The position numbers and the translations under genes are program-made. This document shows positions 1 to 64,000 of a stretch of 64,000 bases of DNA, one piece after another. The stretch is from positions 62,001 to 126,000 of the forward strand of contig NZ_JADGMQ010000002.1 of the NCBI RefSeq assembly GCF_016124105.1. The letters are read 5' to 3'. Source of the stretch: Aquamicrobium zhengzhouense (GTDB lineage: Bacteria > Pseudomonadota > Alphaproteobacteria > Rhizobiales > Rhizobiaceae). Every line of letters begins with the position of its first letter. Within the stretch, counting starts at the first letter, position 1. A model generated the notes under the pieces. The model did no database searches. It was not told where the DNA came from and was given only the letters and a program-made list of their open reading frames with translations.

Positions 1-618
1 CTTGCGACGGCAAGGCTGAGGCTTGGATACGAGATATCTCCTGCCATACGACCGTTCGTGGAAGCGGAGGCCGGACGTCGCTTTTATGATGAGCGCAGCG
101 ACAGTGCCGGCTATGAGCGATCGGCGGACCGATACGCGCTGCGGTCCGGCGTTGAACTGGATCTGCGTGAAAACCTCAACGGAGAGATTTCGGTTGGATG
201 GCTGACTGAGCGACCCGATGACGAGCGTCTCGCTGCCATATCGGGTTTTGTGACAGCAGGGCAGCTTTCGTGGTCTCCGATAAGGGGGACCATTGTCGAC
301 TTTAATGCCGCGACGGAGGTTGAAGGCACCACGTCTGCGGGAGAGACAGGCTCCCTGCTTTACTCGGCGAGCCTGGCGATGACGCGCGAGTTGCGCGCGA
401 ATCTGTCAGGGCGTGCGGCAGTCGGCCTTGAGTATCGCGACTACGCGGCCTCCGATGCGCATGACCGCGTCATCTGGGGCGAGGCCAGCCTGACTTGGTG
501 GATGAACCGCTATGCGGGGATCACAGGCCGGGCACGCCATGAAATCCAGAAGAGCAATCTTCCCGGCCGCGACTATGACGAGACGAGTGTCTACCTCGGC
601 ATGACCTTTCAGCGCTAA
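1..618 (+). CDS. Outer-membrane beta-barrel protein, C-terminal part (5' truncated by window edge)
   Basis: The reading frame is open from base 1, so the gene begins upstream. The visible 205 residues are a run of short amphipathic strands with alternating hydrophobic and polar residues and many aromatic and Gly residues. They finish with a strand ending Gly-Met-Thr-Phe-Gln-Arg, as in rhizobial outer-membrane beta-barrel proteins (BBP2/OMP_b-brl type). No plug or enzymatic domain is visible. It is convergent with the nickel exporter gene, with only 2 bp between the stop codons. The exact family and ligand are unknown. The barrel call is inferred from the strand pattern rather than from a motif. 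Confidence 0.6.
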   Translation, partial: LATARLRLGYEISPAIRPFVEAEAGRRFYDERSDSAGYERSADRYALRSGVELDLRENLNGEISVGWLTERPDDERLAAISGFVTAGQLSWSPIRGTIVDFNAATEVEGTTSAGETGSLLYSASLAMTRELRANLSGRAAVGLEYRDYAASDAHDRVIWGEASLTWWMNRYAGITGRARHEIQKSNLPGRDYDETSVYLGMTFQR

Positions 619-620
619 GC

Positions 621-1670
621 CTACACTGACAGGCTCGCGGAAAGCAGCATGACACCAAGCAGGAATACGAAGGCAGCGCCCGCGATTTCGATTGCTGCAT
701 GAACGCGGTTGCCAGTTCTTCCGTCACCCGCAATCGCGACGGCCCAGTTCTTTGCGGTCACGGCCATCGTCGCGAGCGCCGAAACAGTGATCGCGGTGCC
801 GAGACCCATGGCCAGAACGGAGAGGACGCCGGACGCATAAAGGCCGTTCAGGAATGCGAAGGACAGGACGATCAACGCGCCTGTGCATGGGCGAAGGCCG
901 ACCGCCACGATGGCGGTCCATGCGGACTTCCAGTCAAACTGATCGCCGCCAAGAAGCTTCGGGTCCGGAGCATGTGAATGGCCGCACGATGAACAAACAT
1001 CAGCGCCGTGATGATGATGGTGGTGATGGTCGTGCTCGTGGTGGTGGTGATCGCATCCGTGCTGGTGCTCGTGGTGGCTGGCTGAAGACAGGCTGTGCGC
1101 TGGCTTGCCAACGAACAGCCCACGCAGGCGCGGCCAGGCCTTTGTCCAGAGGAGCCAGGCACCAAAGGCGGTGACCAAGGCATAGGATGCGATTTCAAGA
1201 AAACGGGTCGCGTCTGTCATCGAGACAGAGGTGCCGCGCAGGATAAGGAACACCGCTGCCATGACGACAATCGCAGTCAGCGATTGCAGCAGAGCCGAAA
1301 GGAAGGACAGCATGATGCCGCGGCGGAGCGCGACTTCATTCGCCAGCATATAGGACGAGATAACTGCCTTGCCGTGGCCAGGGCCCGCCGCATGGAAAAC
1401 CCCATAGACGAAGGAAAGTCCGACGAGAAGCCAGGCACCGCCGCCCCCGTCGCGCATAGAACGCAGGGCTCCGGTCAGCGAGCGATAAAAGTTCTGCTGG
1501 TGGAGATTGATCCAGTTAAGCAAGCCAGAAAACATGCCGGTGGAAGGCAGTGTAGCTTCATTCGTGCCGATGCCAAGCGAGCTTTGCGCGTAGGCGGCTG
1601 ACACGATGATGGTGGTGGCCGATGCAGCGGAGAAAAGGAGAAAGATGGCGCGAAGCGCGGGCTTCTTCAT
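621..1670 (-). CDS. NicO/RcnA-type nickel/cobalt transporter with His-rich loop
   Basis: A 349-residue polytopic inner-membrane protein with a signal-like N-terminus (residues 1-29) and about six membrane segments. It has two NicO-family signatures, GPGHGKA at 96-102 and GLRPCTGA at 258-265. Between them lies a cytoplasmic or periplasmic loop (about 199-233) packed with His, with a Cys-x2-Cys beside it. Such loops bind Ni2+/Co2+ in the RcnA/NreB exporters. The downstream direction leaves only 2 bp before the convergent barrel gene. The upstream neighbour, 14 bp away, encodes a DUF1007 protein, the usual NicO partner, so the two probably form a two-gene metal-homeostasis operon. Whether it exports or imports is not decided by sequence. 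Confidence 0.88.
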   Translation of the reverse strand: MKKPALRAIFLLFSAASATTIIVSAAYAQSSLGIGTNEATLPSTGMFSGLLNWINLHQQNFYRSLTGALRSMRDGGGGAWLLVGLSFVYGVFHAAGPGHGKAVISSYMLANEVALRRGIMLSFLSALLQSLTAIVVMAAVFLILRGTSVSMTDATRFLEIASYALVTAFGAWLLWTKAWPRLRGLFVGKPAHSLSSASHHEHQHGCDHHHHEHDHHHHHHHGADVCSSCGHSHAPDPKLLGGDQFDWKSAWTAIVAVGLRPCTGALIVLSFAFLNGLYASGVLSVLAMGLGTAITVSALATMAVTAKNWAVAIAGDGRTGNRVHAAIEIAGAAFVFLLGVMLLSASLSV

Positions 1671-1684
1671 GGTAGAGTCACCCC

Positions 1685-2344
1685 TTAAGAGCAGGTCAGT
1701 TCAAGCCGTGTCGCAAACAGCTTGGAGTAATCGTTTGTCGTCGGATCTTCGAAAAACGCTTCCGTGAGCTTGTCCTGGTTCATCGCAATCGCTTCATCCG
1801 GGTCAGGCCGGACCACTGTCCGGGCGCAACTGGCTGGAAGAGGCGAGACCGACATGTAATTGTCTTCGGTGAATTCTATCGCGGTATAGAATGTCGGATC
1901 ATAGACGCCGAAGGCGATGCTTCCTTTCAAGGGGAGCGGGGCTTGCGGCTTGGATTCGAAGAAGATGATCAGCTGGTTGTCCTCGTAATTGGCGAGGATC
2001 GCCTCCGGAGGCGCCATCGTGACAGCTCTTCCGTCCACATCGACAAACTGGAAATAGTCGAATTCCGCCAGAGACTCGTGAATGACGCCTCCCACCTGAT
2101 CGAGTTCTTCCTGGCTCAGAGCAAGGTCGCTGTTCATGTCGAATTCCAGCAGCACCGTTGAGGAGAATAGATCATCAAAGCGCCAGACATGTCGGAGAGC
2201 TTCGACATGTCCGTCGGCAGAGACCATCACCTCGAGGTTGGCTTCAGCGAACACATGTGGATGAGACAGGGAGGGGGATGTCGCTGCCAAGAACATGGCA
2301 CCGGCGGCCGATATCAAAGACCGTTTCGTCATCAGACCGTTCAC
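1685..2344 (-). CDS. DUF1007 family periplasmic protein (NicO partner)
   Basis: 219 residues with a cleavable-looking signal peptide ending in the region SPSLSHPHVFAEA. The mature part begins with the HPHVF motif that is typical of DUF1007 proteins and could bind metal. An acidic stretch (DMNSDLALSQEE) resembles an EF-hand loop. The gene is the first of a pair with the nickel/cobalt transporter. In this family the pairing is recurrent, so a periplasmic metal-handling role is inferred. The listed start is a GTG. An ATG four codons in (2332) is equally possible because no convincing Shine-Dalgarno separates them. The function has not been established biochemically for the family. Confidence 0.82.
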   Translation of the reverse strand: MNGLMTKRSLISAAGAMFLAATSPSLSHPHVFAEANLEVMVSADGHVEALRHVWRFDDLFSSTVLLEFDMNSDLALSQEELDQVGGVIHESLAEFDYFQFVDVDGRAVTMAPPEAILANYEDNQLIIFFESKPQAPLPLKGSIAFGVYDPTFYTAIEFTEDNYMSVSPLPASCARTVVRPDPDEAIAMNQDKLTEAFFEDPTTNDYSKLFATRLELTCS

Positions 2345-2407
2345 GCCCCGTATGAATCGTTGACGAGCATCCCCATAAAACAGGCGGAAATGGGACTGCC
2401 TCGTGAA

Positions 2408-3304
2408 TCAGCTCACGTGCTGCTTAAACCACTGGGCCAGGTAGTCGACAAAGACCCGTATCTTTGCTGGCAGGTATCGCCGGTGCGGGTAGACGGCGAA
2501 GATGCCACCGCCGCGCGGTGTCCAGTCGTCGAGCAAGGTTTCAAGCTCCCCGCTCGCGAGCGCGGGAGCTGCGATGAAATCGGGAAGTGGCGCGAAGCCG
2601 AGGCCTGAGATCGCCGCCGCGCGGGTTGTCAACGGGCTGTTGACCTCGATCGGGCCCGACACGGGAACGGAAAACATTTCTCCGCTGGCGCGCATAAAGG
2701 GCCAGTTGGACAGCCAGCGACCATTGGTATCTACCAAGCATGGAAGCTTGGAAAGATCCTGCGGCTTCTCCGGCCTGCCGACGCGCTCGATGAGGTCCGG
2801 CGAACCACAGATCTTCAAGGAGAACGGCGCCAGCCTGCGTGCGATCATGGAGGAATCCTCCAGGCGCGTAATGCGGATTGCTACGTCAAATCCCTCTTCC
2901 ACGAGATCCACGAAACGATCATCCAGGTGGATGTCGAGGACGATGTCCGGATGCTCCTTGGCAAAATCAATCAGAGATTGGCCGATAGGCGCGTCAGAAA
3001 AAGTCCTGGGTGCGGTGAGTTTGATGCGGCCGCGTACGTCCCCGGCGGAATCGCGAACGCTCTCCGAGAGGTTGTCGATTTCCTGAATGATTTCGGTTGC
3101 GCGCTTGAAATAGGTGTGGCCCGCTTCGGTCAGGGAAAACTGACGCGTCGTGCGATTGAGCAGGAGGGCGCCAAGTTCGTCTTCCAATTCGCGGACATAT
3201 TTCGATAGCAGCGCCTTCGACCGGCCGATCTTGCGCGCAGCCGCGGAGAAACCCTCAGCTTCCACCACATCGAGGAAGGCGCGCATGCGCGTAAGCGTAT
3301 CCAT
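2408..3304 (-). CDS. LysR-family transcriptional regulator
   Basis: 298 residues. The N-terminal winged helix-turn-helix covers residues 1-60 (MDTLTRMRAFLDVVEAEGFS, then the recognition helix region SKALLSKYVRELEDELG). The rest is a LysR substrate-binding domain with the usual periplasmic-binding-protein-like fold. The ATG at 3304 is preferred over the in-frame GTG at 3319 because family members start with this M-D-x-L motif. The effector and targets are unknown. Its nearest neighbours are the DUF1007/NicO pair on the same strand (63 bp downstream) and the divergent decarboxylase gene 670 bp away. Confidence 0.92.
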   Translation of the reverse strand: MDTLTRMRAFLDVVEAEGFSAAARKIGRSKALLSKYVRELEDELGALLLNRTTRQFSLTEAGHTYFKRATEIIQEIDNLSESVRDSAGDVRGRIKLTAPRTFSDAPIGQSLIDFAKEHPDIVLDIHLDDRFVDLVEEGFDVAIRITRLEDSSMIARRLAPFSLKICGSPDLIERVGRPEKPQDLSKLPCLVDTNGRWLSNWPFMRASGEMFSVPVSGPIEVNSPLTTRAAAISGLGFAPLPDFIAAPALASGELETLLDDWTPRGGGIFAVYPHRRYLPAKIRVFVDYLAQWFKQHVS

Positions 3305-3528
3305 GTATTCCCGCGTCACCGTTTTGAGAGCCCGGCGCGAGCTTTGTTCATTTGCTGTACCAGATCAAGGCCCGCGCGCAGGAATTTCAAGCGCTAGCAA
3401 GGATTGGGAGCAAGAGGGGGGTGATGCGCGAAACGCTGCTGCGCCAAGCGGGAAGGCACAGGACGCGCGTCGACTGTTGCAAGATAGACTCGCTCAATTT
3501 GAACTTCTGGATGAGTGTAAAAAAGCCG
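3305..3528. other. Intergenic stretch between LysR gene and decarboxylase promoter
   Basis: About 220 bp with no credible gene. Short open frames here lack ribosome sites and have random composition. It must contain the LysR promoter on the minus strand. I see no clear palindrome of the T-N11-A type that would mark a LysR operator. Confidence 0.5.
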
Positions 3529-3557
3529 TTGCACCCGCCGGGCCTTTTCCCTATATG
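3529..3557 (+). promoter_or_regulatory. Candidate sigma-70 promoter for the decarboxylase
   Basis: TTGCAC at 3529-3534 and TATATG at 3552-3557 are separated by exactly 17 bp. This is the only good match to the housekeeping promoter in the gap. Transcription from here would start near 3564 and give a leader of about 410 nt before the decarboxylase start at 3975, in agreement with a structured regulatory leader. Confidence 0.55.
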
Positions 3558-3599
3558 CGCGCTTGCCCAAAGTCGCACGTGCCTGTGGGTGTCCGCCGT

Positions 3600-3974
3600 A
3601 ACCTCGTTTGGTGAGGGAAATCGGTAAGGTACCTGGAGCTAACCCCTCCAGTCGGTCAGACGGCCAACCGCTGATCGAGGACACCTTGAAGCAACGACGG
3701 TGCGGGCCTTTCTGGTGTTCTGCCGGTCGTCCAAAGACCGGGGTTACTGAAGAGGCACACCTTCATTGCCGGCAGTGCGGAGGGGTTCTCCAAGCCAAGG
3801 CAGGATAAATCGAACTTTCGCCGCAAGGCGCAGGTTCACCGCCGCGCGTGTTGCGTCTCGGGTTCGGTGTCCTCCACCGGCCGGGCCCTGACTCATCCAC
3901 GCGTCCCTTGTCTTATGCGGGATGATGGCCGGGGGCCGAACATTCCTGCTGTTTGCTTGTTGCGGAGAACCACG
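3600..3974 (+). promoter_or_regulatory. speF-type structured mRNA leader (putative cis-regulatory RNA)
   Basis: This long untranslated stretch lies directly before an ornithine decarboxylase. That is the position of the speF RNA motif (Rfam speF) described in alphaproteobacteria. Visible stems are CTGGAG/CTCCAG (3633-3638 with 3646-3651), CCGGTC/GACCGG (3723-3728 with 3736-3741) and CTGCCGG/CCGGCAG (3720-3726 with 3769-3775). The last two share bases 3723-3726 and cannot form together, so two alternative folds are possible. Family assignment rests on position, length and my memory of the motif. No covariance search could be run. The boundaries are approximate. Confidence 0.6.
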
Positions 3975-5108
3975 ATGGCAACCCAGCGTATCCTCGATTT
4001 TCTCGCCACCCGTCGTCCAGCCGGACCATGCCTGGTTGTCGATCTCGATGTCATCGAGGACAACTACAAGGCGTTCGAGCGCGCGCTGCCGACGTCAAAG
4101 ATCTATTACGCAGTGAAGGCCAATCCGGCACCGGAAATCCTGCGCCTGCTGGCCGGGCTCGGCTCGTCCTTTGACACGGCATCCGTGGCCGAAATCGAGA
4201 TGGCTCTCGACGCCGGCGCGTCTGCGGATCGCATCAGCTATGGCAACACAATCAAGAAGGAGCGCGACGTTGCGCGCGCCTACGAGCTTGGCATTCGCCT
4301 GTTCGCTGTCGACTCAGTCGAAGAAGTCGAGAAGATCGCTCGTTCGGCTCCGGGAAGCCGTGTTTTTTGCCGCGTGCTTGCGGATGGCGAGGGCGCGGAG
4401 TGGCCCCTGTCGCGCAAGTTCGGCTGCGAGCCAAAGATGGCGGTCGATGTTCTGCGTCACGCACATGAACTTGGGCTCGAAGCTCATGGCGTATCATTCC
4501 ATGTCGGATCGCAGCAGTGCGACCTCGACGCGTGGGACCGCGCACTGGCTGACGCGAAGGGCGTATTTCAGGCGTTGGAAAAAGAGGGCATCAAGCTCAA
4601 GCTGGTCAATATGGGCGGCGGCTTCCCGACGCGTTACCTGAAGGACGTTCCGAGCGCAAAAGCATATGGCGAAGCCATCTTTGCATCGCTGTCGCGCCAT
4701 TTCGGCAATCGCCTTCCGGAAACCATCATTGAGCCGGGCCGTGGCATGGTTGGAAATGCGGGTGTGATCAAGTCTGAAGTGGTTCTGATCTCGAAGAAGG
4801 CCGACAATGACAATGTGCGCTGGGTTTACCTCGACATTGGCAAGTTCGGTGGTCTGGCTGAGACCATGGACGAAGCGATCCGCTATCCGATCTCGACGCC
4901 TCATGACGGGAGCGAGACATCGCCGTGCATTCTCGCTGGGCCAACATGCGACTCCGCTGATGTCTTGTATGAGAAGACCCCGTACGCGCTGCCTTTGTCG
5001 CTGACCATTGGCGATGAGGTTCTTATCGCGGGGACCGGCGCATACACGACGACTTATTCGGCGGTTGCGTTCAACGGTTTCGAGCCGCTGCGGGCCTACG
5101 TCATCTAG
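3975..5108 (+). CDS. speF: PLP-dependent ornithine (or lysine/ornithine) decarboxylase, fold type III
   Basis: 377 residues of the short bacterial group IV decarboxylase type. It makes putrescine from ornithine (some members also cadaverine from lysine). The PLP lysine is K48 in YYAVKAN. The phosphate-binding glycine loop is GGGFP, followed by EPGRGMVG. The catalytic Cys is C325 in GPTCDSAD, which marks a decarboxylase rather than an alanine racemase. The frame is open upstream to 3867, but the ATG at 3975 has a GGAG site 6 bp before it and leaves the structured leader untranslated. A GNAT gene follows after 89 bp. Substrate choice between ornithine and lysine cannot be settled by eye. Confidence 0.9.
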   Translation: MATQRILDFLATRRPAGPCLVVDLDVIEDNYKAFERALPTSKIYYAVKANPAPEILRLLAGLGSSFDTASVAEIEMALDAGASADRISYGNTIKKERDVARAYELGIRLFAVDSVEEVEKIARSAPGSRVFCRVLADGEGAEWPLSRKFGCEPKMAVDVLRHAHELGLEAHGVSFHVGSQQCDLDAWDRALADAKGVFQALEKEGIKLKLVNMGGGFPTRYLKDVPSAKAYGEAIFASLSRHFGNRLPETIIEPGRGMVGNAGVIKSEVVLISKKADNDNVRWVYLDIGKFGGLAETMDEAIRYPISTPHDGSETSPCILAGPTCDSADVLYEKTPYALPLSLTIGDEVLIAGTGAYTTTYSAVAFNGFEPLRAYVI

Positions 5109-5130
5109 GTCCGACGTACTCCAGAGCATT

Positions 5131-5153
5131 GCCAGGCGGGGGCACCGCCTGGC
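5131..5153 (+). terminator. Hairpin between decarboxylase and GNAT genes
   Basis: A perfect 9-bp stem GCCAGGCGG/CCGCCTGGC with a 5-nt loop starts 22 bp after the decarboxylase stop. No uridine tract follows, so it may be a weak terminator, a transcript-end protector or a partial attenuator rather than a full stop for the GNAT gene. Confidence 0.5.
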
Positions 5154-5197
5154 CAGTTCATCCTCGTTTCAGCTTCGTTTCCTGAAGGAATACGGAC

Positions 5198-5764
5198 ATG
5201 CCCGAGCATGCGGCCGCCAGGTCCCTTGTGTCGTTCAACATCACGCCTGAGATGCCGGAAGACCGTGCCGCGCGTGAAGCGTTGCTTGATCGGGCGATGG
5301 GGCCTGGGCGCAAGCGCAAATCCTCCGAAAAATTGCGGCGTGGCCGTCTGCCGTCGGGAGGCCTGGCGTTCATTGCCCGCGATAACAACGGCTCAGTCCT
5401 CGGAACGGTACGTCTGTGGGACGTTATGGCAGGTGACAAAGGTCCTGCGGCCTTGCTGCTCGGCCCGCTTGCTGTCGATCCGGCCTTGAAGTCGAGCGGA
5501 ATCGGGTCCGCGTTGATGCAGCATGCCATCTCGGAAGCCGCACGTCTTCGGCACAAAGCGATCTTGCTGGTCGGCGATGCGAGTTACTATGGCCGCTTCG
5601 GCTTTTCTGCAGCCCGTACTTCTGCGTTGTCTATGCCGGGACCTTATGAGCGCGAGCGTTTTCTCGCGCTCGAATTGGCAGAGGGCGTCTTGTCAGGCGC
5701 CAGCGGTACGTTGGTAGCAACCGGCAGAAAAGCAAAGCCCGCGCAAGTGGCGCGGGCTGCATAG
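5198..5764 (+). CDS. GNAT-family N-acetyltransferase
   Basis: 188 residues of the YhbS-like GNAT class. The acetyl-CoA pyrophosphate loop is visible as KSSGIGSALM (about residues 98-107), after the strand LLLGPLAVDP. A second block, YYGRFGFS, is common in this subclass. An AAGGA ribosome site sits before the ATG. The gene follows the decarboxylase on the same strand. Acetylation of polyamines or an amine intermediate is a possible role, but only by context. The last 30 bases of the gene also encode the terminator of the convergent minus-strand gene. Confidence 0.85.
   Translation: MPEHAAARSLVSFNITPEMPEDRAAREALLDRAMGPGRKRKSSEKLRRGRLPSGGLAFIARDNNGSVLGTVRLWDVMAGDKGPAALLLGPLAVDPALKSSGIGSALMQHAISEAARLRHKAILLVGDASYYGRFGFSAARTSALSMPGPYERERFLALELAEGVLSGASGTLVATGRKAKPAQVARAA
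5726..5758 (-). terminator. Intrinsic terminator for the minus-strand secreted-protein gene, embedded in the GNAT coding end
   Basis: A perfect 9-bp GC-rich stem (5736-5744 with 5750-5758, 5-nt loop) is followed on the minus strand by TTGCTTTTCTG. The T-rich side faces left, so it terminates transcripts of the gene at 5780-6103. It lies wholly inside the last codons of the plus-strand GNAT gene. Confidence 0.7.
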
Positions 5765-5779
5765 GCGGTACGTCTGTAA

Positions 5780-6103
5780 TCAGTCAGTGACGGTGTAGGA
5801 GCCGGTATCGCAAAGATCCGTGGTGTCCTCGAGTTCGTCACCATCATCAAAGACGATCTTCAGGTCGTATTCGCAGGCGCGGCGGCCATCGGCGATCGTC
5901 ACATTTACCGACTCTCCCGAGCCGAGCACGTCCATGCCGAGGATGTCCTCTTCCCAGCTACGCACGTTGGAAGGCGAGGCATAGAGCTCGGTGATCACGA
6001 AGCTGCTCTTGTTGATCAGCTTGAATTCAAGGCTGCCTGCCATTGCGGAGGTCGAAACGACCGACACTGCTGCCGCAATCGCCAATTGACGCAGAAACTT
6101 CAT
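5780..6103 (-). CDS. Small secreted/periplasmic protein of unknown function
   Basis: 107 residues. A classical signal peptide (MKFLRQLAIAAAVSVVSTSAMA, cleaved near residue 22) is followed by an 85-residue acidic beta-rich domain with two Cys residues near the C-terminus that may form a disulfide. Sequence such as LINKSSFVITELYASP resembles small rhizobial periplasmic proteins of unknown role. It has its own gap upstream, with a 22-bp-spaced direct repeat, and an intrinsic terminator downstream. No function is assigned. Confidence 0.75.
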   Translation of the reverse strand: MKFLRQLAIAAAVSVVSTSAMAGSLEFKLINKSSFVITELYASPSNVRSWEEDILGMDVLGSGESVNVTIADGRRACEYDLKIVFDDGDELEDTTDLCDTGSYTVTD

Positions 6104-6166
6104 AAAATGCTCCCCAGTAAAAGTTACGCGGCGTCATCTACTCGGTTTAGGGGGAGTACGGAAGTG

Positions 6167-6197
6167 GCCAGCTGAGACATAATTTGACGCCAGCTGA
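6167..6197. repeat. Direct repeat GCCAGCTGA, 22 bp apart, in a promoter gap
   Basis: Two identical 9-mers occur at 6167-6175 and 6189-6197, two helical turns apart. Each contains the palindrome CAGCTG. They lie 64-94 bp upstream of the secreted-protein start, where an operator could sit. Chance similarity is not excluded. Confidence 0.35.
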
Positions 6198-6217
6198 CTT
6201 TTCCCGCAAAATAAAAC

Positions 6218-6499
6218 TCAGATGATTTGGCTGAGCTGCATCGCAATCGACATATCGCCGGCGACTTTGATCTTGCCCGACATGAAGGCCATCGTCGGGT
6301 TCAGCTCACCGGCGATCAGATCTTCGAAGTCGCCTTTGGAAATGGTGATCGTGCAATCAGCATCTGCGTCCTGCGTCGAGACGGTCTGACCGTCAACCAC
6401 GATGACGCCGTCGCTTCCCAGATCGAACTTGACCGACTTGTCGAAGCCGGATTCGGCTACGCCTTCACGGATTTTTCCGACGATTGCGTCAAGGCTCAT
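6218..6499 (-). CDS. SCP2 sterol-binding domain protein
   Basis: 93 residues, consisting of a single SCP2 domain: KFDLGSDGVIVVDGQTVS, then ADCTITISKGDFEDLIAGE, then NPTMAFMSGKIKVAGDM. These are the conserved blocks of the family, which binds lipids or acyl chains in a hydrophobic tunnel. The short stand-alone form is common in alphaproteobacteria, and its partner is unknown. The MarR regulator gene lies 72 bp upstream on the same strand, so the two may be cotranscribed. Confidence 0.9.
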   Translation of the reverse strand: MSLDAIVGKIREGVAESGFDKSVKFDLGSDGVIVVDGQTVSTQDADADCTITISKGDFEDLIAGELNPTMAFMSGKIKVAGDMSIAMQLSQII

Positions 6500-6571
6500 T
6501 CTGATCTCCGATCCGGCCGGCGGGCCAACACTTCCACGATGAGAGCAGATAACAGCAGGTTGACGTTTACG

Positions 6572-7087
6572 TCAATGTGAAGATTCTGTGTCGCTTGGCT
6601 GAAGCAATCGGTTCAAAAGCTCGATGAACGTATCGCGAGCTTCGGTACCGCCTAGACGAGCGACGAACCGCTGTTCGTGGCTTTTCCAGACTGCCAGCAT
6701 ATCGTGAACGAATTGATGTCCTTCAGCGGTCAGGTGCAGAGAGTGGGAACGTTTGTCGCGTTCCGACTTTCGCCGTTCAGCCAGCCCACGCGATTCCAGT
6801 CCGTCCATCAAAGCGACGAAATTTGCGCGCTTGATTCCGAGGCGCTCAGCGATCTCGGTCTGTTTCAGGCCGGGAAAACGGGAGATGAGAACAAGGACAG
6901 AGAACTCAGCCGGCCTCAGCCGCAATTCTGAAAAGCTCTCGATGAAATCCTGGAATACAAGCAACTGCGCCAGTCGCAGTTTGTACCCGATGATTTCCTC
7001 CATCTCAGGAACTGCAAGCTTGGCTGCCTCGGCCCCAGTCTCCTCCCGAACCGTTCTTGACTTTCTGTTGCCCGCTGCGCTCGTCAT
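6572..7087 (-). CDS. MarR-family transcriptional regulator
   Basis: 171 residues. The winged helix-turn-helix is clear: LKQTEIAERLGIKRANFVALMDGLESRGL, followed by the wing ERRKSERDKRSHSLHLTAEG. Flanking helices form the dimerisation core. The N-terminal 30 residues are charged and extra to the usual length. The ligand is unknown. It lies between the flagellar cluster and the SCP2 gene on the same strand, 127 bp from the flagellar operon end, so it is probably a separate unit. Confidence 0.9.
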   Translation of the reverse strand: MTSAAGNRKSRTVREETGAEAAKLAVPEMEEIIGYKLRLAQLLVFQDFIESFSELRLRPAEFSVLVLISRFPGLKQTEIAERLGIKRANFVALMDGLESRGLAERRKSERDKRSHSLHLTAEGHQFVHDMLAVWKSHEQRFVARLGGTEARDTFIELLNRLLQPSDTESSH

Positions 7088-7214
7088 TGCTCGGAACCTC
7101 CACCTTCCGATTGCGGATCAAGGCCGAAGCTATCCGAATCGCGGCCTGCACTCGCGTGTAAACGGCTAACATACGATGTCAGCAATCTACAGCAACTCGC
7201 TTAGTACAGGGGAG

Positions 7215-7706
7215 TTACTGTGATTCCTCGGTTGATGCGGGACGCGTTTGACTGGTTCCGACCTGGCCCTTCGGCAAATAATCGATCTGCTCGACGAGCA
7301 CTTCGCGAATGAGATCTTCGCCAATCCGCTCGTTGAGACCTGAGCGCAATGTCTCGCGGAAGTTCTCTACGTCGAAATTCTTGCGGGTGGTAAAGTCGAT
7401 TTCGGGGTGGCCGTAGAGGTGGGTATAGACGAGGTCGGTCAAAAGAGCTTCGGCAGGAAGCTTGAGTTGTGCCAGCCTTCTCCCCTCTGCCGTGTAGACA
7501 AGACGGGCAAGAAAATAGCCGTGGACCTTGCCATCATTGAAGACAGGCACGGAGATGATGCCGGTCCTTACGTAGTCCAGCCCGGCAAAAGGTGTTGGCT
7601 CAGCGTCCTGCTCCGCGTCCGATTGCATGGACGACTGAAACGCATAGATCAGGGCGCCCGTCGTCGCCAGGCTGATCCAAATCGCTGTAGCCATCAGTTT
7701 GATCAT
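7215..7706 (-). CDS. Flagellar-cluster membrane-anchored protein of unknown function
   Basis: 163 residues with one N-terminal membrane segment (about residues 4-23) and a soluble domain that should face the periplasm. The sequence contains GLDYVRTGIISVPVFNDGKVHGYF and many charged residues toward the C-terminus. It is the last gene of the flhA-fliR-...-flgN operon, 15 bp after the FlgN-like gene, and its position suggests a role in flagellar assembly or in the motor. I do not recognise a named family. Confidence 0.7.
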   Translation of the reverse strand: MIKLMATAIWISLATTGALIYAFQSSMQSDAEQDAEPTPFAGLDYVRTGIISVPVFNDGKVHGYFLARLVYTAEGRRLAQLKLPAEALLTDLVYTHLYGHPEIDFTTRKNFDVENFRETLRSGLNERIGEDLIREVLVEQIDYLPKGQVGTSQTRPASTEESQ

Positions 7707-7721
7707 CTGGCTCGGGCCACC

Positions 7722-8117
7722 TTATCCGAACTGGCGTGCCGAATAGGTACCATCGGCCTCCGCGTATTGAATTGCATCCTGCATCAATTGCGCGACCTCG
7801 TTCACCGCATTGAGGTGAGCAAGAATAGCCCGTTCGTTTGTTGCCAGCTTCTCGCGCAGCCTTGCGATGTCATCACGATGCTGCTCCTGAAGCTGTGCCG
7901 CGCCCAATGCTGAGACCGCCTTGTTCAGCTCGTACAGATACCGGCTCTTTCGTGCGTTCGAGCTTTTGATGTCGAAGCGAATGTCGGTGCGGATGGAAGC
8001 GGTCTCGGTATCGACTGTTTCCTCGATGCGGCTCAGGATCGCTGACAGGTTCATGAGCGCGGTCCCTGCGTCCGTACCTTGAGCTGTTGACCGCGTGAAA
8101 TCCAATGCTTCCTGCAT
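7722..8117 (-). CDS. flgN: FlgN-like flagellar export chaperone
   Basis: 131 residues, predicted almost entirely helical, with heptad-like spacing through the middle. The C-terminal half (LNAVNEVAQLMQDAIQYAEADGTY) resembles the end of FlgN-family chaperones that escort the hook-filament junction proteins FlgK and FlgL. Genes for both clients are present in the window. It lies in the flhA operon between the rod-binding protein and an unknown membrane protein. FlgN proteins diverge strongly, so the call rests on size, helicity and context. Confidence 0.6.
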   Translation of the reverse strand: MQEALDFTRSTAQGTDAGTALMNLSAILSRIEETVDTETASIRTDIRFDIKSSNARKSRYLYELNKAVSALGAAQLQEQHRDDIARLREKLATNERAILAHLNAVNEVAQLMQDAIQYAEADGTYSARQFG

Positions 8118-8153
8118 GAAGGTTTTCTCATCTGTCTCTTATTCTTCGAGGCA

Positions 8154-8687
8154 TTAAATACGGTTGGATATGTCTGTCGTCCGGTTGCCCTCGGCTTCCG
8201 GCGTGAGCGTCAACTCAATTTCCTTGATAAATGCAGCTGTCATAGCGGCCTGGGCGTCTCTGGCAGGATCCGGCACAGGACCGCTGAGCGCTTCTGGGGC
8301 ATCTGCATCAGCATTGTAGTGATTGCGCAATATTCGGTCGGCGATTCCGATACCGCCGCGCTGGGCCAGTGAATTGGCGAGGTGCTCGGCGAGCATGGAT
8401 TGCCACATCTCGCCAGCCATTCCCTCTCCGTATACGGATTCAGTCTCTTTCGGCAGCATCGATTGGAGAAAGGTCTGCAAGACCATCGCCTCGAATTTGA
8501 CGAAGGCTTCCTGTTGCGGGCTTGCTGGCGTTGGAGGAGTTGAACGCGCTTGCTCTGCAACCGTGAACTCCGCCGAAGCTTTTCGTGCTGCGTTCAGGGC
8601 CAACTTGTCGCGTGCGGCGTTGACGCCTGCAGGGTCTGCAGCGCGGGTAACGTCAATGACAAGGTCGCACTGAATGGGTGTCGCCAA
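8154..8687 (-). CDS. flgJ: Rod-binding protein (FlgJ N-terminal domain/CheL type)
   Basis: 177 residues. The rod-binding domain covers about 62-118: FEAMVLQTFLQSMLPK, YGEGMAGEMWQSML, and LANSLAQRGGIGIAD. This is the FlgJ N-terminal half without the muramidase half, as in alphaproteobacterial CheL/FlgJ. It would cap or scaffold the growing rod in the periplasm. A different protein must supply the peptidoglycan lytic activity, and none is visible in the window. The Ala/Thr/Pro-rich N-terminus is variable. Confidence 0.82.
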   Translation of the reverse strand: MATPIQCDLVIDVTRAADPAGVNAARDKLALNAARKASAEFTVAEQARSTPPTPASPQQEAFVKFEAMVLQTFLQSMLPKETESVYGEGMAGEMWQSMLAEHLANSLAQRGGIGIADRILRNHYNADADAPEALSGPVPDPARDAQAAMTAAFIKEIELTLTPEAEGNRTTDISNRI

Positions 8688-8747
8688 GAATCGAGTCCTT
8701 CACGTAATTTGCTGGCTTCACTATCTGCGGACAAGCTTGTGGCAGGC

Positions 8748-9134
8748 TTACTTTGAGGCAGTGAACTTGCGCTCGAGAATTTCCAGCTGAGCCTTTTCTT
8801 CCTCGGCGCGCTCTTCGAGCTGGGCAGCTTCGCGCCAGGCCTGTTCGACGAACTTGGTACGGGCAGTTGCCTTCGCAACAAGATGAGCTTCTTGTTGAGC
8901 CTTGAGGACTTCCTGCTCCTCGCGATCTACAGCTGCGCCGATGCGACGGTTATAAATGTCAGGAAAGAGGCCGGGGAGGGGGGAAGCGCGGTTCAGCGCT
9001 TCAAGCAGCTCGGTCGCATCCTGCCGCGCCCGAGCGGCTTCGGTGAGATGTTGGGCATGGCGGGTTTCATGCAGGCCCTTGATCTGCTTTTGCAAACGAA
9101 TGAGCCTTTTGAGGCGATCTGCGCGAGATTCCAC
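8748..9134 (-). CDS. Coiled-coil flagellar protein, FliJ-like candidate
   Basis: 128 residues, highly charged and nearly all helical, with long runs of Glu, Gln, Ala and Arg in heptad spacing (for example AARARQDATELLEALNRA and WREAAQLEERAEEEKAQLEI). FliJ, the central stalk of the export ATPase, has this size and composition. The gene lies 4 bp after fliR in the export operon, while fliI sits in another operon. No other FliJ candidate is visible in the window. The identification is by inference only, because coiled-coil composition can mislead. Confidence 0.5.
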   Translation of the reverse strand: MESRADRLKRLIRLQKQIKGLHETRHAQHLTEAARARQDATELLEALNRASPLPGLFPDIYNRRIGAAVDREEQEVLKAQQEAHLVAKATARTKFVEQAWREAAQLEERAEEEKAQLEILERKFTASK

Positions 9135-9138
9135 GAGC

Positions 9139-9903
9139 CTAACCTCCGAGCGTCGTTGGCAAGAAGCCGTCGGCGAACAGGGACAGCATGATGCTGATCC
9201 CGAAATACATCATGATCAGCCCACCCGCAGCCAAGAATGGCAAGGACACGAAGTAGACCGGAATGTGAGGTGCGAGCTTGTTGATCAGGCCGATCGCGAA
9301 GTTGGCCAGAATGGCGTAGGCGATGAACGGGCTGGCCAAGCGCAGTGTAAGATAGAAGGACGCCGAAACGGTATCGGCAAGGTCGATCAATGCGCTTTGC
9401 GGATCGAACATGCGTCCTACCGGTGCCACATCATATGATATGATCAACGCCTTGATGACTTCATGATGAAAGTCGAAGGCGAATAGGACGAGCAGGGCGC
9501 TGAGGGTGATGATCGCGGTCAGCGGTGACTGTGGTTCGGTTTCTTCGACCGTTGATCCGGGGATGCCGCCAAGTCCGGCACTGGTTGTAATGACCGCGCC
9601 AGCAAACTGAAGTGCAAGCACGAACACACGAGTCACAAGGCCAATCGTAGCTCCGATCAGAAGTTCGGAAGCGACCAGCAGGATCATCGATGCCGGGTCA
9701 TCGCGGATATGGGGGATGATGCCATCCCACAGGTGAGCGAGCATCGCCCATGTAATAGCGATCGCTGCGAAAAGGCGGACATGCGCCGCGACACGCGCAC
9801 TGGAGAGGCCGGGCATCAGCATGAAGCACGCGCCGATCCTGCAAAAAGCAAGGAAGGCGGCAAACGCAATCGTGTCGAGCGGCAGCAGGCTTGCCAGCAT
9901 CAA
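9139..9903 (-). CDS. fliR: Flagellar export gate protein FliR
   Basis: 254 residues with about six membrane helices. FliR hallmarks include the N-terminal FLAFCRIGACFMLMPGL and the central GLGGIPGSTVEE loop. Its role is to build the export gate with FliP and FliQ inside the MS ring. It starts 6 bp after the flhA stop and is followed after 4 bp by the FliJ-like gene, so translation is probably coupled. The length is normal for the family. Confidence 0.95.
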   Translation of the reverse strand: MMLASLLPLDTIAFAAFLAFCRIGACFMLMPGLSSARVAAHVRLFAAIAITWAMLAHLWDGIIPHIRDDPASMILLVASELLIGATIGLVTRVFVLALQFAGAVITTSAGLGGIPGSTVEETEPQSPLTAIITLSALLVLFAFDFHHEVIKALIISYDVAPVGRMFDPQSALIDLADTVSASFYLTLRLASPFIAYAILANFAIGLINKLAPHIPVYFVSLPFLAAGGLIMMYFGISIMLSLFADGFLPTTLGG

Positions 9904-9909
9904 CCAGCC

Positions 9910-11997
9910 TTATGAAATAGAGCCGAGCACGCGAACCTCGACGCCGCGCGCGATTTCGACATGCGACAGCACCGGCAGCGTTGCAAACAGACGCTCGACG
10001 ATCATCCGGACATAGGGCCGCGCATCGGGTGCGGTGACGAGGACAAATCGCTCGCCTGCGTCGAGGTGCTGGCGCACGGCCTTGGTCATCTCGTTTCCGA
10101 ACTCTTCAAGCAGTCGCGGATCGATGTCGAATTCGCGGATCTCGCCCTTCTGATCGCGCTTGAGGGCCTGATGGAACGCCAGATCCCAGCGGTTGCCAAG
10201 GCGCAGGACCTTGAGCACGCCACTTTCGGTCAGGTCACCGCAAATCTGTTGCGCCATCCTGATGCGGACGTGCTCAACGATTTGTTCAGTGCGCCGCACA
10301 TGCGGGGCGATTTCAGCGATGGCTTCGATGATGAGATGCAGGTTGCGGATCGAGATGCGCTCAGCCAGGAGGAGCTTCAGGACAGCCTGCAGTCCGGGAT
10401 AGGAAATGTGCGAGGTGCAGACCTCATCGATCAGCTTGCGATATTCCTGGTCCTGCCGCTCGATCAGCGCCTTCATGTCCTTGTAGGAAAGAAGTTGCGG
10501 CAGGTTGTTTCGGATCACCTCGGAGAGGTGGGTCAGCAGAACTGACAGATTGTCTGCGAAGGTAAAGCGCTCACGCTTGAGATCTTCTGCGAACGCCTCG
10601 GACACCGAATAGGCGCGCATGCCAAAGGCGGGCTCGCGTACTTCTTCGCCGGGGATCTGAGGAATGGTGCCGTTACCCAGCAGAACCATGACTTCGCCGA
10701 CGCGCATCTGGTATTCCGCGACAACAGTGCCATGAATCTTGATTTGATAGGTCTTGGGCGGGATCGAAAAATCGTCCGTCAGCTTCACTTCTGGAACGAC
10801 GAAGCCGTACTGTGTCGCGAACTTCTTGCGCATCTTGCCCATCCGGAACGCAAGCTCCTGGTGAGATGTGAGCAGACGCGTGGAAAGCTGCTTTCCGATC
10901 AGGAGCTCAATCTCGGGCGTCTTCAGCGATGCCTTGATGGACTGCTTTTCTTCTTCGACCTTCGCCTCAGCCACCTGGCGCTCGGCAGCAGCCGCTGCGT
11001 CAGCCAGCTTCTTGCGCTGACGAGGGATAAAGTAGGCGACCGAGCCCATAGCGAAGGCGAGAATGAAGAACGGTATGGTCGGGAGGCCGGGCATAATGCC
11101 AATGCCACCGATCAGCACCGCTGCGACGGAGAGCGCACGTGGATAGGCGCCGAGCTGACCGAAAACGGCTTCGTCAGTGGCACCGCGCGTGCCACCCTTC
11201 GACACCACCAGGCCGGCAGACAATGATACGATCAGCGCGGGAATCTGCGTTGCCAGGCCGTCACCTACGGACAGCTTGACGAAGACGTCAGCGGATTCCG
11301 ACATCGACATGCCGTGGCGTGTGTAGCCAATGGCGATGCCGCCGATGATGTTGATCGCCGTGATGAGGAGACCGGCAATCGCATCGCCACGGACAAATTT
11401 GGACGCACCGTCCATCGCGCCGAAGAAAGAGGACTCTTCCTCGAGCTCGCGGCGGCGCTTTTGCGCTTCCTTGTCGTCGATGACGCCAGCAGAAAGGTCG
11501 GCGTCGATAGACATCTGCTTGCCGGGAATGGCGTCAAGGGTGAACCTTGCGCCCACCTCGGCGATACGGGTCGCGCCCTTGGTGATGACGATGAAATTGA
11601 CGACGATCAGGATCAAAAAGACGATCAGGCCGATGACGAAGTCGCCAGCCATAACGAGATTGGAGAAGCCGCCAATGACGTAACCTGCGGCGTTCACGCC
11701 ATCATTGCCGTGGGAAAGGATAGCCCGCGTCGTCGCAATGGAGAGCGACAGCCGGAGCATTGTCACGATCAGCAGCACTGTCGGGAAAGACGTGAAGTCG
11801 AGCGGCTTCTGCATCCACAAAGCCACCATCAGGATCAACACCGATACCGCAAGCGACAGGGCCAGCCCGAAGTCGATCAAGAACGGCGGGATTGGCAGAA
11901 AGAGGATCGACAGGATGGTGATGACGCCGAGCGCAAGCGCAATGTCGCGTCCGTGGTTGCCAGCCTGTGGCACTGGTGCCGAGTCGATAACCGCCAT
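9910..11997 (-). CDS. flhA: Flagellar export gate protein FlhA
   Basis: 695 residues. About eight membrane helices occupy the first 330 residues, with the conserved cytoplasmic FHIPEP-region blocks between helices ([19 protein letters not shown], then [18 protein letters not shown]). The C-terminal soluble domain forms the nonameric ring that docks chaperone-cargo complexes. FlhA couples the proton gradient to export. It is the first gene of an operon with fliR, the FliJ-like gene, flgJ, flgN and an unknown membrane protein. A 135-bp gap upstream holds a copy of the shared flagellar operon site. Confidence 0.97.
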
Positions 11998-12069
11998 CTA
12001 TTCCGCCGTCGTCTCACATTTGTTCGCAAGCAAAAGTGCGCGCGAGTGTGGGCACACTAGGCGATCAAG

Positions 12070-12089
12070 CTTGCGCGAGGATGAGATGC
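12070..12089 (-). promoter_or_regulatory. Candidate flagellar operon activator site upstream of flhA
   Basis: Read in the direction of flhA, the 9-mer TCGCGCAAG ends 73 bp before the ATG. Eleven bp upstream lies a degenerate half-site with CAT at the matching place. The same layout occurs before fliF, flgE, flgB, the DUF1217 gene and motA. The regulator is inferred to be FtcR. Confidence 0.5.
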
Positions 12090-12132
12090 GGAAACAATAA
12101 CGGCGTTCGCCCGGTCAATCGTTTAGAACGAA

Positions 12133-12399
12133 CTAGAAGCCGGTCTCGATCCGCTGGAACATGACAGTTGTAAAGGAAGCGATCTGCGCGCCCATGAAGG
12201 GAGCGGAGAATGCGACCGCCAGCAGGATCGCGACGATCTTTGGAACGAAGGTGAGGGTAATTTCCTGAACTTGTGTCAGGGCCTGAACAAAGGCAATGCC
12301 GACGCCCACGAACATGGCCACGGCGACCGCAGGGCTGGAAGCGGTCAGGACCGTCCAGATAGCGAACTGCGTAATGTCGAGGGCGTCGGCTTCGTTCAT
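12133..12399 (-). CDS. fliQ: Flagellar export gate protein FliQ
   Basis: 88 residues with two membrane helices, the usual FliQ size. The conserved QVQEITLTFVPKI block lies between them. It is the last gene of the flgE-to-fliQ operon and overlaps flgD by 4 nt. The flhA gene follows 135 bp further on and has its own candidate promoter site. Confidence 0.93.
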   Translation of the reverse strand: MNEADALDITQFAIWTVLTASSPAVAVAMFVGVGIAFVQALTQVQEITLTFVPKIVAILLAVAFSAPFMGAQIASFTTVMFQRIETGF

Positions 12400-12857
12400 G
12401 CTTCTGACTGGTCAGGATCTGGCTCTGGAGCAGGCTCCGGTGCGTTTGATGCGTCACGGACCGTGAAGCCCGATCCCATAGGCAGCTTGGAGCCGTCATT
12501 GAGGACCAGAACGGTGCCATCAGAAAAGACCTCGATCTCCTTGACGATACCGCTGCTGCGACCATCCATCGTTTCGACGTGCCGGCCGATAAGATTGGAC
12601 GCTTGAGCGAGGGTATTTCCAAGCAACATCGACTGAAGCTTGTTGTTGATCTGCAGCGACTGCTCGACCTGGGAGAATGTCGCGAGCTGGGCGACATAAT
12701 CTGTCGACTCCATCGGACTGGTCGGATCCTGATTTTTCATCTGGGCGACCAGCAGGCGCAGGAAGGACTGATAGTCCACCGTCTGCGCACTCATGGAGGA
12801 TGCCGCGTTTGCCGCCGCGGGAGCGGCGGTAGGCGTGCCGACTGCAGAAACCGTCAT
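12396..12857 (-). CDS. flgD: Hook capping/scaffold protein FlgD
   Basis: 153 residues. The conserved FlgD N-terminal region is clear: DYQSFLRLLVAQMKNQDPTS, then ESTDYVAQLATFSQVEQ. The Tudor/FnIII-like C-terminal domains of enterobacterial FlgD are missing, giving the short form normal for rhizobia. The tail is acidic with Pro/Glu/Asp repeats. It caps the growing hook so that FlgE can polymerise. It lies between flbT (4-bp gap) and fliQ (4-nt overlap). Confidence 0.93.
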   Translation of the reverse strand: MTVSAVGTPTAAPAAANAASSMSAQTVDYQSFLRLLVAQMKNQDPTSPMESTDYVAQLATFSQVEQSLQINNKLQSMLLGNTLAQASNLIGRHVETMDGRSSGIVKEIEVFSDGTVLVLNDGSKLPMGSGFTVRDASNAPEPAPEPDPDQSEA

Positions 12858-12861
12858 TTCC

Positions 12862-13293
12862 TTACTCCGCCGCTGTCAGAATGGTGGGGTGCTTGGTACC
12901 GTCGCGGTCCATGATTTCGGCCTCAAGGACGTAAAGGCCGCGTATAGCCTTCAGGGCTTCGTAAACGTGGCTTTCATTGACCAGACGGTCGATGTGCTTC
13001 AGCGATGCCAGGATGTGTTCGTCTGTGAAGCATGCGAGCAGAAGAGGCATCGAGCGGCGCAACATCTCGCGCGCTTCCGAAGCGCCTTCAGGATTCATCA
13101 AGATCATCTGCACGATGAAGTACAGCTGACGCAGCGGGGTCGTTGCCTGATCCGGCTGAAGAACGTGTCCTTCCAACAGGAAGTGCACGTCGTTGAGGAA
13201 CTCCAGCGACACCTTGCGATCGGTCTTGATGACCGCGCCATTGATGTAGATCTTCTCGTTCGCCTTCAGGGTGATCTTCAGAGTATTTTTCAT
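12862..13293 (-). CDS. flbT: Flagellar biosynthesis repressor/regulator FlbT
   Basis: 143 residues starting [19 protein letters not shown]. FlbT of Caulobacter acts after transcription on the 5' UTR of flagellin mRNA, and in Brucella it is reported to favour flagellin production. An upstream extension of the frame to 13389 would run through flaF in another frame. The ATG at 13293 overlaps the flaF stop by 4 nt, which is the usual arrangement of this pair. Its likely targets here are the two flagellin transcripts, which share a 43-bp element near their starts. Confidence 0.93.
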
Positions 13294-13637
13294 TGGATGC
13301 CGTCGCGGATGATCTGGGAGACCTCGATCAAACCCTCGAAATTGCTTGATCGGCCTTGGCGGATCTCTTCCGCTTCGCGCAGCAGCCACAGGCCGATGGA
13401 AATGAGGTTCGCGCGCAGCTCCTGTGGCAGGCCGTTCTCCTCGCTGCCAAGGTCCTCGATGAAGGTGGTCCAGACGCGGTTCAGGAAATGAATTGCCTGC
13501 ACGGCTTCAATCGAGAGCGGGCCCTTCTCCTTTGCCGCGATCAGCATGTCGATGGAGCGGGTAAGGATCTGGCGTTCGCGATCCTTGGCGTCCGCCACGG
13601 AATCCGACTGAATCTCGGCGTAAGCAAATTGGTACAT
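13290..13637 (-). CDS. flaF: Flagellar biosynthesis regulator FlaF
   Basis: 115 residues starting [21 protein letters not shown], a conserved FlaF beginning. The helical body contains [16 protein letters not shown] and [14 protein letters not shown]. FlaF works with FlbT in alphaproteobacteria and is needed for flagellin secretion or translation. It overlaps flbT by 4 nt and follows flgL after 36 bp in the hook operon. Confidence 0.93.
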
Positions 13638-13673
13638 GCGGTATCCGTGTTCTTAGCAGTGAAATGGCTAAAA

Positions 13674-14690
13674 TTACGACAGGTACTTCAGCAGGCTCAT
13701 CTGCTGCATACGCGCTGTCAGCGAATAGGAAATCTCGATCTGGGTCATCAGGCCGGTCACTCGTGACGAAGCTTCGTAAGGATCAATGCCTTCGAGATCA
13801 TGAATGCTCTTCTCGAAGAGATCGATCTGCATCGACATCCGCTCGTTAGCCCGCTCGATCCTTTGCTGCGTGACGCCAACATATCCCTGTTGCCGCGAAA
13901 AATCGGTGACGGCGATGCCTACCGACGACAGGGCCTGTTCCAGTAGAATCTCGCGCGCTTCGCCATCGATCGGCTTTTGGGTGAGCATTGCGACCGTAGC
14001 GGCCGCTTTAGCGAGCTCCTTGATTCCCTTTATATTTCCCGAAACCGAAGTCTTCGCATTTTCGGTCAAAGTGATGCGGGAAGTGATCTCGTTATCGGTC
14101 GCTTTCGACCAATTTACCCAATCTGCACCATTGAAGTGGGAGTCGATTGTATTCAGGAAGTCGGTTACATCGGACGCAGTGGCGGGGTTCGGAAGCGCCC
14201 CGAGGGCGGTTTCAAATTCTAACCTGTTCAGCGAATTCGGATCCAGGAAATCGTTGAACGGTTTCACATCCGTGTTGATGCCCGCGAACAGATATTCACC
14301 GTTGAGGTTCGTGTTCAGGATGGCTGTCATCGTCGACAGCACAGCCTTGGCCTGATCTTCGATGATCCGGTTGTCGCCTACATTCGCGCTTGCCGTGGTC
14401 AACGCTGACAGGAAACCATCTGCCAGAGACGTCATGTCCCGCAGCGCAACCTGGGTTGAGTCGAGCCGAGACGCTGCAAGCTGGTTGGTATCCATAAGGC
14501 CATTCAGGCGGCTTACCTCGCGATGAAGGGAGGCTGATACCCCAGCGCGCGCACCGAGTGCGAGGCCTACATCAGCAACGCGCAGCGTCTGGACTTCCTT
14601 CTGAGACTTGGTGAGCTCAGAGCTCATTCGCTGGGTTTGATACTGAAGCGCCTTTGAAATGGCTTGCGAGGAGACAAAAGAAACCTTCAT
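13674..14690 (-). CDS. flgL: Hook-filament junction protein FlgL
   Basis: 338 residues, with flagellin-like helical ends. The N-terminal MKVSFVSSQAISKALQYQTQ segment and the C-terminal GIDPYEASSRVTGLMTQIE segment pair as in FlgL/HAP3. The middle is variable and includes the LNGEYLFAGINTDVKPF block typical of the family. It joins the hook junction to the filament. It lies 4 bp after flgK. Confidence 0.95.
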   Translation of the reverse strand: MKVSFVSSQAISKALQYQTQRMSSELTKSQKEVQTLRVADVGLALGARAGVSASLHREVSRLNGLMDTNQLAASRLDSTQVALRDMTSLADGFLSALTTASANVGDNRIIEDQAKAVLSTMTAILNTNLNGEYLFAGINTDVKPFNDFLDPNSLNRLEFETALGALPNPATASDVTDFLNTIDSHFNGADWVNWSKATDNEITSRITLTENAKTSVSGNIKGIKELAKAAATVAMLTQKPIDGEAREILLEQALSSVGIAVTDFSRQQGYVGVTQQRIERANERMSMQIDLFEKSIHDLEGIDPYEASSRVTGLMTQIEISYSLTARMQQMSLLKYLS

Positions 14691-14694
14691 GGCG

Positions 14695-16113
14695 TCATCT
14701 CACCACATTCATGAGGGTTTTGAGCATTTCATCGATCATCTGCAGGAGCTTTGCGGATGCCGCGTAGGACTGCTCAAGTTCGAGCATTAAAGCCATCTCT
14801 TCATCGACGTTGACATGGGTCACGTTTGAGAGTGCTTCTGCGGTTCGCACGAGCAGTGCGGATTTCGTCTCGGCGCCGTAATCGGCGTTCTTGCGTGCAT
14901 CCTCCAGATAGCTGATGGCGCCTGTCGAATAGGTCATCAGGCTCATTTTGTAGGAGGTGGTGCCGTCAGCGCCTACGAACGTCTCATGCGCATCCATCGC
15001 GGTGGTGAAACCGTTCAGAAGGTCCGTGAAGTTGGCGTGCCGCTCTGAGGGAAGGCCGGGATTTACATCGTAGACAATGCCGTCTCGCAACGTGGTAGGC
15101 GTGGCTGCGGGATTAATCGCGATTATACTGCCTAAATCAATCGACGCGTCTACCGCGATGAAGAGACCTGAGGAGAAGGAACTATCATTGTCAGGATCTT
15201 TTTCAGAAAATGCCTTGATCAAACCACGGGCGATTTCATCGAGCTGTGTCTGCAATCCATCAGCATAATCATCGCGCAGTTGAACGAGGGCTGCCAATGT
15301 GCCGCCGCCGCTTGTATTTGCACCCAGCGCCTTAGACAGCGGAACACCGTCAATCAGGATCGGCTTGCCTTCCAGATCGGCTGAGAAGACAGGAGAAGCC
15401 TCGAACTTTATGGGGCGCGGCGTCGATTCAAACAGTGTCATTCCATCCGCCGTCACGATCATGAGATCGTTGTTGGCGCGGGAGATCGTCGAAATCGGAA
15501 CCAGTTCTGCGATGCGATTGAGCAACTCGTCCCGCTGGTCGTAGGAATCAAGTGCTTCACGCCCCGAGGTTGAGGCGAGCTTTATCTCGTCATTGACCTT
15601 CTGGAATTGCGCAAGAAGGGTATTCAGTTCGGCGACACCAGTCGCGATCTGGCTATCCATCTCGGCGCGGAACTTCTGGATCTCGCTGGTGCCCTCATTA
15701 AGGGAGCGCACCATGTTCCTTGCCGCCTCAATGGCGTTTTCGCCAAGCGTGCGGTTGGACGGCGTCGAGGAGTAGAGCTGGATCGCTTCCTGCAATTTGC
15801 CGAGCATCATCGCAGGCGAGGAGGCGTTATCAACGCCGTTAACCGAAAGCGTCAGTCGCTCTAGGCCGTCAACGATTGTGCTCTGTGCGGTCCACCCGGA
15901 GAGTGCTGTCAAATTGCGGCTGAAGAGCGCTTCGTCAGTTGCGCGACGAATTTCTGCCACCCGATTACCCGGGGCGAGGCTGGACAGGACAGCCGTGCGC
16001 CTCGAATAATTTTCGTTGTAGGCGTTCGAGATGTTCCTCGAGACAACCCCGGTCTGGCGCTGGGTATTAAGAAGCGAGTTCTGCGCGATACTCAGTGCAG
16101 TTGAAAGTGACAT
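14695..16113 (-). CDS. flgK: Hook-associated protein FlgK
   Basis: 472 residues. The N-terminal rod-hook motif is SIAQNSLLNTQRQTGVVSRN followed by ISNAYNENYSRR. The C-terminal motif is VNVDEEMALMLELEQSYAAS with LLQMIDEMLKTLMNVV, both diagnostic for FlgK. Its length is usual for rhizobia. It forms the first ring of the hook-filament junction. It lies 31 bp after flgE and 4 bp before flgL in the hook operon. Confidence 0.96.
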   Translation of the reverse strand: MSLSTALSIAQNSLLNTQRQTGVVSRNISNAYNENYSRRTAVLSSLAPGNRVAEIRRATDEALFSRNLTALSGWTAQSTIVDGLERLTLSVNGVDNASSPAMMLGKLQEAIQLYSSTPSNRTLGENAIEAARNMVRSLNEGTSEIQKFRAEMDSQIATGVAELNTLLAQFQKVNDEIKLASTSGREALDSYDQRDELLNRIAELVPISTISRANNDLMIVTADGMTLFESTPRPIKFEASPVFSADLEGKPILIDGVPLSKALGANTSGGGTLAALVQLRDDYADGLQTQLDEIARGLIKAFSEKDPDNDSSFSSGLFIAVDASIDLGSIIAINPAATPTTLRDGIVYDVNPGLPSERHANFTDLLNGFTTAMDAHETFVGADGTTSYKMSLMTYSTGAISYLEDARKNADYGAETKSALLVRTAEALSNVTHVNVDEEMALMLELEQSYAASAKLLQMIDEMLKTLMNVVR

Positions 16114-16144
16114 TTTCCCCGTTTCCCTTAACCCAGCAGATCAC

Positions 16145-17470
16145 CTACCGCTTGAGGTTGACAAGCACGTCCATGAGATCACCGCCGGTCTGGAAGACCT
16201 TCGAGTTGGCCGTGTAATTGCGCTGAGACTCGATCATGTTGGTCAGTTCCTCAGCGATATCGACGTTTGACGCTTCGAGCGCTCCGGATTGGATCGCGCC
16301 GAGCGAGATTTCATTCGGCTTGCCGAAGTTTACTTGGCCGGACTGCAGCCCTTCCTGGAATACGTTGCCAGGCAACACCGTCAGCTGATCCGGGCTCTGC
16401 ACGTAGGCGAGGTCCAGACGATAAAGCTTCTCCATCGCGCCGTTGGCGTACTGGATGGAGAGGATGCCTTCCTGATCAATGACAACACGATCGATCGCGG
16501 ACGGACGCGAGCCATTCATCTCAGCTGCGAGCGGCGTGTAGGCAGTAGCCAGCTGCCGCATATCGCTGAGGTCAACCCGGACTTTCTGGCCGTTGAGGTC
16601 TGCGCCTGGCGTTGGTCCGAGATCGATTTCAAGTTCTGTCTGTGGGCCAGGGATCAAGTTGCCAGTCGTGGGCTCAAACGTCAAAGACTGGGTCGCTAGG
16701 GCAGCCTTCTGGTATGGGAATGCAGTGCCCCCGGAGGCATCTGGTTGGTAATAGATTGAAATTTCCCACTCGTTCGCGGCCTTTTTTGTGAAGTAGACGT
16801 CGAGTCTGATGGGTTCACCTGCATTGCCAATAGCGGTCAATCCGGATTTGAAGATTGAGCCGGCCGCGATGCCTTCACGAATGCTGGTGTCGGTAGCAGG
16901 GTTCTCTGACGGAAGCTGCGACAGATCGGGAGGAGTTAAGGCCAACGGCCCGTACACTGGAGCGTCAAACGGAAGGTTCGATGCGAGTTTACCAACCGTA
17001 GAAGCGACACGCTCCAAGCCTGTCGTCGGGATTGTCACACGCTCAAAATCTCCGAACGTGGTCGTCGTGCCCGGCTCGCCGAGAGTATAGCTGCGGCCCA
17101 TCAGGTAGAAGCCGGCTGCGTTGAGCAGGTTGCCGTTGCCATCGGGAATGAACGAGCCGGCCCGCGTCAGTGCGGGTTTACCCGCAGCGTCCTGAACCAC
17201 GAAAAAGCCATTGCCGTCGATTGCGAGGTCAGTCACCGAGGTGGTGTACTGCAAATTGCCCGCATTCATGTTGTAGCGGACCTGGGTGGAGACGCCGCCC
17301 GACACATAGTTGGTGCCAGTGTTCGGTACCACCAGGGAGGAGAACTCCACGCTAGCTTTCTTGTATCCGTTGGTGCCGGAGTTGGCGATGTTGTCGGCAA
17401 CCGTTGCAAGACGCGTGGACTGGGCGTTCATACCGGATACGCCGGTGCGCATCATGCCGTACAAGCTCAT
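16145..17470 (-). CDS. flgE: Flagellar hook protein FlgE
   Basis: 441 residues. It begins MSLYGMMRTGVSGMNAQSTR with the rod-hook motif ADNIANSGTNGYKK, and ends with the hook C-terminal motif EELTNMIESQRNYTANSKV. Central beta-rich domains build the hook surface. It is the first gene of the operon flgE-flgK-flgL-flaF-flbT-flgD-fliQ. A candidate activator site lies 53-72 bp upstream, partly inside the hairpin that follows ftcR. Confidence 0.97.
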   Translation of the reverse strand: MSLYGMMRTGVSGMNAQSTRLATVADNIANSGTNGYKKASVEFSSLVVPNTGTNYVSGGVSTQVRYNMNAGNLQYTTSVTDLAIDGNGFFVVQDAAGKPALTRAGSFIPDGNGNLLNAAGFYLMGRSYTLGEPGTTTTFGDFERVTIPTTGLERVASTVGKLASNLPFDAPVYGPLALTPPDLSQLPSENPATDTSIREGIAAGSIFKSGLTAIGNAGEPIRLDVYFTKKAANEWEISIYYQPDASGGTAFPYQKAALATQSLTFEPTTGNLIPGPQTELEIDLGPTPGADLNGQKVRVDLSDMRQLATAYTPLAAEMNGSRPSAIDRVVIDQEGILSIQYANGAMEKLYRLDLAYVQSPDQLTVLPGNVFQEGLQSGQVNFGKPNEISLGAIQSGALEASNVDIAEELTNMIESQRNYTANSKVFQTGGDLMDVLVNLKR

Positions 17471-17522
17471 GGGTTCTTCTCCTGAAGATTCTGACAGCTT
17501 GAGTTGAGAATAGCTGTCCTGT

Positions 17523-17542
17523 CTTGCGTGAAGCTGGCCAGG
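17523..17542 (-). promoter_or_regulatory. Candidate flagellar operon activator site upstream of flgE
   Basis: In gene direction the site reads TCACGCAAG, with its near edge 53 bp before the flgE start. Eleven bp upstream is a half-site with CCAG. Six structural operons share this layout. It overlaps the left arm of the hairpin behind ftcR. Confidence 0.5.
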
Positions 17543-17559
17543 GGAGGCGTATCCTGGCC
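17536..17559 (-). terminator. Hairpin after ftcR
   Basis: A GGCCAGG/CCTGGCC stem of 7 bp with a 10-nt loop starts 9 bp after the ftcR stop. No T-tract follows. It probably weakens read-through from ftcR into the hook operon, which has its own candidate activator site. Confidence 0.45.
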
Positions 17560-17567
17560 CCTACTCA

Positions 17568-18236
17568 TCAAGCGACGAGCCGGTAACCGAGGAACCGCTT
17601 CGAATCGATCGGGTCGTAACCGAGCCGCTCGCGCAGCTTCTTGCGCAACTTGCTGATGTGGCTTTCGACCACATTTTCTTCGACGTCTTCGTCGAAGATG
17701 CCGTAGATCGCACCGAAAACCTGGCTCTTCGTCACGCGACGGCCTGCATTGCTCGCCAGGTACTCGAGGATACGACGCTCTCTGCGTGGCAGCGGTAGCG
17801 GATCGCCGTCAATCTCAGGATCGCGACCGTCCATGAAGATGCGCAGCGGGCCAAATTCTGAGTACGGCTTTTCATCTTGAAAGCGGCGGCTGATTGCCGT
17901 GATGCGCGCCAGGATTTCGCGGATGTGAACCGGCTTTCTCACGACGTCGTCTACACCCGACTCGAAAAGCTTCAGCGTTTGTTCCAATGACTGCTGCTCG
18001 AGTAGAGCGATGACCGGCGCAGTCGAACGCTCACGGATGTTGCGCGGCGATACGATCTCACTGGAGGCTTCGCCGATAAGGAAGGCGCGCACCGCCTTGA
18101 GGTCATCTTCAGCGACGCTGGAGACCCATTCCTCAAATTCGCTCGGGCCGAAGCCGGCGCTCGCCACACCTTCACGATCAAAAAGAGATTGATAACCGTC
18201 TTTTACGAGCTCGCGCTCGTCGACAATTACTATCAT
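17568..18236 (-). CDS. ftcR: Flagellar transcriptional regulator FtcR (Rem), atypical OmpR-type response regulator
   Basis: 222 residues. The receiver domain (1-115) is followed by an OmpR/PhoB winged helix (about 125-220: [25 protein letters not shown], then [18 protein letters not shown]). The receiver keeps the acidic pair D6/E7 and the beta-5 Lys in VRKPV. The end of beta-3 reads AFLIGEA, with no Asp where phosphorylation normally occurs. It therefore probably works without phosphorylation. In Brucella (FtcR) and Sinorhizobium (Rem) it activates the class of structural flagellar genes. A 258-bp gap upstream gives it its own promoter, probably driven by VisN/VisR. Confidence 0.93.
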
Positions 18237-18494
18237 CGGCCCGCCTCCGAATCAGTCTGTTAAAATTGTTCACAAAGGGTTACCCGCACCGATGAATCCC
18301 GAACAATGGTCAATTCTTGTAGGGTTGATTTTGGGAGTCACTTTATGTGAGTCTGGACACATCGTGCGCAACCACGGGGTGTAGACGGGGGTGTGGGTTG
18401 ATGGTCCTGGATATCAAGCGTCAGGCCGCGCTAGCGGGGCGAACCCGGCAACGGACCGCGCCCGGCTTTCATGCGACACCGCGAAGATGATTCG
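18237..18494 (-). promoter_or_regulatory. ftcR promoter region with a small palindrome
   Basis: 258 bp without a gene separates the fliK end from ftcR. The palindrome TCAC-N5-GTGA lies at 18338-18350, about 100 bp before the ftcR start. It could be part of a LuxR-type (VisN/VisR) operator. The TCRCRCAAG site seen before the structural operons was not found here in that layout, which fits a gene above that tier. Confidence 0.35.
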
Positions 18495-19838
18495 TCAGAT
18501 ATAGAGGTCCGAGGATTGGACGGTTGGTGTCGTGTCGCCCGGAGCTGCGCTCTCTCGCTCTTCGCCGGAACCTTGCTGACGCTGGTTTCCGGAGCGTTCT
18601 CCCCGCTGCGCGGCCTCATCGAACGTCTCTGCGCTCCGGCTGCCGGTTCCGGATTGTTCGTTCTGGGAGCTGTTCGATGCGGTGCTGCTTTGCTGGATCG
18701 TGACCTTGTCGACATCAAAACCAACTGCACGCAGCGCCTTTACGATGGCGTCATGCTCGCTGGTGAGTCTCTGACGTGCGTCGCTTGTCTCGACCTGCAA
18801 TTCAACCGTGAGTTGTGATCCGTTTGAGGTCAGGCGCGCCGTGACGGTACCAAGTTCGATCGGGGTCAGCTGGATTTTTAGGGTGCTAAGGCCGCCAGAG
18901 TTTGCTGCTGTCCGAACAGTCGAGGCGAGCGCGGGATCAGTTTGTGCCGAACGCCACGTTGGCTCAGCCTCAATATCGGCGACGAGAGCCGCGGAAGTCA
19001 TGCTCAGCATGGACACGGGCGAAGGTGCGGGCGCGGTGTTGAAGCCCACCACATCGACGCGGCCTGCGAACTGGCTGGTTGGTCCCTGGAGATTGGCAGT
19101 ACCTTTTTCCGGACCGGTCTGGGGGGTATCAGAAGCAAGCGCACGAGGCGGAAGGTTCGGTTCCGCAGTGCCTCCAGAGCGCTGCGCCTCCGAGGCGACC
19201 ACGTCCAATTTTGTCTGTCCTCTGCCGATCTCAATTGGCTGCGGCGATCCTGTATGGCTGCTGGTCCGACTGACTTCCTTGGGAGCGACTTGCTCCAGAG
19301 CCGGCTTCGAATTCTCACGCCTGAGGGATGTTGGAGCCATCGCCAGAGCGCTTGCTGCCACCGATTGCGGCTGCGGCTCGATAGCGGTTTCGGCCGCTGG
19401 GATGACATTCGCAAGCGCGTTGCGAAGAGTGCGGGTTGGATCAACGACTGCGGGCGCTTCGTTCTGACCCTCGCTGCTGGTCGCCCCCGAAATCTGGAGG
19501 CGCTCTGCCGTATCTCTGCTATCCGCCCTGTGAGCTTTTTTCAGCGGATGCTCCGCCTCCTTTGGCAGCAGGATGGCAAGGGCAGCTTCGAGACTGGTCG
19601 TGTCATCCTCACCTGCCGCGTCGTTTAAGGAAGCGGCATCGTCACCTCCTGTCGATGCCAGTTCCTCCGGTTCGATTTGCACTGGCTTGTCGTCGGCTGT
19701 ACGTGCCGACCGCTCATCTGCGCGCGCGGTAACAAGCTCGTCGAAACCACCGCTATCCGCTGGGTCTTGTTTTCCGCGCGAGCTTCCTTGTCCGGCAGGC
19801 GCAGATGGCAGGATCGGCATGGCTATGTTCATTGTCAT
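18495..19838 (-). CDS. fliK: Flagellar hook-length control protein FliK (MotD)
   Basis: 447 residues. The first 290 are low-complexity and rich in Ala, Ser, Thr, Glu and Pro, as expected of the extended ruler region. The C-terminal Flg_hook domain is clear: STLKIQLTPIELGTVTARL, VELQVETSDARQRL and IVKALRAVGFDVDKVTI. It measures hook length and switches FlhB specificity. In Sinorhizobium the gene was first called motD. It overlaps motC by 4 nt and ends the fliF-fliH-motB-motC-fliK operon. Confidence 0.92.
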   Translation of the reverse strand: MTMNIAMPILPSAPAGQGSSRGKQDPADSGGFDELVTARADERSARTADDKPVQIEPEELASTGGDDAASLNDAAGEDDTTSLEAALAILLPKEAEHPLKKAHRADSRDTAERLQISGATSSEGQNEAPAVVDPTRTLRNALANVIPAAETAIEPQPQSVAASALAMAPTSLRRENSKPALEQVAPKEVSRTSSHTGSPQPIEIGRGQTKLDVVASEAQRSGGTAEPNLPPRALASDTPQTGPEKGTANLQGPTSQFAGRVDVVGFNTAPAPSPVSMLSMTSAALVADIEAEPTWRSAQTDPALASTVRTAANSGGLSTLKIQLTPIELGTVTARLTSNGSQLTVELQVETSDARQRLTSEHDAIVKALRAVGFDVDKVTIQQSSTASNSSQNEQSGTGSRSAETFDEAAQRGERSGNQRQQGSGEERESAAPGDTTPTVQSSDLYI

Positions 19839-21013
19839 CGTCCGGACTCCTCAAGGAGCTTGTCGATTTCCCCAAGACGCGCGCGTGTAGACTCTATCAG
19901 GCCGCGGTCAATTGCGGCTTCATCAGCATCGGTAGCTGGGCGTGCAGTTGCGGGCAGCGATTGCGGAGAAACTGGCGCCACCACCTCATGGGCAACCGTC
20001 TTCGCAGCTTCGAGCAATGCGCGATCCTTGACGCTCAGGCCGGCGTTGTTGAGACCTTCAAGGCGGTCGAGCGTTTCGGTCACGGTAGTGGAGGTCACTG
20101 AGGAAAGGGTGGAGTAGAGCTCAGCACGCGCATCGCGCATGCCGTCTCGACCCACGGGGTACTTTTTCACGCGATCCGTCGCGAAGGCCAGCAGCTCTGC
20201 GTCGCCGTCGATGGCAGCCTGTCGCGAGAGGCGCAGATATATGGTGCGCGCCTGTTCGCCGGTCATCCAGTCTACAGTCTGTTCGAAGCGCGTGAGGTTG
20301 AGCGTTTCTCTGAGATTAATCGTACCTTCGACAAATGCTTCTGCAAATTGCGCTGCATATGGCGAACGCAAGAACCGGCGGGCGTATTGTTCTGACGCCG
20401 CGATAAAACGCTCGCCATCGCCCTTGGCAACCGCCAACGCCACGGTTCTGCGCAAGGCAGCTTCCTCAACCAGGGTCCCGGGGCCGAGAAGTCGCGCCCG
20501 GTCCAGATGGGATAGCGCCTCATCATAGCGATCACCCGCCAGCACCGATCCCATGATCAGGGACAGGAATGCAGCTACGTCGTTGGCGTATCTCGTCGGG
20601 TCGATCGATGCGAGTGCCGTGCGCGCCTGCACGGCATCTCCGAGCAGATATGCCAAAACAGCATCGCCCGCCGTGCGGTCCATGTCGGGCAGTTCAAGGC
20701 GGCCAAGGCGTGAGGCGACCGTTGAGGGATTTCCTCCGCTCATCGCGTAAACCAGCAACGCACGAATATTCCGTTCGTCGGAAAAGTCTTCCTGGGACGA
20801 TGATCGGAAGCGTGTGTCGATCATCTCCAGCAGTTTATTCTGCATTGGCAGTGAAGCGTGATCGCCGCCCGCTATCCGGTCCTGGACCAATTGGAGCGAA
20901 CGCACCATCTGATACGGCTGCAAATCCATGTTCCGAGCGTCCGCTGCAGCACCGCCCGCAACGCACGAGGACAATGCGAATGCTTGGAGGAGACGGCAAG
21001 AGCGCCTGATCAT
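19835..21013 (-). CDS. motC: Motility protein MotC (periplasmic)
   Basis: 392 residues. A signal peptide (about 1-24) precedes a helical body with repeated Ala/Leu-rich helix pairs. Recognisable rhizobial MotC blocks are MDLQPYQMVRSLQLVQDRIA and LLVYAMSGGNPSTVASRLG. MotC binds MotB in the periplasm and is needed for motor function in Sinorhizobium. Its stability depends on MotE, also encoded in this window. It overlaps both motB and fliK by 4 nt, so the three proteins should be made together. Confidence 0.9.
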   Translation of the reverse strand: MIRRSCRLLQAFALSSCVAGGAAADARNMDLQPYQMVRSLQLVQDRIAGGDHASLPMQNKLLEMIDTRFRSSSQEDFSDERNIRALLVYAMSGGNPSTVASRLGRLELPDMDRTAGDAVLAYLLGDAVQARTALASIDPTRYANDVAAFLSLIMGSVLAGDRYDEALSHLDRARLLGPGTLVEEAALRRTVALAVAKGDGERFIAASEQYARRFLRSPYAAQFAEAFVEGTINLRETLNLTRFEQTVDWMTGEQARTIYLRLSRQAAIDGDAELLAFATDRVKKYPVGRDGMRDARAELYSTLSSVTSTTVTETLDRLEGLNNAGLSVKDRALLEAAKTVAHEVVAPVSPQSLPATARPATDADEAAIDRGLIESTRARLGEIDKLLEESGR

Positions 21014-22287
21014 CCATCTGTCTCCAGCAGAATTTCGATACGTCGATTGCTGTCCGAGTAGGGGTTGTCGGGGTCCTTCAACTGGCGATCAGCATATCCT
21101 GTGACCCCCTGCACCCGTGCCTCATCGAGGCCGCCCCGCAGGAGCATATAATAGGCAGCGTGAGCGCGCGCTGTGGACAGGCGCCAATTATCATAGGTGC
21201 GGCTGCGGAATGGACGAGCATCAGTATGACCGTTGATCTTTATCTTGCCGCTGTGCTCGTTGAGGGTGCGAGCAATGCGTTCCATTGCCCGCACGAGTTC
21301 GCCCTTCGGTACTGCGGAACCGATCTCAAACATTCCAAAATTCAGCTCGTCGGTAACCGAAATCACGATGCCCTGATCGCTGGCTACAACCGACAAGGCG
21401 TTGTTCAACTGGGAATCCGCACCGAAGGCCTCTCGCAGATCGTGGCTGATTGCTTCTGCCCGCTCGGCGAGTTCCGGTGCGACGGCAGGCGCGGCCTCGG
21501 CCACTTCCGGTGCGACGGCAGGCGCGGCCTCGGCCACTTCCGGTAGTGCTGCAGCGTCAACCGATTCTGGAACCTCTACGGCGGCGATCTCGGCTTCGTT
21601 TACGAGCAATGCTTCTGTTGGATCGGCAGCCTCGAGTTCTTGAGCGGGTTCGCTAGCGTCATCCGCTTCGCTGAACATTTCCAGATCAGAATCTTCCTGA
21701 AATTCGCCTATTTCCTGCGACCAGAAGTCGGGCGCAAATGGATCTCGGTAGGATTCGCCGCCATGTGCTCCTGTGGCAGGACCGCCCGTCTGCGCACCGC
21801 CTTCGCCCTTGGCGGAAATGTTCTGAAGGGTGGCGGTCTGCTTGGCGATTTCTGCCAGGACTGCATAGGGATCGGAGAACAGGTGTTCGTCTGACGTCTG
21901 CCGCGTTTCCGACATGTCGGAGGAATTGGCGTGGTTCGCAGGGCCCGAGCGCTGGTCAAACGTGTTGATTGGTTCCGTCGCCGCCTTTTCAGCATCCGTG
22001 CTGACCTCGTCGCGCGCCGGGTTGCTTTCGTCCGGTTCGCCCAACCCCTTGCTGCTCGGCGCAGTGTTGGTCATCGCCATCGGGTTGAAATAGCTTGCGA
22101 TGGAAGCCTTGGAAGCCTCGTCCGTGGCGTTGATGAGCCACATGACGAGGAAGAGGCACATCATTGCCGTCATGAAGTCGGCAAATGCGATCTTCCAAAC
22201 GCCGCCGTGATGCACGTCTTCGTCATCGTGACTGCCACGGCGAACGATGACGATCTCGCGATGCTGGCCGCTATCTACACTGCTCAT
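21010..22287 (-). CDS. motB: Flagellar motor stator protein MotB
   Basis: 425 residues. One membrane helix contains the proton-binding Asp37 in AFADFMTAMMCLFLVMWLI. The C-terminal OmpA-like peptidoglycan domain is IKINGHTDARPF, WRLSTARAHAAY and SDSNRRIEILLE. Between them is a long acidic Ala/Pro/Glu-rich linker with a perfect 33-bp repeat. The ATG at 22287 overlaps the fliH stop by 4 nt. An upstream GTG frame would extend it by ten residues inside fliH. Its partner motA lies 15 kb away in another operon. Confidence 0.95.
   Translation of the reverse strand: MSSVDSGQHREIVIVRRGSHDDEDVHHGGVWKIAFADFMTAMMCLFLVMWLINATDEASKASIASYFNPMAMTNTAPSSKGLGEPDESNPARDEVSTDAEKAATEPINTFDQRSGPANHANSSDMSETRQTSDEHLFSDPYAVLAEIAKQTATLQNISAKGEGGAQTGGPATGAHGGESYRDPFAPDFWSQEIGEFQEDSDLEMFSEADDASEPAQELEAADPTEALLVNEAEIAAVEVPESVDAAALPEVAEAAPAVAPEVAEAAPAVAPELAERAEAISHDLREAFGADSQLNNALSVVASDQGIVISVTDELNFGMFEIGSAVPKGELVRAMERIARTLNEHSGKIKINGHTDARPFRSRTYDNWRLSTARAHAAYYMLLRGGLDEARVQGVTGYADRQLKDPDNPYSDSNRRIEILLETDG
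21472..21543. repeat. 33-bp tandem repeat inside motB
   Basis: The unit beginning TTCCGGTGCGACGGCAGGCG starts at 21472 and repeats perfectly at 21505, with a partial third copy at 21538. It encodes 11-residue repeats of the type APAVAPEVAEA in the periplasmic linker of MotB. The unit keeps the reading frame, so copy-number change would alter linker length. Confidence 0.9.
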
Positions 22288-22964
22288 TCGAGCGCCTCCG
22301 CGAGCGCTGCCGACCATTCGGCGAGCCTCGTCTCGACCATGCTGTCGTCAATCGTAACCGACAGATCCAGGCCGGGACCCTCGGTGAAATCGATCTGAGC
22401 GTCGTAGTCGGGCAACTTGTCCTTGAGCGCCTGGAAGAGCGGACGATTACCTGAAACCTTAATGCGCACTCCTTCTTCGTCGTGCAGCGCTTCGGTGATC
22501 AACGCTGCGAGGCGCTGCAGCGAGCGGTCACGCACATCGTCCGTTAACACAGTCCCCAGAATTCGCGCGCAGACCGCAGAGGTGAGTGCGATCACCCGCT
22601 CCTCCATATCTGCTATCGCGGTATGGACGAGAACGGCGGTCTCGTCGGCGTGCCGCCGCTCCAGCACTTCCAGCTCTTCCGCGTGCCGGTCCCGCTCCAG
22701 CTGGAGAGCATCCTGGTGCTCTTTTCCCAGCCTCTCTGAGAGTTCAGCTTCCGCCTTTGCTACCGCTTCGGCGACCAGTGCGTCCACATCGACCTCAGGT
22801 GTCTGAGGCATGTCCATTGCAGTCGGCAAATCGGGCAGTTCAGCGCCTGTGAACGGGAACCCTGCCGGCTCCGGTAAGGATGTTGGCATGGAGAAGCTTT
22901 CGGGCGCCGCATGTTGCGGCGCTCCGAAATCTTTCAAGGCTGCGGCAAGCGCGGGAGCACCCAT
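22284..22964 (-). CDS. fliH: FliH-like flagellar export regulator
   Basis: 226 residues. A Pro-rich N-terminus is followed by a long Glu/Arg/His-rich coiled coil (about 60-120) and a globular end (about 120-226: SAVCARILGTVL, RLAALITEAL, GLDLSVTIDDSMVETRLAEW). The architecture matches FliH/YscL, the stator of the FliI ATPase. It is tied to fliF by a 1-nt TGATG overlap and to motB by 4 nt. That separates it from fliI, which is in another operon. Sequence identity to enteric FliH is low. Confidence 0.8.
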   Translation of the reverse strand: MGAPALAAALKDFGAPQHAAPESFSMPTSLPEPAGFPFTGAELPDLPTAMDMPQTPEVDVDALVAEAVAKAEAELSERLGKEHQDALQLERDRHAEELEVLERRHADETAVLVHTAIADMEERVIALTSAVCARILGTVLTDDVRDRSLQRLAALITEALHDEEGVRIKVSGNRPLFQALKDKLPDYDAQIDFTEGPGLDLSVTIDDSMVETRLAEWSAALAEALE

Positions 22965-24643
22965 CAGGCCGCGAGCTCCTGGCTAGCCCATTTGCGCAGG
23001 ATCAGCGCGGACCGTTCTTCGTTGAGATCAACCATCTGTGCCAGACGATCCTGCGGAGCCGGCTTCAGCTTGAAGCGGATGTCGTCAGCCATGTTGTCCG
23101 GGAACGGGCTGCCGCCATAGCCAAGGCCCATGCCATCAACATCGCCGAGCGGATCAGGCAGCTGCAGATTGTCCAGCGGGTTCGGCAGCGACAGTTGCAG
23201 TTCGTCGAAGCTCATCGCATCGGAATCTTCCTTTTTGATAACGGCAGCGATCAGTGGGCGCAGGCCGAACCAGGAGAGGAGGAAGACGACAATCACGAAT
23301 GCCAGTGCGTTGACCATCGTGCCAAGGTGACGGCCGAGGGTCTCTGCCATGCCTGGAGCGGATGCTTCGACGCCGGCGAGACCTTCAAGGAACTCGACCG
23401 CGGACACATTGATGACGTCGCCACGCGTTGTATCGAAGCCCGTAGCCGAGGCAACCAGGCGCTCGATTTCGGCGATGCGCTCGGCGATCCGCTCAGGTGT
23501 CGCGTCCGCACCGAGAATGGCGGCCAGGCGCTCCTGATTGACGACCACCGCGATTGACAGGCGCTCGACGGAATAGCCGTTGCTGACGGTTGCGACGCGC
23601 TTGGAGTTCAGTTCGTAGTTGGTGGTCTCCTCGCGGCGCTCGCGCTGTTCGGACGAGGCCGGACCTTCGGTGGCGGCAAGATCCTCTTCCGGCAGGTTCT
23701 GCTGCACGGTGGTCGGGGGGGCTGCCTGACGCTGGTTCGACTGGTCGTTGGCGCGGACAATCTGCACAGACCGCTCGACGCGCGATTCAGGATCGAAGAT
23801 GGTCTCTTCAATCTGGCGCATATCCGTGTTCACGTCGGCCTTGACGCTGGCTCGGAAGTTTTCCGGGCCAAGGTAGGGCGCGAGCGCGCGGCGGATGTTT
23901 TCTTCGATCTGCGTCTCGACAGTGCGCTCGACAGTCAGCGAGCGGGCAACGCTGTTGTTGTTCGGATCATCACCAGCCGCGAGCAATTCGCCCGTGGCGT
24001 CAAGAACGGTGACCTTGTCAGCCTGAAGCCGCGGAACCGCTGCGGCAACCATGTGACGAATGGCGAGTGCTGCCTTCATGCCGTCTGCGCGATCAGCGCG
24101 GATGACGACGGAGGCGGTCGGGGCCTGCTCTTCTCGGCGGAACGAGGCGCGCTCGGGCATGACGATGTGCACGCGGGCCGACTTGATGCCGGCAATCGAC
24201 TGGATGGTGCGGGCGATCTCGCCCTCCAGCGCGCGGACGCGGGTCACTTCCTGCATGAAGGAGGTGAGGCCGAATGAGCCGACATTGTCGAAAAGCTCAT
24301 AACCGGCATTGGAACTGGTCGGCAGGCCACGCTCGGCCAGCAACATGCGGGCCTGGCCGGTCTTGCCAGCGGAAACCATCACGGATGTGCCGTCGCTCGA
24401 GACGTCATATCGAATGCCCGCTTCACCGAGCACCATGCCGATCTGGCCGACATCGTTACGGTCGAGACCGACATAAAGGGTCTCGTAGGTGGGGCGATTG
24501 AGGTAAAGGGCCGCCGTGAGGACGACGGCAACAATGATCGCGGCTGCCCCGCCCATCATGGCGAGACGCTTGGGTCCAAGACCGCGAAGATTGTCTAGAA
24601 TTGACTTGATCTGTTCAGGCAAAGCTTCATGCTCCGGAAACAC
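22964..24643 (-). CDS. fliF: MS-ring protein FliF
   Basis: 559 residues. The first membrane helix is near 35-55. The YscJ/FliF domain has SNAGYELFDNVGSFGLTSF and VRALEGEIARTIQSI, and the second ring domain includes TVERTVETQIEENI. The second membrane helix is near 455-475, followed by the FliG-binding tail at the C-terminus. The listed GTG at 24643 is the longest start. A TTG at 24622 has a GGAG at good distance and leaves more room behind the activator site, so it may be the true start. It opens the operon fliF-fliH-motB-motC-fliK. Confidence 0.95.
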   Translation of the reverse strand: MFPEHEALPEQIKSILDNLRGLGPKRLAMMGGAAAIIVAVVLTAALYLNRPTYETLYVGLDRNDVGQIGMVLGEAGIRYDVSSDGTSVMVSAGKTGQARMLLAERGLPTSSNAGYELFDNVGSFGLTSFMQEVTRVRALEGEIARTIQSIAGIKSARVHIVMPERASFRREEQAPTASVVIRADRADGMKAALAIRHMVAAAVPRLQADKVTVLDATGELLAAGDDPNNNSVARSLTVERTVETQIEENIRRALAPYLGPENFRASVKADVNTDMRQIEETIFDPESRVERSVQIVRANDQSNQRQAAPPTTVQQNLPEEDLAATEGPASSEQRERREETTNYELNSKRVATVSNGYSVERLSIAVVVNQERLAAILGADATPERIAERIAEIERLVASATGFDTTRGDVINVSAVEFLEGLAGVEASAPGMAETLGRHLGTMVNALAFVIVVFLLSWFGLRPLIAAVIKKEDSDAMSFDELQLSLPNPLDNLQLPDPLGDVDGMGLGYGGSPFPDNMADDIRFKLKPAPQDRLAQMVDLNEERSALILRKWASQELAA

Positions 24644-24667
24644 CGAAGCCGACCTTAGGCAATGAAG

Positions 24668-24687
24668 CTTGTGCGAAAATGATTTCA
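24668..24687 (-). promoter_or_regulatory. Candidate flagellar operon activator site upstream of fliF
   Basis: In gene direction TCGCACAAG lies just beyond the flagellin terminator. A half-site with CAT lies 11 bp upstream. In Brucella FtcR is reported to bind upstream of fliF, which makes this copy the best one to test. Confidence 0.55.
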
Positions 24688-24710
24688 GGCCGCCCTGAGG
24701 ACGGCCTGAA
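24677..24710 (-). terminator. Intrinsic terminator of the first flagellin gene
   Basis: A perfect 9-bp stem, 24684-24692 with 24702-24710 and a 9-nt loop, is followed on the minus strand by AAATCATTTTC. It begins 24 bp after the flagellin stop and separates that strong transcript from the fliF operon. Confidence 0.8.
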
Positions 24711-24733
24711 ATTCGTGGTGAGCGAGAACCAAA

Positions 24734-26008
24734 TCAGCCCTTGAAGAGGGCCAGAATGTTCTGGGCGTTCGAGTTGGCGATCGAGAGTGCCTGGATGCCA
24801 AGCTGCTGCTGAACCTGCAGAGCCTGCAGTCGCGTCGACTCCTGCTCCATATCAGCATCGACAAGCTGGCCGATACCACGATCCACCGCGTCCATAATCT
24901 TCGACACGAAGTCCTGCTGCGACGCGATCCGGGTCTTGATGGCACCGAGGTCGGACGCGGCGGTGGTTACTGCGCTGAATACGCGCTCAACATTGTTCAG
25001 AAGACCACGGATTTCTTCCCCGTTGGCCTTTGAAATGTCTATGCTCAGAATATCCAGCTTTTCAACATCTGCACGCAGCCCTGCGATTGAGATTGCACGC
25101 CCAGCCTCGCCCGGTCCAGTAGGGACTGGACCTTCCAGGGTCAGAGCGTTGCCGTTAACGCTAACGGTAAAACCGGAGGTAAACGTGTTAGCGTCATTGA
25201 TTGCGGCCTCGAGTGCACTTTTCATGAAGCCTGGAGTCGAGAGATCTAATCCGCCAGCGGTGCCCTTAATTTCAATCAGATGGGTGGCCCCATCATAGGA
25301 CATCTCGAAGGACAGGGTGCTTCCTTCTTTTAGAGTGAGGCCCGTCCAAGTGCCGAGCTCTGTAAAGGCGGCCGCCGGTGTTGGGTCATCCTCACTTGAT
25401 CCTGATTCGCCGACTTCAAGACCCCCGAGTGAAAAGTTTGCATCAGCGAATGCTACACCGCCGAGGATTCCGCCTGTGCTTGCCGTGTCGGAATTAAAAA
25501 GCGCTGTTCGGCTCGTGTCGACGTCAATCGTCCCGAGAGAAATCTCTCCGTTCGAGCCACGTATGAAAGAGGCAACAACTTTCTCGACACTGCCTTTGGA
25601 GACATCGAGCCAGTTGCCACCCGAGAAGGTTGCCGACTTCGCATATGTCCTCAGATCGTTCTGAAGCTGCTCGATTTCGGACTGGATTTTATCCTTGTCG
25701 ACGTCCGGCTGGGAGGCGGCGACGAGTTTGGACTTGATCTTGTCGATGGTCTCCTTGACGGCGTCCATGGCGGTGTAGGCGATATCGACCTGTGCGGCGC
25801 CGAGTCCCAGCGCGTCGTTGACGGTGGACATCGCGTTGTTGTCGGACCGCATGGTGGTCGCAATTGACCAATATGCAGCGTTGTGTGCTGCCTCCGAGAC
25901 CCGATACCCGGTCGAAATACGACCCTGCGTAATTTCAAGGTTCTTGTTGGTTGCCTTCAGGGTCTGGAGCGCGGTCATTGCTCCCGGATTGGTCATGATA
26001 CTCGACAT
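24734..26008 (-). CDS. fliC: Flagellin (copy 1)
   Basis: 424 residues. The conserved D0/D1 ends are clear: N-terminal MTALQTLKATNKNLEITQGR and C-terminal LGIQALSIANSNAQNILALF. The middle (about 140-330) is variable and acidic, forming the exposed domain. The gene sits between the second flagellin gene and fliF. It is transcribed from its own region (26009-26230), which carries an element shared with the other flagellin gene, and it ends in a strong terminator. No FliD or FliS gene is nearby, as is usual in rhizobia. The gene name is generic. Which filament subunit it corresponds to is unknown. Confidence 0.96.
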   Translation of the reverse strand: MSSIMTNPGAMTALQTLKATNKNLEITQGRISTGYRVSEAAHNAAYWSIATTMRSDNNAMSTVNDALGLGAAQVDIAYTAMDAVKETIDKIKSKLVAASQPDVDKDKIQSEIEQLQNDLRTYAKSATFSGGNWLDVSKGSVEKVVASFIRGSNGEISLGTIDVDTSRTALFNSDTASTGGILGGVAFADANFSLGGLEVGESGSSEDDPTPAAAFTELGTWTGLTLKEGSTLSFEMSYDGATHLIEIKGTAGGLDLSTPGFMKSALEAAINDANTFTSGFTVSVNGNALTLEGPVPTGPGEAGRAISIAGLRADVEKLDILSIDISKANGEEIRGLLNNVERVFSAVTTAASDLGAIKTRIASQQDFVSKIMDAVDRGIGQLVDADMEQESTRLQALQVQQQLGIQALSIANSNAQNILALFKG

Positions 26009-26039
26009 GGTCGCGACTACCTCTTTGGAGGGTACAAGA

Positions 26040-26082
26040 GTACAAGCCGGGCTGGTCCGGTATGACGGAATGGCTTCATGCC
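26040..26082 (-). promoter_or_regulatory. Conserved element 32 bp upstream of flagellin copy 1
   Basis: This 43-bp block matches the block before the other flagellin gene at 32 of 43 positions. It sits at exactly the same distance (32 bp) from the ATG. It contains CCGTCA, then ACCGGA, then GCCCGG. CCGG-N6-CCGG can form a short stem. Confidence 0.6.
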
Positions 26083-26170
26083 GCGAACCGGGGCGATTCT
26101 CCGTCAGCGTTCGTCGAGTAATGATCCATTAGGGTTAATGCAGCGTAAACGTTTAGGTCTGCCTGGTGGA

Positions 26171-26206
26171 ACATAAGAAAAGGGCCGCCTTTCGGCAGCC
26201 CTTTCC
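26171..26206 (-). terminator. Intrinsic terminator of the second flagellin gene
   Basis: On the minus strand AAGGGC-T-GCC, a GAAA loop, then GGC-G-GCCCTT form a stem with one mismatch. TTTCTTATG follows. It starts about 25 bp after the stop codon of the flagellin at 26231-27496. Confidence 0.8.
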
Positions 26207-26230
26207 AGTTCAGATGCCTGAGCGGTTCGA

Positions 26231-27496
26231 TTAACGGAACAGCGACAGGATGTTCTGGGTGTTGGAGTTGGCGATCGACAGAGCCTGAATGCCCAGCTGC
26301 TGCTGGACCTGAAGGGCCTGCAAACGGCTCGACTCCTGCTCCATGTCAGCGTCAACCAGCTGGCCAACACCGCGATCAACCGCGTCCATGATCTTGCCCA
26401 CGAAATCCGACTGCGAAGCAATGCGCGTCTTGATAGCGCCTAGGTCGGATGCTGCAGTCGTGACCTTCGACAGCATCGTGTCAATGCCCTGCATGTATTC
26501 CTTGAGCTGGGCATCGCTTGCGGAGCTAATGTTTACGTCGATTGCATTGAAAAAATTGCCATTGTCGGAACTTTTGGTCCCTGAGATTGCAATTTTCGCT
26601 TCCGTACCAGTGGCAACCGTAGAGATATGCCCTGTTGTGCCGTCGACGGTGACATCGCCGGTGGCTCCTACGTCAACACCAGCGTTGGTAAGCGCCGTGG
26701 ATAGGACTTTCGCCCAAGCTGCCGCATTTGCAATCGCGCCATCGGAGCTGCCTAGCGCGGAACTTACTACGCGGTGGTCGATCCGTACGCTGGTCGCCGC
26801 GCCGTCATTGATGGCGATGTTGAACGTAATTGCATCGTCCTCATCGAGCGTCAGGGCAGCGTAGGTGAGGGCGGTGGTGGCTGCGGTGCCAGCGCCCCCC
26901 GTCCGAGAATCGTCGTCGATACCACCTGTTGCAGCCAGCGCCTTACCTGCCTGCAGTAGGCCGGGCTCACCGGTTTTGCTGTTGAACAGCGCGGTCTTTG
27001 CAGTATCGACATCAATGGTCGCCAGAGAAATCGATCCATCTTCACTGCGGATGAACGACGCAACAACCTGCTGAGTTTCTGCACCATCAACGTCCAGCCA
27101 GTTGCCGCCCGAGAAGTTTGCCGACTTCGCGTAGGTCTGGAGATCGTTCTGGAGCTGAGCGATCTCTTCCTGGATCTTGGCCTTGTCGATGTCCGGCTGC
27201 TGGGCGGCGACCAGCTTGCTCTTCATCGTGTCCAAGGTGTCCTTCACCGCGTCCATTGCGGTGTAGGCGATGTCAACCTGAGCTGCGCCGAGGCCGAGCG
27301 CGTCCTTGACGGTCGACATGGCGTTGTTGTCGGAACGCATGGTGGTCGCGATCGACCAGTAGGCAGCGTTGTGGGCTGCTTCGTTGACGCGAGCGCCGGT
27401 GGAGATGCGGCCCTGGGTGGTTTCAAGGTTCTTGTTGGTAGCCTTGAGGGTCTGCAGCGCGGTCATCGCGCCGGCATTGGTGTTGATGCTCGACAT
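26231..27496 (-). CDS. fliC: Flagellin (copy 2)
   Basis: 421 residues, a tandem paralogue of the flagellin downstream. The first 140 and last 95 residues are nearly the same in both copies (for example AAYWSIATTMRSDNNAMSTV and LGAIKTRIASQ). The central domain, about 150-320, has a different sequence. The ends polymerise into the filament core, and the middle is surface-exposed and likely antigenic. It follows fliP after 177 bp on the same strand and carries its own upstream element and terminator. Confidence 0.96.
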   Translation of the reverse strand: MSSINTNAGAMTALQTLKATNKNLETTQGRISTGARVNEAAHNAAYWSIATTMRSDNNAMSTVKDALGLGAAQVDIAYTAMDAVKDTLDTMKSKLVAAQQPDIDKAKIQEEIAQLQNDLQTYAKSANFSGGNWLDVDGAETQQVVASFIRSEDGSISLATIDVDTAKTALFNSKTGEPGLLQAGKALAATGGIDDDSRTGGAGTAATTALTYAALTLDEDDAITFNIAINDGAATSVRIDHRVVSSALGSSDGAIANAAAWAKVLSTALTNAGVDVGATGDVTVDGTTGHISTVATGTEAKIAISGTKSSDNGNFFNAIDVNISSASDAQLKEYMQGIDTMLSKVTTAASDLGAIKTRIASQSDFVGKIMDAVDRGVGQLVDADMEQESSRLQALQVQQQLGIQALSIANSNTQNILSLFR

Positions 27497-27527
27497 GGGA
27501 AATATGCCCCTAAAATACTAAACACTG

Positions 27528-27570
27528 GGACATACCGGGCCTATCCGGTCTGACGGGGCGGCATCATGCC
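27528..27570 (-). promoter_or_regulatory. Conserved element 32 bp upstream of flagellin copy 2
   Basis: The partner of the block before copy 1. In gene direction it opens with the palindrome GGCATGATGCC, then has CCGTCA and ACCGG-N6-CCGGT, a perfect 5-bp inverted repeat. The bases between this block and the ATG are unlike those of copy 1. The block is therefore selectively conserved, as a promoter or 5' UTR element. Confidence 0.6.
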
Positions 27571-27673
27571 TCTGAGCCGCACAATTGGAGCCCAACCCGT
27601 CACGCAAGACGAGTCATAACGCTCCAATTCCTACCAAAGGTATAATGCGCCGAAAGACCGGCCTTGGGCCTTC

Positions 27674-28414
27674 CTACACGAAGGACCTCACCAGGCTTCC
27701 CACCAGGAGGTTCCAGCCGTCGATCAGCACGAAGAACAGGATCTTGAAGGGGAGGGAGACGACGAGGGGGGACAGCATCATCATGCCCATCGACATGGTG
27801 ATCGTCGCGACGATCAGGTCGATGACGAGGAAGGGCAGGACGATCAGGAAGCCGATCTCGAAGCCGCGGCGGATTTCGGAGATCATGAAGGCCGGGATCA
27901 GGACGCGCAAATCAGCGTTCTCGACGGAAATGTCGGTTTGTCCGCGCTCGCGGGCAAGATCTGCGAAAAGGTCGAAATCCTTGTCGCGGACATTGGCGAC
28001 CATGAAGTCGCGGAACGGGTCGGAGATACGCTCCAACGCCTCGGCCTCGCCGATCTCGTTGGCAACGAGTGGCTGAACGCCTTCGTTCCAGGCGCGGTCG
28101 AAGGTCGGGGCCATGACGTAGAACGTCATGAACAGCGACAGGCTGATCAGAATGAGGTTGGCAGGCGTCGAAGCCAGACCCATGCCCGAGCGCAGGATCG
28201 AGAAGACGATGATGAAGCGGGTGAAACTCGTCACCATGATCAGGATGCCCGGCGCCAGCGACAGGATCGTCAGCAGGCCGAACATCTGGATGATGGTCCC
28301 GATCGTCTGGCCCTCAAGCTGCTCGGTGATGCCACCGAGGTTCAGCTGCTGGGCTGCCGCAGGCGTTGCCGCTGCGATCAGGAGCGCGAGTGTCGTAAGG
28401 GCGTGACGGATCAT
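27674..28414 (-). CDS. fliP: Flagellar export gate protein FliP
   Basis: 246 residues with a cleavable signal (about 1-21) and four membrane helices. FliP signatures are LAPGILIMVTSFTRFIIVFS and LPFLVIDLIVATITMSMGMM. It forms the core of the FliPQR gate. It is the last gene of the flgB-to-fliP operon and overlaps fliL by 4 nt. fliO is not present next to it, as in other rhizobia. Confidence 0.96.
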   Translation of the reverse strand: MIRHALTTLALLIAAATPAAAQQLNLGGITEQLEGQTIGTIIQMFGLLTILSLAPGILIMVTSFTRFIIVFSILRSGMGLASTPANLILISLSLFMTFYVMAPTFDRAWNEGVQPLVANEIGEAEALERISDPFRDFMVANVRDKDFDLFADLARERGQTDISVENADLRVLIPAFMISEIRRGFEIGFLIVLPFLVIDLIVATITMSMGMMMLSPLVVSLPFKILFFVLIDGWNLLVGSLVRSFV

Positions 28415-28899
28415 TCGAAAAGCAGTGTCCGGACGAGAAGCTGCTTGACCCTGCCGCCGCTGCGGATGGAAGCACGCTCTTCGAGATCAAATTTCAGGTG
28501 CTGGAAGCCGCTGGCGCCTTCCACTTGATAAACCTTGACGGTGCGCAAATAGGCGAGGATGTCCTGCTGCACGATCTGCGCGATCCGGATGTCGGGCTTT
28601 CCTTCGAAAACTAGCGACATTTCCATGCGCACCCAGGTGCCGGATGGGCCGGACAGGTTGGTCATGATCGGCTCGAGCTGGACCACGCCAAGGCTGTCGT
28701 TAGCTTCGGCGAGGTTGATCTCCTCAGCCGCCGTGACCGGCTCGATCGCGGTGGAAGGACGCGGAGCTTCACCCGAGAGGTAAAGACCCGACCCCCAACC
28801 GATGCCACCGGCAACGATCGTCAGGCCCGCCAGCAAGGCAAGCTGAAGAAGGAGCGATGGCTCCTTCTTTTCGGGTTGGGTGTCGTCAAAAATTGCCAT
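28411..28899 (-). CDS. fliL: Flagellar basal-body-associated protein FliL
   Basis: 162 residues. A single membrane helix (about 17-38) is followed by a periplasmic domain ending VKQLLVRTLLFE, as in FliL proteins. FliL rings surround the stator and raise motor torque or stator retention. It lies between flgH (11-bp gap) and fliP (4-nt overlap). Confidence 0.9.
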   Translation of the reverse strand: MAIFDDTQPEKKEPSLLLQLALLAGLTIVAGGIGWGSGLYLSGEAPRPSTAIEPVTAAEEINLAEANDSLGVVQLEPIMTNLSGPSGTWVRMEMSLVFEGKPDIRIAQIVQQDILAYLRTVKVYQVEGASGFQHLKFDLEERASIRSGGRVKQLLVRTLLFE

Positions 28900-28910
28900 G
28901 TCCCGTTCCG

Positions 28911-29633
28911 TTAGAAAGGCAGAACGTTGTCCAGCAATTGCTGGCCGTAGGGCGGTTGCTGCACCTCGGAAATGCGGCCACGGCCACCATATGAGATCCG
29001 GGCTTCCGCGATGCGTTCGTAAGAGACCGTGTTGGCCGCTCCGATATCCGAGGGGCGGACGATGCCGCTGATGGTCAGGACACGCATTTCGGCGTTGACC
29101 AGAACTTCCTGCGAGCCGTTGATCACAAGGTTGCCGTTCGGAAGCACGTAGGTGACGACGGCCGCGATCTGCAGCCGCATCTCTTCCGAGCGGTTGGTCG
29201 TACCGCTGCCCTTGGTGGCGGTGTCAGACTCAACGTTGAACTCAGCCGAACCAGGCGCACTGGTCCATGGCCAGCTTGAGACGCTGGCGCCCAGGCCAAG
29301 GCCACGGGTCGCGGTACGCTCTCGCTGGTTCTCGTTGCGGAACCGTGCGCGGTCGTTGATGCGGATTTCGACCGTCAGGATGTCACCTGCGCGCAGTGCG
29401 CGTGCGTCGGTAAAGAACTTCGACTGCCGATCATCCCACAACGAGTAGCGCCGCGTATGGGCCTTAGCGGGCTCAGGGTAGGTATAGACAGATTTGGGAT
29501 CGCCGACGCCATACCCGACCGGAGACAGCTGCGGGATGCGGTTGATTTCTTCGGGTGGTGTCATGCATCCGGCGAGGGCAAGGAGAGCGGACAACGCCAT
29601 GAGCGGGACGACGGGGCGTGTTCTTGTTGTCAT
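28911..29633 (-). CDS. flgH: L-ring lipoprotein FlgH
   Basis: 240 residues. The lipobox LAGC gives lipidated Cys23. The FlgH body includes SLWDDRQSKFFTDARALRAG, DILTVEIRINDRAR and LPNGNLVINGSQEV. It ends with VRPSDIGAANTVSYERIAEA and QQPPYGQQLLDNVLPF. It builds the outer-membrane L ring. It overlaps motE by 4 nt. Confidence 0.96.
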   Translation of the reverse strand: MTTRTRPVVPLMALSALLALAGCMTPPEEINRIPQLSPVGYGVGDPKSVYTYPEPAKAHTRRYSLWDDRQSKFFTDARALRAGDILTVEIRINDRARFRNENQRERTATRGLGLGASVSSWPWTSAPGSAEFNVESDTATKGSGTTNRSEEMRLQIAAVVTYVLPNGNLVINGSQEVLVNAEMRVLTISGIVRPSDIGAANTVSYERIAEARISYGGRGRISEVQQPPYGQQLLDNVLPF

Positions 29634-30181
29634 GACGGGTCCTGCCTGCGGGTTGCGCTGGCCATGATGGATGTGAGGGAAGCGGCGGCCTTGGTGTCCA
29701 TCTCGTTGAGGATGACTCCCGCCTTGCGCGTCTCCAGCTTCATGAGGATCGCCGCGGCGAGTTCCATGTGAACCTGTGCAAGGCGCTCCGCCGCTGCATC
29801 AGGGCGCATGCGCGAGTAGATTTCCACGAGATTGTTCTCGGCCTTCTCAAGGAAGTCGTTGCGGCGCTGAAGCCATTCCTCGTACTCGGCGCGCCGCTCT
29901 TCAAGCAGGGCGATGCGCGCATCAACTTCCTTTTGCAGTGTTTCCAGCTCGGCGCGCTGAAGTGCGTAGCGGCGGTCGCGTGCAGCATCGGCAATGTTCG
30001 AGCAGAACCGTCGCACGTCATCGTCCATTTCGGTGATGACAGGGTTTCCGACCAACGGATCAGCCGTCTCCGCGCTGGCGGGGAGGCTTGCAAAGGACGC
30101 CGCGGACAGAATTGCGGTAGCCAGCAGGGAGTGCCTGATCATCTGGAAGCTCGCGGCGAGGGGAACGAGTTTCAATGGCAT
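29630..30181 (-). CDS. motE: MotE, periplasmic chaperone for MotC
   Basis: 183 residues. A signal peptide ends near PASAET. A long charged coiled coil (about 70-125) follows, then an MgtE-N-like helical end with MELAAAILMKLETRKAGVIL. In Sinorhizobium MotE is a disulfide-linked dimer that folds and stabilises MotC. The listed ATG at 30181 has its AGGAG site almost touching it. The TTG at 30175 has ideal spacing (6 nt) and may be the real start. An ATG at 30142 is a third option. It sits between flgI and flgH as in Sinorhizobium. Confidence 0.88.
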   Translation of the reverse strand: MPLKLVPLAASFQMIRHSLLATAILSAASFASLPASAETADPLVGNPVITEMDDDVRRFCSNIADAARDRRYALQRAELETLQKEVDARIALLEERRAEYEEWLQRRNDFLEKAENNLVEIYSRMRPDAAAERLAQVHMELAAAILMKLETRKAGVILNEMDTKAAASLTSIMASATRRQDPS

Positions 30182-30184
30182 CTC

Positions 30185-31393
30185 CTACTGCACGACCAGT
30201 TCGGCCTGGAGCGCGCCTGCAGTCTTGATGCCCTGCAAGATGGCGATGATGCTGTCAGGCTTGACGCCAAGACGATTAAGTCCAGACACGAGAGTATCGA
30301 GGTCAGGGCCGTCAAGCGTCGCGACACGAGCGTCGGGCTGGTTGATGTCGATTTCCGTGAATGGCTCGACTGCGGTCTCGCCCTTTGAGAACGGATCGGG
30401 CTGAACGACGCGCGGCATTTCGCTGATGCGGACGGTCATGGTGCCGTGGCTGATGGCCACCCGCGAAATCCGGACCTGCGAGCCGATCACTATCGTGCCT
30501 GTGCGCTCGTCGACGACCACGCGTGCCGGTGCATCCGCCTCGACGACGATGTTCTCGAGCTCGGCGTAAAACCGGGCGGCAGAGATGCCGCTTGGTCGCT
30601 GGATTGTAACGGTGCGTGCATCCTGCTCCTGGGCGACGCGGCGACCGAAGCGGTTCATTGCGTAGTTGTTGATCGCGTCGGTGACACGAACTGCGGTCGA
30701 GAAATCGGGATTGCGGAGCTGTAGGGTGAGGGCAGTATCGCTATTGAAGGACGCCGGCACTTCACGCTCAACGATAGCACCGTTGGGCACGCGGCCGCCG
30801 GTCGGTACGCCCTGCGTTACCGACTCTGCCTCACCTTGTGCCGTGAAGCCGGAGACGATCACAGATCCCTGAGCAACCGCGTAGATCTCACCATCGGGTG
30901 CACGCAGGGGAGTCATGATGAGCGTACCGCCCTGGAGCGATGTTGCGTCACCCATTGAGGAGACCGTCACGTCGATGCGGGTGCCGGGCAGTACGAAGGG
31001 CGGCAGGTTTGCAGTTACGATGACCGCAGCGACGTTCCGCGCGCGAGATTGGCCACCTTCGGTCGATATGCCGAGGTTTTCCAGCATGGCGCGCATCGAC
31101 TGCTCGGTGAAGGGCGAGTTCCGCAGGCCATCGCCCGTGCCCTGCAAGCCAATGACCAGGCCGTAGCCGACGAGTTGGTTGTCACGCGAGCTTTGTAGCG
31201 TCGCGATGTCCTTGACCCGCGATCTGACGAAATTCTGGCCTGAAAGACTGTCGAAGCTGCGCACCCCGCCATAGGCCGCGCCACCGAACAGCTCTCCAGG
31301 AGGCGTCTGTCCGCCTGGCATCTGCTCATCTGCGCTGACCGGCGCGGCAATTGCGAGGGCAAGGGCTACTATTGCAGCAAATGCGCGCCTCAT
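30185..31393 (-). CDS. flgI: P-ring protein FlgI
   Basis: 402 residues with a signal peptide (cleavage near PVSADE). FlgI blocks include RVKDIATLQSSRDNQLVGYG, LVIGLQGTGDGL and LNRLGVKPDSIIAILQGIKT at the C-terminus. It assembles the periplasmic P ring with the help of FlgA, whose gene overlaps it by 4 nt. A short gap of 3 bp leads to motE. Confidence 0.96.
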   Translation of the reverse strand: MRRAFAAIVALALAIAAPVSADEQMPGGQTPPGELFGGAAYGGVRSFDSLSGQNFVRSRVKDIATLQSSRDNQLVGYGLVIGLQGTGDGLRNSPFTEQSMRAMLENLGISTEGGQSRARNVAAVIVTANLPPFVLPGTRIDVTVSSMGDATSLQGGTLIMTPLRAPDGEIYAVAQGSVIVSGFTAQGEAESVTQGVPTGGRVPNGAIVEREVPASFNSDTALTLQLRNPDFSTAVRVTDAINNYAMNRFGRRVAQEQDARTVTIQRPSGISAARFYAELENIVVEADAPARVVVDERTGTIVIGSQVRISRVAISHGTMTVRISEMPRVVQPDPFSKGETAVEPFTEIDINQPDARVATLDGPDLDTLVSGLNRLGVKPDSIIAILQGIKTAGALQAELVVQ

Positions 31394-31863
31394 GATGCGG
31401 TAACCTTTACGGATCCATCAGCCAGGACAATGCCGGTGAAGACGACGCCAGTGTCGATGTTGCGCACACGGATCAGATCGCCGACGGAGCCATTTTCAAG
31501 CGGAACGCCGGAGACGGTGATTTCCAGCGATCCATGTTGGAACAGGGCTTGGACAGTTGAGCCGCGTTCAACCAGCCATGCGTCTCTGACAGAGCCGACG
31601 GGGATGAGACGGCCGGGAAGAAGCGTGCGGCGCGCAACTTTCCCGCCAAGGTCGTCGTAGCGATAGATGATGGCAGATGGATCCCTGAGCTTGCGACGCA
31701 AGGGGACCGAATCGATGGCTTCCGGTGTGATGACGTCGCCGGGATAGATGATCCTTGTGGGCACCACGACCATCTGCTGCTGCGCATGCGCAGCAGAACT
31801 TGCGGCTGCGACGAACAGCAGTGCGATGGCAACAAGTTGCTTCCACCTGGGGGGGCGCATCAT
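31390..31863 (-). CDS. flgA: P-ring assembly chaperone FlgA
   Basis: 157 residues. The signal peptide (about 1-27) is followed by an SAF domain (VPTRIIYPGDVITPEAID, then LLPGRLIPVGSVRD) and the end GDLIRVRNIDTGVVFTGIVL. This is the short alphaproteobacterial form. It holds FlgI in the periplasm until the P ring is assembled. It lies 5 bp after flgG and overlaps flgI by 4 nt. Confidence 0.93.
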   Translation of the reverse strand: MMRPPRWKQLVAIALLFVAAASSAAHAQQQMVVVPTRIIYPGDVITPEAIDSVPLRRKLRDPSAIIYRYDDLGGKVARRTLLPGRLIPVGSVRDAWLVERGSTVQALFQHGSLEITVSGVPLENGSVGDLIRVRNIDTGVVFTGIVLADGSVKVTAS

Positions 31864-31868
31864 GAAAC

Positions 31869-32675
31869 CTATCGAATTCCCTGCGTGATAACGGACGCCA
31901 TCTCGTCGGCTGCCTTGATGACCTTCGAATTCATTTCATATGCGCGCTGCGCCGTGATCATTTCGGTGATTTCCTTCACCGGATCGACATTCGACGCTTC
32001 CAGATAGCCATGTTCGATGGAGCCGAATCCGATCTCACCGGCAAAGCCCAAAGTGGCGTCGCCTGAAGCGGCGGTTGCACGGAAGAGATTGTCGCCGAGG
32101 GGATCGAGGCCGGCTTCGTTCACGAAGGTCGCAAGCGCAAGCTGCCCGACAAGTTCGTCGACCAGATTGCCTTCACCGTTGACGGTGGACTGGTAGACTT
32201 GGCCGGACTTGTTGACTGAGACCGTGATCGCGTCTTCGTCGATGACAATTTCGCCGCCGTCACTGATGACCGTGTTGCCGCTCGCGGTAACGAGAACGCC
32301 TTCATCGTTGGTGTTGAAGGCACCAGAACGGGTGTAAAGCTCTTCGCCGTCTGCACCCTGGATACGGAACCAGCCATTGCCGGCGAGCGCGACGTCGTAG
32401 CGGTTGCCGGTCTGGTTCAACGTGCCTTGAGTGTGGACGGCGCGAATGGCCGAGAGCTTCACGCCGAGGCCCACATGTGCCCCTTCTGGAACCATGTTCT
32501 GGTTGGCGCGGCTGGGCACGCCCTGCGAGCGCTCAACCTGATAGAGGAGGTCGGTAAACTCGGCGCGGGTGCGCTTGTAACCAGTCGTATTGATGTTCGC
32601 GATGTTATTCGCAATCACATCAAGATTTGTCTGTTGTGCATTCATGCCGGTGGCGGCGATTGCGAGTGCTTTCAT
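31869..32675 (-). CDS. flgG: Distal rod protein FlgG
   Basis: 268 residues, the standard length for FlgG. It begins [20 protein letters not shown] with the rod motif [15 protein letters not shown] (motif region about 20-36). It ends with the C-terminal motif [20 protein letters not shown]. It forms the distal rod inside the P and L rings. It lies 11 bp after fliE. Confidence 0.97.
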
Positions 32676-32686
32676 GATCAGCTTCC

Positions 32687-33010
32687 TCAGATCGCCATAC
32701 GGCTGATTTCGAGATAGGAACTGACGATCTTGTCGCGGATGGCGATTGCAGCCTGGAGCGTCTGCTCGGCATTCATCACGGCATCAACAACCTCACGCGT
32801 GTTCACGTCCCCCTGGAGCGCTTTAAGCGAAAGCGTCTCCGCCCCGCGCAGCGTGGAGACTGCATTATCGGTCGCAGCTGCAAGCGCTGATGCAAAGCTT
32901 ACTTCAGGAGTGACATCTGGTGCCTTGGAAGCAGGACCTGTGATGTTCGCCATGCCATCGAGGGCAGATGCGGGACCGGTCTTGCCGACCGAGGTGAGCG
33001 CCGGGATCAT
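32687..33010 (-). CDS. fliE: Hook-basal body complex protein FliE
   Basis: 107 residues, mostly helical. The C-terminal FliE block is [20 protein letters not shown], followed by [18 protein letters not shown]. It joins the MS ring to the rod. Its ATG overlaps the flgC stop by one base (TAATG). It is part of the flgB-flgC-fliE rod set. Confidence 0.93.
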
Positions 33011-33426
33011 TACTGGTTCCTCATCAGGTCGATGGTCATGGAGATCAACTCACGCGCCTGCTTGATCGACTGCAGGTTCGCCTCGTAGCTCCGGTTCGCT
33101 TCGCGCATATCCGCCATCTCGATGAGGATATTGACGTTTGGCATCTTCACGTAGCCAAACTCGTCTGCAGCCTCATGGCCAAGCATGTATTCGATGCGAT
33201 AGGCGGACGGATCATTCGAGATCGATGACACTTCAACAGTTCGGGCGCCGGTGAGGCGATCGAGCTCGGCGTTGAAGGTGATGGTCTTGCGCTGGTAGGG
33301 ATCGGCGCCTGGAAAGTCGCCGGTGGACTGGGCGTTCGCCATGTTCTCCGACACAACCCGGAGGCGTTCGGATTGGGCGCTAAGCCCTGACGCAGCGACT
33401 TTAAGGGAAGATACGAGCGGATCCAT
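33010..33426 (-). CDS. flgC: Proximal rod protein FlgC
   Basis: 138 residues. It begins [20 protein letters not shown] with [10 protein letters not shown], and ends with [20 protein letters not shown], both rod-protein motifs. The ATG at 33426 is chosen over the TTG at 33435 because an AGAGG site lies 9 bp before it. It sits 5 bp after the flgB stop. Confidence 0.95.
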
Positions 33427-33431
33427 TCTGA

Positions 33432-33812
33432 TCAACCTCTCGTGGTCATGAGCAGCATGCGGTGGAAGGCCTTCACGATGGCTGTGTTCAGCTCCATGTC
33501 GCGGCGAACTTCACCAGATTTCATCAACTCGGTTTCAAGCGTAACGGTATTGCCGGACGGCATGATCGGAACGCTGTCGTTGGCCTGGCTTACGGAGAAA
33601 CCCGCGCCCGAGTTCGTTGCTGGCAGATGATTCACGTGCGTTGCGCGCATCGCCACGGTCTTCTGGTCCAGCACGGCCTCGAAAGGCTGTACGTCAACAG
33701 CGGCATAGCCAGGCGTATTCGCGTTGGCGATATTGCTTGAGACGGCGGTCTGGCGCACGGCAAGCCAGCTTGCCTTCTGAGACGCCAGTTCGAACAGATT
33801 AACGGGCTGCAT
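33432..33812 (-). CDS. flgB: Proximal rod protein FlgB
   Basis: 126 residues, with the rod motif [20 protein letters not shown] and the C-terminal helix [16 protein letters not shown]. The ATG at 33812 follows GAAGGAG by 6 bp and is preferred to the longer GTG frame (33839). It opens the ten-gene operon flgB-flgC-fliE-flgG-flgA-flgI-motE-flgH-fliL-fliP. A tandem pair of candidate activator sites lies 42-61 bp upstream. Confidence 0.94.
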
Positions 33813-33853
33813 CGCTACTCCTTCGATGAGTAGCGTCACATTAGACAGGCATT

Positions 33854-33873
33854 CTTGCGCGGACCTTGCGCAG
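33854..33873 (-). promoter_or_regulatory. Candidate tandem activator site upstream of flgB
   Basis: In gene direction this reads CTGCGCAAG-GT-CCGCGCAAG, two near-identical 9-mers exactly 11 bp apart. It is the clearest copy of the shared flagellar site. The one-turn direct repeat is the geometry expected for an OmpR-type dimer such as FtcR. Confidence 0.6.
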
Positions 33874-33884
33874 AAGCCAGCTTG

Positions 33885-34460
33885 CTAGCGGGTGAGGTCG
33901 AGTACGCTTTCTTCCGAGTTCACGAGCACCCATTGTCCGGATCGCTTCTCAATAGAAACCACGCGGCTCGCATCGGGAAGCTGGGAGCCCGGCTGGACAA
34001 CCCAAAGACCGTCCTCATCCTTGATCAGCGCCCGACCGTTTGCAACATGTACCAGGTCGTACCGGATCTTCTCAGCCGGATAAGGTTGGTCTTCCACCGG
34101 AACGGCGACAGCCTTTTGGGCCTCTGCTCTGACGGTTGCTGTCGGAAAGAAGTCGAGATCCATCTGGGGTAGCTCTTCCGAGGTGAAGGGCTTGCCGATG
34201 GGCGTGAAAGCGATGCCAGGCGACGTGTAGCTCGGACCGCTTCCCTTGTGCGAGAAGGCAAACTCGCGCACACCAAACTTTTCCTGATTGAAAAAGATGT
34301 ACCACGGGAAGGTTGCGCAGGTGAGGCCAAGACCGATGCCAAACGCGCCGATCATGATATCGACACGGTCATATTTCGGCTTGGACAACGAAATCTCGCT
34401 CGTTGCGTCGGCGTTCTTTCGAGCGCCTCGCGAGAATTTCAGTTTACTCAACAGGCTCAT
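33885..34460 (-). CDS. Flagellar-cluster single-pass membrane protein of unknown function
   Basis: 191 residues. A charged N-terminus (1-35) precedes one membrane helix (about 36-58, IMIGAFGIGLGLTCATFPWY). The C-terminal 130 residues, probably periplasmic, include a block with KEDEDGLWVVQPG-like character (IKDEDGLWVVQPGSQLPD) and a final EKRSGQWVLVNSEESVLDL. From memory a gene of this type lies between fliI and flgB in other rhizobia too. It overlaps fliI, and the ATG at 34460 has a better ribosome site than the TTG at 34466. No function is known to me. Confidence 0.7.
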   Translation of the reverse strand: MSLLSKLKFSRGARKNADATSEISLSKPKYDRVDIMIGAFGIGLGLTCATFPWYIFFNQEKFGVREFAFSHKGSGPSYTSPGIAFTPIGKPFTSEELPQMDLDFFPTATVRAEAQKAVAVPVEDQPYPAEKIRYDLVHVANGRALIKDEDGLWVVQPGSQLPDASRVVSIEKRSGQWVLVNSEESVLDLTR

Positions 34461-35835
34461 CAGCAACTCTTTCCCTGCTTCTCAGGTGGCGTGCGAGATC
34501 TGCAAACGGATCGGCGGAAGAGCCGTCCTGTGGTGATTGGGTCAGCGCCTCATAGATGAGCGGAACCTGCTTGACTGCGAGGTCAAGATCCGGATCCGCA
34601 CCGGGCTGGTAGGCACCCAGCAGCCGGATGTCGCGCGTATCTTCAAATCGGGCAATCAGGCTGCGCAGCTTTGATACAAGCACGCGCTGCTCTTTCGTCC
34701 AAGCCTTTGGCGCCAGCCGCGAGATTGACGCCAGCGGATCGACTGCTGGAAAGCGGCCTTGTTCGCCGATCTTGCGGCTCAGGACGATGTGGCCGTCGAG
34801 AATTCCGCGAATGGAGTCAGCGACCGGATCGTTATGGTCATCGCCATCGACCAATACCGACAAGATTGCGGTGATCGAGCCATTGCCATCGGTTCCAGGA
34901 CCTGCACGCTCCAGAAGCTTTGGAAGATCAGTGAAGACAGAGGCAGGATAGCCTCGTGCGACTGGAGGCTCGCCGATGCCGATCGCCGCTTCACGAAGGG
35001 CGTGAGCAAAGCGCGTGATCGAATCCAATACCAGGAGGACGCGGTCACCCTGGTCGCGGAAATGTTCGGCGACCCGCATCGCCATTTCCGGCGCGCGCTT
35101 GCGCATCATCGCGCTCTCATCGCTCGTTGCGACGACGGCTACGGTCTTTTTCAGGCTCTCCGGACCGATCGTGTCTTCGAGGAATTCGCGCACCTCGCGG
35201 CCGCGCTCTCCCACGAGTGCAACGACGACCGTGTCGAAGGCGTCTGCGCTGGCGAGCATTGCGAGGAGCGTTGATTTGCCGACGCCCGAACCAGCAAAGA
35301 TGCCAAGGCGCTGGCCAAAGCAGATGGGCGTGAAAATGTCGATGACACGAACGCCGGTGCTGAAACCGGTCTCAACACGCTGACGTGCAAGCGCGGGGGG
35401 AGGGGTGGAGGGCCGCTCTTCCTTGCCGGCTATCAGCGCACCCTTTCCATCGACCGGCTTGCCGAGCGCATTGATTACCCGTCCGCGCCAGCTGGCGTGC
35501 GGGGCAGCCGCCCGCGTCGTCTTGATGAAAACGGCATCGCCGATACCGGCGTCCGGGTTGGTTTCGTACGGCGCGACGAGGACGTCGTCGGGAGAGATCC
35601 GGACGATTTCGCCCGAGCGAGGGCCGGAATTTGATCGGTGATCAACCACATCGCCCAAGCGAGCGGCGCCTGAGATGCCGCGAACGCGATAGTGGCTCGG
35701 TGAGATTTCGTCGATGCGGCCGCCAGTGCGCAGGAGCATCCGGTCGTTGCTGAACCGTGACATGGCGCGCTCCAGCGCGTGCAACGGGGTGTTGCCGTTG
35801 TCTTCTGCCTCAGGCGAAGGTGCGTCCGCGTCCAT
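34444..35835 (-). CDS. fliI: Flagellum-specific export ATPase FliI
   Basis: 463 residues of the F1-beta/FliI type. The Walker A is AGSGVGKST at 181-189. The Walker B region is VLLVLDSITRFAHALREAAI, followed by GYPASVFTDLPKLLERAG. It drives unfolding and release of export substrates at the base of the gate, with FliH and a FliJ-like stalk encoded elsewhere in the window. It lies 5 bp after flgF and overlaps the next gene. Confidence 0.97.
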   Translation of the reverse strand: MDADAPSPEAEDNGNTPLHALERAMSRFSNDRMLLRTGGRIDEISPSHYRVRGISGAARLGDVVDHRSNSGPRSGEIVRISPDDVLVAPYETNPDAGIGDAVFIKTTRAAAPHASWRGRVINALGKPVDGKGALIAGKEERPSTPPPALARQRVETGFSTGVRVIDIFTPICFGQRLGIFAGSGVGKSTLLAMLASADAFDTVVVALVGERGREVREFLEDTIGPESLKKTVAVVATSDESAMMRKRAPEMAMRVAEHFRDQGDRVLLVLDSITRFAHALREAAIGIGEPPVARGYPASVFTDLPKLLERAGPGTDGNGSITAILSVLVDGDDHNDPVADSIRGILDGHIVLSRKIGEQGRFPAVDPLASISRLAPKAWTKEQRVLVSKLRSLIARFEDTRDIRLLGAYQPGADPDLDLAVKQVPLIYEALTQSPQDGSSADPFADLARHLRSRERVADEPVE

Positions 35836-35840
35836 TCATA

Positions 35841-36563
35841 CTACCTTGGGCCGAGCGTGGAAATCGCCTGGTCGAGCGCGGATTCGCTATCGCGCAGGAG
35901 GGCTGACACCTGCTCGAAGGCGCGCTGCACCTGGATGAGGCGCGTGATCTCCATGACCGGATTTACGTTGGAATCCTCAACGAAGCCCTGGGCGACCCCA
36001 ACGTCGATCCGATCAACGATCGGCACAGGCGGGCCCCATGGAACGACACCGGAATTGCCGAAACGGGTGAAATCCAGGCCCGGCTCGAACTCGAACAATC
36101 CGATGGCAGCAACCAGTTCACCGTTCTGATGCAGTGTACCGTCTGCGGAGGCATCGGGTGCACCGGCGAGCGGGTTGAGCAGGATCGGAGCACCACCCGG
36201 ATCCAGGACGGGGTAGCCTTCCAGCGTCACCAGTTCTCCGGTGGGCAACATCGTGAAGCGGCCGTCGCGGGTCATGATAGGCCCTTCGGGCGACTGAAAC
36301 GCGAACCAGGCATCTCCTTGGACAGCGAAATCGAAGGGGTTGCCCGTCTGCCGCATTCCGCCAGTTTGCGTGGACAAATAGGTTTCACCAGAGGAGACGA
36401 AGGCGACCGACTTGTCGCCGAGCCCACTCAACACATCCTCGAATTTCACGCCCGTCGCGCGGTAGCCGACCGTGCTCACATTGGCGACGTTGTCCGCGAT
36501 CGTGTTCAGCCGCTTTTCAAGTGCGACCTGCGAGGACAGGGCAACGTAAAGTCCGTTCTCCAA
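35841..36563 (-). CDS. flgF: Proximal rod protein FlgF
   Basis: 240 residues. It begins MENGLYVALSSQVALEKRLN with IADNVANVSTVGYRATGVKF, and ends with VMEITRLIQVQRAFEQVSAL, both rod-protein motifs. The length is usual for FlgF in this order. It lies 9 bp after the DUF1217 gene and before fliI. Confidence 0.94.
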   Translation of the reverse strand: MENGLYVALSSQVALEKRLNTIADNVANVSTVGYRATGVKFEDVLSGLGDKSVAFVSSGETYLSTQTGGMRQTGNPFDFAVQGDAWFAFQSPEGPIMTRDGRFTMLPTGELVTLEGYPVLDPGGAPILLNPLAGAPDASADGTLHQNGELVAAIGLFEFEPGLDFTRFGNSGVVPWGPPVPIVDRIDVGVAQGFVEDSNVNPVMEITRLIQVQRAFEQVSALLRDSESALDQAISTLGPR

Positions 36564-36572
36564 GGCGAAGTC

Positions 36573-37709
36573 CTATCGTTTGAGCGACGCAATTGCGAAC
36601 AAGGTGTTGGCGGATATGCCGAATTGCGCGGGTGGGGAGAAGAGGTTCAATGCAAGTGACTGAGGCGTCACTGACGGGTTCGCAATCTCCCACATGGAAG
36701 TAAAACGCGTCAGGAATTTCTCGAGCTTTTCAGGGTCCTGGAAATCCTTGATGTCGAGTTTCTTCTCCAGCATCTTGACCTGCTGGTCGACATCAGCCTG
36801 TGCGATGGCAGCGGGTAGTCCAAGGGCGGTGCGAACAACTTCGGCGAGCGCTGGATCGCCAAGGATCGAGTAGAATGACTTAATCTCCGACACCTTTCGG
36901 GAGAAATAAAGCGCCAGACGGACGCCTTCATTCTCCATACCGGCGTTTTCCTCAAGGGTCTGGCGGGCGTATTTGGAAACTGTCAGATCCTGCGCAGCGA
37001 CGAAGGTGGTCGTGCTTTCGCCGTGGCTGCTGAAATCAAAGGCAGCCGCTAGCTTTTTGACGTTCTCATCCTTGTGCTTGTTCGCGGGGCTGTCCGGGTC
37101 GCTCACTCCGCCGGACAAGATGGAATGCAACTGCTCGCGGCTCAGACCGGCATCTTCAAGCCGGTATGCGCGCAGAGTGTAGTTCAGCAGGCGGGCATCG
37201 GACAGAAGGTCATCGATCGCTTTGACGTTGCCGATGTTCTCCCTGAAATAAGCGGTTTCCTGCTTCGCGGTCTCGGTCTCGGGAAACGTGCCGTTGCCGG
37301 TCGCACGTGCGACATAGTTGGAAATCGTGGCATCGCGCGCAGCGTTGTAGGTGGTGGCCTCTTCGCCGTGTGCTTCGAAATTGAACGCTTTGACGAACTC
37401 GGCATAACGCTTGTCGGTCAGCTTGTTGGCGAAGCTGCCCGGGTCGGAAACGCCTTCATTCAAGGCTTTCTTCATGAACGCCTTGGCGTAGGCCATGTCC
37501 TGAAGGTTGAAGGCCTTCATCGCGTAGTTGAAGAGACGCGTATTGTCGACGAACTCGTCCACCGACTTCACATTTCCGATGTTCGCCAGAAAGTATTCGG
37601 AGTCGCGCTTGACGATAGGCTGCTTCTCGATACGCTGAATCGACTTGTCGATGTCGCGGGTAATTAGCTTGTAACTCGTAAATGTGCTGACCACGCGCGC
37701 CCCCAGCAT
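36573..37709 (-). CDS. DUF1217 flagellar-cluster protein with internal repeats
   Basis: 378 residues, no signal peptide. Two similar units, about 43-145 and 163-265, share YFxxNIGNVK, RLxNYxxxA, GVSDPxSxANK, AFxFxxHGE and TxxAAxD. A third, weaker unit follows (LALYFSRKVSEIKSFYSILG onward). DUF1217 proteins occur mainly in flagellar clusters of Hyphomicrobiales, with unknown function. The C-terminus (ANTLFAIASLKR) is rod- or axial-protein-like in style. A GTG at 37694 with GGGGG before it is an alternative start. It opens the operon with flgF and fliI and is divergent from motA. Confidence 0.85.
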   Translation of the reverse strand: MLGARVVSTFTSYKLITRDIDKSIQRIEKQPIVKRDSEYFLANIGNVKSVDEFVDNTRLFNYAMKAFNLQDMAYAKAFMKKALNEGVSDPGSFANKLTDKRYAEFVKAFNFEAHGEEATTYNAARDATISNYVARATGNGTFPETETAKQETAYFRENIGNVKAIDDLLSDARLLNYTLRAYRLEDAGLSREQLHSILSGGVSDPDSPANKHKDENVKKLAAAFDFSSHGESTTTFVAAQDLTVSKYARQTLEENAGMENEGVRLALYFSRKVSEIKSFYSILGDPALAEVVRTALGLPAAIAQADVDQQVKMLEKKLDIKDFQDPEKLEKFLTRFTSMWEIANPSVTPQSLALNLFSPPAQFGISANTLFAIASLKR

Positions 37710-37741
37710 ATGAATGGACCCAGCAAGCCTAGCCCCAAATG

Positions 37742-37761
37742 CTTGCGCGAAGCTGAACGTA
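37742..37761 (-). promoter_or_regulatory. Candidate activator site upstream of the DUF1217-flgF-fliI operon
   Basis: In the direction of the DUF1217 gene the site is TCGCGCAAG, with a half-site TCAG 11 bp upstream. Its near edge is 33 bp before the ATG. A mirrored copy serving motA lies about 50 bp away. Confidence 0.5.
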
Positions 37762-37781
37762 ATCGGGCGTATTTAGGAGTG

Positions 37782-37801
37782 CCTTTCAAGCCTCGCGCAA
37801 G
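37782..37801 (+). promoter_or_regulatory. Candidate activator site upstream of motA operon
   Basis: The strand reads CCTTTCAAG-CC-TCGCGCAAG, two CAAG-ended 9-mers 11 bp apart, ending 47 bp before the motA GTG. Together with the site at 37742-37761 it gives each arm of the divergent promoter its own copy. Confidence 0.55.
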
Positions 37802-37829
37802 CCATAGCCGCTACTGAACATGGCTATGG
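37802..37829 (+). other. Stem-loop in the motA leader
   Basis: CCATAGCC (37802-37809) and GGCTATGG (37822-37829) form a perfect 8-bp stem with a 12-nt loop, 19 bp before the motA start. It could act in the mRNA leader or as an operator. Nothing more is visible. Confidence 0.4.
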
Positions 37830-37848
37830 AGCAGCAGAGGGTGCGACT

Positions 37849-38721
37849 GTGGGCATACTGATTGGTTTTGTAGTCATTTTCGGCTGCGTCCTTGGTGGCT
37901 ACATGGCGATGGGCGGCCATCTCGCCGTCTTGTTTCAGCCTTGGGAGCTTGTGATCATCGGCGGTGCCGGACTGGGCGCCTTTCTGATCGCCAATCCCAT
38001 GGCCATCGTTAAGGACACCGGTCGGGCGATGATGGAAGCATTCCGTCAGGACGTTCCTACCCAGCAGCACTATCTGGAGACGCTTGGCGTTCTGCATAGC
38101 CTGATGCGCGAGCTGCGCACGAAGTCTCGTAACGAGGTCGAAGCCCACATCGACAACGCCGAAGAATCCTCGATCTTTCAGGCATATCCCCTGGTTCTCG
38201 CCAATAAGGACCTCACCAACTTCATCTGTGACTATTGCCGGATCATCATCATTGGCAACGCCAGGCCCTTCGAAATCGAGGCGCTGATGGATGAAGAGAT
38301 ACACACCATCAAGCATGACAAGCTGAAATCCTACAACGCTCTGGTTGTTCTCGCCGATGCGTTTCCTGCCTTGGGAATCTGTGCGGCAGTGCTTGGGGTC
38401 ATCAAGGCGATGGGGGCCATCGATCAGTCGCCAGAAATTCTGGGTGGTCTCGTTGGCGCGGCGTTGGTGGGCACGTTTCTTGGTATTTTTCTCAACTATG
38501 CTGTCGTCGGCCCGATTGCGCAGAAGGTGAAGCTTGTCCGCGACAAGAAGAACCGGCTCTACATCATCGTGAAGCAGACGTTGTTGGCATACATGAATGG
38601 CTCGCTACCACAGGTTGCTCTTGAATTTGGTCGGAAGACGATCTCCGCCTATGATAGGCCGTCGATCGATGCGGTGGAGCAAAGCACGCTTCTGGCGCTT
38701 GATCAGCGAACCGCAGCGTGA
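37849..38721 (+). CDS. motA: Flagellar motor stator protein MotA
   Basis: 290 residues with a GTG start. It has four membrane helices; the conserved loop residues include [17 protein letters not shown]. The last two helices are [25 protein letters not shown] and [20 protein letters not shown], with the Pro that controls proton-driven movement. The partner motB is in a separate operon. It opens motA-fliM-fliN-fliG-flhB-orf and overlaps fliM by 4 nt. Confidence 0.97.
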
Positions 38722-39689
38722 TGACCGGCGGAGCGCATGAAGTCATGATCACCGGCAACGAAACAGCCGCACCTCGCAGCCCGATTGTCGAGCGCCTTAT
38801 CGGCGCGATGGGCGAGCCCGATCATCTGATAAAGTCGGCGCGTTCGCTTGGCCTTCGGGCCTTGCCGGCTATTCGCGAGAGCCTCAACGAGCAGGTGTCC
38901 TATCCCATCGAGATCGAGATGGAGGAAGTGTCGTTGGCCCGTATGGCTGACGCGCGAAGGGCTGGTGTCGACAATGATGCGCTCGTGGTTGCGTCGTCCG
39001 CGACGTCACCTGACGCGCTGATGCTTATTGCGGATTCGGACGCGATCGCGTTGCTGGTCAGCGCATTGTTCGGGGGCAATCCGGAATTGCCGGTTTCGCC
39101 GATCGAGCGTCCGCTGACGACGATCGAACTCGACCTGGCTTCCGTCGTTTTCGAGGCGGCTGCCAAGGCTCTGAACGGGTCGGGCGTCCGGGCGCTCTCG
39201 ATCAAGTTTCCGATGCAGTCGGCGATCTCAGGCAAGGATCTGCGCAAGCTGGTAATTCGTGATGGACCGGCAGTGCGCATCTCCTTCACCCTGATGGCTC
39301 CATCCGGCGAGGGACGTTTCACCGTGATGATGCCGCAGCGCGTTCTGCTTCTTCACCGAGGCGATGCTTCCGCCGCGGTGGCCGAGCAAGAGCAGCCCGG
39401 CGAAGTCTGGCGCGAGCGTTTCGGTGAAGAAGTGATGCGTTCCTCGGTCAAGCTGGTGGCCACGGTGCCGCTGGCACGGATGACCCTCGGCGACATTTCA
39501 CGCATGTTTGTCGGGCAGGTGATCGAGATGTCAGAAAATGCACCGACCAGTACCAAGCTTTCGGCGCGCCGAAAGCCGCTGTTCACCTGTGAATTTGGCC
39601 GGTTAGGGCAGAACTACACCGTACAGATCACTGAGCCCTATGATGCGGGCAAGGAATTTATGGCCGGGCTGGTACCAGCCAAGCAGTAA
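38718..39689 (+). CDS. fliM: Flagellar motor switch protein FliM
   Basis: 323 residues. The CheC-like middle domain is followed by a SpoA (FliN-like) C-terminal domain with [20 protein letters not shown] and [18 protein letters not shown]. The N-terminal CheY-binding helix with the classical LSQDEIDxLL pattern is not seen, as in some rhizobial FliM proteins. The rhizobial form is divergent in its middle part. It lies between motA (4-nt overlap) and fliN. Confidence 0.88.
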
Positions 39690-39724
39690 AATGGCCGACG
39701 GCATCCAGCCGGTAGGAGAAGAAC

Positions 39725-40177
39725 ATGAGCACAACGAATCCGGACTTTGCGAATCTGGGTGATCTGGGAAGTTCAGACGCTTTCGATTTCAGCGCGCTTG
39801 GCGGTGACGCCTCGACCGATCCGCAGGAACTCGAGCTCAACAAGGCTATAGAAGAGCTCCGTGGAGTTCTTCACGACGAAGAACCTGTGGACAGTCCAAA
39901 GCCGGCGACAGAGCCGCAGCCTGCAAATGCTAGCATCATCATGGATATTCCGGTGGACGTTCAGATCGTCCTTGGAAGTACGGAGATGGCAGTTTCGGAG
40001 CTTATGGCTCTGCAGAAGGGCTCTACAGTCGCGTTGAACCGGCGCGTCGGCGAGGCTGTGGATGTTGTTGTCAACGGGCGTCGTATCGCCTGTGGCGAGA
40101 TCACGGTGCTTGAGCACGATCCTTCTCGCTTTGGTATCAAGCTGACGCAGATCATTGAGACTGCCAAGCCAGGATAA
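39725..40177 (+). CDS. fliN: Flagellar motor switch protein FliN
   Basis: 150 residues. An acidic N-terminus of about 75 residues is followed by the SpoA domain [39 protein letters not shown] and FGIKLTQII. It forms the lower part of the C ring. It lies 35 bp after fliM with AGGAG before the ATG. Confidence 0.95.
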
Positions 40178-40220
40178 GCGGTATATTCTCTAAAGTGACG
40201 AATCGGGGAATGGGTTGGGA

Positions 40221-41231
40221 ATGAGCCTTGAGGGCAAGCTGACAAAGGCTCAGAAAGCTGCCGCTGTGCTGGTTGCCATGGGCAAGCCATCAGCTGGCAG
40301 GCTTTTGCGCTTTTTCAAGCACGAAGAGCTGAAGGCTTTGATCGAAGCGGCGCGCCAATTGCGGACGATTCCGCAAAGTGAGCTTGAGAACATCGTCGCG
40401 GAGTTTGAGGAAGAGTTCACTGAAGGTGCGGGTCTTCTCGATTCCGCTGATCAGATGGACACTATCATCAACGAGTCGCTTTCCGCTGAAGAGATCAGTG
40501 CGCTGATGGGGTGGGGCAAGCCATCTCTGATGAGCCAGGAAGCACTGCCGATCTGGCCCGAGCTTGCCGAGCTTTCCGCAGAGCGTCTGCATGCCCTGAT
40601 CAAGGAGGAGCATCCGCAGACCATTGCGATGGTGTTTGCCAATCTCGACTCGGAACCTGCCGCGAACGCGCTGCTTATTTTCGACAAGAGAGAGCGTGCG
40701 GAGATTCTCAAGCGCATGCTTGCGATGACGACCGTTCAGCCTGCAGCGAAGCAGTTGGTGGAGAACCAGCTTCGCATTCGTCTCACCGCTGATGGACGCA
40801 GCAAGGATGCCTCAACCGGGCAGGCCAAGGTTGCGAGCCTTCTCAACGAGCTCGACAAGAGTGTCCTGGACGAAATCGTATCCGACCTTGAGGCGACGGG
40901 CATCGAGGGGGTCGATGAGGTCAAGGCGCGGCTCTTTACCTTTGACGATATCGTCCTCCTCGACATCAAATCCCGGATTACACTTTTCGACGGGATTTCA
41001 GCGGAAGCGGTTACGCTGGCACTTCGTGACGCGCCGGCCGAACTTGTCGAAGCCGTCCTTTCCTCTCTCGGGGCGCGGGCGCGCCGTATGATTGAGGCCG
41101 AACTGTCGGTGCCGTCAGATGCTGCGACACCTGCGGAAGTCGCCGCTGCCCGCAAGCGTATTTCTGGCATGGCGATCAGCCTCGCTGCGAATGGCGTCAT
41201 CGATCTGCCTGCGATGCAGAACGCTGCCTAG
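40221..41231 (+). CDS. fliG: Flagellar motor switch protein FliG
   Basis: 336 residues. The N-terminal domain starts AQKAAAVLVAMGKPSAGRLL. The middle domain has the EEHPQTIAMVFANLDSEPAA motif. The C-terminal torque domain has FTFDDIVLLDIKSRITLFDG and charged residues that contact MotA. It joins the MS ring to the C ring. The ATG at 40221 is preferred to the TTG at 40215. Confidence 0.96.
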   Translation: MSLEGKLTKAQKAAAVLVAMGKPSAGRLLRFFKHEELKALIEAARQLRTIPQSELENIVAEFEEEFTEGAGLLDSADQMDTIINESLSAEEISALMGWGKPSLMSQEALPIWPELAELSAERLHALIKEEHPQTIAMVFANLDSEPAANALLIFDKRERAEILKRMLAMTTVQPAAKQLVENQLRIRLTADGRSKDASTGQAKVASLLNELDKSVLDEIVSDLEATGIEGVDEVKARLFTFDDIVLLDIKSRITLFDGISAEAVTLALRDAPAELVEAVLSSLGARARRMIEAELSVPSDAATPAEVAAARKRISGMAISLAANGVIDLPAMQNAA

Positions 41232-41240
41232 CGACACACT

Positions 41241-41260
41241 TCCCGGTTCTGATGCCGGGA
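41241..41260 (+). other. Hairpin between fliG and flhB
   Basis: TCCCGG/CCGGGA with an 8-nt loop lies 9 bp after the fliG stop in a 113-bp gap. No T-run follows. It may adjust the ratio of switch proteins to FlhB rather than stop transcription. Confidence 0.4.
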
Positions 41261-41344
41261 GTTGCGATTCAGCGCGCCAATGTGTGGTGGCGTCGGACGT
41301 GCAGCACAATCAATGCCTTCATTTCCGTCTGACGAGGCTGCGTC

Positions 41345-42433
41345 GTGACCGACGAACCGGATAAAGACAGCAAAACAGAAGAGGCCACGGAAAAGAAAAT
41401 CCGTGATGCTGTCGAGAAAGGTCAGCTTCCCTTTGCCAGGGAGGTGCCGGTCGTTGCCTCCTTCCTTGCAATCCTGGTTTTTACAATCTTTCTGGCTCAG
41501 CCCGGAGCGGTGAAACTCAGCACGTTCCTGTCGATGTTCATCGAAAGGCCCGAGGCGTGGTCGCTCGCGACGGAGCATGACGCGATCCTTCTTTACCGCC
41601 ATATCTTCCTGGAGATCGCCAAACTTCTGGCCGGTCTGATGGCGCTTTTGATCCTGTTCGGCCTCTCTGCATCGATTTTCCAGAACATGCCGAGAATGGT
41701 GCTGGATCGTGTGCAGCCCAAATTCTCGCGCGTTTCTCTCAAAGGCGGGTGGAGCAGGCTCTACGGTGCGAAAGGTCTTGCTGAATTTGCGAAGTCGCTT
41801 GGAAAGCTGACGCTGGCAGGCACTGTTCTGGCGCTGGGGCTGGGGGAGGCGCAGACTCGACTGCTCTCAGGCATGATTACTCAGCCCGAGGCATTCGGTG
41901 CGGTCATTCGCGAAATGGCAATCGAAATCCTCGTGTCGATCACCGCCATCATGGTCGTGATCGCGCTGATCGACGTGGTTTGGACCCGATTTCACTGGCG
42001 TCGCGACCTGCGGATGACCAAGCAGGAAGTGAAGGATGAGATGAAGCAGTCGGAGGGCGACCCGATCATGCGGTCGCGGCTGCGCTCGCTTCAGCGTGAT
42101 CGTGCTCGTCAGCGAATGATGGCCGAGGTGCCCAAGGCGACGCTGGTCATTGCCAATCCGACCCACTATGCGATCGCGCTGCGTTACGTGCGCGATGAAA
42201 CGGCTGCACCTGTTGTCGTCGCCAAGGGGCAGGATTTGATTGCGCTCAAAATACGTGAAATCGCCGAAGCGCACGAAATTCCGGTTTTTGAGGACGTTTC
42301 GCTCGCCCGCTCCATGTACGATCAAGTTTCAGTGAGTAGTGTGATCCCGCCTCAGTTTTATCAGGCGGTGGCCGAACTTGTGCGGCTGCTTTACGCAAAC
42401 AAGGACTCCAGGACTGGTCAGGTGGCGCAATGA
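41345..42433 (+). CDS. flhB: Flagellar export switch protein FlhB
   Basis: 362 residues, GTG start. The charged N-terminus DKDSKTEEATEKKIRDAVEK is typical. Four membrane helices follow, then the autocleavage motif NPTH at 271-274 in VIANPTHYAIALRY. Cleavage there switches export from hook to filament proteins, in concert with FliK. It overlaps the following small gene by 4 nt. Confidence 0.97.
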   Translation: MTDEPDKDSKTEEATEKKIRDAVEKGQLPFAREVPVVASFLAILVFTIFLAQPGAVKLSTFLSMFIERPEAWSLATEHDAILLYRHIFLEIAKLLAGLMALLILFGLSASIFQNMPRMVLDRVQPKFSRVSLKGGWSRLYGAKGLAEFAKSLGKLTLAGTVLALGLGEAQTRLLSGMITQPEAFGAVIREMAIEILVSITAIMVVIALIDVVWTRFHWRRDLRMTKQEVKDEMKQSEGDPIMRSRLRSLQRDRARQRMMAEVPKATLVIANPTHYAIALRYVRDETAAPVVVAKGQDLIALKIREIAEAHEIPVFEDVSLARSMYDQVSVSSVIPPQFYQAVAELVRLLYANKDSRTGQVAQ

Positions 42434-42870
42434 ACCGTCAGCTTCATTCTTCAGCCCGCGAGATAATCGTCGCCGACGCCATTGCGGATGTCGTCAGCGA
42501 GCTGCGCATGGTCGATGTGGGAGACTATATCGCTTACATCCGGCTCGAGCGCTTCGCCAGCGTGGCCGATCTGGTTGATGCTGCAGCCGAGCTTTATTTT
42601 CAGCCTGGAACGCTTAAGCTGGGACATGGTGGTGATGCCATTGTCACTTGGGAAAACGCGCCTCGGATCATCCTCGATCTCGAATTGCGACCGCAGGGTG
42701 TAACGATCTATTTCGCGCTCACCTTGACCGATGAGCTCGCGTCCATCGAAGTCCACTACGTCTGGTTTGACAATCCTTCGGACGATCCGGAGGAGAATAA
42801 CCAGTTCCTGAAAGATGCGCTTGAAGGTGCGCGGATGCGCAAGAGCGTGCCGCTACCGGCCTTCGACTAG
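42430..42870 (+). CDS. Conserved small protein of unknown function after flhB
   Basis: 146 residues, soluble, no signal peptide. Sequence blocks are ELRMVDVGDYIAYIRLERFA, DAIVTWENAPRIILDLEL and TDELASIEVHYVWFDNPSDD. It is translationally coupled to flhB by a 4-nt overlap, so it likely works with the flagellum. From memory a gene of this kind follows flhB in other rhizobia. No domain is recognised. Confidence 0.75.
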   Translation: MNRQLHSSAREIIVADAIADVVSELRMVDVGDYIAYIRLERFASVADLVDAAAELYFQPGTLKLGHGGDAIVTWENAPRIILDLELRPQGVTIYFALTLTDELASIEVHYVWFDNPSDDPEENNQFLKDALEGARMRKSVPLPAFD

Positions 42871-42898
42871 TCGAGTTGCGTTGCGGCTGGCGAGCGCG

Positions 42899-43636
42899 TT
42901 AGGCAATCATCCCGCAACGCAGCGCCTTGGCGACCGCGTGGATCCTGTTCACCGCGTTTAGCTTCTGCGTCGAATTGGTCAGGTACTGATTGGCGGTGTG
43001 AACGGACAAGCCCAGTGCGGTTGCGATCTCATCGCTGGTGAGGCCATTTGCCGTCAGTCGCAGGCATTCAAGCTCCCGCTTCGACATTGGACGTTGGGTG
43101 TTGCCGTCCTGTTTCCGCAGCTGAGCCACCTGTGCGAAGATTTCGAAGCACGCAGCATGCGCCTCGCACAGCGTGTCCTCGTCAATCGACATGTCGTTGC
43201 CGGCAAAGACGATTGCGCCATTGCGTCGGCCGTCACTGGACACCGGGAAGATGATGATGGAGCTGCCGGTTACCGGAGGCACAGCTTCGATGCTCCAGAC
43301 TCTCGCGCTGGCGTCCAGGAAGCTGGCCGCGCCTTTTGCGCGCCACCACATCGGGCATGTTGTGGTGCTCACCTGCCGCCCGAAGTTCGCAGTATCAGGG
43401 CCAGTCAGCGCACGGGTCAGCGAGGATATGCCAGGGAATGTTTCGTCAAACAGAGGCACCAGCCGGCGCGCATCGCCCTGAGCGGCGGCAAACAGGAGGG
43501 TGAAGCCTTCGGCGCCGAGTTTCTCCGCAAGGTCGTGGCACAAATCTACTGCCTCGACGAGCGAGCCGATCTCATCGCGGTCGTGCGACAGTTCTGGCGT
43601 CTGGTCCGTGAATTTCGCGCTGACCATCTGGTTCAT
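42899..43636 (-). CDS. visR: LuxR-family flagellar regulator VisR
   Basis: 245 residues. An N-terminal autoinducer-binding-like domain (about 20-170) is followed by a LuxR helix-turn-helix (MSKRELECLRLTANGLTSDE, then LSVHTANQYLTNSTQKL). VisN and VisR form the heterodimeric master activator of motility in Sinorhizobium. The ligand is unknown. It is the second gene of the pair and lies 30 bp after visN. It is convergent with the flhB operon. Confidence 0.88.
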   Translation of the reverse strand: MNQMVSAKFTDQTPELSHDRDEIGSLVEAVDLCHDLAEKLGAEGFTLLFAAAQGDARRLVPLFDETFPGISSLTRALTGPDTANFGRQVSTTTCPMWWRAKGAASFLDASARVWSIEAVPPVTGSSIIIFPVSSDGRRNGAIVFAGNDMSIDEDTLCEAHAACFEIFAQVAQLRKQDGNTQRPMSKRELECLRLTANGLTSDEIATALGLSVHTANQYLTNSTQKLNAVNRIHAVAKALRCGMIA

Positions 43637-43666
43637 TCCCCCTGCCTGGCCCCAAGGACCAAAAAT

Positions 43667-44365
43667 TCAGATGATTCCGCTTCGGATTGCCGTAGCTATC
43701 GCCATTGCGCGGTTGCTCGCTCCAAACTTTTGAATCGCGTGAGCGATGTAGCTGTTAACGGTGTTGGAGGAGACTCCCAGGATTAGTGCTACCTCATCTG
43801 TGGTCTTGCCTTCCGACACCCACATCAGGCATTCGCGTTCGCGTTCTGACAATGGATCCGCAGAAGCTCGGCCACCGGTTGCAGCGAAGAACTGAACCAG
43901 GGCGTAGCAGCACTTCATGTGAATGCGCGAAAGAGCGTCGCCGTCGATCTCGCCAGATGTTTCGCTAGAGAACAGGGCGTAGACGGTGGTTCCATCTGCC
44001 ACCAGCCGGCGGCAGTGGGTTTCAATGTGTCCATGGTCGCGCAGGGCGCGGCGGTCTTCAGTCGTCAAGAAGCTCGCGCCTGCTGCGAGGAGGGCGCGGC
44101 TGCGCATACCCGCTCCCGCAGCGATCCCGCTTTCCAATATTCGTGCAATTCCCTCGCTTCCGAGGTCCTCAAGCGCGTCGAAGATCCAGTTGGAGGTGAT
44201 GATGCTCACGGATTTCGGCCCGCGCTCAACCGATGGCTGAACCAGCATGTAGCGTTGCGCACCGATCTCGCTGCAGATGCGGCGCATGAAGCGCGCGAGT
44301 CCGGTTCGCGATGTCACCGGTGCTGTCGCAGTGCGTGACTCAACAAGCGTGGCTGCATAAGTCAT
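43667..44365 (-). CDS. visN: LuxR-family flagellar regulator VisN
   Basis: 232 residues from the ATG at 44365. The frame is open to 44545, but the extra 60 residues are Arg/Ser-rich and do not fit the family. The ligand-domain part is residues 1-160. The helix-turn-helix is LSERERECLMWVSEGKTTDE, then GVSSNTVNSYIAHAIQKFGA. Expected role: with VisR, activation of ftcR and so of the flagellar genes. It is not adjacent to fliF as it is in Sinorhizobium. Confidence 0.87.
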   Translation of the reverse strand: MTYAATLVESRTATAPVTSRTGLARFMRRICSEIGAQRYMLVQPSVERGPKSVSIITSNWIFDALEDLGSEGIARILESGIAAGAGMRSRALLAAGASFLTTEDRRALRDHGHIETHCRRLVADGTTVYALFSSETSGEIDGDALSRIHMKCCYALVQFFAATGGRASADPLSERERECLMWVSEGKTTDEVALILGVSSNTVNSYIAHAIQKFGASNRAMAIATAIRSGII

Positions 44366-44906
44366 CTGATCGGTTCCATGGCATTCTGCCGACCGGGTTG
44401 ACCTTGCCCCTCCAGGTTGGAGGAGGCGGTGAGACGCAAACGAATCCAGCTGCAGCCACGCGCGAGCGCGGGCTGTCATGCAGACGCGGATACGGGACAA
44501 AACGAACGATTGGCGACAGGAGAAACTGCCTGCAGACATCGGCAACGGAAGCCGAAATCAGGCGAGAACGTTACGCTGAATCAATAGAGACGCGAAGGTT
44601 CCATTAGAAACCTTCAGCTACGAATCACCCCAAACGCTCAAGCCCGCCTATAGTTAATTTTGTATTTATCTATTTGATTCGCGTCAAGATTCTTGAAGGG
44701 CGCGTCGCCCGAAAAGATGACGTTTCTCAACGGCACAGCACGCTGACAGGCTAGTCGAACCGCCATTGTGCCAAAGCGGTGCACTTTTGGTGCGGCGGGC
44801 ATCTGAGATGGAGCACCTGATACCCGCATCGCCGGATTCCGGGTTGGCACGCTTCATGCTTCGAGAGGTGAGGGGAACAGGAACTCATCTAGTCACTGGA
44901 GCAGTT
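44366..44906. other. Intergenic region between visN and the polysaccharide locus
   Basis: 540 bp with divergent genes and no convincing coding sequence. An AT-rich block at 44636-44700 holds a candidate minus-strand promoter. The plus-strand decarboxylase gene has a GGAG site before its ATG at 44907 but no clear promoter that I can mark. Confidence 0.5.
44659..44687 (-). promoter_or_regulatory. Candidate sigma-70 promoter for visN
   Basis: On the minus strand TTGACG (44682-44687) and TACAAA (44659-44664) are 17 bp apart, in an AT-rich patch. Transcription would start near 44652, leaving a leader of about 290 nt before the visN ATG. Such a long leader would allow control after transcription. 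Confidence 0.4.
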
Positions 44907-45902
44907 ATGTCCGGATTCAATACCAAGACGCCAAGGCGCATCCTCGTTACCGGCGCCGCCGGGTTCCTTGGCTCACATTTGTGCGATCGCCTGCTTGCGT
45001 CGGACCCTGACGTGGAGATCGTTGCGGTTGATAGCCTTTTCTCCGGTTCACGGTCGAACATCGAGCATTTGCGGAGCCATCCGCGGTTCGAGTTTCTGCG
45101 CCACGACGTAACGGTCCCGCTCTTTTGCGAGATCGATGAGATCTACAATCTGGCCTGCCCTGCGAGCCCGGTGCATTACCAGTTTGACCCAATCCATACC
45201 GTAAAGACGTCGGTCAACGGTGCACTCAACATGCTGGGCCTTGCCAAGCGCACACGTGCGAAGATCCTGCAAACCTCGACGAGCGAGGTTTATGGCGATC
45301 CGACGATCTCCCCGCAGCACGAGGGGTATCTTGGCAACGTCAACACAATGGGACCTCGTGCCTGTTACGACGAAGGCAAGCGTGTCGCCGAGACATTGTT
45401 CTATTGCTACCGCAACCTTCACGGCGTCGATGCGCGGGTGGTGCGGATCTTCAATACCTACGGGCCGCGCATGCTCCCGGAAGACGGGCGAGTGGTCTCC
45501 AACTTCATCATGCAAGCGCTGACGGGGCAGCCGATCACGGTTTATGGCGATGGATCGCACACGCGCAGCTTCTGCTACGTGGATGATCTGCTTGAAGCGA
45601 TGACGCGGGTGATGGACGCGCCGGAAAGCGACGGCTCTGCGGTTAATATCGGCAATCCGCAGGAAATCACCATCAACCAGCTCGCGTCACTTGTTATCGA
45701 GCTGACCGGTTCACGCTCAAGCATCGTGCATAAGCCGCTGCCTCAGGATGACCCGATGCAACGTCGCCCGGACATCTCGAAAGCACAGGCGCTTCTCGAC
45801 TGGAAGCCCGCGGTCGACCTGCGCGACGGGCTGATGAAAACGATCGAGCATTTTGAGGGCATTCTGATGCGGTCGGCGCAGCGCAGGGTTGCTGCAGAAT
45901 AG
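44907..45902 (+). CDS. UDP-glucuronate decarboxylase (UDP-xylose synthase type), SDR family
   Basis: 331 residues. The NAD-binding motif is GAAGFLGSH at 17-25. The catalytic set is [10 protein letters not shown] with Y154-x3-K158 (YDEGK). The UXS-type blocks [12 protein letters not shown] and [14 protein letters not shown] are present. It would convert UDP-glucuronate to UDP-xylose or to the 4-keto-pentose, as the ArnA decarboxylase domain does. The frame is open upstream to 44766, but the ATG at 44907 has a ribosome site and begins with the conserved region. It is followed after 9 bp by the second epimerase. Confidence 0.85.
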
Positions 45903-45911
45903 GTAAAGTCG

Positions 45912-46988
45912 ATGAATAAGGTAGTCCTGATCACCGGTTCGGCCGGGTTGATAGGCTCGGAGGCCGCGCGTTTCTTCTCTGCGCGCGGCTTTCGTGTTGT
46001 CGGCATAGACAATGACATGCGCGCGCAGCTTTTTGGCGCTGACGCATCGACGGCCTGGAACCGCGAGAGGCTGATCCAGGATCTGCCGAACTACGTGCAT
46101 GCCAGCATCGACATCCGAGACAGTGCAGCGCTTGAAGAGGTTTTTCGTACCTACGAGAGTGTGATTTCACTCATAGTCCATACGGCGGCCCAGCCGTCTC
46201 ACGATTGGGCAGCGCGCGATCCGCATGCGGACTTCACGATTAATGCGAACGGAACGCTGAACCTTCTTGAGCTGACGCGCAGATACTGTCCCCACGCTCC
46301 GTTCATTTTCACGTCCACCAACAAGGTGTATGGCGACACGCCCAACAGGCTACCGCTTGAAGAACTGGACCAGCGCTGGGAAGTCGCATCCGACCACCCG
46401 TATTTCCAGCAGGGGATTGATGAAACGATGTCCATCGATGGCTCGATGCACTCGCTTTTTGGGGCATCCAAGGTCGCAGCCGATGTCCTGGTGCAGGAGT
46501 ATGGCCGATATTTTGGGCTCAAGACCGCCTGTTTCCGTGGTGGTTGCCTGACCGGCCCTTCACACAGCGGTACGCAGTTGCACGGTTTCCTAGCTTATCT
46601 GATGAAGTGTGCCGCGACCGGGAAGCCCTACACCGTGTTTGGTTATGAAGGGAAACAGGTCCGGGACAACATCCACAGCGCCGACCTTATCGACGCGTTC
46701 TGGGCGTTCTACGAGGAGCCACGCTCCGGCGAAGTCTACAACATCGGTGGTGGCCGCGATTGCAACTGCTCGATGCTGGAGGCGATCGAGATCTGCGAAC
46801 AGATCACGGGCCAAAACCTCAACTGGACCTACAGCGAACAAAACCGCGCTGGCGATCACATCTGGTGGGTTTCGGACACCCGCCGCTTCCGTGCGCATTT
46901 CCCGCAATGGACGATCCGTCATGACGTCGCATCGATCCTGGAGGAGATTTACGCTGCGAATTATCGGCGATGGCTCGAGGTAGGCTGA
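45912..46988 (+). CDS. CDP-paratose 2-epimerase-like NAD-dependent sugar epimerase
   Basis: 358 residues of the extended SDR type. The N-terminus is [11 protein letters not shown] (8-18), followed by [12 protein letters not shown]. Later blocks ([33 protein letters not shown]) resemble CDP-tyvelose/paratose epimerases. The active-site motif reads F183-G-A-S-K187 where YxxxK is expected, so the catalytic Tyr is replaced by Phe. Substrate and reaction are therefore uncertain. It is cotranscribed with the decarboxylase, which suggests a nucleotide-sugar pathway for the nearby polysaccharide genes. A terminator follows. Confidence 0.75.
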
Positions 46989-47024
46989 GGCAGCGATCTA
47001 GCAGTTAAAGCCGGGGGGCGGGAG

Positions 47025-47059
47025 AGGGCGTGGCGGTTACCGTCGCGCCCTTTCTTTTG
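47025..47059 (+). terminator. Intrinsic terminator of the epimerase pair
   Basis: AGGGCG (47025-47030) pairs with CGCCCT (47046-47051), with a further CGGT/ACCG inner pairing, and is followed by TTTCTTTTG. It begins about 37 bp after the stop, in the gap to the convergent ligase gene. Confidence 0.7.
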
Positions 47060-47074
47060 CGTGTGCGGCAGAAT

Positions 47075-48430
47075 TTACCGTGCGGCGGATGAACTGCGGA
47101 TAGCTACAGCGAAGAAAAGCACCATCAACATCCAGAGCGGGTTCGACGAGATGAATATGTCGGACTCCAGATTGTTGTGCATCAGGATGAAAGCGAAGAT
47201 CGTCAGGGTGAGCCATCCCAGCCGCCCATCCACCTGGGCCAGACGCCCGGCAGCAGACAAGGCAGCAATCAGAAACGCGGTTTTCAGGGCAAAGCCCAGC
47301 AGGCCGAGATGGAGAAGCATATCGATGTAGCCATTGTGGCCGGTCGGCGAGACGCGGGCGAAGCCGAGCGTTTCGCGATACGGTATGCCGTCATAGCCGG
47401 TGCCCCAGATGGCTTCATAACCGTGCCCGAGCCAAGGCTGCCTGTCGATCAGCCTGGTCGCAAATTCCCAGAGGTCCGTGCGTCCGGTCAGGGTTGCATC
47501 TCCAAGCAGAGACGCGTTGAGCGACTTGAAGGTCCACGCGCCACTGCCGGCGCCGATGAAAAAGATCAGCGTAGCCAGACCAACGCCGACGGCTACCAGT
47601 AGAGCGGGCGACAGCCTCATGCGCCTGGCAGCATAAAGTAATACAAGTCCAATGGTGGGGGCCAGGATCGCAAGGCCGAGTGACGTCTTGGATTGGGACA
47701 AGACGAGGAAAAGTGGCGCAGCCGCGATCATCATCACGGCGATGCAGCGCTGTAACAGTCCACCGAAGGTCACATGATAGAGACCAACGAACAGGAGGAC
47801 GCCCGACACCCAACCAAACACATTCTTTTGTGGGAAAATCCCGGTGTGGCCGATCGGCCCTGCGGGCTGTGTCAGAACCGAGATGAGGTTCAGGACCGTC
47901 ACCGCGATCATCACGACCAGAAGCGCTCGCATCATCACGTGAAAGGAGTGAGCTGAATAGACAGCAAGGATCAGCGTCGTCGTGATGATGCAGAGCAGTA
48001 CTCCTCGCATGAGGGTCAGCTTGGGAAAGAGGCTCCACGCCGCGGAAGCTACTGCCAGAACAAGGATGACAGCGGCGGCCGCCATCCCCAGATTGTCGAT
48101 TGGTAGGCGCCGGTATGATCCAGTCGACAGGCTGCAGACCAAAGCCAGCATGAAGAGCAGTGGATAGGCGATCATCTTCAGCGGCGAGCGCTCCCCCGCA
48201 TCTGCCGGAAGGGGCGCCATCCAACCCATCTGCAGCTCAAGCGGAGAATACTCTCCGCCACCAAAGGCAAGCGGCCAGACGATAAGGACGTAACCCAGCA
48301 TCATCGCGGGGATCAGCGACCCCAACTGTCCGCCAAGACGGGCCAGCGAATCTTGAAGTGCGACCGATACCTGCCGCACAGCCGCGTGTCGTTCGAGGCG
48401 CGCAAGAAGGGTTGGGGAGCGCGTGTTCAT
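47075..48430 (-). CDS. O-antigen ligase/polymerase-like membrane protein (Wzy_C)
   Basis: 451 residues with about twelve membrane segments. A large periplasmic loop is followed by GHNGYIDMLLHLGLLGF, the typical Wzy_C motif of ligases and polymerases. Either it polymerises repeat units (Wzy) or attaches chains to a carrier. In this locus with Wzx, GumC and an initiating transferase, polymerase is the likelier role. The ATG at 48430 overlaps the GT2 stop by 4 nt. Confidence 0.85.
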   Translation of the reverse strand: MNTRSPTLLARLERHAAVRQVSVALQDSLARLGGQLGSLIPAMMLGYVLIVWPLAFGGGEYSPLELQMGWMAPLPADAGERSPLKMIAYPLLFMLALVCSLSTGSYRRLPIDNLGMAAAAVILVLAVASAAWSLFPKLTLMRGVLLCIITTTLILAVYSAHSFHVMMRALLVVMIAVTVLNLISVLTQPAGPIGHTGIFPQKNVFGWVSGVLLFVGLYHVTFGGLLQRCIAVMMIAAAPLFLVLSQSKTSLGLAILAPTIGLVLLYAARRMRLSPALLVAVGVGLATLIFFIGAGSGAWTFKSLNASLLGDATLTGRTDLWEFATRLIDRQPWLGHGYEAIWGTGYDGIPYRETLGFARVSPTGHNGYIDMLLHLGLLGFALKTAFLIAALSAAGRLAQVDGRLGWLTLTIFAFILMHNNLESDIFISSNPLWMLMVLFFAVAIRSSSAAR

Positions 48431-49395
48431 CGCTCGATGCCCTCTTCCAGCGGCTCTAAAAGGTCCAGCCACTCGGGAGCGCGCGGTTTAGACTTGGCTG
48501 CACGCAGTGTGCTCAGAACTTTGTTGGCAAGCGGCAACCCAACGATTGAGCGGAAGGCGTAAAAGGTGGAGCGGCCAAGAGGCATTCCCGCCTGCATTCC
48601 TCGAAATAGAGCGAAAGGTACCAAGACCGGATGGGTGAACGCACTCAGTTCTGAGGCGATGGCCGCGTTGATCAGCGCTTGGCCCCGCGATGTTAAATGC
48701 TGCCGGGCGTAGCGCTGAAACGCTAGGAAGTCTTGCCGCGAACGATAGCGTCTGGATGCGCGCGAACTCCGGCTGTCATCGACGTAGACGGCCAGGAGAT
48801 CGTCCAGAACCGCAATGTGTTGGGCCGCGCGGAGGCAGTCGTACACAAAGGCCTGATCCTCCAGCATGCGGATCTCGGGCCGAAACCGGACGTTCTGGAG
48901 GATGAGGCGGCTGACGCACAAGACGTTGATGTTGTAGTAGTCGCCGCCACGGAAGGTGAATTCCTCCAATGGGGTTTGTCCATCCCACCGGCGCGCCGGA
49001 AGCTCGGACCATGAAATGCGCCCATCACTCTTTCCATGAAGGCGGAATTGCCGATGGAGCAGGACGCCCGGTTGCTCTCGCTGGATCGTGCGTGCCAGAA
49101 CTTCCAGCTTGTGAGGAAGATAGATGTCGTCGGCATCGAGAAACACGATGTAATCGCCGCGCGCCGTGTCGAGGCCGCGATTGCGGGAGGTCGATGCTCC
49201 CAGATTGGTCGGGTTGGTCAGGCACGTGATCCGCCTGTCTTCCAGATCTGCGCATACGATTGCTGCCGGCTCATTCGACGCGTCATCGATGACGATGATT
49301 TCGAAATCGCCATTGGTTTGATTGAGGCAGGAGCGTAACGCGATCCGCAACGTGTCATTGCTGTTGTGCGTTGGGATGATGATCGAGAACATCAT
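48427..49395 (-). CDS. Family 2 glycosyltransferase
   Basis: 322 residues of the GT-A fold. Motifs: FSIIIPTHNSNDTLRIALRS at the N-terminus, VIDDASN, and the DxD region VFLDADDIYLPHKLEVL. It acts on the cytoplasmic face, adding a sugar to a lipid-linked unit. The frame is open upstream to 49788, but that part is an antisense shadow of the flippase gene. The ATG at 49395 overlaps the flippase stop by 4 nt. Donor and acceptor are unknown. Confidence 0.88.
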   Translation of the reverse strand: MMFSIIIPTHNSNDTLRIALRSCLNQTNGDFEIIVIDDASNEPAAIVCADLEDRRITCLTNPTNLGASTSRNRGLDTARGDYIVFLDADDIYLPHKLEVLARTIQREQPGVLLHRQFRLHGKSDGRISWSELPARRWDGQTPLEEFTFRGGDYYNINVLCVSRLILQNVRFRPEIRMLEDQAFVYDCLRAAQHIAVLDDLLAVYVDDSRSSRASRRYRSRQDFLAFQRYARQHLTSRGQALINAAIASELSAFTHPVLVPFALFRGMQAGMPLGRSTFYAFRSIVGLPLANKVLSTLRAAKSKPRAPEWLDLLEPLEEGIER

Positions 49396-50669
49396 GATCG
49401 GGATCTTCCGACCTGCATGTCGGAGCCGCGCAGTCCAACGATCAGAAACGAGATCAGAACGCCAATCTGTACCGTCGCCATCACCACGAGCGCGGCTGAG
49501 ATGTCGAAGCCGAAAGCCAGCACCGCCAGGAGAAACGCGGTCGATGCCGCAGCCGCCATGCCGATCATCGCAACTGTCCTGAAGCGGTGATGAGCGTTCA
49601 AGAAGACCACCAGGGACCAGTTGCTCAATATGAGGAGGCTCACGGCTCCCCACCCGGCAACGAGCAATCCGATGTGCGGGAACTGCGAGTAAAACCGGTT
49701 CTCGATCAGCGGCCAGAATAGGCAGACCGCGCCGGCCCAGATCGACGTTGCGGCCACCATCAGGCCGATGCCCGCGCCCGTAAGCCACTTCGCCTCTTCA
49801 ACTTCTCCGGCTTGGACAAGTCCTGCAATGCGAGGTTGTGCGATACGCTGCCACGCAGAACCCAGAAGTTGGAGCGGAGCCCAGAGAATGCGACCTGCCT
49901 CGACGAGGCCAAGCTGATCGACGCTTCGGAACAGCGGGATGGTCAGCACGTGCAATCGGGTCTGCGCCTCGTTCGTTGCGGAGTTGATTACCGACCAGCC
50001 GGCTCCCGGAAAGGCAGAATGATAGAGCCCGAGAATATTCCCTCTTGGGGCTGGCTCTGCCGACTGACCGCGGAACATCCAGAGAGCGATTGAGGTGGAA
50101 AGAGCAGAAGCTAAAAGCGCAGCCGTTTCAGTTCGACTGATATAGAAAAGGACCGAGTAAGAGATCAGCAGCAGAACGAAACTTGCTGCTCCGAGCCTGG
50201 CTGCAGATACGACGTCAGCCTCAAGATAGAACAAATTACGCCGTGTCTCGCGCGCGAGCCATGCAGCGGAAAATGCCGCGCCCGCTGCCGCAGTCACCAC
50301 ATCACCCGACGCCCAAAACCCGACTGCGGCGATGATGAGCGCGCTTGCGAGCCTGAAACGTAGATCAACCGCGTGTAGGATGGCGATTTTCTCGAGGCGC
50401 TGGGCATCAGCCGTTTGTCGGACATGCACCAGAAGCGGAATTCCTATCGCGCCATAGTGGAGGCTCGCGGCGATGAGTGTGCAGCCGGAAATGAGTGCGA
50501 ACCGCCCAAAGGTCGCGGGGTCTGTTCCCACGATCAACACGGCGGAGAGGATCAGGGACGCAAGGCTGTGCAGCCCCTGGTCGAGGAATGACAGCGCGAC
50601 CGCACCCACGCCGAACGGACCGTCCGGCGTGGCCTTCTTGCGGGGAATGTCGAGCTGGGTGCTTGCCAT
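49392..50669 (-). CDS. Wzx-like polysaccharide flippase (MATE/MVF-type oligosaccharide transporter)
   Basis: 425 residues with about twelve membrane helices, e.g. FALISGCTLIAASLHYGAIG and GIGLMVAATSIWAGAVCLFW. No soluble domain is visible. It would flip the undecaprenyl-linked repeat unit to the periplasm for Wzy. It precedes GT2 and the ligase in an operon with the WecB-type gene. The family call rests on hydropathy and context. Flippases are too variable to name the substrate. Confidence 0.78.
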   Translation of the reverse strand: MASTQLDIPRKKATPDGPFGVGAVALSFLDQGLHSLASLILSAVLIVGTDPATFGRFALISGCTLIAASLHYGAIGIPLLVHVRQTADAQRLEKIAILHAVDLRFRLASALIIAAVGFWASGDVVTAAAGAAFSAAWLARETRRNLFYLEADVVSAARLGAASFVLLLISYSVLFYISRTETAALLASALSTSIALWMFRGQSAEPAPRGNILGLYHSAFPGAGWSVINSATNEAQTRLHVLTIPLFRSVDQLGLVEAGRILWAPLQLLGSAWQRIAQPRIAGLVQAGEVEEAKWLTGAGIGLMVAATSIWAGAVCLFWPLIENRFYSQFPHIGLLVAGWGAVSLLILSNWSLVVFLNAHHRFRTVAMIGMAAAASTAFLLAVLAFGFDISAALVVMATVQIGVLISFLIVGLRGSDMQVGRSRS

Positions 50670-50684
50670 ATTGCGCCCGCAGAC

Positions 50685-51491
50685 TCAGACGTAGTTCTGG
50701 CGGCCGGTGGGCGCGCGATCTTCGTCCGGTCGAAATGCGCCGGGAAAGGCCCATTGGCGGGCGATATTCCAGCAAAACAAAGGGTTCAGGAACAGATAGC
50801 GCCGCCACAGCCGTGTCGGTTCGCACAGCAGGCGAAACAGCCATTCCAGTCCTCGGTCCTGCATCCATGCTGGCGCCTGTGGCTGAGTTCCAGCATGGAA
50901 ATCAAACGCCGCACCGACTGCTATCACCGGGCAGGAGAGGTCTTCGGCGTTTTCGAAAGCGAACACTTCCTGGCGTGGACAGCCGAGCCCGACGAAGACG
51001 ATGCGTGCCCCGGTCTCCTTGATCGCAGCGATGACCTCGGAGTTTTCAGCGCTGTCCGCCATGCGAAAGCGCGAGGTTGCGGTCCCGACGATACGAATGC
51101 CTGCAAACTTCTCCCGCAGGTTTATCTCAAGCCGCTCCATCACCTCGGGGCGGCTGCCATAAAGGAATATCGGCACACCCTCACGTGCCGCGGCTTCGCA
51201 CACCCGAAGCATCAGGTTTGGCCCGTAGACGCGATCTTTCAGTCCAGTGGCATGCAGAAGATTGAGCGCCCAACGAACCGGCTGGCCGTCAGGAACCACC
51301 ATATTCAAATGATTAAGCCGGTAGCGATGGGAGGGATCTTGCACACCTGTCATCACGCCGTGGACAGCCAGGGCGGTGACAGAGAACGGCTTTCCGGAAT
51401 TCGCTGCGTCCATTATACGCGTTACAGCGCCCTGATAGTCGGTGGCGTTAACCCCAACCCCGAGAATCGGCAGCTTTTCGCCACGTTTCAT
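50685..51491 (-). CDS. WecB/TagA/CpsF-family glycosyltransferase
   Basis: 268 residues. Family blocks: [54 protein letters not shown] and [20 protein letters not shown]. The Asp in the VVPDGQPV block is a conserved acidic residue of the family. Members transfer ManNAc(A), glucosamine or glucose to a lipid-linked sugar. It is the first gene of the operon with the flippase, GT2 and ligase, 15 bp before the flippase, and divergent from gumC. Confidence 0.87.
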
Positions 51492-51668
51492 TGTTTAATC
51501 CTCGCGTCATGCAGAGGATTCCATGCAACGAACGTGCCAGTGCCTGGTGATCCGAATTGACACGCTGGCGGGTCGTGGCATGCGGCTTGCTGAGGGGATT
51601 TATGCAGGTGCTCCTAACCGGCCTTCAGTCGGTGGGGTGACACAATCTGGCACAGGACACATTTCGCG

Positions 51669-53192
51669 ATGCGCAGATTCCGGCTGGACAGAGACGACAT
51701 TCGGCCTCCAGAAAAGGTCGAACTGATTGACTATCGGGGCTTCGAAACCACCGAGCGATCTGAGGCACCGTTTGTCTCCGACGTTCGCGTTGTATGGTCG
51801 GCCGTTTCAACACGTGCTCGGCTGGTGGCAGCGTGCACTATCGGTGCGCTCTTTCTTGCGTTGGCCTATATCTGGATCGTGCCGCCCGTCTACGAGGCGA
51901 CCGCCGATGTGTTGATCGATCCGAGACGGCGCGCCGTCTTTGACCAGGAGATTGTCCCCGGAGGCATGGGGCAGTCATCACTTGGGGCAGACACCTTCCT
52001 GCTGGACAGTCAGGTCAATGTCATGACCTCGCAGCCCATCTTGCGACAGCTGATCACCGAGCTGAATCTGCTGGATGATCCGGATGCGGTCGCAAGCTCA
52101 AGCAGTTCGATCTTTCGCGATTTCGCACGTCTGCTGTTGCGTGGGCCACGAGCCGCTTCGACTGCAGGGCTGAGCGATGAAGACAAGGCCGTGCGGGCGC
52201 TGCAAGAGGACGTTGAAGTTTACCGAAAGGGGAACACCTACGTTCTTGGCGTGACCGTCAAATCGAAGGATCCAATCCAGGCTGCTGACATCGCCAACAA
52301 GCTGACTGAACTCTATATCGCAGATCTCAGCCGTAACACGCGTTCGCAGATTTCCGAGGTGGAGGAGCAGCTTGGCGGACGTCTTGAGGAGCTTCGGGAA
52401 GCCGCGCTGGCATCGCAGCGAAAAGTTGAAGAATACCGGGCCCAAAATGGTCTGTTGAGTGCCGAACGCGTCACCGTCGTTGAGCAGCAGCTGCGTGACC
52501 TCAACCAGCAGCTCAGCGTCGTGTCGACGACCGCGAGCGCCGCGAAGTCGCGTTGGGAAGAAGTGTCTCGCATGCGCGGGCAACCGGTGGAACGGGTTCT
52601 GGCCGCAGGTTCGCTAGACTCGCCGCATCTTGATTCCTTACGCCAGCAATACTCGTCACTGACTTCACGGGAAGCCTCGCTTTCAGCCACGCTGATGCCG
52701 CGCCATCCGTCCTTGCAGGCGCTGAGAGATTCCAAGTCGACTGTTCAGGCCGATATCAAGCGCGAAGTCGATCGGTTGATCGCGCGCTACCAGGTAGAGC
52801 ATGATGTTGCGGCAGCAAACGAGCGCGCAATCCGTCAGCAGATAGCACAGCTGGAGGCGGCGACCGTCGCGACCAATCAGGCGAGTGTAGAGCTGCGGGA
52901 TCTCGAGCGCCAGGCCGCATCCGACGCAGCCATTTACGAGCAGTTCCTCGTGCGGTCGAAGGATGCACGCGAACAGGTCAATCTCCCGAACGATGTGGCA
53001 AGGGTGATTTCGCAAGCGAGCCCCGACTTCACGCCTAGCTGGCCGAAGCCGTTCCTGCTGCTTGGCGCGGCACTGGTTGTAGGCCTCGGTCTAGGGCTTT
53101 GCCTTGCGCTGGCAATGCAGCTTTTTGGTGGTGCGGGGCGAGCAACCTCGGATAAGCCGTCCTCCGGATCGCTTCTTGGTGGCGTACGCTAA
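51669..53192 (+). CDS. GumC/Wzz-type polysaccharide chain-length/export protein (no kinase)
   Basis: 507 residues. The first membrane helix is 52-71, followed by the Wzz domain (PVYEATADVLIDPRRR). A long periplasmic coiled coil occupies about 200-430, and a second membrane helix about 461-482. The C-terminal 25 residues are short and carry no Walker motif or Tyr cluster, so the BY-kinase domain of ExoP/Wzc is missing. It regulates chain length and docks to an outer-membrane exporter, but no wza gene is visible in the window. It overlaps the next gene by one base. Confidence 0.88.
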   Translation: MRRFRLDRDDIRPPEKVELIDYRGFETTERSEAPFVSDVRVVWSAVSTRARLVAACTIGALFLALAYIWIVPPVYEATADVLIDPRRRAVFDQEIVPGGMGQSSLGADTFLLDSQVNVMTSQPILRQLITELNLLDDPDAVASSSSSIFRDFARLLLRGPRAASTAGLSDEDKAVRALQEDVEVYRKGNTYVLGVTVKSKDPIQAADIANKLTELYIADLSRNTRSQISEVEEQLGGRLEELREAALASQRKVEEYRAQNGLLSAERVTVVEQQLRDLNQQLSVVSTTASAAKSRWEEVSRMRGQPVERVLAAGSLDSPHLDSLRQQYSSLTSREASLSATLMPRHPSLQALRDSKSTVQADIKREVDRLIARYQVEHDVAAANERAIRQQIAQLEAATVATNQASVELRDLERQAASDAAIYEQFLVRSKDAREQVNLPNDVARVISQASPDFTPSWPKPFLLLGAALVVGLGLGLCLALAMQLFGGAGRATSDKPSSGSLLGGVR

Positions 53193-54895
53193 TGGCTGAG
53201 GTCGTTCGGGACTTCCGTACCAGCGACAAGTCAATGCCCGGGACCAATTTCGCTGCCGTTACGGTTCTCTGCGTCACGGCAGCAATCGCTTCTGTTCTCC
53301 TCACGCTCGTGCGCGAACTGCCGATCGGCACCTATTATTGGGACATCTACTTCTTCGCGGACGCAGCTCATCGCATCCGTGGAGGAGAGGTGCCGCATCA
53401 GGACTTCTTCCTCTCCGTCGGCGCCCTGCCGTACTACCTCTATGAATTGCTGTGGCGCGTGTGGCCCGATGGTCAACCTCTGCTTCTCGGGCAATATTCG
53501 CTGCTGATCGTCACTTTGCCGCTGATGCTTGCGGTGGTTCTTTCTGCCGGTGTTTCCGCTGGGAGGGTTGTAGCAGTCGTCCTGCCGTTTGCGTTCTTCA
53601 GCCTTGCGCCGATTAACTCCAACGAATTCGTTTCCGTGCCGTCGGTCGATGGATACGGACTCTACAATCGGCAGGCAGGGCTGCTCCTCTATGTCCTTGC
53701 ATCCGCTTTGGCGCTGGTAAGGCGGCACCTGGTCCTTGGCACGATTGTCGGATTGAGCGCAGCAGCGCTGTTCTTTCTGAAGATTACCGGCTTTGTTGCG
53801 GGCGCTGGTTTCGTGGGCGTGGCCGTCCTCGCGGGGAGGCTTGGTCCCAAGGCGATCGCTGCCGGTCTCGTCGCCTTCCTGGTCCCGCTCGCGCTCGTCG
53901 AACTCGGTCTCGGCATCGTCTCGCTCTACATCGCCGATGTCTTGGCGATGCTGTCCCACAATAGCGGCGGCTTTATCGGGAGATTTTTGCGTCTGGTCTC
54001 GCATGAGCTTGACGTTCTGGCCCCGGCCGCTGTCTTGTGCGGCGCGCTCGCCTATCTGGAGCGGGGCAGGCTCGTTGCTGCACTGACGACACCTTTTCCG
54101 GAAAATGTCACGGGGCTTTTCTCGCTGACATCCGTCCAGCTCGCGTTGATGACGGGATTCGCGATCCTGTTCGAAATGCAGAACACAGGGTCCCAGGAGT
54201 TCATCTACCTGTGGCCGCTGTTATCCGGGCTTCTCATCCCGGGACATCAACTGGAGGGGCGCTGGCGGGTGGTCATCATTACGCTTGTCGCGGTCACTGC
54301 TTTGTCGTTGATCACGAAGACAGTGCACAGGCTCGGGAGAGCGCTTGCGATCATGCCGACCCAGATCAGTCTTGACCTGCCTGAGCTGGGCATACTGAAC
54401 AGTGTTTCAGCTCGGGACGACTATATCCGGCGCGCGGAAAAACTGCGCGCACACTTCGCGGACAACGTCAATGGATACCGAACATTGATCAGCGAGGGCG
54501 AAGATCCTTCATTTCTGTATTACACGACGCCTGACACCCAAATTCTTTACCTCATCGATGTTGCTGAAGGCATCAAAGCGATCAGGCACCATGAAGAGGC
54601 GACCGGAAACCATTACGCCAGTCTGGCGGGATTGGATTACGTGGATCCGCTGCCCATGCTGATGGGGCGTCAGGGTGCCAAGGCGATGCCAATGGGACTT
54701 GATCCGACCCGCGGTTATCCGGCTGCTCGCCACGATGACTATCGTGCCGGTCTTGCACAGGTGGACGCAATTCTCGAACCGATCTGTCCGCTGGTTGATC
54801 AGCGAGCCGCGATCCGGGCCATTGCTGAGCCCGTCCTGGAAGGACGGCGAAAGGTTCAGATCGACCCGTGCTGGGTGCTTTACGAAAAGCCGTGA
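53192..54895 (+). CDS. GT-C fold membrane glycosyltransferase, ArnT/PMT-like
   Basis: 567 residues with about ten membrane segments and a soluble C-terminal part (about 400-567). The first external loop has the GT-C style acidic and Gly/Pro pattern WDIYFFADAAHRIRGGEVPH followed by QDFFLSVGALPYYLYELLW. It resembles the PMT/ArnT motif D-A-x-x-G-x-x-PYxDF. Such enzymes take sugar from a polyprenyl-phosphate carrier and add it in the periplasm. Paired with gumC in a two-gene operon. Acceptor and donor are unknown. The call is motif-based with moderate certainty. Confidence 0.6.
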   Translation: MAEVVRDFRTSDKSMPGTNFAAVTVLCVTAAIASVLLTLVRELPIGTYYWDIYFFADAAHRIRGGEVPHQDFFLSVGALPYYLYELLWRVWPDGQPLLLGQYSLLIVTLPLMLAVVLSAGVSAGRVVAVVLPFAFFSLAPINSNEFVSVPSVDGYGLYNRQAGLLLYVLASALALVRRHLVLGTIVGLSAAALFFLKITGFVAGAGFVGVAVLAGRLGPKAIAAGLVAFLVPLALVELGLGIVSLYIADVLAMLSHNSGGFIGRFLRLVSHELDVLAPAAVLCGALAYLERGRLVAALTTPFPENVTGLFSLTSVQLALMTGFAILFEMQNTGSQEFIYLWPLLSGLLIPGHQLEGRWRVVIITLVAVTALSLITKTVHRLGRALAIMPTQISLDLPELGILNSVSARDDYIRRAEKLRAHFADNVNGYRTLISEGEDPSFLYYTTPDTQILYLIDVAEGIKAIRHHEEATGNHYASLAGLDYVDPLPMLMGRQGAKAMPMGLDPTRGYPAARHDDYRAGLAQVDAILEPICPLVDQRAAIRAIAEPVLEGRRKVQIDPCWVLYEKP

Positions 54896-54926
54896 TGGGC
54901 GGAGCGCTGGCGGTTCAACCTGGTCT

Positions 54927-55907
54927 TCAGGTCGCGAGTGTAGCACTGTCCGCTTCAAAGGATGGCGTGCGATCGTGCAGCCGACCGCGGCGCAGCTCAT
55001 GTGCATGCTCCCGCATCGTCATGACGCGGTGTCCCTTGGCGAGGTCGGAGAGAACCATATCGATGATGGCGAGCTTTCGCGCCGAAGGGAGCCGCATGCC
55101 CGGAAAACGCGACAGGATGTGGAGATCGTCGCAGCCAAGAAAATCGAGCGGATGCAGCAGCACCGAGGGCTGGACACCGAAGAGGCGGCACGCAGACAAT
55201 GCGGCTTTCCAGTAAGCAGTCGCAATCGCTCCTGAATGCGTTGCTAGAAACGACAGATAGGTCAGATGAAAGGGCGCACGGATCAGCGGTGTCGTGGTCA
55301 CGGGAATTTCGACCATTCGTCCCGTGGACAGGTTCCATTCATACGGATTGATGGGACGAAGCCCGTCGGCCAGCGAACCGAACAGCAGGGAACGCTTCTT
55401 GCGTTCCTCCGCCGACAGATCAGAGCGCGTGAAATAATAGGCTCGGGCAAGCGGCCCCAAAAACGTCGGCAGCGTCGAGGCGTCATATTCATATCCACGC
55501 TCGCACAGTGTTTCGAGAAGTGGCGTGGACAGGCAGAAGCTCGGGCCGCGAAACCCGATAGTGCGCTGGCCCGTCGCGTCGCCGATGGCATCTTCAGCTT
55601 GCGCAATCTCGGCACTCATCGCCTCACGCGAACTTCGCGAGAGCCACGGCTCATGGTGAAACGAGTGGTTGGCGATCTCGTGGCCGGCCTCCGCGATGCG
55701 GCGAAGCGCCTGTCGGTTCTCCTTCAAGGCTGCATCCTGCCCAACGATGAAAAAGGTGATTTTCAATCCATGATGATCAAGTCGATCAAGGATGCGAGGC
55801 GTGACGAGATCCAGATAGGAGGGGAAAGTCTCCCAACCAGCGATCCCCGCCGTTTTCATATAGGTCCAGAGGTTGTCCAGATCGAGCGACAGGCTGGCGG
55901 GGCGCAT
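54927..55907 (-). CDS. Polysaccharide deacetylase, NodB family
   Basis: 326 residues. Motif 1 is SLDLDN with D9/D11. Motif 2 is NHSFHH with H81-x3-H85. Motif 3 is GFRGPSF with R120. All metal and catalytic residues are present, so it should remove N- or O-acetyl groups from a polysaccharide or its precursor. No signal peptide is visible, which points to action in the cytoplasm on lipid-linked intermediates. The start at 55907 follows TGAGGA by a good distance. The longer TTG start is rejected. It is the last gene of the operon starting at 60002. Confidence 0.85.
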   Translation of the reverse strand: MRPASLSLDLDNLWTYMKTAGIAGWETFPSYLDLVTPRILDRLDHHGLKITFFIVGQDAALKENRQALRRIAEAGHEIANHSFHHEPWLSRSSREAMSAEIAQAEDAIGDATGQRTIGFRGPSFCLSTPLLETLCERGYEYDASTLPTFLGPLARAYYFTRSDLSAEERKKRSLLFGSLADGLRPINPYEWNLSTGRMVEIPVTTTPLIRAPFHLTYLSFLATHSGAIATAYWKAALSACRLFGVQPSVLLHPLDFLGCDDLHILSRFPGMRLPSARKLAIIDMVLSDLAKGHRVMTMREHAHELRRGRLHDRTPSFEADSATLAT

Positions 55908-55915
55908 AACGTTCC

Positions 55916-56548
55916 TCAAAAAGCGTTGCGGTAAGCGCTGGCTGCGAAAAGAGTCATCAGCAAGATACGGATGTCGAACCAGAACGACCTGCGTTGCAGA
56001 TATTCAAGATCGTGGGCGACGCGGTGCTTCATTTTCTCAAGCGTGTCGGTTTCGCCACGAAATCCTTTGACCTGGGCCCACCCCGTGATGCCGGGAAGCG
56101 TATCGTAGCGATCCCAGTAGCGGTCGACACGGGGAGCAAACTGTTCATCCAGCGCGACCGGATGCGGCCGCGGACCGACCAGCGACATGTCGCCAAGAAG
56201 CACGTTGAGCAGCTGAGGCAGTTCATCAAGATTGACACGGCGGAGGATGCGACCCACCCGGGTGATCCGCTCATCGTCTCGCATCGCCTGACGAAACTCG
56301 TCGTTGTTCTCGTCTCGCATGGTGCGGAATTTGTAGATGCAAAAGCGCGTGCGCCCGACGCCATAGCGCTCCTGCCGGTAGAACACCGGCCCCGTGCTGT
56401 CGATACGGATTGCGATGGCGACGAGCGCCAAAAGCGGAGCGAACACCACGAGCGCAAGAAGCGCGCCGACGATGTCGAAAGCGCGTTTGGCAATCGGGCT
56501 GGAGCGTGGCAGTGGCCGCGCATATTCGACTGTGTGGCCTGTCCTCAT
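55916..56548 (-). CDS. Initiating sugar transferase (polyprenyl-phosphate hexose-1-phosphate transferase)
   Basis: 210 residues. One membrane segment (about 22-45, FDIVGALLALVVFAPLLAL) precedes the catalytic domain: RQERYGVGRTRFCIYKFRTM, LRRVNLDELPQLLNVLLGDM, SLVGPRPHP and YDTLPGITGWAQVKGFRGET. It is the short monotopic form, like ExoY and PglC, without the CoA-like domain. It starts synthesis of the repeat unit on undecaprenyl phosphate. The ATG overlaps the upstream stop by 4 nt. Confidence 0.92.
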   Translation of the reverse strand: MRTGHTVEYARPLPRSSPIAKRAFDIVGALLALVVFAPLLALVAIAIRIDSTGPVFYRQERYGVGRTRFCIYKFRTMRDENNDEFRQAMRDDERITRVGRILRRVNLDELPQLLNVLLGDMSLVGPRPHPVALDEQFAPRVDRYWDRYDTLPGITGWAQVKGFRGETDTLEKMKHRVAHDLEYLQRRSFWFDIRILLMTLFAASAYRNAF

Positions 56549-56955
56549 CTTGCTGCTACTTCGACATGCTGAGCGCCGCTGGTCTCCTCGGCCGGAGACT
56601 CGTGATTGGCGGAGGCGATCAGGGAAACACCGGCAATAACAAGGGCAGCCCCGAAGCCAGCCTTGAGCGAAAGCGGATCTCCGAAAAAGACCACGGATGC
56701 CGTCGTTATTCCGACCATCGACAGGGAAATGACGAACACATAGGACATCATCAGGCTGAGGTCTCGCAGAGCGAGTAGATAGCACCCCAGAAGAAGGACA
56801 CATGCCATGCCGCCTGCCCACAGATAGGGATTGACGGCGAAGCGCAGCAGCGTCTCGAAGGTGCGTTCCTGCGGGAACGCACCCATTGCCAGCTTGAACA
56901 TGACGTTCGACGTGATGTTCGAGAGCACGGCGATGATCAGGAATATCCAGGCCAT
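56545..56955 (-). CDS. SMR/EamA-like small membrane protein, possible lipid-linked sugar flippase
   Basis: 136 residues with four membrane helices and a hydrophilic tail. The helix SLMMSYVFVISLSMVGITTA and a final AGFGAALVIAGVSLIASANH resemble EmrE/ArnE-ArnF. Proteins of this size in sugar loci can flip undecaprenyl-phosphate-linked sugars (as ArnE/F are thought to do) or export drugs. Context favours the former. The ATG at 56955 is used because the longer frame runs through the FAD gene. Translationally coupled on both sides. Confidence 0.65.
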   Translation of the reverse strand: MAWIFLIIAVLSNITSNVMFKLAMGAFPQERTFETLLRFAVNPYLWAGGMACVLLLGCYLLALRDLSLMMSYVFVISLSMVGITTASVVFFGDPLSLKAGFGAALVIAGVSLIASANHESPAEETSGAQHVEVAAR

Positions 56956-56959
56956 GTTT

Positions 56960-58327
56960 CTATTCCGCGGGGATGGCAAGAGGGGGATTGTTGTTCGCAG
57001 CGTCGGGTAAGGCCGGTGCTGCAGCCAGTCGCTGGAGCTGCGGCACGGCGCGATCAGCGAGCCCGATCGCCTCGTCCACATTGAGATTGCCGTTGATGAT
57101 CTGTGCCGAATTGACGATGTGAAGGCCGGGAACAGATGTCTCCATCGGAGGCACTGCCTTTGAATAATTCAGGGCCTGAACCGCCATCACATTGCGCGCC
57201 CGCGAGACGCGGAATGCCACGACATCGTCATCGGTGATATGCGGGTACATGCGCTTCAGATTGCTGATGCAATTTTCACGCAACACTTCCTCGCTCTCAT
57301 CGAAAAGCGGATGATCTGCCGGGAGGTAGTGCGGCAGGTAGACGAGGCTGAGGCCGTTGAAGGTCTCTGGATCGACCACTGCCGTCATCTCGATGACGCC
57401 CGTGAACGGTACCGTCTCGTCCGCGACATAGGTCAGGTATCGACCTCTGAGCGGCTTTTTGAGGACCACCGACGCGCAGACAACGCCTTGATATCGAAGG
57501 GCGTCGAGCCGATCGCGCTCATGCTGTGTCAGGGCGGCGCACATGCGAGCCGCATGATCGCCTGGAACGGTTACCACCACACGATCAAACGTATCGGTTC
57601 CAACTGATGTGCGAACACTGATGCCGTGCGGGGACTGCGAAATTTCGCGAACCGGCGCGCTTTCTCGGCAGATTACTCCGCGGCTTTCGAGATCAGCGAC
57701 CAGCGTATCGATGATGCGCTTGTATCCGCCTGTGACGTAGCCGAACATCTCCTTCTCGATACCGGCCCGGCGCGCGCTGTAGAAGCGGTTGATCACCGAC
57801 CAGATGAAAGAGGCTGAGACGATCTTGTGGTTTTCGCCGAGCTTGGCGCGCAGGAGCGGCTTCCAGATGCGCTCATAGGTGCACTCGCCAGACAGCTTTT
57901 TAAGCCAGGCAGCGACAGGTATGCTCTCAAGCGCAACGCCGTTTTTCAGGCGGGACGCGTAGAGGATTGTGAAGGCGAGCCGAGCCTTGTCGATCAGACC
58001 AAGAGGCGGAAAACGCAGGAAGTCGATCGCGTTGTTCAGTGGATGGAACCGGCTATTCTCATAGAAATCGGTCCGGGTCGTGCGCCAGTTCATATCGTCG
58101 GCCAGCCCGATATCCTTCAACAGATCGCGCATGTGCAGGTCGGACATCAGGGTGACGTGATAGTGCCGATCCCAGGTGACCGGCCCGACCGTCCACGCGT
58201 CCGCCAGCCCGCCGAAGCGGTCAGACGCTTCCAGGATTGTGATCTCTCGGTCTTGCCTTGCCAGCTTGTGCGCCAGGGCCAGCCCCAGCATTCCTCCACC
58301 GACAATGCACCAGCGTTCACGAGCCAT
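56960..58327 (-). CDS. FAD-dependent oxidoreductase of amine oxidase/UGM-like fold
   Basis: 455 residues. The Rossmann start is CIVGGGMLGLALAHKLA, then ILEASDRFGG (FAD contact). The C-terminal FAD block is VPGLHIVNSAQIINGNLNVD EAIG-type. The overall plan is that of protoporphyrinogen oxidase/amine oxidase proteins, and related polysaccharide-locus proteins include UDP-galactopyranose mutases. The exact substrate is not determined. It is tightly coupled, its start lying inside the end of the fused deacetylase-GT2 gene. An ATG at 58342 is an alternative, but the one at 58327 has GGGAG at the right distance. Confidence 0.72.
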   Translation of the reverse strand: MARERWCIVGGGMLGLALAHKLARQDREITILEASDRFGGLADAWTVGPVTWDRHYHVTLMSDLHMRDLLKDIGLADDMNWRTTRTDFYENSRFHPLNNAIDFLRFPPLGLIDKARLAFTILYASRLKNGVALESIPVAAWLKKLSGECTYERIWKPLLRAKLGENHKIVSASFIWSVINRFYSARRAGIEKEMFGYVTGGYKRIIDTLVADLESRGVICRESAPVREISQSPHGISVRTSVGTDTFDRVVVTVPGDHAARMCAALTQHERDRLDALRYQGVVCASVVLKKPLRGRYLTYVADETVPFTGVIEMTAVVDPETFNGLSLVYLPHYLPADHPLFDESEEVLRENCISNLKRMYPHITDDDVVAFRVSRARNVMAVQALNYSKAVPPMETSVPGLHIVNSAQIINGNLNVDEAIGLADRAVPQLQRLAAAPALPDAANNNPPLAIPAE

Positions 58328-60002
58328 ATTGCGAACTCCCATTTGCCGGCGATGGAATGGACGTGGAGAAAGAGCTTTCGCCGCGCCGCTCAGTAACCAG
58401 ACGGCGGATAAGTCCCAGATGATTGCGGATCACCCGCAAGACCTTCATCTTCGACTGACCGATCAGGCGAGTTTCCAGAACAGCCGGGAATTCGACGATG
58501 TGCGCCTTGGATTGATCCAAGCGCACGAAGATCTCCATGATGCCCATGAAGCCTTCGTCATCGAGCTTCATTCCCAGCATCTTCGAGCGGCGATAGACGC
58601 GGAAGCAGGCCGTGTAGCTTGAGAAGGCGTGATTGAGGATGCGCTGGTAGATCATGCACACGCCCTTGGAGAGGGCGAGACGCCATGCCGGCACGTTCAT
58701 CACTCCGCCATTGCGGTGATAAGGAGACGCCTGAACCATGTCGACGTCTTGCTTGAGCAGCGGGATCATCTCGGCAAGCAGGTGCGGATCGAACGAGCAG
58801 TCGCAATCGATGCCGCAGACAATCTCATCCTTGGCGGCGCGAATGCCCGTCATTGTCGCTGCGGCGATGCCGCGATTGGTCTTGTGACGGATCAGTTGAA
58901 CGTCGTCGCGCCTGCCGAACAGTTCGTTCAGCTTTTCCCAGGTGCCGTCCTTGCTACCGTCATCGACGAAGACGTAGGAGAACTTATAGACGTCGGCATT
59001 GTCCCGAGCGACCGACGCCAGCGTGCTCGCAAGGTAGGGGAGTGTCTCCTCCTCATTGTAGCACGGAGTGACGATAGTCACGGACTTCACGTCGCGCGCG
59101 CTGGAGTGAGTATCAATCCTGATCGGAACTGTCGTGGAGGGGACACGGGCGGGCGCCTCCTCGATAGGAAACTCCAATGTCTCGGCGATGCCGCGGAACG
59201 AGTAGCGCTCGAGCCAGGTTTCGATGCGCGCGCGCATCTCGTCCAGATTTCGGTACTGGCGCATGCGCGAAAGCCGCGTGGTAGCCGAAACGCGAGGCTG
59301 CTCGGGGTCCAGTTCCCAGGAGTGAAAATAAAAGTGCCAGGGCGCGTCATTTTTCGCGTGCCACGACGTGACGCGGTTTTCATGAAGCGAACGCGGCAGC
59401 TGGCGCATGTAATTTCCGCCCGTGACCGGATATGGCACGCCGAGCAAGGTGTCCGAGGAAAGCGGAACCTCCATGATCGACCAGCCTTCGCCCTTGATTT
59501 CATGCGTCCTGCGCAGATCAGGCCGGCTGATGAAACGCGCACCAAACGGACGCAGGCTCGAATCGTACTTGACCCCTTCCTGTGCCAGCATTCGGTAGGG
59601 TTCGACGTCATCGGCAGGTAAGGAGCCCTCGGCTATGCGATAGCCGATGATTTTCTTGCCCGTCGCATTTTCGATCACGTCACGGGAACGCCGGAAGTCA
59701 TCGCGCAACTCGTTGAGGCTCATCTGGCTGAAATTGCGGTGCAGATAGCCTTTGCTCGCGACTTCATGGCCACGACGCGCGACCTCCGCCAACAAGTCCG
59801 GGTTCTGCTCCGCCAGCCAGCCGACAACGAAGAAAGTGGCCTTGGCGCCATGACGATCGAGCAGATCGAGCGTCGATAGCGCAGATTTTTCAACGCGACG
59901 CTCGAAACGGGGCCAGTAGCGGTGAGGTATCACCTGACGCATTGGCGCGACCTGGAAGTAATCTTCCAGATTCACGGAAAGAATATGTTCCTGTCGATGC
60001 AT
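58317..60002 (-). CDS. Fused NodB-type deacetylase (DUF3473 type) and DPM-synthase-like GT2
   Basis: 561 residues, two domains. Residues 1-280 are a polysaccharide deacetylase of the PEP-CTERM/XrtA-locus type: NLEDYFQ at 11-17, GHEVASKGYLHRN at 78-90, GYRIAEGS at 120-127, HSWELDPEQPR at 227-237. Residues about 307-545 form a GT2 domain of the dolichyl-/undecaprenyl-phosphate sugar type: CYNEEETLPYL, FVDDGSKDGTW and the DxD D399-C-D401. No membrane tail is visible. The first metal His of the deacetylase is Lys84, so that half may be inactive. It is the first gene of an operon with FAD, SMR, sugar transferase and deacetylase. Confidence 0.85.
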   Translation of the reverse strand: MHRQEHILSVNLEDYFQVAPMRQVIPHRYWPRFERRVEKSALSTLDLLDRHGAKATFFVVGWLAEQNPDLLAEVARRGHEVASKGYLHRNFSQMSLNELRDDFRRSRDVIENATGKKIIGYRIAEGSLPADDVEPYRMLAQEGVKYDSSLRPFGARFISRPDLRRTHEIKGEGWSIMEVPLSSDTLLGVPYPVTGGNYMRQLPRSLHENRVTSWHAKNDAPWHFYFHSWELDPEQPRVSATTRLSRMRQYRNLDEMRARIETWLERYSFRGIAETLEFPIEEAPARVPSTTVPIRIDTHSSARDVKSVTIVTPCYNEEETLPYLASTLASVARDNADVYKFSYVFVDDGSKDGTWEKLNELFGRRDDVQLIRHKTNRGIAAATMTGIRAAKDEIVCGIDCDCSFDPHLLAEMIPLLKQDVDMVQASPYHRNGGVMNVPAWRLALSKGVCMIYQRILNHAFSSYTACFRVYRRSKMLGMKLDDEGFMGIMEIFVRLDQSKAHIVEFPAVLETRLIGQSKMKVLRVIRNHLGLIRRLVTERRGESSFSTSIPSPANGSSQYGS

Positions 60003-60183
60003 GTTGCCACTCCCATTTGCGACCAGGCTGTCGTTTGGCCTGATCGCCTTCTTGATGGTTCAAGCAAGGGTCATGCCAGTGATGGGGTGTTTCAGTTTGA
60101 GGCACGCTGATGAGGAGCAGGTTTATCTTGGTATTGAATCGGTTTAGGGATTGGGTTGGAGCTTCGCACGGAGGAGGAAAAGC

Positions 60184-61347
60184 GTGGCAATCGAGGGAAA
60201 TTTCCGCGAGGCGGATCGCCCGATCCGTTACGGTATGGTCGGCGGCGGGCAGGGCGCATTCATAGGCGGGGTTCATCGCATTGCGGCGAGGCTAGATGGC
60301 GAGTTTGAGCTTGTTGCAGGGGCGCTCTCATCTGATCCAGAACGCGCGCGTGCTTCGGGAAGAGAGCTAGGGCTTGATCCAGAACGCTGCTACGCCTCAT
60401 TCGAAGAGATGGCCAAGGCAGAGGCAGCGCGCGCCGACGGCGTTGAAGCCGTATCGATCGTGACTCCGAACCACATGCACTATCCGGCGGCGAAAGCCTT
60501 CCTGGAGGCTGGCATACATGTCATTTGCGACAAGCCGCTCACGTCGAACCTTTCCGATGCGATGAAGCTGGCGGAGTTGGTGAAGAACAGCGGACGGTTG
60601 CTGGTGCTCACCCACAATTACACCGGCTATCCGATGATCCGACACGCCAGGCAGATGATCGCGGAAGGGGCGCTGGGGACACTTCGGGTCGTTCAGGCTG
60701 AGTACCCGCAGGATTGGCTGACTGAGGCGGTCGCTTCAAAACAGGCTGATTGGCGAACCGACCCATCCAAATCCGGCGCTGGTGGAGCGCTGGGCGATAT
60801 CGGAACACACGCTTACAACCTTGCGCGCTTCGTCACGGGTCTGGAGCTTGACCGGCTCTCGGCAGACCTTTCCTCATTTGTCGAGGGTCGTCAGCTTGAT
60901 GACAATGCGCACGTCATGCTGCGTTTCAAGGGTGGAGCGAAGGGCATGCTCTGGGCGAGCCAGGTTGCGCCGGGCCATGAAAATGGTCTCAAGCTGCGCG
61001 TCTATGGCTCAAAGGGCGGGTTAGAGTGGGAGCAGGAGCATCCCAACCACTTGTGGTTCACTCCCTTCGGAAACGAGAAGCGCCTGATAACGCGGGGCGG
61101 AGTAGGGGCTGGCGCTGCCGCTGGCCGGGTGACCCGAATTCCAGGTGGCCATCCGGAAGGATACCTTGAGGGCTTTGCCAATATCTACGCAGAGGCGGCC
61201 CGCGCGATCCGTGCACTGCGCGAGCCGGGAAGCTCCATCCCTGACGATGTGATTTTCCCCACGGTAGCGGATGGTGTCGAAGGAGTAGCCTTCATTGAAA
61301 GCTGTGTCCGGTCTTCAAAGGAAAATGGCGCCTGGACAACCCTATAG
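60184..61347 (+). CDS. Gfo/Idh/MocA-family NAD(P)-dependent oxidoreductase
   Basis: 387 residues. The NAD(P) motif is GMVGGGQGAFIGGVHR. The conserved catalytic lysine is in CDKPLT (a D in place of the usual E). The C-terminal domain has GGGALGDIGTH-like blocks (GAGGALGDIGTHAYNLARFV). It acts on sugars, inositols or their oxidised derivatives. The GTG at 60184 is taken as start because of the GGAGGA site 6 bp before it. It is divergent from the polysaccharide operon, and its 3' end overlaps the next gene by 6 nt. Confidence 0.88.
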   Translation: MAIEGNFREADRPIRYGMVGGGQGAFIGGVHRIAARLDGEFELVAGALSSDPERARASGRELGLDPERCYASFEEMAKAEAARADGVEAVSIVTPNHMHYPAAKAFLEAGIHVICDKPLTSNLSDAMKLAELVKNSGRLLVLTHNYTGYPMIRHARQMIAEGALGTLRVVQAEYPQDWLTEAVASKQADWRTDPSKSGAGGALGDIGTHAYNLARFVTGLELDRLSADLSSFVEGRQLDDNAHVMLRFKGGAKGMLWASQVAPGHENGLKLRVYGSKGGLEWEQEHPNHLWFTPFGNEKRLITRGGVGAGAAAGRVTRIPGGHPEGYLEGFANIYAEAARAIRALREPGSSIPDDVIFPTVADGVEGVAFIESCVRSSKENGAWTTL

Positions 61348-62115
61348 GCGAAGATCTGCCAGATAGCTGTTCTGCTCCTTGGCCTCGACATAAGCGTCGG
61401 GGTCAAGTTGCGCGATCAGAAGCTCTTCGTTGCTCGTATCGCTTTTTGCCAGTGGCGTGCCGTCCGGCGCGGCGATGATCGACAGGCCGGCATATTCATA
61501 GGAACCATCTTCGCCTGCATGATTGGCATAGGCGACGAATATCTGGTTTTCGAATGCACGGACCGGGATCATCGAGCGCGATATGAACTTCGCGTAAGGG
61601 CTTTCTGGCAGGGCAGTGGGCACAACGACCAGATTGCAGCCTGCAAGCGCAAGCCGCCGAACATTTTCCGGGAACTCGACATCGAAGCAGATGAGCATGC
61701 CCACCTTCATTCCAGCGAGTTGGAATGTGACCGTCGACGGGTCCGCTGCCTTGCAAAGCGCTCGTTCGTAGTCACCGTACAGGTGGGATTTGCGGTAGAC
61801 GACGGATTTGTTTTTTCCGTCAATGAAGATGGCGCTGTTCCAGACTGACTCGTTGTCCGCTTCGGCAAACCCTGTCACGAGCGCGGTGCCCGTCTGGGCG
61901 ACGATGGAGTAAAGCCGTTTAAGCGACGGCCCATTCGCAGGCTCTGCCAGTCTGGTAATGGCATTGCCTGCGCCATAACCGGTCAGCGCAAGTTCTGGGG
62001 CAATTACGAGATCTGCGCCTTGCCGGGCTGCATCCCGAATGCCCTTTTCGATTGCCTTCAGATTGGCTTCTACATCACCCGGCGCCGCTCGCATCTGCAG
62101 AATTGCCAGCTTCAT
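61342..62115 (-). CDS. Carbon-nitrogen hydrolase (nitrilase superfamily amidase)
   Basis: 257 residues. The catalytic triad is E41 (APELALTGYG), K109 (YRKSHLYG) and C143 (MLICFDVEFPE). The layout resembles omega-amidases and aminovaleramidase/N-carbamoylputrescine amidase types. Its link to the neighbouring ABC importer suggests hydrolysis of an imported amide or polyamine derivative. It is the last gene of the operon with the transporter, and overlaps the upstream permease by 4 nt. Confidence 0.88.
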   Translation of the reverse strand: MKLAILQMRAAPGDVEANLKAIEKGIRDAARQGADLVIAPELALTGYGAGNAITRLAEPANGPSLKRLYSIVAQTGTALVTGFAEADNESVWNSAIFIDGKNKSVVYRKSHLYGDYERALCKAADPSTVTFQLAGMKVGMLICFDVEFPENVRRLALAGCNLVVVPTALPESPYAKFISRSMIPVRAFENQIFVAYANHAGEDGSYEYAGLSIIAAPDGTPLAKSDTSNEELLIAQLDPDAYVEAKEQNSYLADLRL

Positions 62116-62915
62116 TTGTCTCCCCCCGACAAAGCGCCCAAGAGCTTTGGCAGGTCACCAAAGCGGGCGATCAGGCTGAAGATGATAGCAGCAAGAACGA
62201 CGAAGAAAATAGACACCGACGCCATCGTCGGCGTGTAGCCGTAGCGCAGGGCGTTGAAAATCTTGATCGGCAGCGTTTCCATCGTGAAGCCCACGGTCAT
62301 GTAGGCGATGATGTACTCGTTGAGCGACAGCACGAAAGCGAAGGCAAAGCCCGAGATCAGGTAGGGCAGGATCAGAGGCAGAACCACAGTTCGCAGGATC
62401 GTGCGGTCATTGGCACCCATTGTGGCAGCCGCTTCAACCAGCGAACGATCGATCGAGGCAAACCCGAGCGATAGCGTGACCAGCGGCAGGGTGATGAAGA
62501 AGATGGCATGGCTGATTGCAGCCGTCCAAGGTTGGCCGTAGGCACCTATTGTTGCCCAGAAGGTCAGAAAGCCCAGCGCTGTGATGACCGGCGGCAGGAT
62601 GAACGGCGCAACGCCGAGAAGCCGGAATACATTGGCCCAAGGCGCAATGCGCCGCCAGAGGAACCAGGAGAGCGGCAGCGCCATCAGGACAGCCAGCGCA
62701 GCGGAGGCTGCAGCAAGCGTGACTGAGTTGATCAGGGCAGCACGCCAGCTGTCATCGGTAAAAATCTGCTGGTACCAGTTGAACGAGAAGCCTTGCGGAG
62801 GAAAAGTCAGAGCCTGCTTCTCGTTGACCGAAACCCCAGCAACGACCACCAGCGGCGCTGCAAGGAATATACCAACGAACGTGAAAATAATCCGGCGAAG
62901 GGCGGTTGCGCTCAT
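62112..62915 (-). CDS. ABC transporter permease (PotC-like)
   Basis: 267 residues with six membrane helices. The cytoplasmic EAA loop is LVEAAATMGANDRTILRTVV followed by LPLILPYLISG. The order in the operon (ATPase, permease, permease, then amidase) matches polyamine or opine importers of the spermidine/putrescine class. It overlaps the amidase and the other permease by 4 nt each. Confidence 0.9.
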   Translation of the reverse strand: MSATALRRIIFTFVGIFLAAPLVVVAGVSVNEKQALTFPPQGFSFNWYQQIFTDDSWRAALINSVTLAAASAALAVLMALPLSWFLWRRIAPWANVFRLLGVAPFILPPVITALGFLTFWATIGAYGQPWTAAISHAIFFITLPLVTLSLGFASIDRSLVEAAATMGANDRTILRTVVLPLILPYLISGFAFAFVLSLNEYIIAYMTVGFTMETLPIKIFNALRYGYTPTMASVSIFFVVLAAIIFSLIARFGDLPKLLGALSGGDK

Positions 62916-63769
62916 GCTTCCGCTCCCTTGCGTGCTCCGACCAGAAGCGTGAGCCCGACGAAGGCGAGGGACATCAGGACGAGGAAAACAGCCATCGCCG
63001 CCGCAAAAGGCATGTTCGACTGGTAAATCGCCTGGTCGGTGATCAACACGGAAAGCGTCCAGTGCTGCGGGCGCCCGAGCATCTGCGGCAGAAGATATGA
63101 TCCCAGCGCGAACACGAAGACCATGATCAGCGTTGCCGTAATGGTGCTCCGCATTGCTGGTACGATCACATTGAAAAACGAGCGCAGCGGTGAGGATCCA
63201 AGCGTGCGTGCGGCCTCCATCAAGGTTGGATCAAGGCGCACGATGGCGGGATAGAGAACGAGGATCGTGTATGGAAGCGCCTGATACACCATGCCTGTCA
63301 GGACCGCGCCGAAGTTCGGCATGAGAGCGTGAGGTTCGCTCATCAGGCCAAGCCAGACGAGGATGTTCGTGAGGCCCGCTGTGCGTGAAAACAGCGTCGT
63401 CCAGGCAAAGCCGATAATGACTTCCGATAGCGATAGGACCGAGAGGATCGCCACCAGCCAGACGATCTGCACTCTCCGAGACGCTTGCGAAAGTAGCCAG
63501 GTAAAGGGGAAGGCGAGGATGACGCAGATGATTGCAACGACAATCGCCAGCATGATCGAAAAGCTCAGCACTCCGCCAAAAAACGCTGACAGGAAGCGTT
63601 CGTAATTGTCGAAGATGAAATCGCGCGAGTAGAACCCGGCCGGATCGCGGCGGAAGAACGAAACCGCGATCATCGTCGAAAACGGGATCACGAAGAACAC
63701 CAGCAGCATGATTGCCGGAAAGGCAATCGGCGCGTAGTCAGCGAGGCTCCGAGGCGGTTCGCGTCTCAT
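62912..63769 (-). CDS. ABC transporter permease (PotB-like)
   Basis: 285 residues with six membrane helices. The EAA loop is LMEAARTLGSSPLRSFFNVI followed by VPAMRSTITAT. It pairs with the PotC-like permease to form the channel. The gene starts 4 nt before the ATPase stop, so the proteins are made in a set. No binding-protein gene lies within the window. It may be upstream of the ATPase. Confidence 0.9.
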   Translation of the reverse strand: MRREPPRSLADYAPIAFPAIMLLVFFVIPFSTMIAVSFFRRDPAGFYSRDFIFDNYERFLSAFFGGVLSFSIMLAIVVAIICVILAFPFTWLLSQASRRVQIVWLVAILSVLSLSEVIIGFAWTTLFSRTAGLTNILVWLGLMSEPHALMPNFGAVLTGMVYQALPYTILVLYPAIVRLDPTLMEAARTLGSSPLRSFFNVIVPAMRSTITATLIMVFVFALGSYLLPQMLGRPQHWTLSVLITDQAIYQSNMPFAAAMAVFLVLMSLAFVGLTLLVGARKGAEA

Positions 63770-64000
63770 CCCTTCAGCACCACGCAGCTTTCAACGGGAA
63801 GATGGATGCCGACATTGTCTCCGGCTACGTAAGGCGTGCGTTCCCGGGGCGTCGTGACTGCCACGATCGAAGTGCCTTCTACATCGACAAACGTCTCGAT
63901 TGTTCCGCCAAGATCGCGAACGAAAGTTACGGTGCCCGTCAGAGTGCCCTGATCCGGCGATACGAGGCGAATATCTTCAGGTCGCACGGACAGATGTCCA
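63766..64000 (-). CDS. ABC transporter ATP-binding protein, C-terminal part (truncated by window edge)
   Basis: Only the last 77 residues are visible. They carry the block GHLSVRPEDIRL followed by a TOBE-like beta-rich domain (GTLTGTVTFVRDLGG, IVAVTTPRERTPYVAG). This is the regulatory tail of PotA/MalK-type ATPases. The nucleotide-binding domain lies beyond the right edge. It is followed by the two permeases with 4-nt overlap. Confidence 0.85.
   Translation of the reverse strand, partial: GHLSVRPEDIRLVSPDQGTLTGTVTFVRDLGGTIETFVDVEGTSIVAVTTPRERTPYVAGDNVGIHLPVESCVVLKG

What the first reader, a model, noticed from the sequence alone, without database searches (positions are those of the whole stretch)
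44907..60002. Arn-like lipid-linked sugar modification set inside a polysaccharide locus
The locus holds functional counterparts of several Arn parts. They are a UDP-GlcA decarboxylase (ArnA C-terminal type, 44907), a DPM-like GT2 that would load undecaprenyl phosphate (ArnC) fused to a deacetylase domain (ArnD fold, 58317), an SMR-like membrane protein (ArnE/F type, 56545) and a GT-C transferase (ArnT fold, 53192). There is no visible aminotransferase or formyltransferase, so the sugar is probably not Ara4N. An FAD oxidoreductase coupled in the same operon may modify the sugar. I know of no described pathway with this exact set, and propose a periplasmic branch-modification system for the polysaccharide made by the Wzx/Wzy-like genes.
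Basis: inference. Interest (0 to 1): 0.72.

Follow-up and report, generated by a model that had tools for sequence, protein, structure and literature searches.

The report
Widespread lipid-linked amino-sugar transfer gene cassette
A small gene set found in several bacterial phyla appears to load an amino sugar onto a membrane lipid, trim it, carry it across the membrane and attach it to surface polysaccharide, starting with an enzyme fused to what looks like a dead deacetylase.

Summary
The genes are real. The idea of a lipid-linked sugar module survives; two of its four 'Arn parts' do not.

(1) The fused gene (FUS, 58317-60002) is a DPM-synthase-like GT2. Its deacetylase-like domain has lost one Asp and one His of the CE4 motifs in 38 of 38 domains covered.

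(2) The decarboxylase at 44907 is a UDP-xylose synthase, not ArnA-like, and was found in none of 41 related loci.

(3) The membrane protein at 53192 probably has a GT-C fold (low-confidence model). The SMR protein lacks the EmrE-type glutamate.

(4) FUS+FAD+DAC2 is a conserved cassette: 23 of 28 FUS loci with enough flank hold both partners, 5 neither, across four phyla. A clade of four adds SMR right after FAD; others add epimerase, 3-amino-sugar genes, other flippase-like and GT-C-like genes.

Best reading: a Gtr/Arn/Dpa-like extracytoplasmic glycosylation module for an N-deacetylated amino sugar. The flavoenzyme's step is unknown. Eight searches of open-licence papers found no description.

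The parts
58317..60002 (-). FUS: fused protein, pseudo-deacetylase (CE4/DUF3473-like) + DPM-type GT2
   Evidence: full-length relatives
59175..60002 (-). N-terminal CE4-like domain of FUS (residues 1-276); first Asp of the DxED motif and first His of HxxxH replaced
   Evidence: Asp11 0 of 38, His84 0 of 38; 9 of 9 unfused XrtA-type domains keep both
58383..59090 (-). C-terminal GT2 domain of FUS (residues 305-540), with DD, DxD and RxxGxSK
   Evidence: DPM synthase 5mlz 1.6e-24, ArnC 9bhc 3.5e-12 over the whole domain; conservation
56960..58342 (-). FAD: flavin oxidoreductase, PRK07233/NF005560 family, phytoene desaturase / protoporphyrinogen oxidase-like fold
   Evidence: (444 bits, cut-off 252)
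56545..56955 (-). SMR-like four-helix membrane protein, candidate flippase
   Evidence: (ArnF 2e-6, below cut-off)
55916..56548 (-). PHPT: polyprenyl-phosphate hexose-1-phosphate transferase, short form (Bac_transf), likely initiating transferase of the Wzx/Wzy unit
54927..55907 (-). DAC2: second CE4-type deacetylase with intact Asp and HxxxH, no TM segment by hydropathy
   Evidence: (Asp 23 of 23, HxxxH 24 of 24)
53192..54895 (+). GTC: GT-C-like membrane protein, candidate transferase of the lipid-linked sugar
   Evidence: relatives found only in L051 and L052
51669..53192 (+). Wzz-like chain length determinant
50685..51491 (-). WecG/TagA family glycosyltransferase
49392..50669 (-). Wzx-like polytopic protein (no Pfam family above cut-off; named from context and 8 hydrophobic segments)
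48427..49398 (-). GT2 glycosyltransferase
47075..48430 (-). Wzy/O-antigen-ligase-like protein
   Evidence: Wzy_C 2e-13
45912..46988 (+). SDR epimerase/dehydratase; relative next to wecG in Enterovirga L052
44907..45902 (+). UDP-xylose synthase (UXS type); not tied to the cassette
   Evidence: not found in 41 related loci

Best explanation
The operon FUS-FAD-SMR-PHPT-DAC2 together with the GT-C gene is a lipid-linked sugar module of the same logic as Gtr, Arn and mycobacterial Dpa systems, set inside a Wzx/Wzy polysaccharide locus. Proposed steps: (1) the GT2 half of FUS moves an N-acetylated amino sugar from UDP (UDP-ManNAc or UDP-GlcNAc in the window; 2,3-diacetamido sugars in loci that carry the 3-amino-sugar genes) onto polyprenyl phosphate on the inner leaflet; its N-terminal domain is a non-catalytic deacetylase relative that binds or positions substrate. 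(2) DAC2, an intact and probably cytoplasmic deacetylase, removes an N-acetyl group (the role of ArnD or NaxD). (3) FAD, a phytoene-desaturase/PPO-like flavoenzyme, makes a redox change on the lipid-linked sugar or its carrier. (4) SMR (in other loci an AglD/TIGR00374-type protein) flips the lipid. (5) The GT-C protein transfers the sugar to the polymer or repeat unit. Shown here by homology and conservation: the kind of each part, the loss of motif residues in the fused domain, conserved linkage and correlated divergence. Inferred: every substrate, the order of steps, the role of FAD, flipping, and the acceptor.
For: DPM-type GT2: best solved match DPM synthase 1.6e-24, ArnC over the whole domain, RxxGxSK aligned; Arg 35, Gly 36, Ser 33, Lys 33 of 36 aligned sequences. 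DAC2 motifs intact, 23 of 23 and 24 of 24. GT-C: VIA rows 1-33 are GT-C-superfamily chains (recognised from titles and recall), top Z 11.7, ArnT Z 9.2, rmsd 5.5 over 285 residues; first other row Z 6.0 over 61 residues. SMR TM1 has Asn where efflux pumps are recalled to have Glu, 4 of 4, and sits right after FAD in window, L051, L052, L067; an unrelated flippase-like gene follows the GT-C-like gene in 5 loci. Linkage: 23 of 28 FUS loci hold both FAD and DAC2, 5 hold neither. Profile: in class samples of 385 genomes (taken as the same draw, same handles and tallies), full-length FUS, strong DAC2 (E<=1e-80) and FAD at 47% or more fall in the same 3 genomes. Distance matrices correlate, r 0.93/0.80/0.82, 0 of 2000 permutations. 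WecB epimerase in 16 of 41 loci; aminotransferase + 3-dehydrogenase-like + acetyltransferase all three in 16 of 41; FUS and aminotransferase in one ORF in L060 and L083.
Against: No biochemical data. The GT-C model has mean pLDDT 47.6, Foldseek alone is not significant (best E 0.24), the tool warns that Z under about 13 can be a common arrangement for helical proteins, and profile comparison with two GT-C-like groups of other loci found nothing. Not every locus shows a GT-C: the candidate in L082 is an RNase E/G, that in L064 matches nothing. FUS, FAD and DAC2 show no TM segment, while many DPM-like enzymes have one (recalled). 5 of 28 loci lack FAD and DAC2, so these are not obligatory partners of FUS. 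SMR profile scores are far below every family cut-off. The window has no WecB or 3-amino-sugar genes in the locus; the one WecB relative found in the genome lies elsewhere. A metal-independent hydrolase activity of the fused domain is not excluded.
Confidence: 0.6

Rival explanations
1. The GT2 of FUS is an ordinary cytoplasmic transferase that extends the pyrophosphate-linked repeat unit begun by PHPT; DAC2 deacetylates that unit; SMR and GT-C are incidental members of the locus.
For: PHPT lies between SMR and DAC2 in window, L051 and L052 and downstream of the GT-C-like gene in L054, L055, L057; FUS has no TM segment; part-length matches to EpsD, PgaC and chondroitin synthase exist.
Against: Among the solved structures only DPM synthase and ArnC match the whole GT2 domain, with RxxGxSK (alignments of five of 15 hits shown); SMR or another flippase-like gene and GT-C-like genes recur in loci without PHPT.
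Confidence: 0.25
2. The cassette makes a free glycolipid or modifies an isoprenoid lipid rather than the polysaccharide: FAD resembles phytoene desaturase and hydroxysqualene dehydroxylase, and GT2 + deacetylase recalls amino-sugar lipid pathways.
For: FAD fold closest to phytoene desaturase 5mog (Z 33.9); HpnE match 2e-33, below cut-off; relatives of the window's Wzx or Wzy were found in only 3 of 41 loci (L051, L052, L067), a weak test since these proteins diverge fast.
Against: Window, L051 and L052 sit inside Wzx/Wzz loci and L067 has a Wzy relative near; GT-C-like genes imply a lipid-linked donor used outside the membrane.
Confidence: 0.12
3. A true Ara4N (Arn) pathway in altered order.
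For: GT2, deacetylase, SMR and GT-C are parts that Arn also has.
Against: The decarboxylase is UXS type; no aminotransferase or formyltransferase among the 16 proteins scanned; partner genes elsewhere point to N-acetyl hexosamines.
Confidence: 0.02

Closest known systems
Three-component extracytoplasmic glycosylation systems (GtrABC; pentofuranose systems with GT136; passages of PMC11127046 read)
   Same: Polyprenyl-P charging enzyme, flippase and GT-C that adds side sugars in the periplasm
   Different: Charging enzyme fused to a pseudo-deacetylase; extra deacetylase and flavoenzyme in the same operon; amino sugar inferred as cargo
Arn pathway (ArnC, ArnD, ArnE/F, ArnT; recalled apart from the family models)
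   Same: DPM-type GT2, deacetylase-fold step on the inner leaflet, SMR-like proteins, GT-C
   Different: No ArnA/ArnB chemistry seen; the deacetylase does not score as ArnD; one SMR gene only; flavoenzyme; no ArnT family match by sequence
Francisella FlmF2-NaxD-FlmK galactosamine transfer to lipid A (recalled; only a search listing seen)
   Same: Polyprenyl-P-HexNAc made, de-N-acetylated, then moved by a GT-C
   Different: Different deacetylase family (recalled), no fusion, no flavoenzyme, acceptor lipid A
Mycobacterial DPA pathway (DprE1/DprE2, Rv3789, Emb/Aft; passage in PMC11127046)
   Same: Enzymes change a polyprenyl-P sugar, an SMR protein is the proposed flippase, GT-C enzymes transfer
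   Different: DprE1 is a flavoenzyme of another fold (recalled); pentofuranose from PRPP; no deacetylase
XrtA-system polysaccharide deacetylase (TIGR03006/DUF3473)
   Same: Homologous to the N-terminal domain of FUS (236 bits)
   Different: Score below the 276-bit cut-off; Asp and His of the CE4 motifs lost; fused to GT2

Membership tests
Arn (Ara4N) pathway | ArnA-type UDP-GlcA oxidative decarboxylase | tested here: not met
   44907 protein: UXS1 375 bits, ArnA about 104 bits; NCBIfam ArnA 112 bits, cut-off 777
Arn (Ara4N) pathway | ArnB aminotransferase and ArnA formyltransferase in the locus | tested here: not met
   None among the 16 proteins scanned against Pfam; the whole genome was not searched for them
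Arn (Ara4N) pathway | ArnC-type polyprenyl-P GT2 | tested here: met
   Same kind of domain (5mlz 1.6e-24, 9bhc 3.5e-12); not an ArnC equivalog (59 bits, cut-off 529)
Arn (Ara4N) pathway | ArnD deformylase | tested here: not met
   Fused CE4-like domain lacks motif residues; DAC2 scores 16 bits against the ArnD model, cut-off 382
Arn (Ara4N) pathway | ArnE/ArnF flippase pair | tested here: inconclusive
   ArnF is the best family (28 bits, cut-off 99); one gene, not two
Arn (Ara4N) pathway | ArnT-like GT-C | tested here: inconclusive
   GT-C fold indicated, ArnT Z 9.2, model confidence low; no sequence family match
Three-component glycosylation system | Enzyme that charges polyprenyl phosphate | tested here: met
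   By homology only
Three-component glycosylation system | Flippase | tested here: inconclusive
   SMR-like protein without the TM1 Glu; activity not testable here
Three-component glycosylation system | GT-C transferase encoded with the set | tested here: inconclusive
   Rows 1-33 all GT-C but Z 11.7 at most and pLDDT 47.6; gene adjacent in window, L051, L052; PMT_2 above cut-off in six other loci
Three-component glycosylation system | Side sugar added to the polymer in the periplasm | not testable with these tools
   Needs chemistry
SMR drug efflux pumps | Glu in TM1 (EmrE Glu14, recalled) | tested here: not met
   Asn at that place in 4 of 4 (placement by eye); best EmrE match E 0.08
XrtA polysaccharide deacetylase TIGR03006 | Score above curated cut-off and CE4 motif residues | tested here: not met
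   236 against 276.2 bits; Asp11 and His84 in 0 of 38 domains of the fusion family, 9 of 9 unfused ones keep both
NF005560/PRK07233 FAD family | Score above curated cut-off | tested here: met
   444 against 252 bits; the model is named only 'hypothetical protein'

The most novel reading that the evidence does not exclude
An undescribed pathway found in several bacterial phyla in which a DPM-type synthase carrying a pseudo-deacetylase loads N-acetylated (often 2,3-diacetamido or manno-configured) amino sugars onto polyprenyl phosphate, and a dedicated deacetylase plus a phytoene-desaturase-like flavoenzyme then remodel the sugar while it is lipid-linked, before GT-C transfer. This would be lipid-stage redox editing of an amino sugar by a flavoenzyme fold that I know of in no such role.
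Probability: 0.3. Interest if true: 0.75.

Novelty: new variant of a known kind. Interest (0 to 1): 0.55.

Why it matters
If right, it adds an unnamed branch to the lipid-linked extracytoplasmic glycosylation systems, present in phyla whose surface glycans are little studied. It gives a concrete case of a pseudo-deacetylase welded to a polyprenyl-phosphate sugar synthase, and places a flavoenzyme of unknown substrate in a testable pathway. Records not marked as MAG include Aminobacter sp. J41, Denitrobaculum tricleocarpae R148 and Pelagibius sp. Alg239-R121.

Tried and rejected
Rejected: the fused domain as working CE4 deacetylase; the decarboxylase as ArnA-like or tied to the cassette (the closest relative L051 is cut before the matching place, so it is untested there). 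No full fusion in the plasmid collection (17 records match at 1e-20, none over more than 55% of the query) and no pattern match in viral contigs.

Led nowhere: the profile of 3 FAD sequences against solved structures gave none at 1e-8; profile comparison of the window GT-C with two GT-C-like groups of other loci gave nothing; the window GT-C was found in none of the other 384 class genomes at 1e-8; literature searches listed no paper on this cassette. Passages of two papers were read, PMC11127046 and PMC1569441 (which names PF01522 deacetylases among genes near the PEP-CTERM/EpsH system); no paper was read whole. The intended neighbourhood control with loci L006-L034 and L037-L045 is worthless, as those loci are under 4 kb; the class-wide profiles stand in for it.

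Limits: the loci come from one scan with two peptide patterns made from 3 sequences (103 stretches, 44 loci). 39 hold FUS at E<=1e-60; L090 is split in two ORFs, L091 is cut, and L092-L094 match one half only. The 38 domains with scored motif residues include the window and four loci where the fusion itself is cut or split (L087, L088, L090, L091); L081 and L082 lack the region and were left out, and L084 and L085 (cut at the contig start) were never in that set. L089 lacks the first DAC2 motif. L081 and L088 carry the same MAG name, and L065 and L074 are near-copies, so loci are not all independent. Most named loci are MAGs.


Full report
What is there. The minus-strand operon runs FUS (58317-60002), FAD (56960-58342), SMR (56545-56955), PHPT (55916-56548), DAC2 (54927-55907), with overlaps of up to 26 bases and gaps of up to 8. 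Convergent to it on the plus strand are Wzz and the GT-C candidate (53192-54895).

FUS. The C-terminal half is a GT2 of the polyprenyl-phosphate-sugar-synthase type: its best solved relative is a DPM synthase (1.6e-24) and ArnC matches over the whole domain, with RxxGxSK aligned to both; the motif as a mark of these enzymes is recalled. The N-terminal half is homologous to XrtA-type deacetylases, but the first Asp of the first motif is Asn, Val, Ala or Ser (38 of 38) and the first His of HxxxH is Lys, Arg, Gln, Leu, Tyr or Cys (38 of 38); nine unfused XrtA-type domains keep both. The 38 include four loci in which the fusion itself is cut or split. A solved CE4 relative, 3rxz, has His where the window has Lys (alignment). 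Which residue is metal ligand and which is base is recalled from the CE4 literature. The domain therefore most likely does not work as a CE4 deacetylase, although a metal-independent activity cannot be ruled out.

DAC2. The separate deacetylase keeps Asp (23 of 23) and HxxxH (24 of 24) and has no TM segment by a simple hydropathy scan, so an intact, probably cytoplasmic deacetylase is at hand. This is the part that could play ArnD.

FAD. A member by score of NF005560 (444 bits, cut-off 252), a family named only 'hypothetical protein'. The model from 24 sequences (mean pLDDT 87) is closest to phytoene desaturase (Z 33.9, rmsd 3.2, 434 residues) and protoporphyrinogen oxidases (Z about 33), with monoamine oxidase A at 31 and UDP-galactopyranose mutase at 29. 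A shared fold shows no function. Its step is unknown.

SMR and GT-C. SMR matches ArnF best (2e-6) but far below cut-off. All four relatives share Asn in the TM1 position where efflux pumps are recalled to carry Glu (position matched by eye). The GT-C model is poor (pLDDT 47.6, 3 sequences), yet the first 33 rows of the structural re-ranking are GT-C-superfamily chains as far as titles and recall tell (GPI mannosyltransferase, ALG3, AftA, ArnT, PMT, PimE, OST; top Z 11.7), and the first other row has Z 6.0 over 61 residues. Against this, no Foldseek E-value is significant and the tool warns about Z under 13 for helical proteins. An invariant Asp follows TM1 in the three relatives, as PMC11127046 describes for GT-C enzymes (passages read).

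Conservation. One scan of named species genomes with the FUS alignment gave 44 loci, 39 of them with FUS, in Alpha- and Gammaproteobacteria, Planctomycetota, Myxococcota, Acidobacteriota, Gemmatimonadota and Desulfobulbaceae. Of 28 loci with at least 5.9 kb after FUS, 23 carry both FAD and DAC2 and 5 carry neither (L059, L060, L083, L084, L086); in 22 of the 23 they run in the same direction as FUS, in L085 they do not. Both Acidobacteriota loci with enough flank (L059, L086) lack them. Three accessory sets recur. Type A: aminotransferase, UDP-GlcNAc-3-dehydrogenase-like GFO protein and hexapeptide acetyltransferase (all three in 16 of 41 loci; identities from L058 only). Type B: WecB upstream and a GT-C-like protein without a Pfam family above cut-off and, in five loci, an AglD/TIGR00374 flippase-like protein. 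Type C: SMR right after FAD in window, L051, L052, L067, a fully supported clade (100/100). In L060 and L083 FUS and the aminotransferase lie in one open frame, which ties the GT2 to an aminated sugar. WecB occurs in 16 of 41 loci.

GT-C-like partners. By similarity to five reference proteins they were seen in 16 of 41 loci (four of the references come from these loci). PMT_2 is above cut-off in six (L058, L089, L074, L077, L079, L085). The other tested candidates are unsettled (L054, L055, L062/L048, L064, L067, L068 and others, no Pfam above cut-off) or wrong (L082, an RNase E/G).

Co-inheritance. In class samples of 385 genomes, taken as the same draw because handles and tallies agree, 38 had some FUS match at 1e-30 but only 3 the full length; DAC2 at E<=1e-80 was in the same 3, with one further weak match at 7e-21, and FAD at 47% identity or more in the same 3, with 8 more genomes at 26-32%. 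In a family sample of 151 genomes only the window's own had a full match; the best other was 1.2e-18. Distance matrices of the three proteins over 24 loci correlate (0.93, 0.80, 0.82; 0 of 2000 permutations as high); shared ancestry of the host genomes adds to this and was not separated.

Mechanism. I read the set as a lipid-linked sugar module: loading by FUS, de-N-acetylation by DAC2, a redox step by FAD, flipping by SMR or its substitutes, and transfer by GT-C. Cargo in the window is probably an N-acetylhexosamine; one WecB relative was found in the genome, away from this locus. Confidence is about 0.6 for the module, much lower for the FAD step. The main rival is that FUS extends the Wzx/Wzy repeat unit.

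Known and new. The logic is known from Gtr, Arn, Dpa and pentofuranose systems (PMC11127046, passages read). New, as far as eight searches of open-licence PMC papers show, are the pseudo-deacetylase/GT2 fusion and its conserved flavoenzyme and deacetylase partners.

Noticed in passing
L060:9827-13054 and L083:9842-13057: One open frame holds pseudo-deacetylase, GT2 and a DegT-type aminotransferase (1075 and 1071 codons from the first start), in two planctomycete MAGs; fused or coupled.
   Followed up: partly
L058:17091-18023: A UbiA-family protein above the cut-off for decaprenyl-phosphate phosphoribosyltransferase follows DAC2 in a planctomycete cassette, itself followed by an ORF that looks like a methyltransferase by eye and a PMT_2 GT-C.
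   Followed up: partly
window 42899-44545: Two LuxR-type regulator genes in tandem stand before the polysaccharide locus; possible regulators of it.
   Followed up: no
window 60151-61347: A GFO/IDH/MocA oxidoreductase gene divergent from FUS is 84% identical in Aminobacter J41, also beside and divergent from FUS; only weakly like the type A sugar dehydrogenases.
   Followed up: partly
L050:9928-10698: A stand-alone GT2, 34% identical to the FUS GT2 half, follows an ORF that begins like a WecB-type epimerase (by eye) in an unusual biosynthetic cluster of another alphaproteobacterium.
   Followed up: no
L105:6991-8151 (own genome, contig 5): The one WecB relative found in the genome (41%) lies with no gene similar to the cassette references within the 15 kb looked at.
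   Followed up: yes
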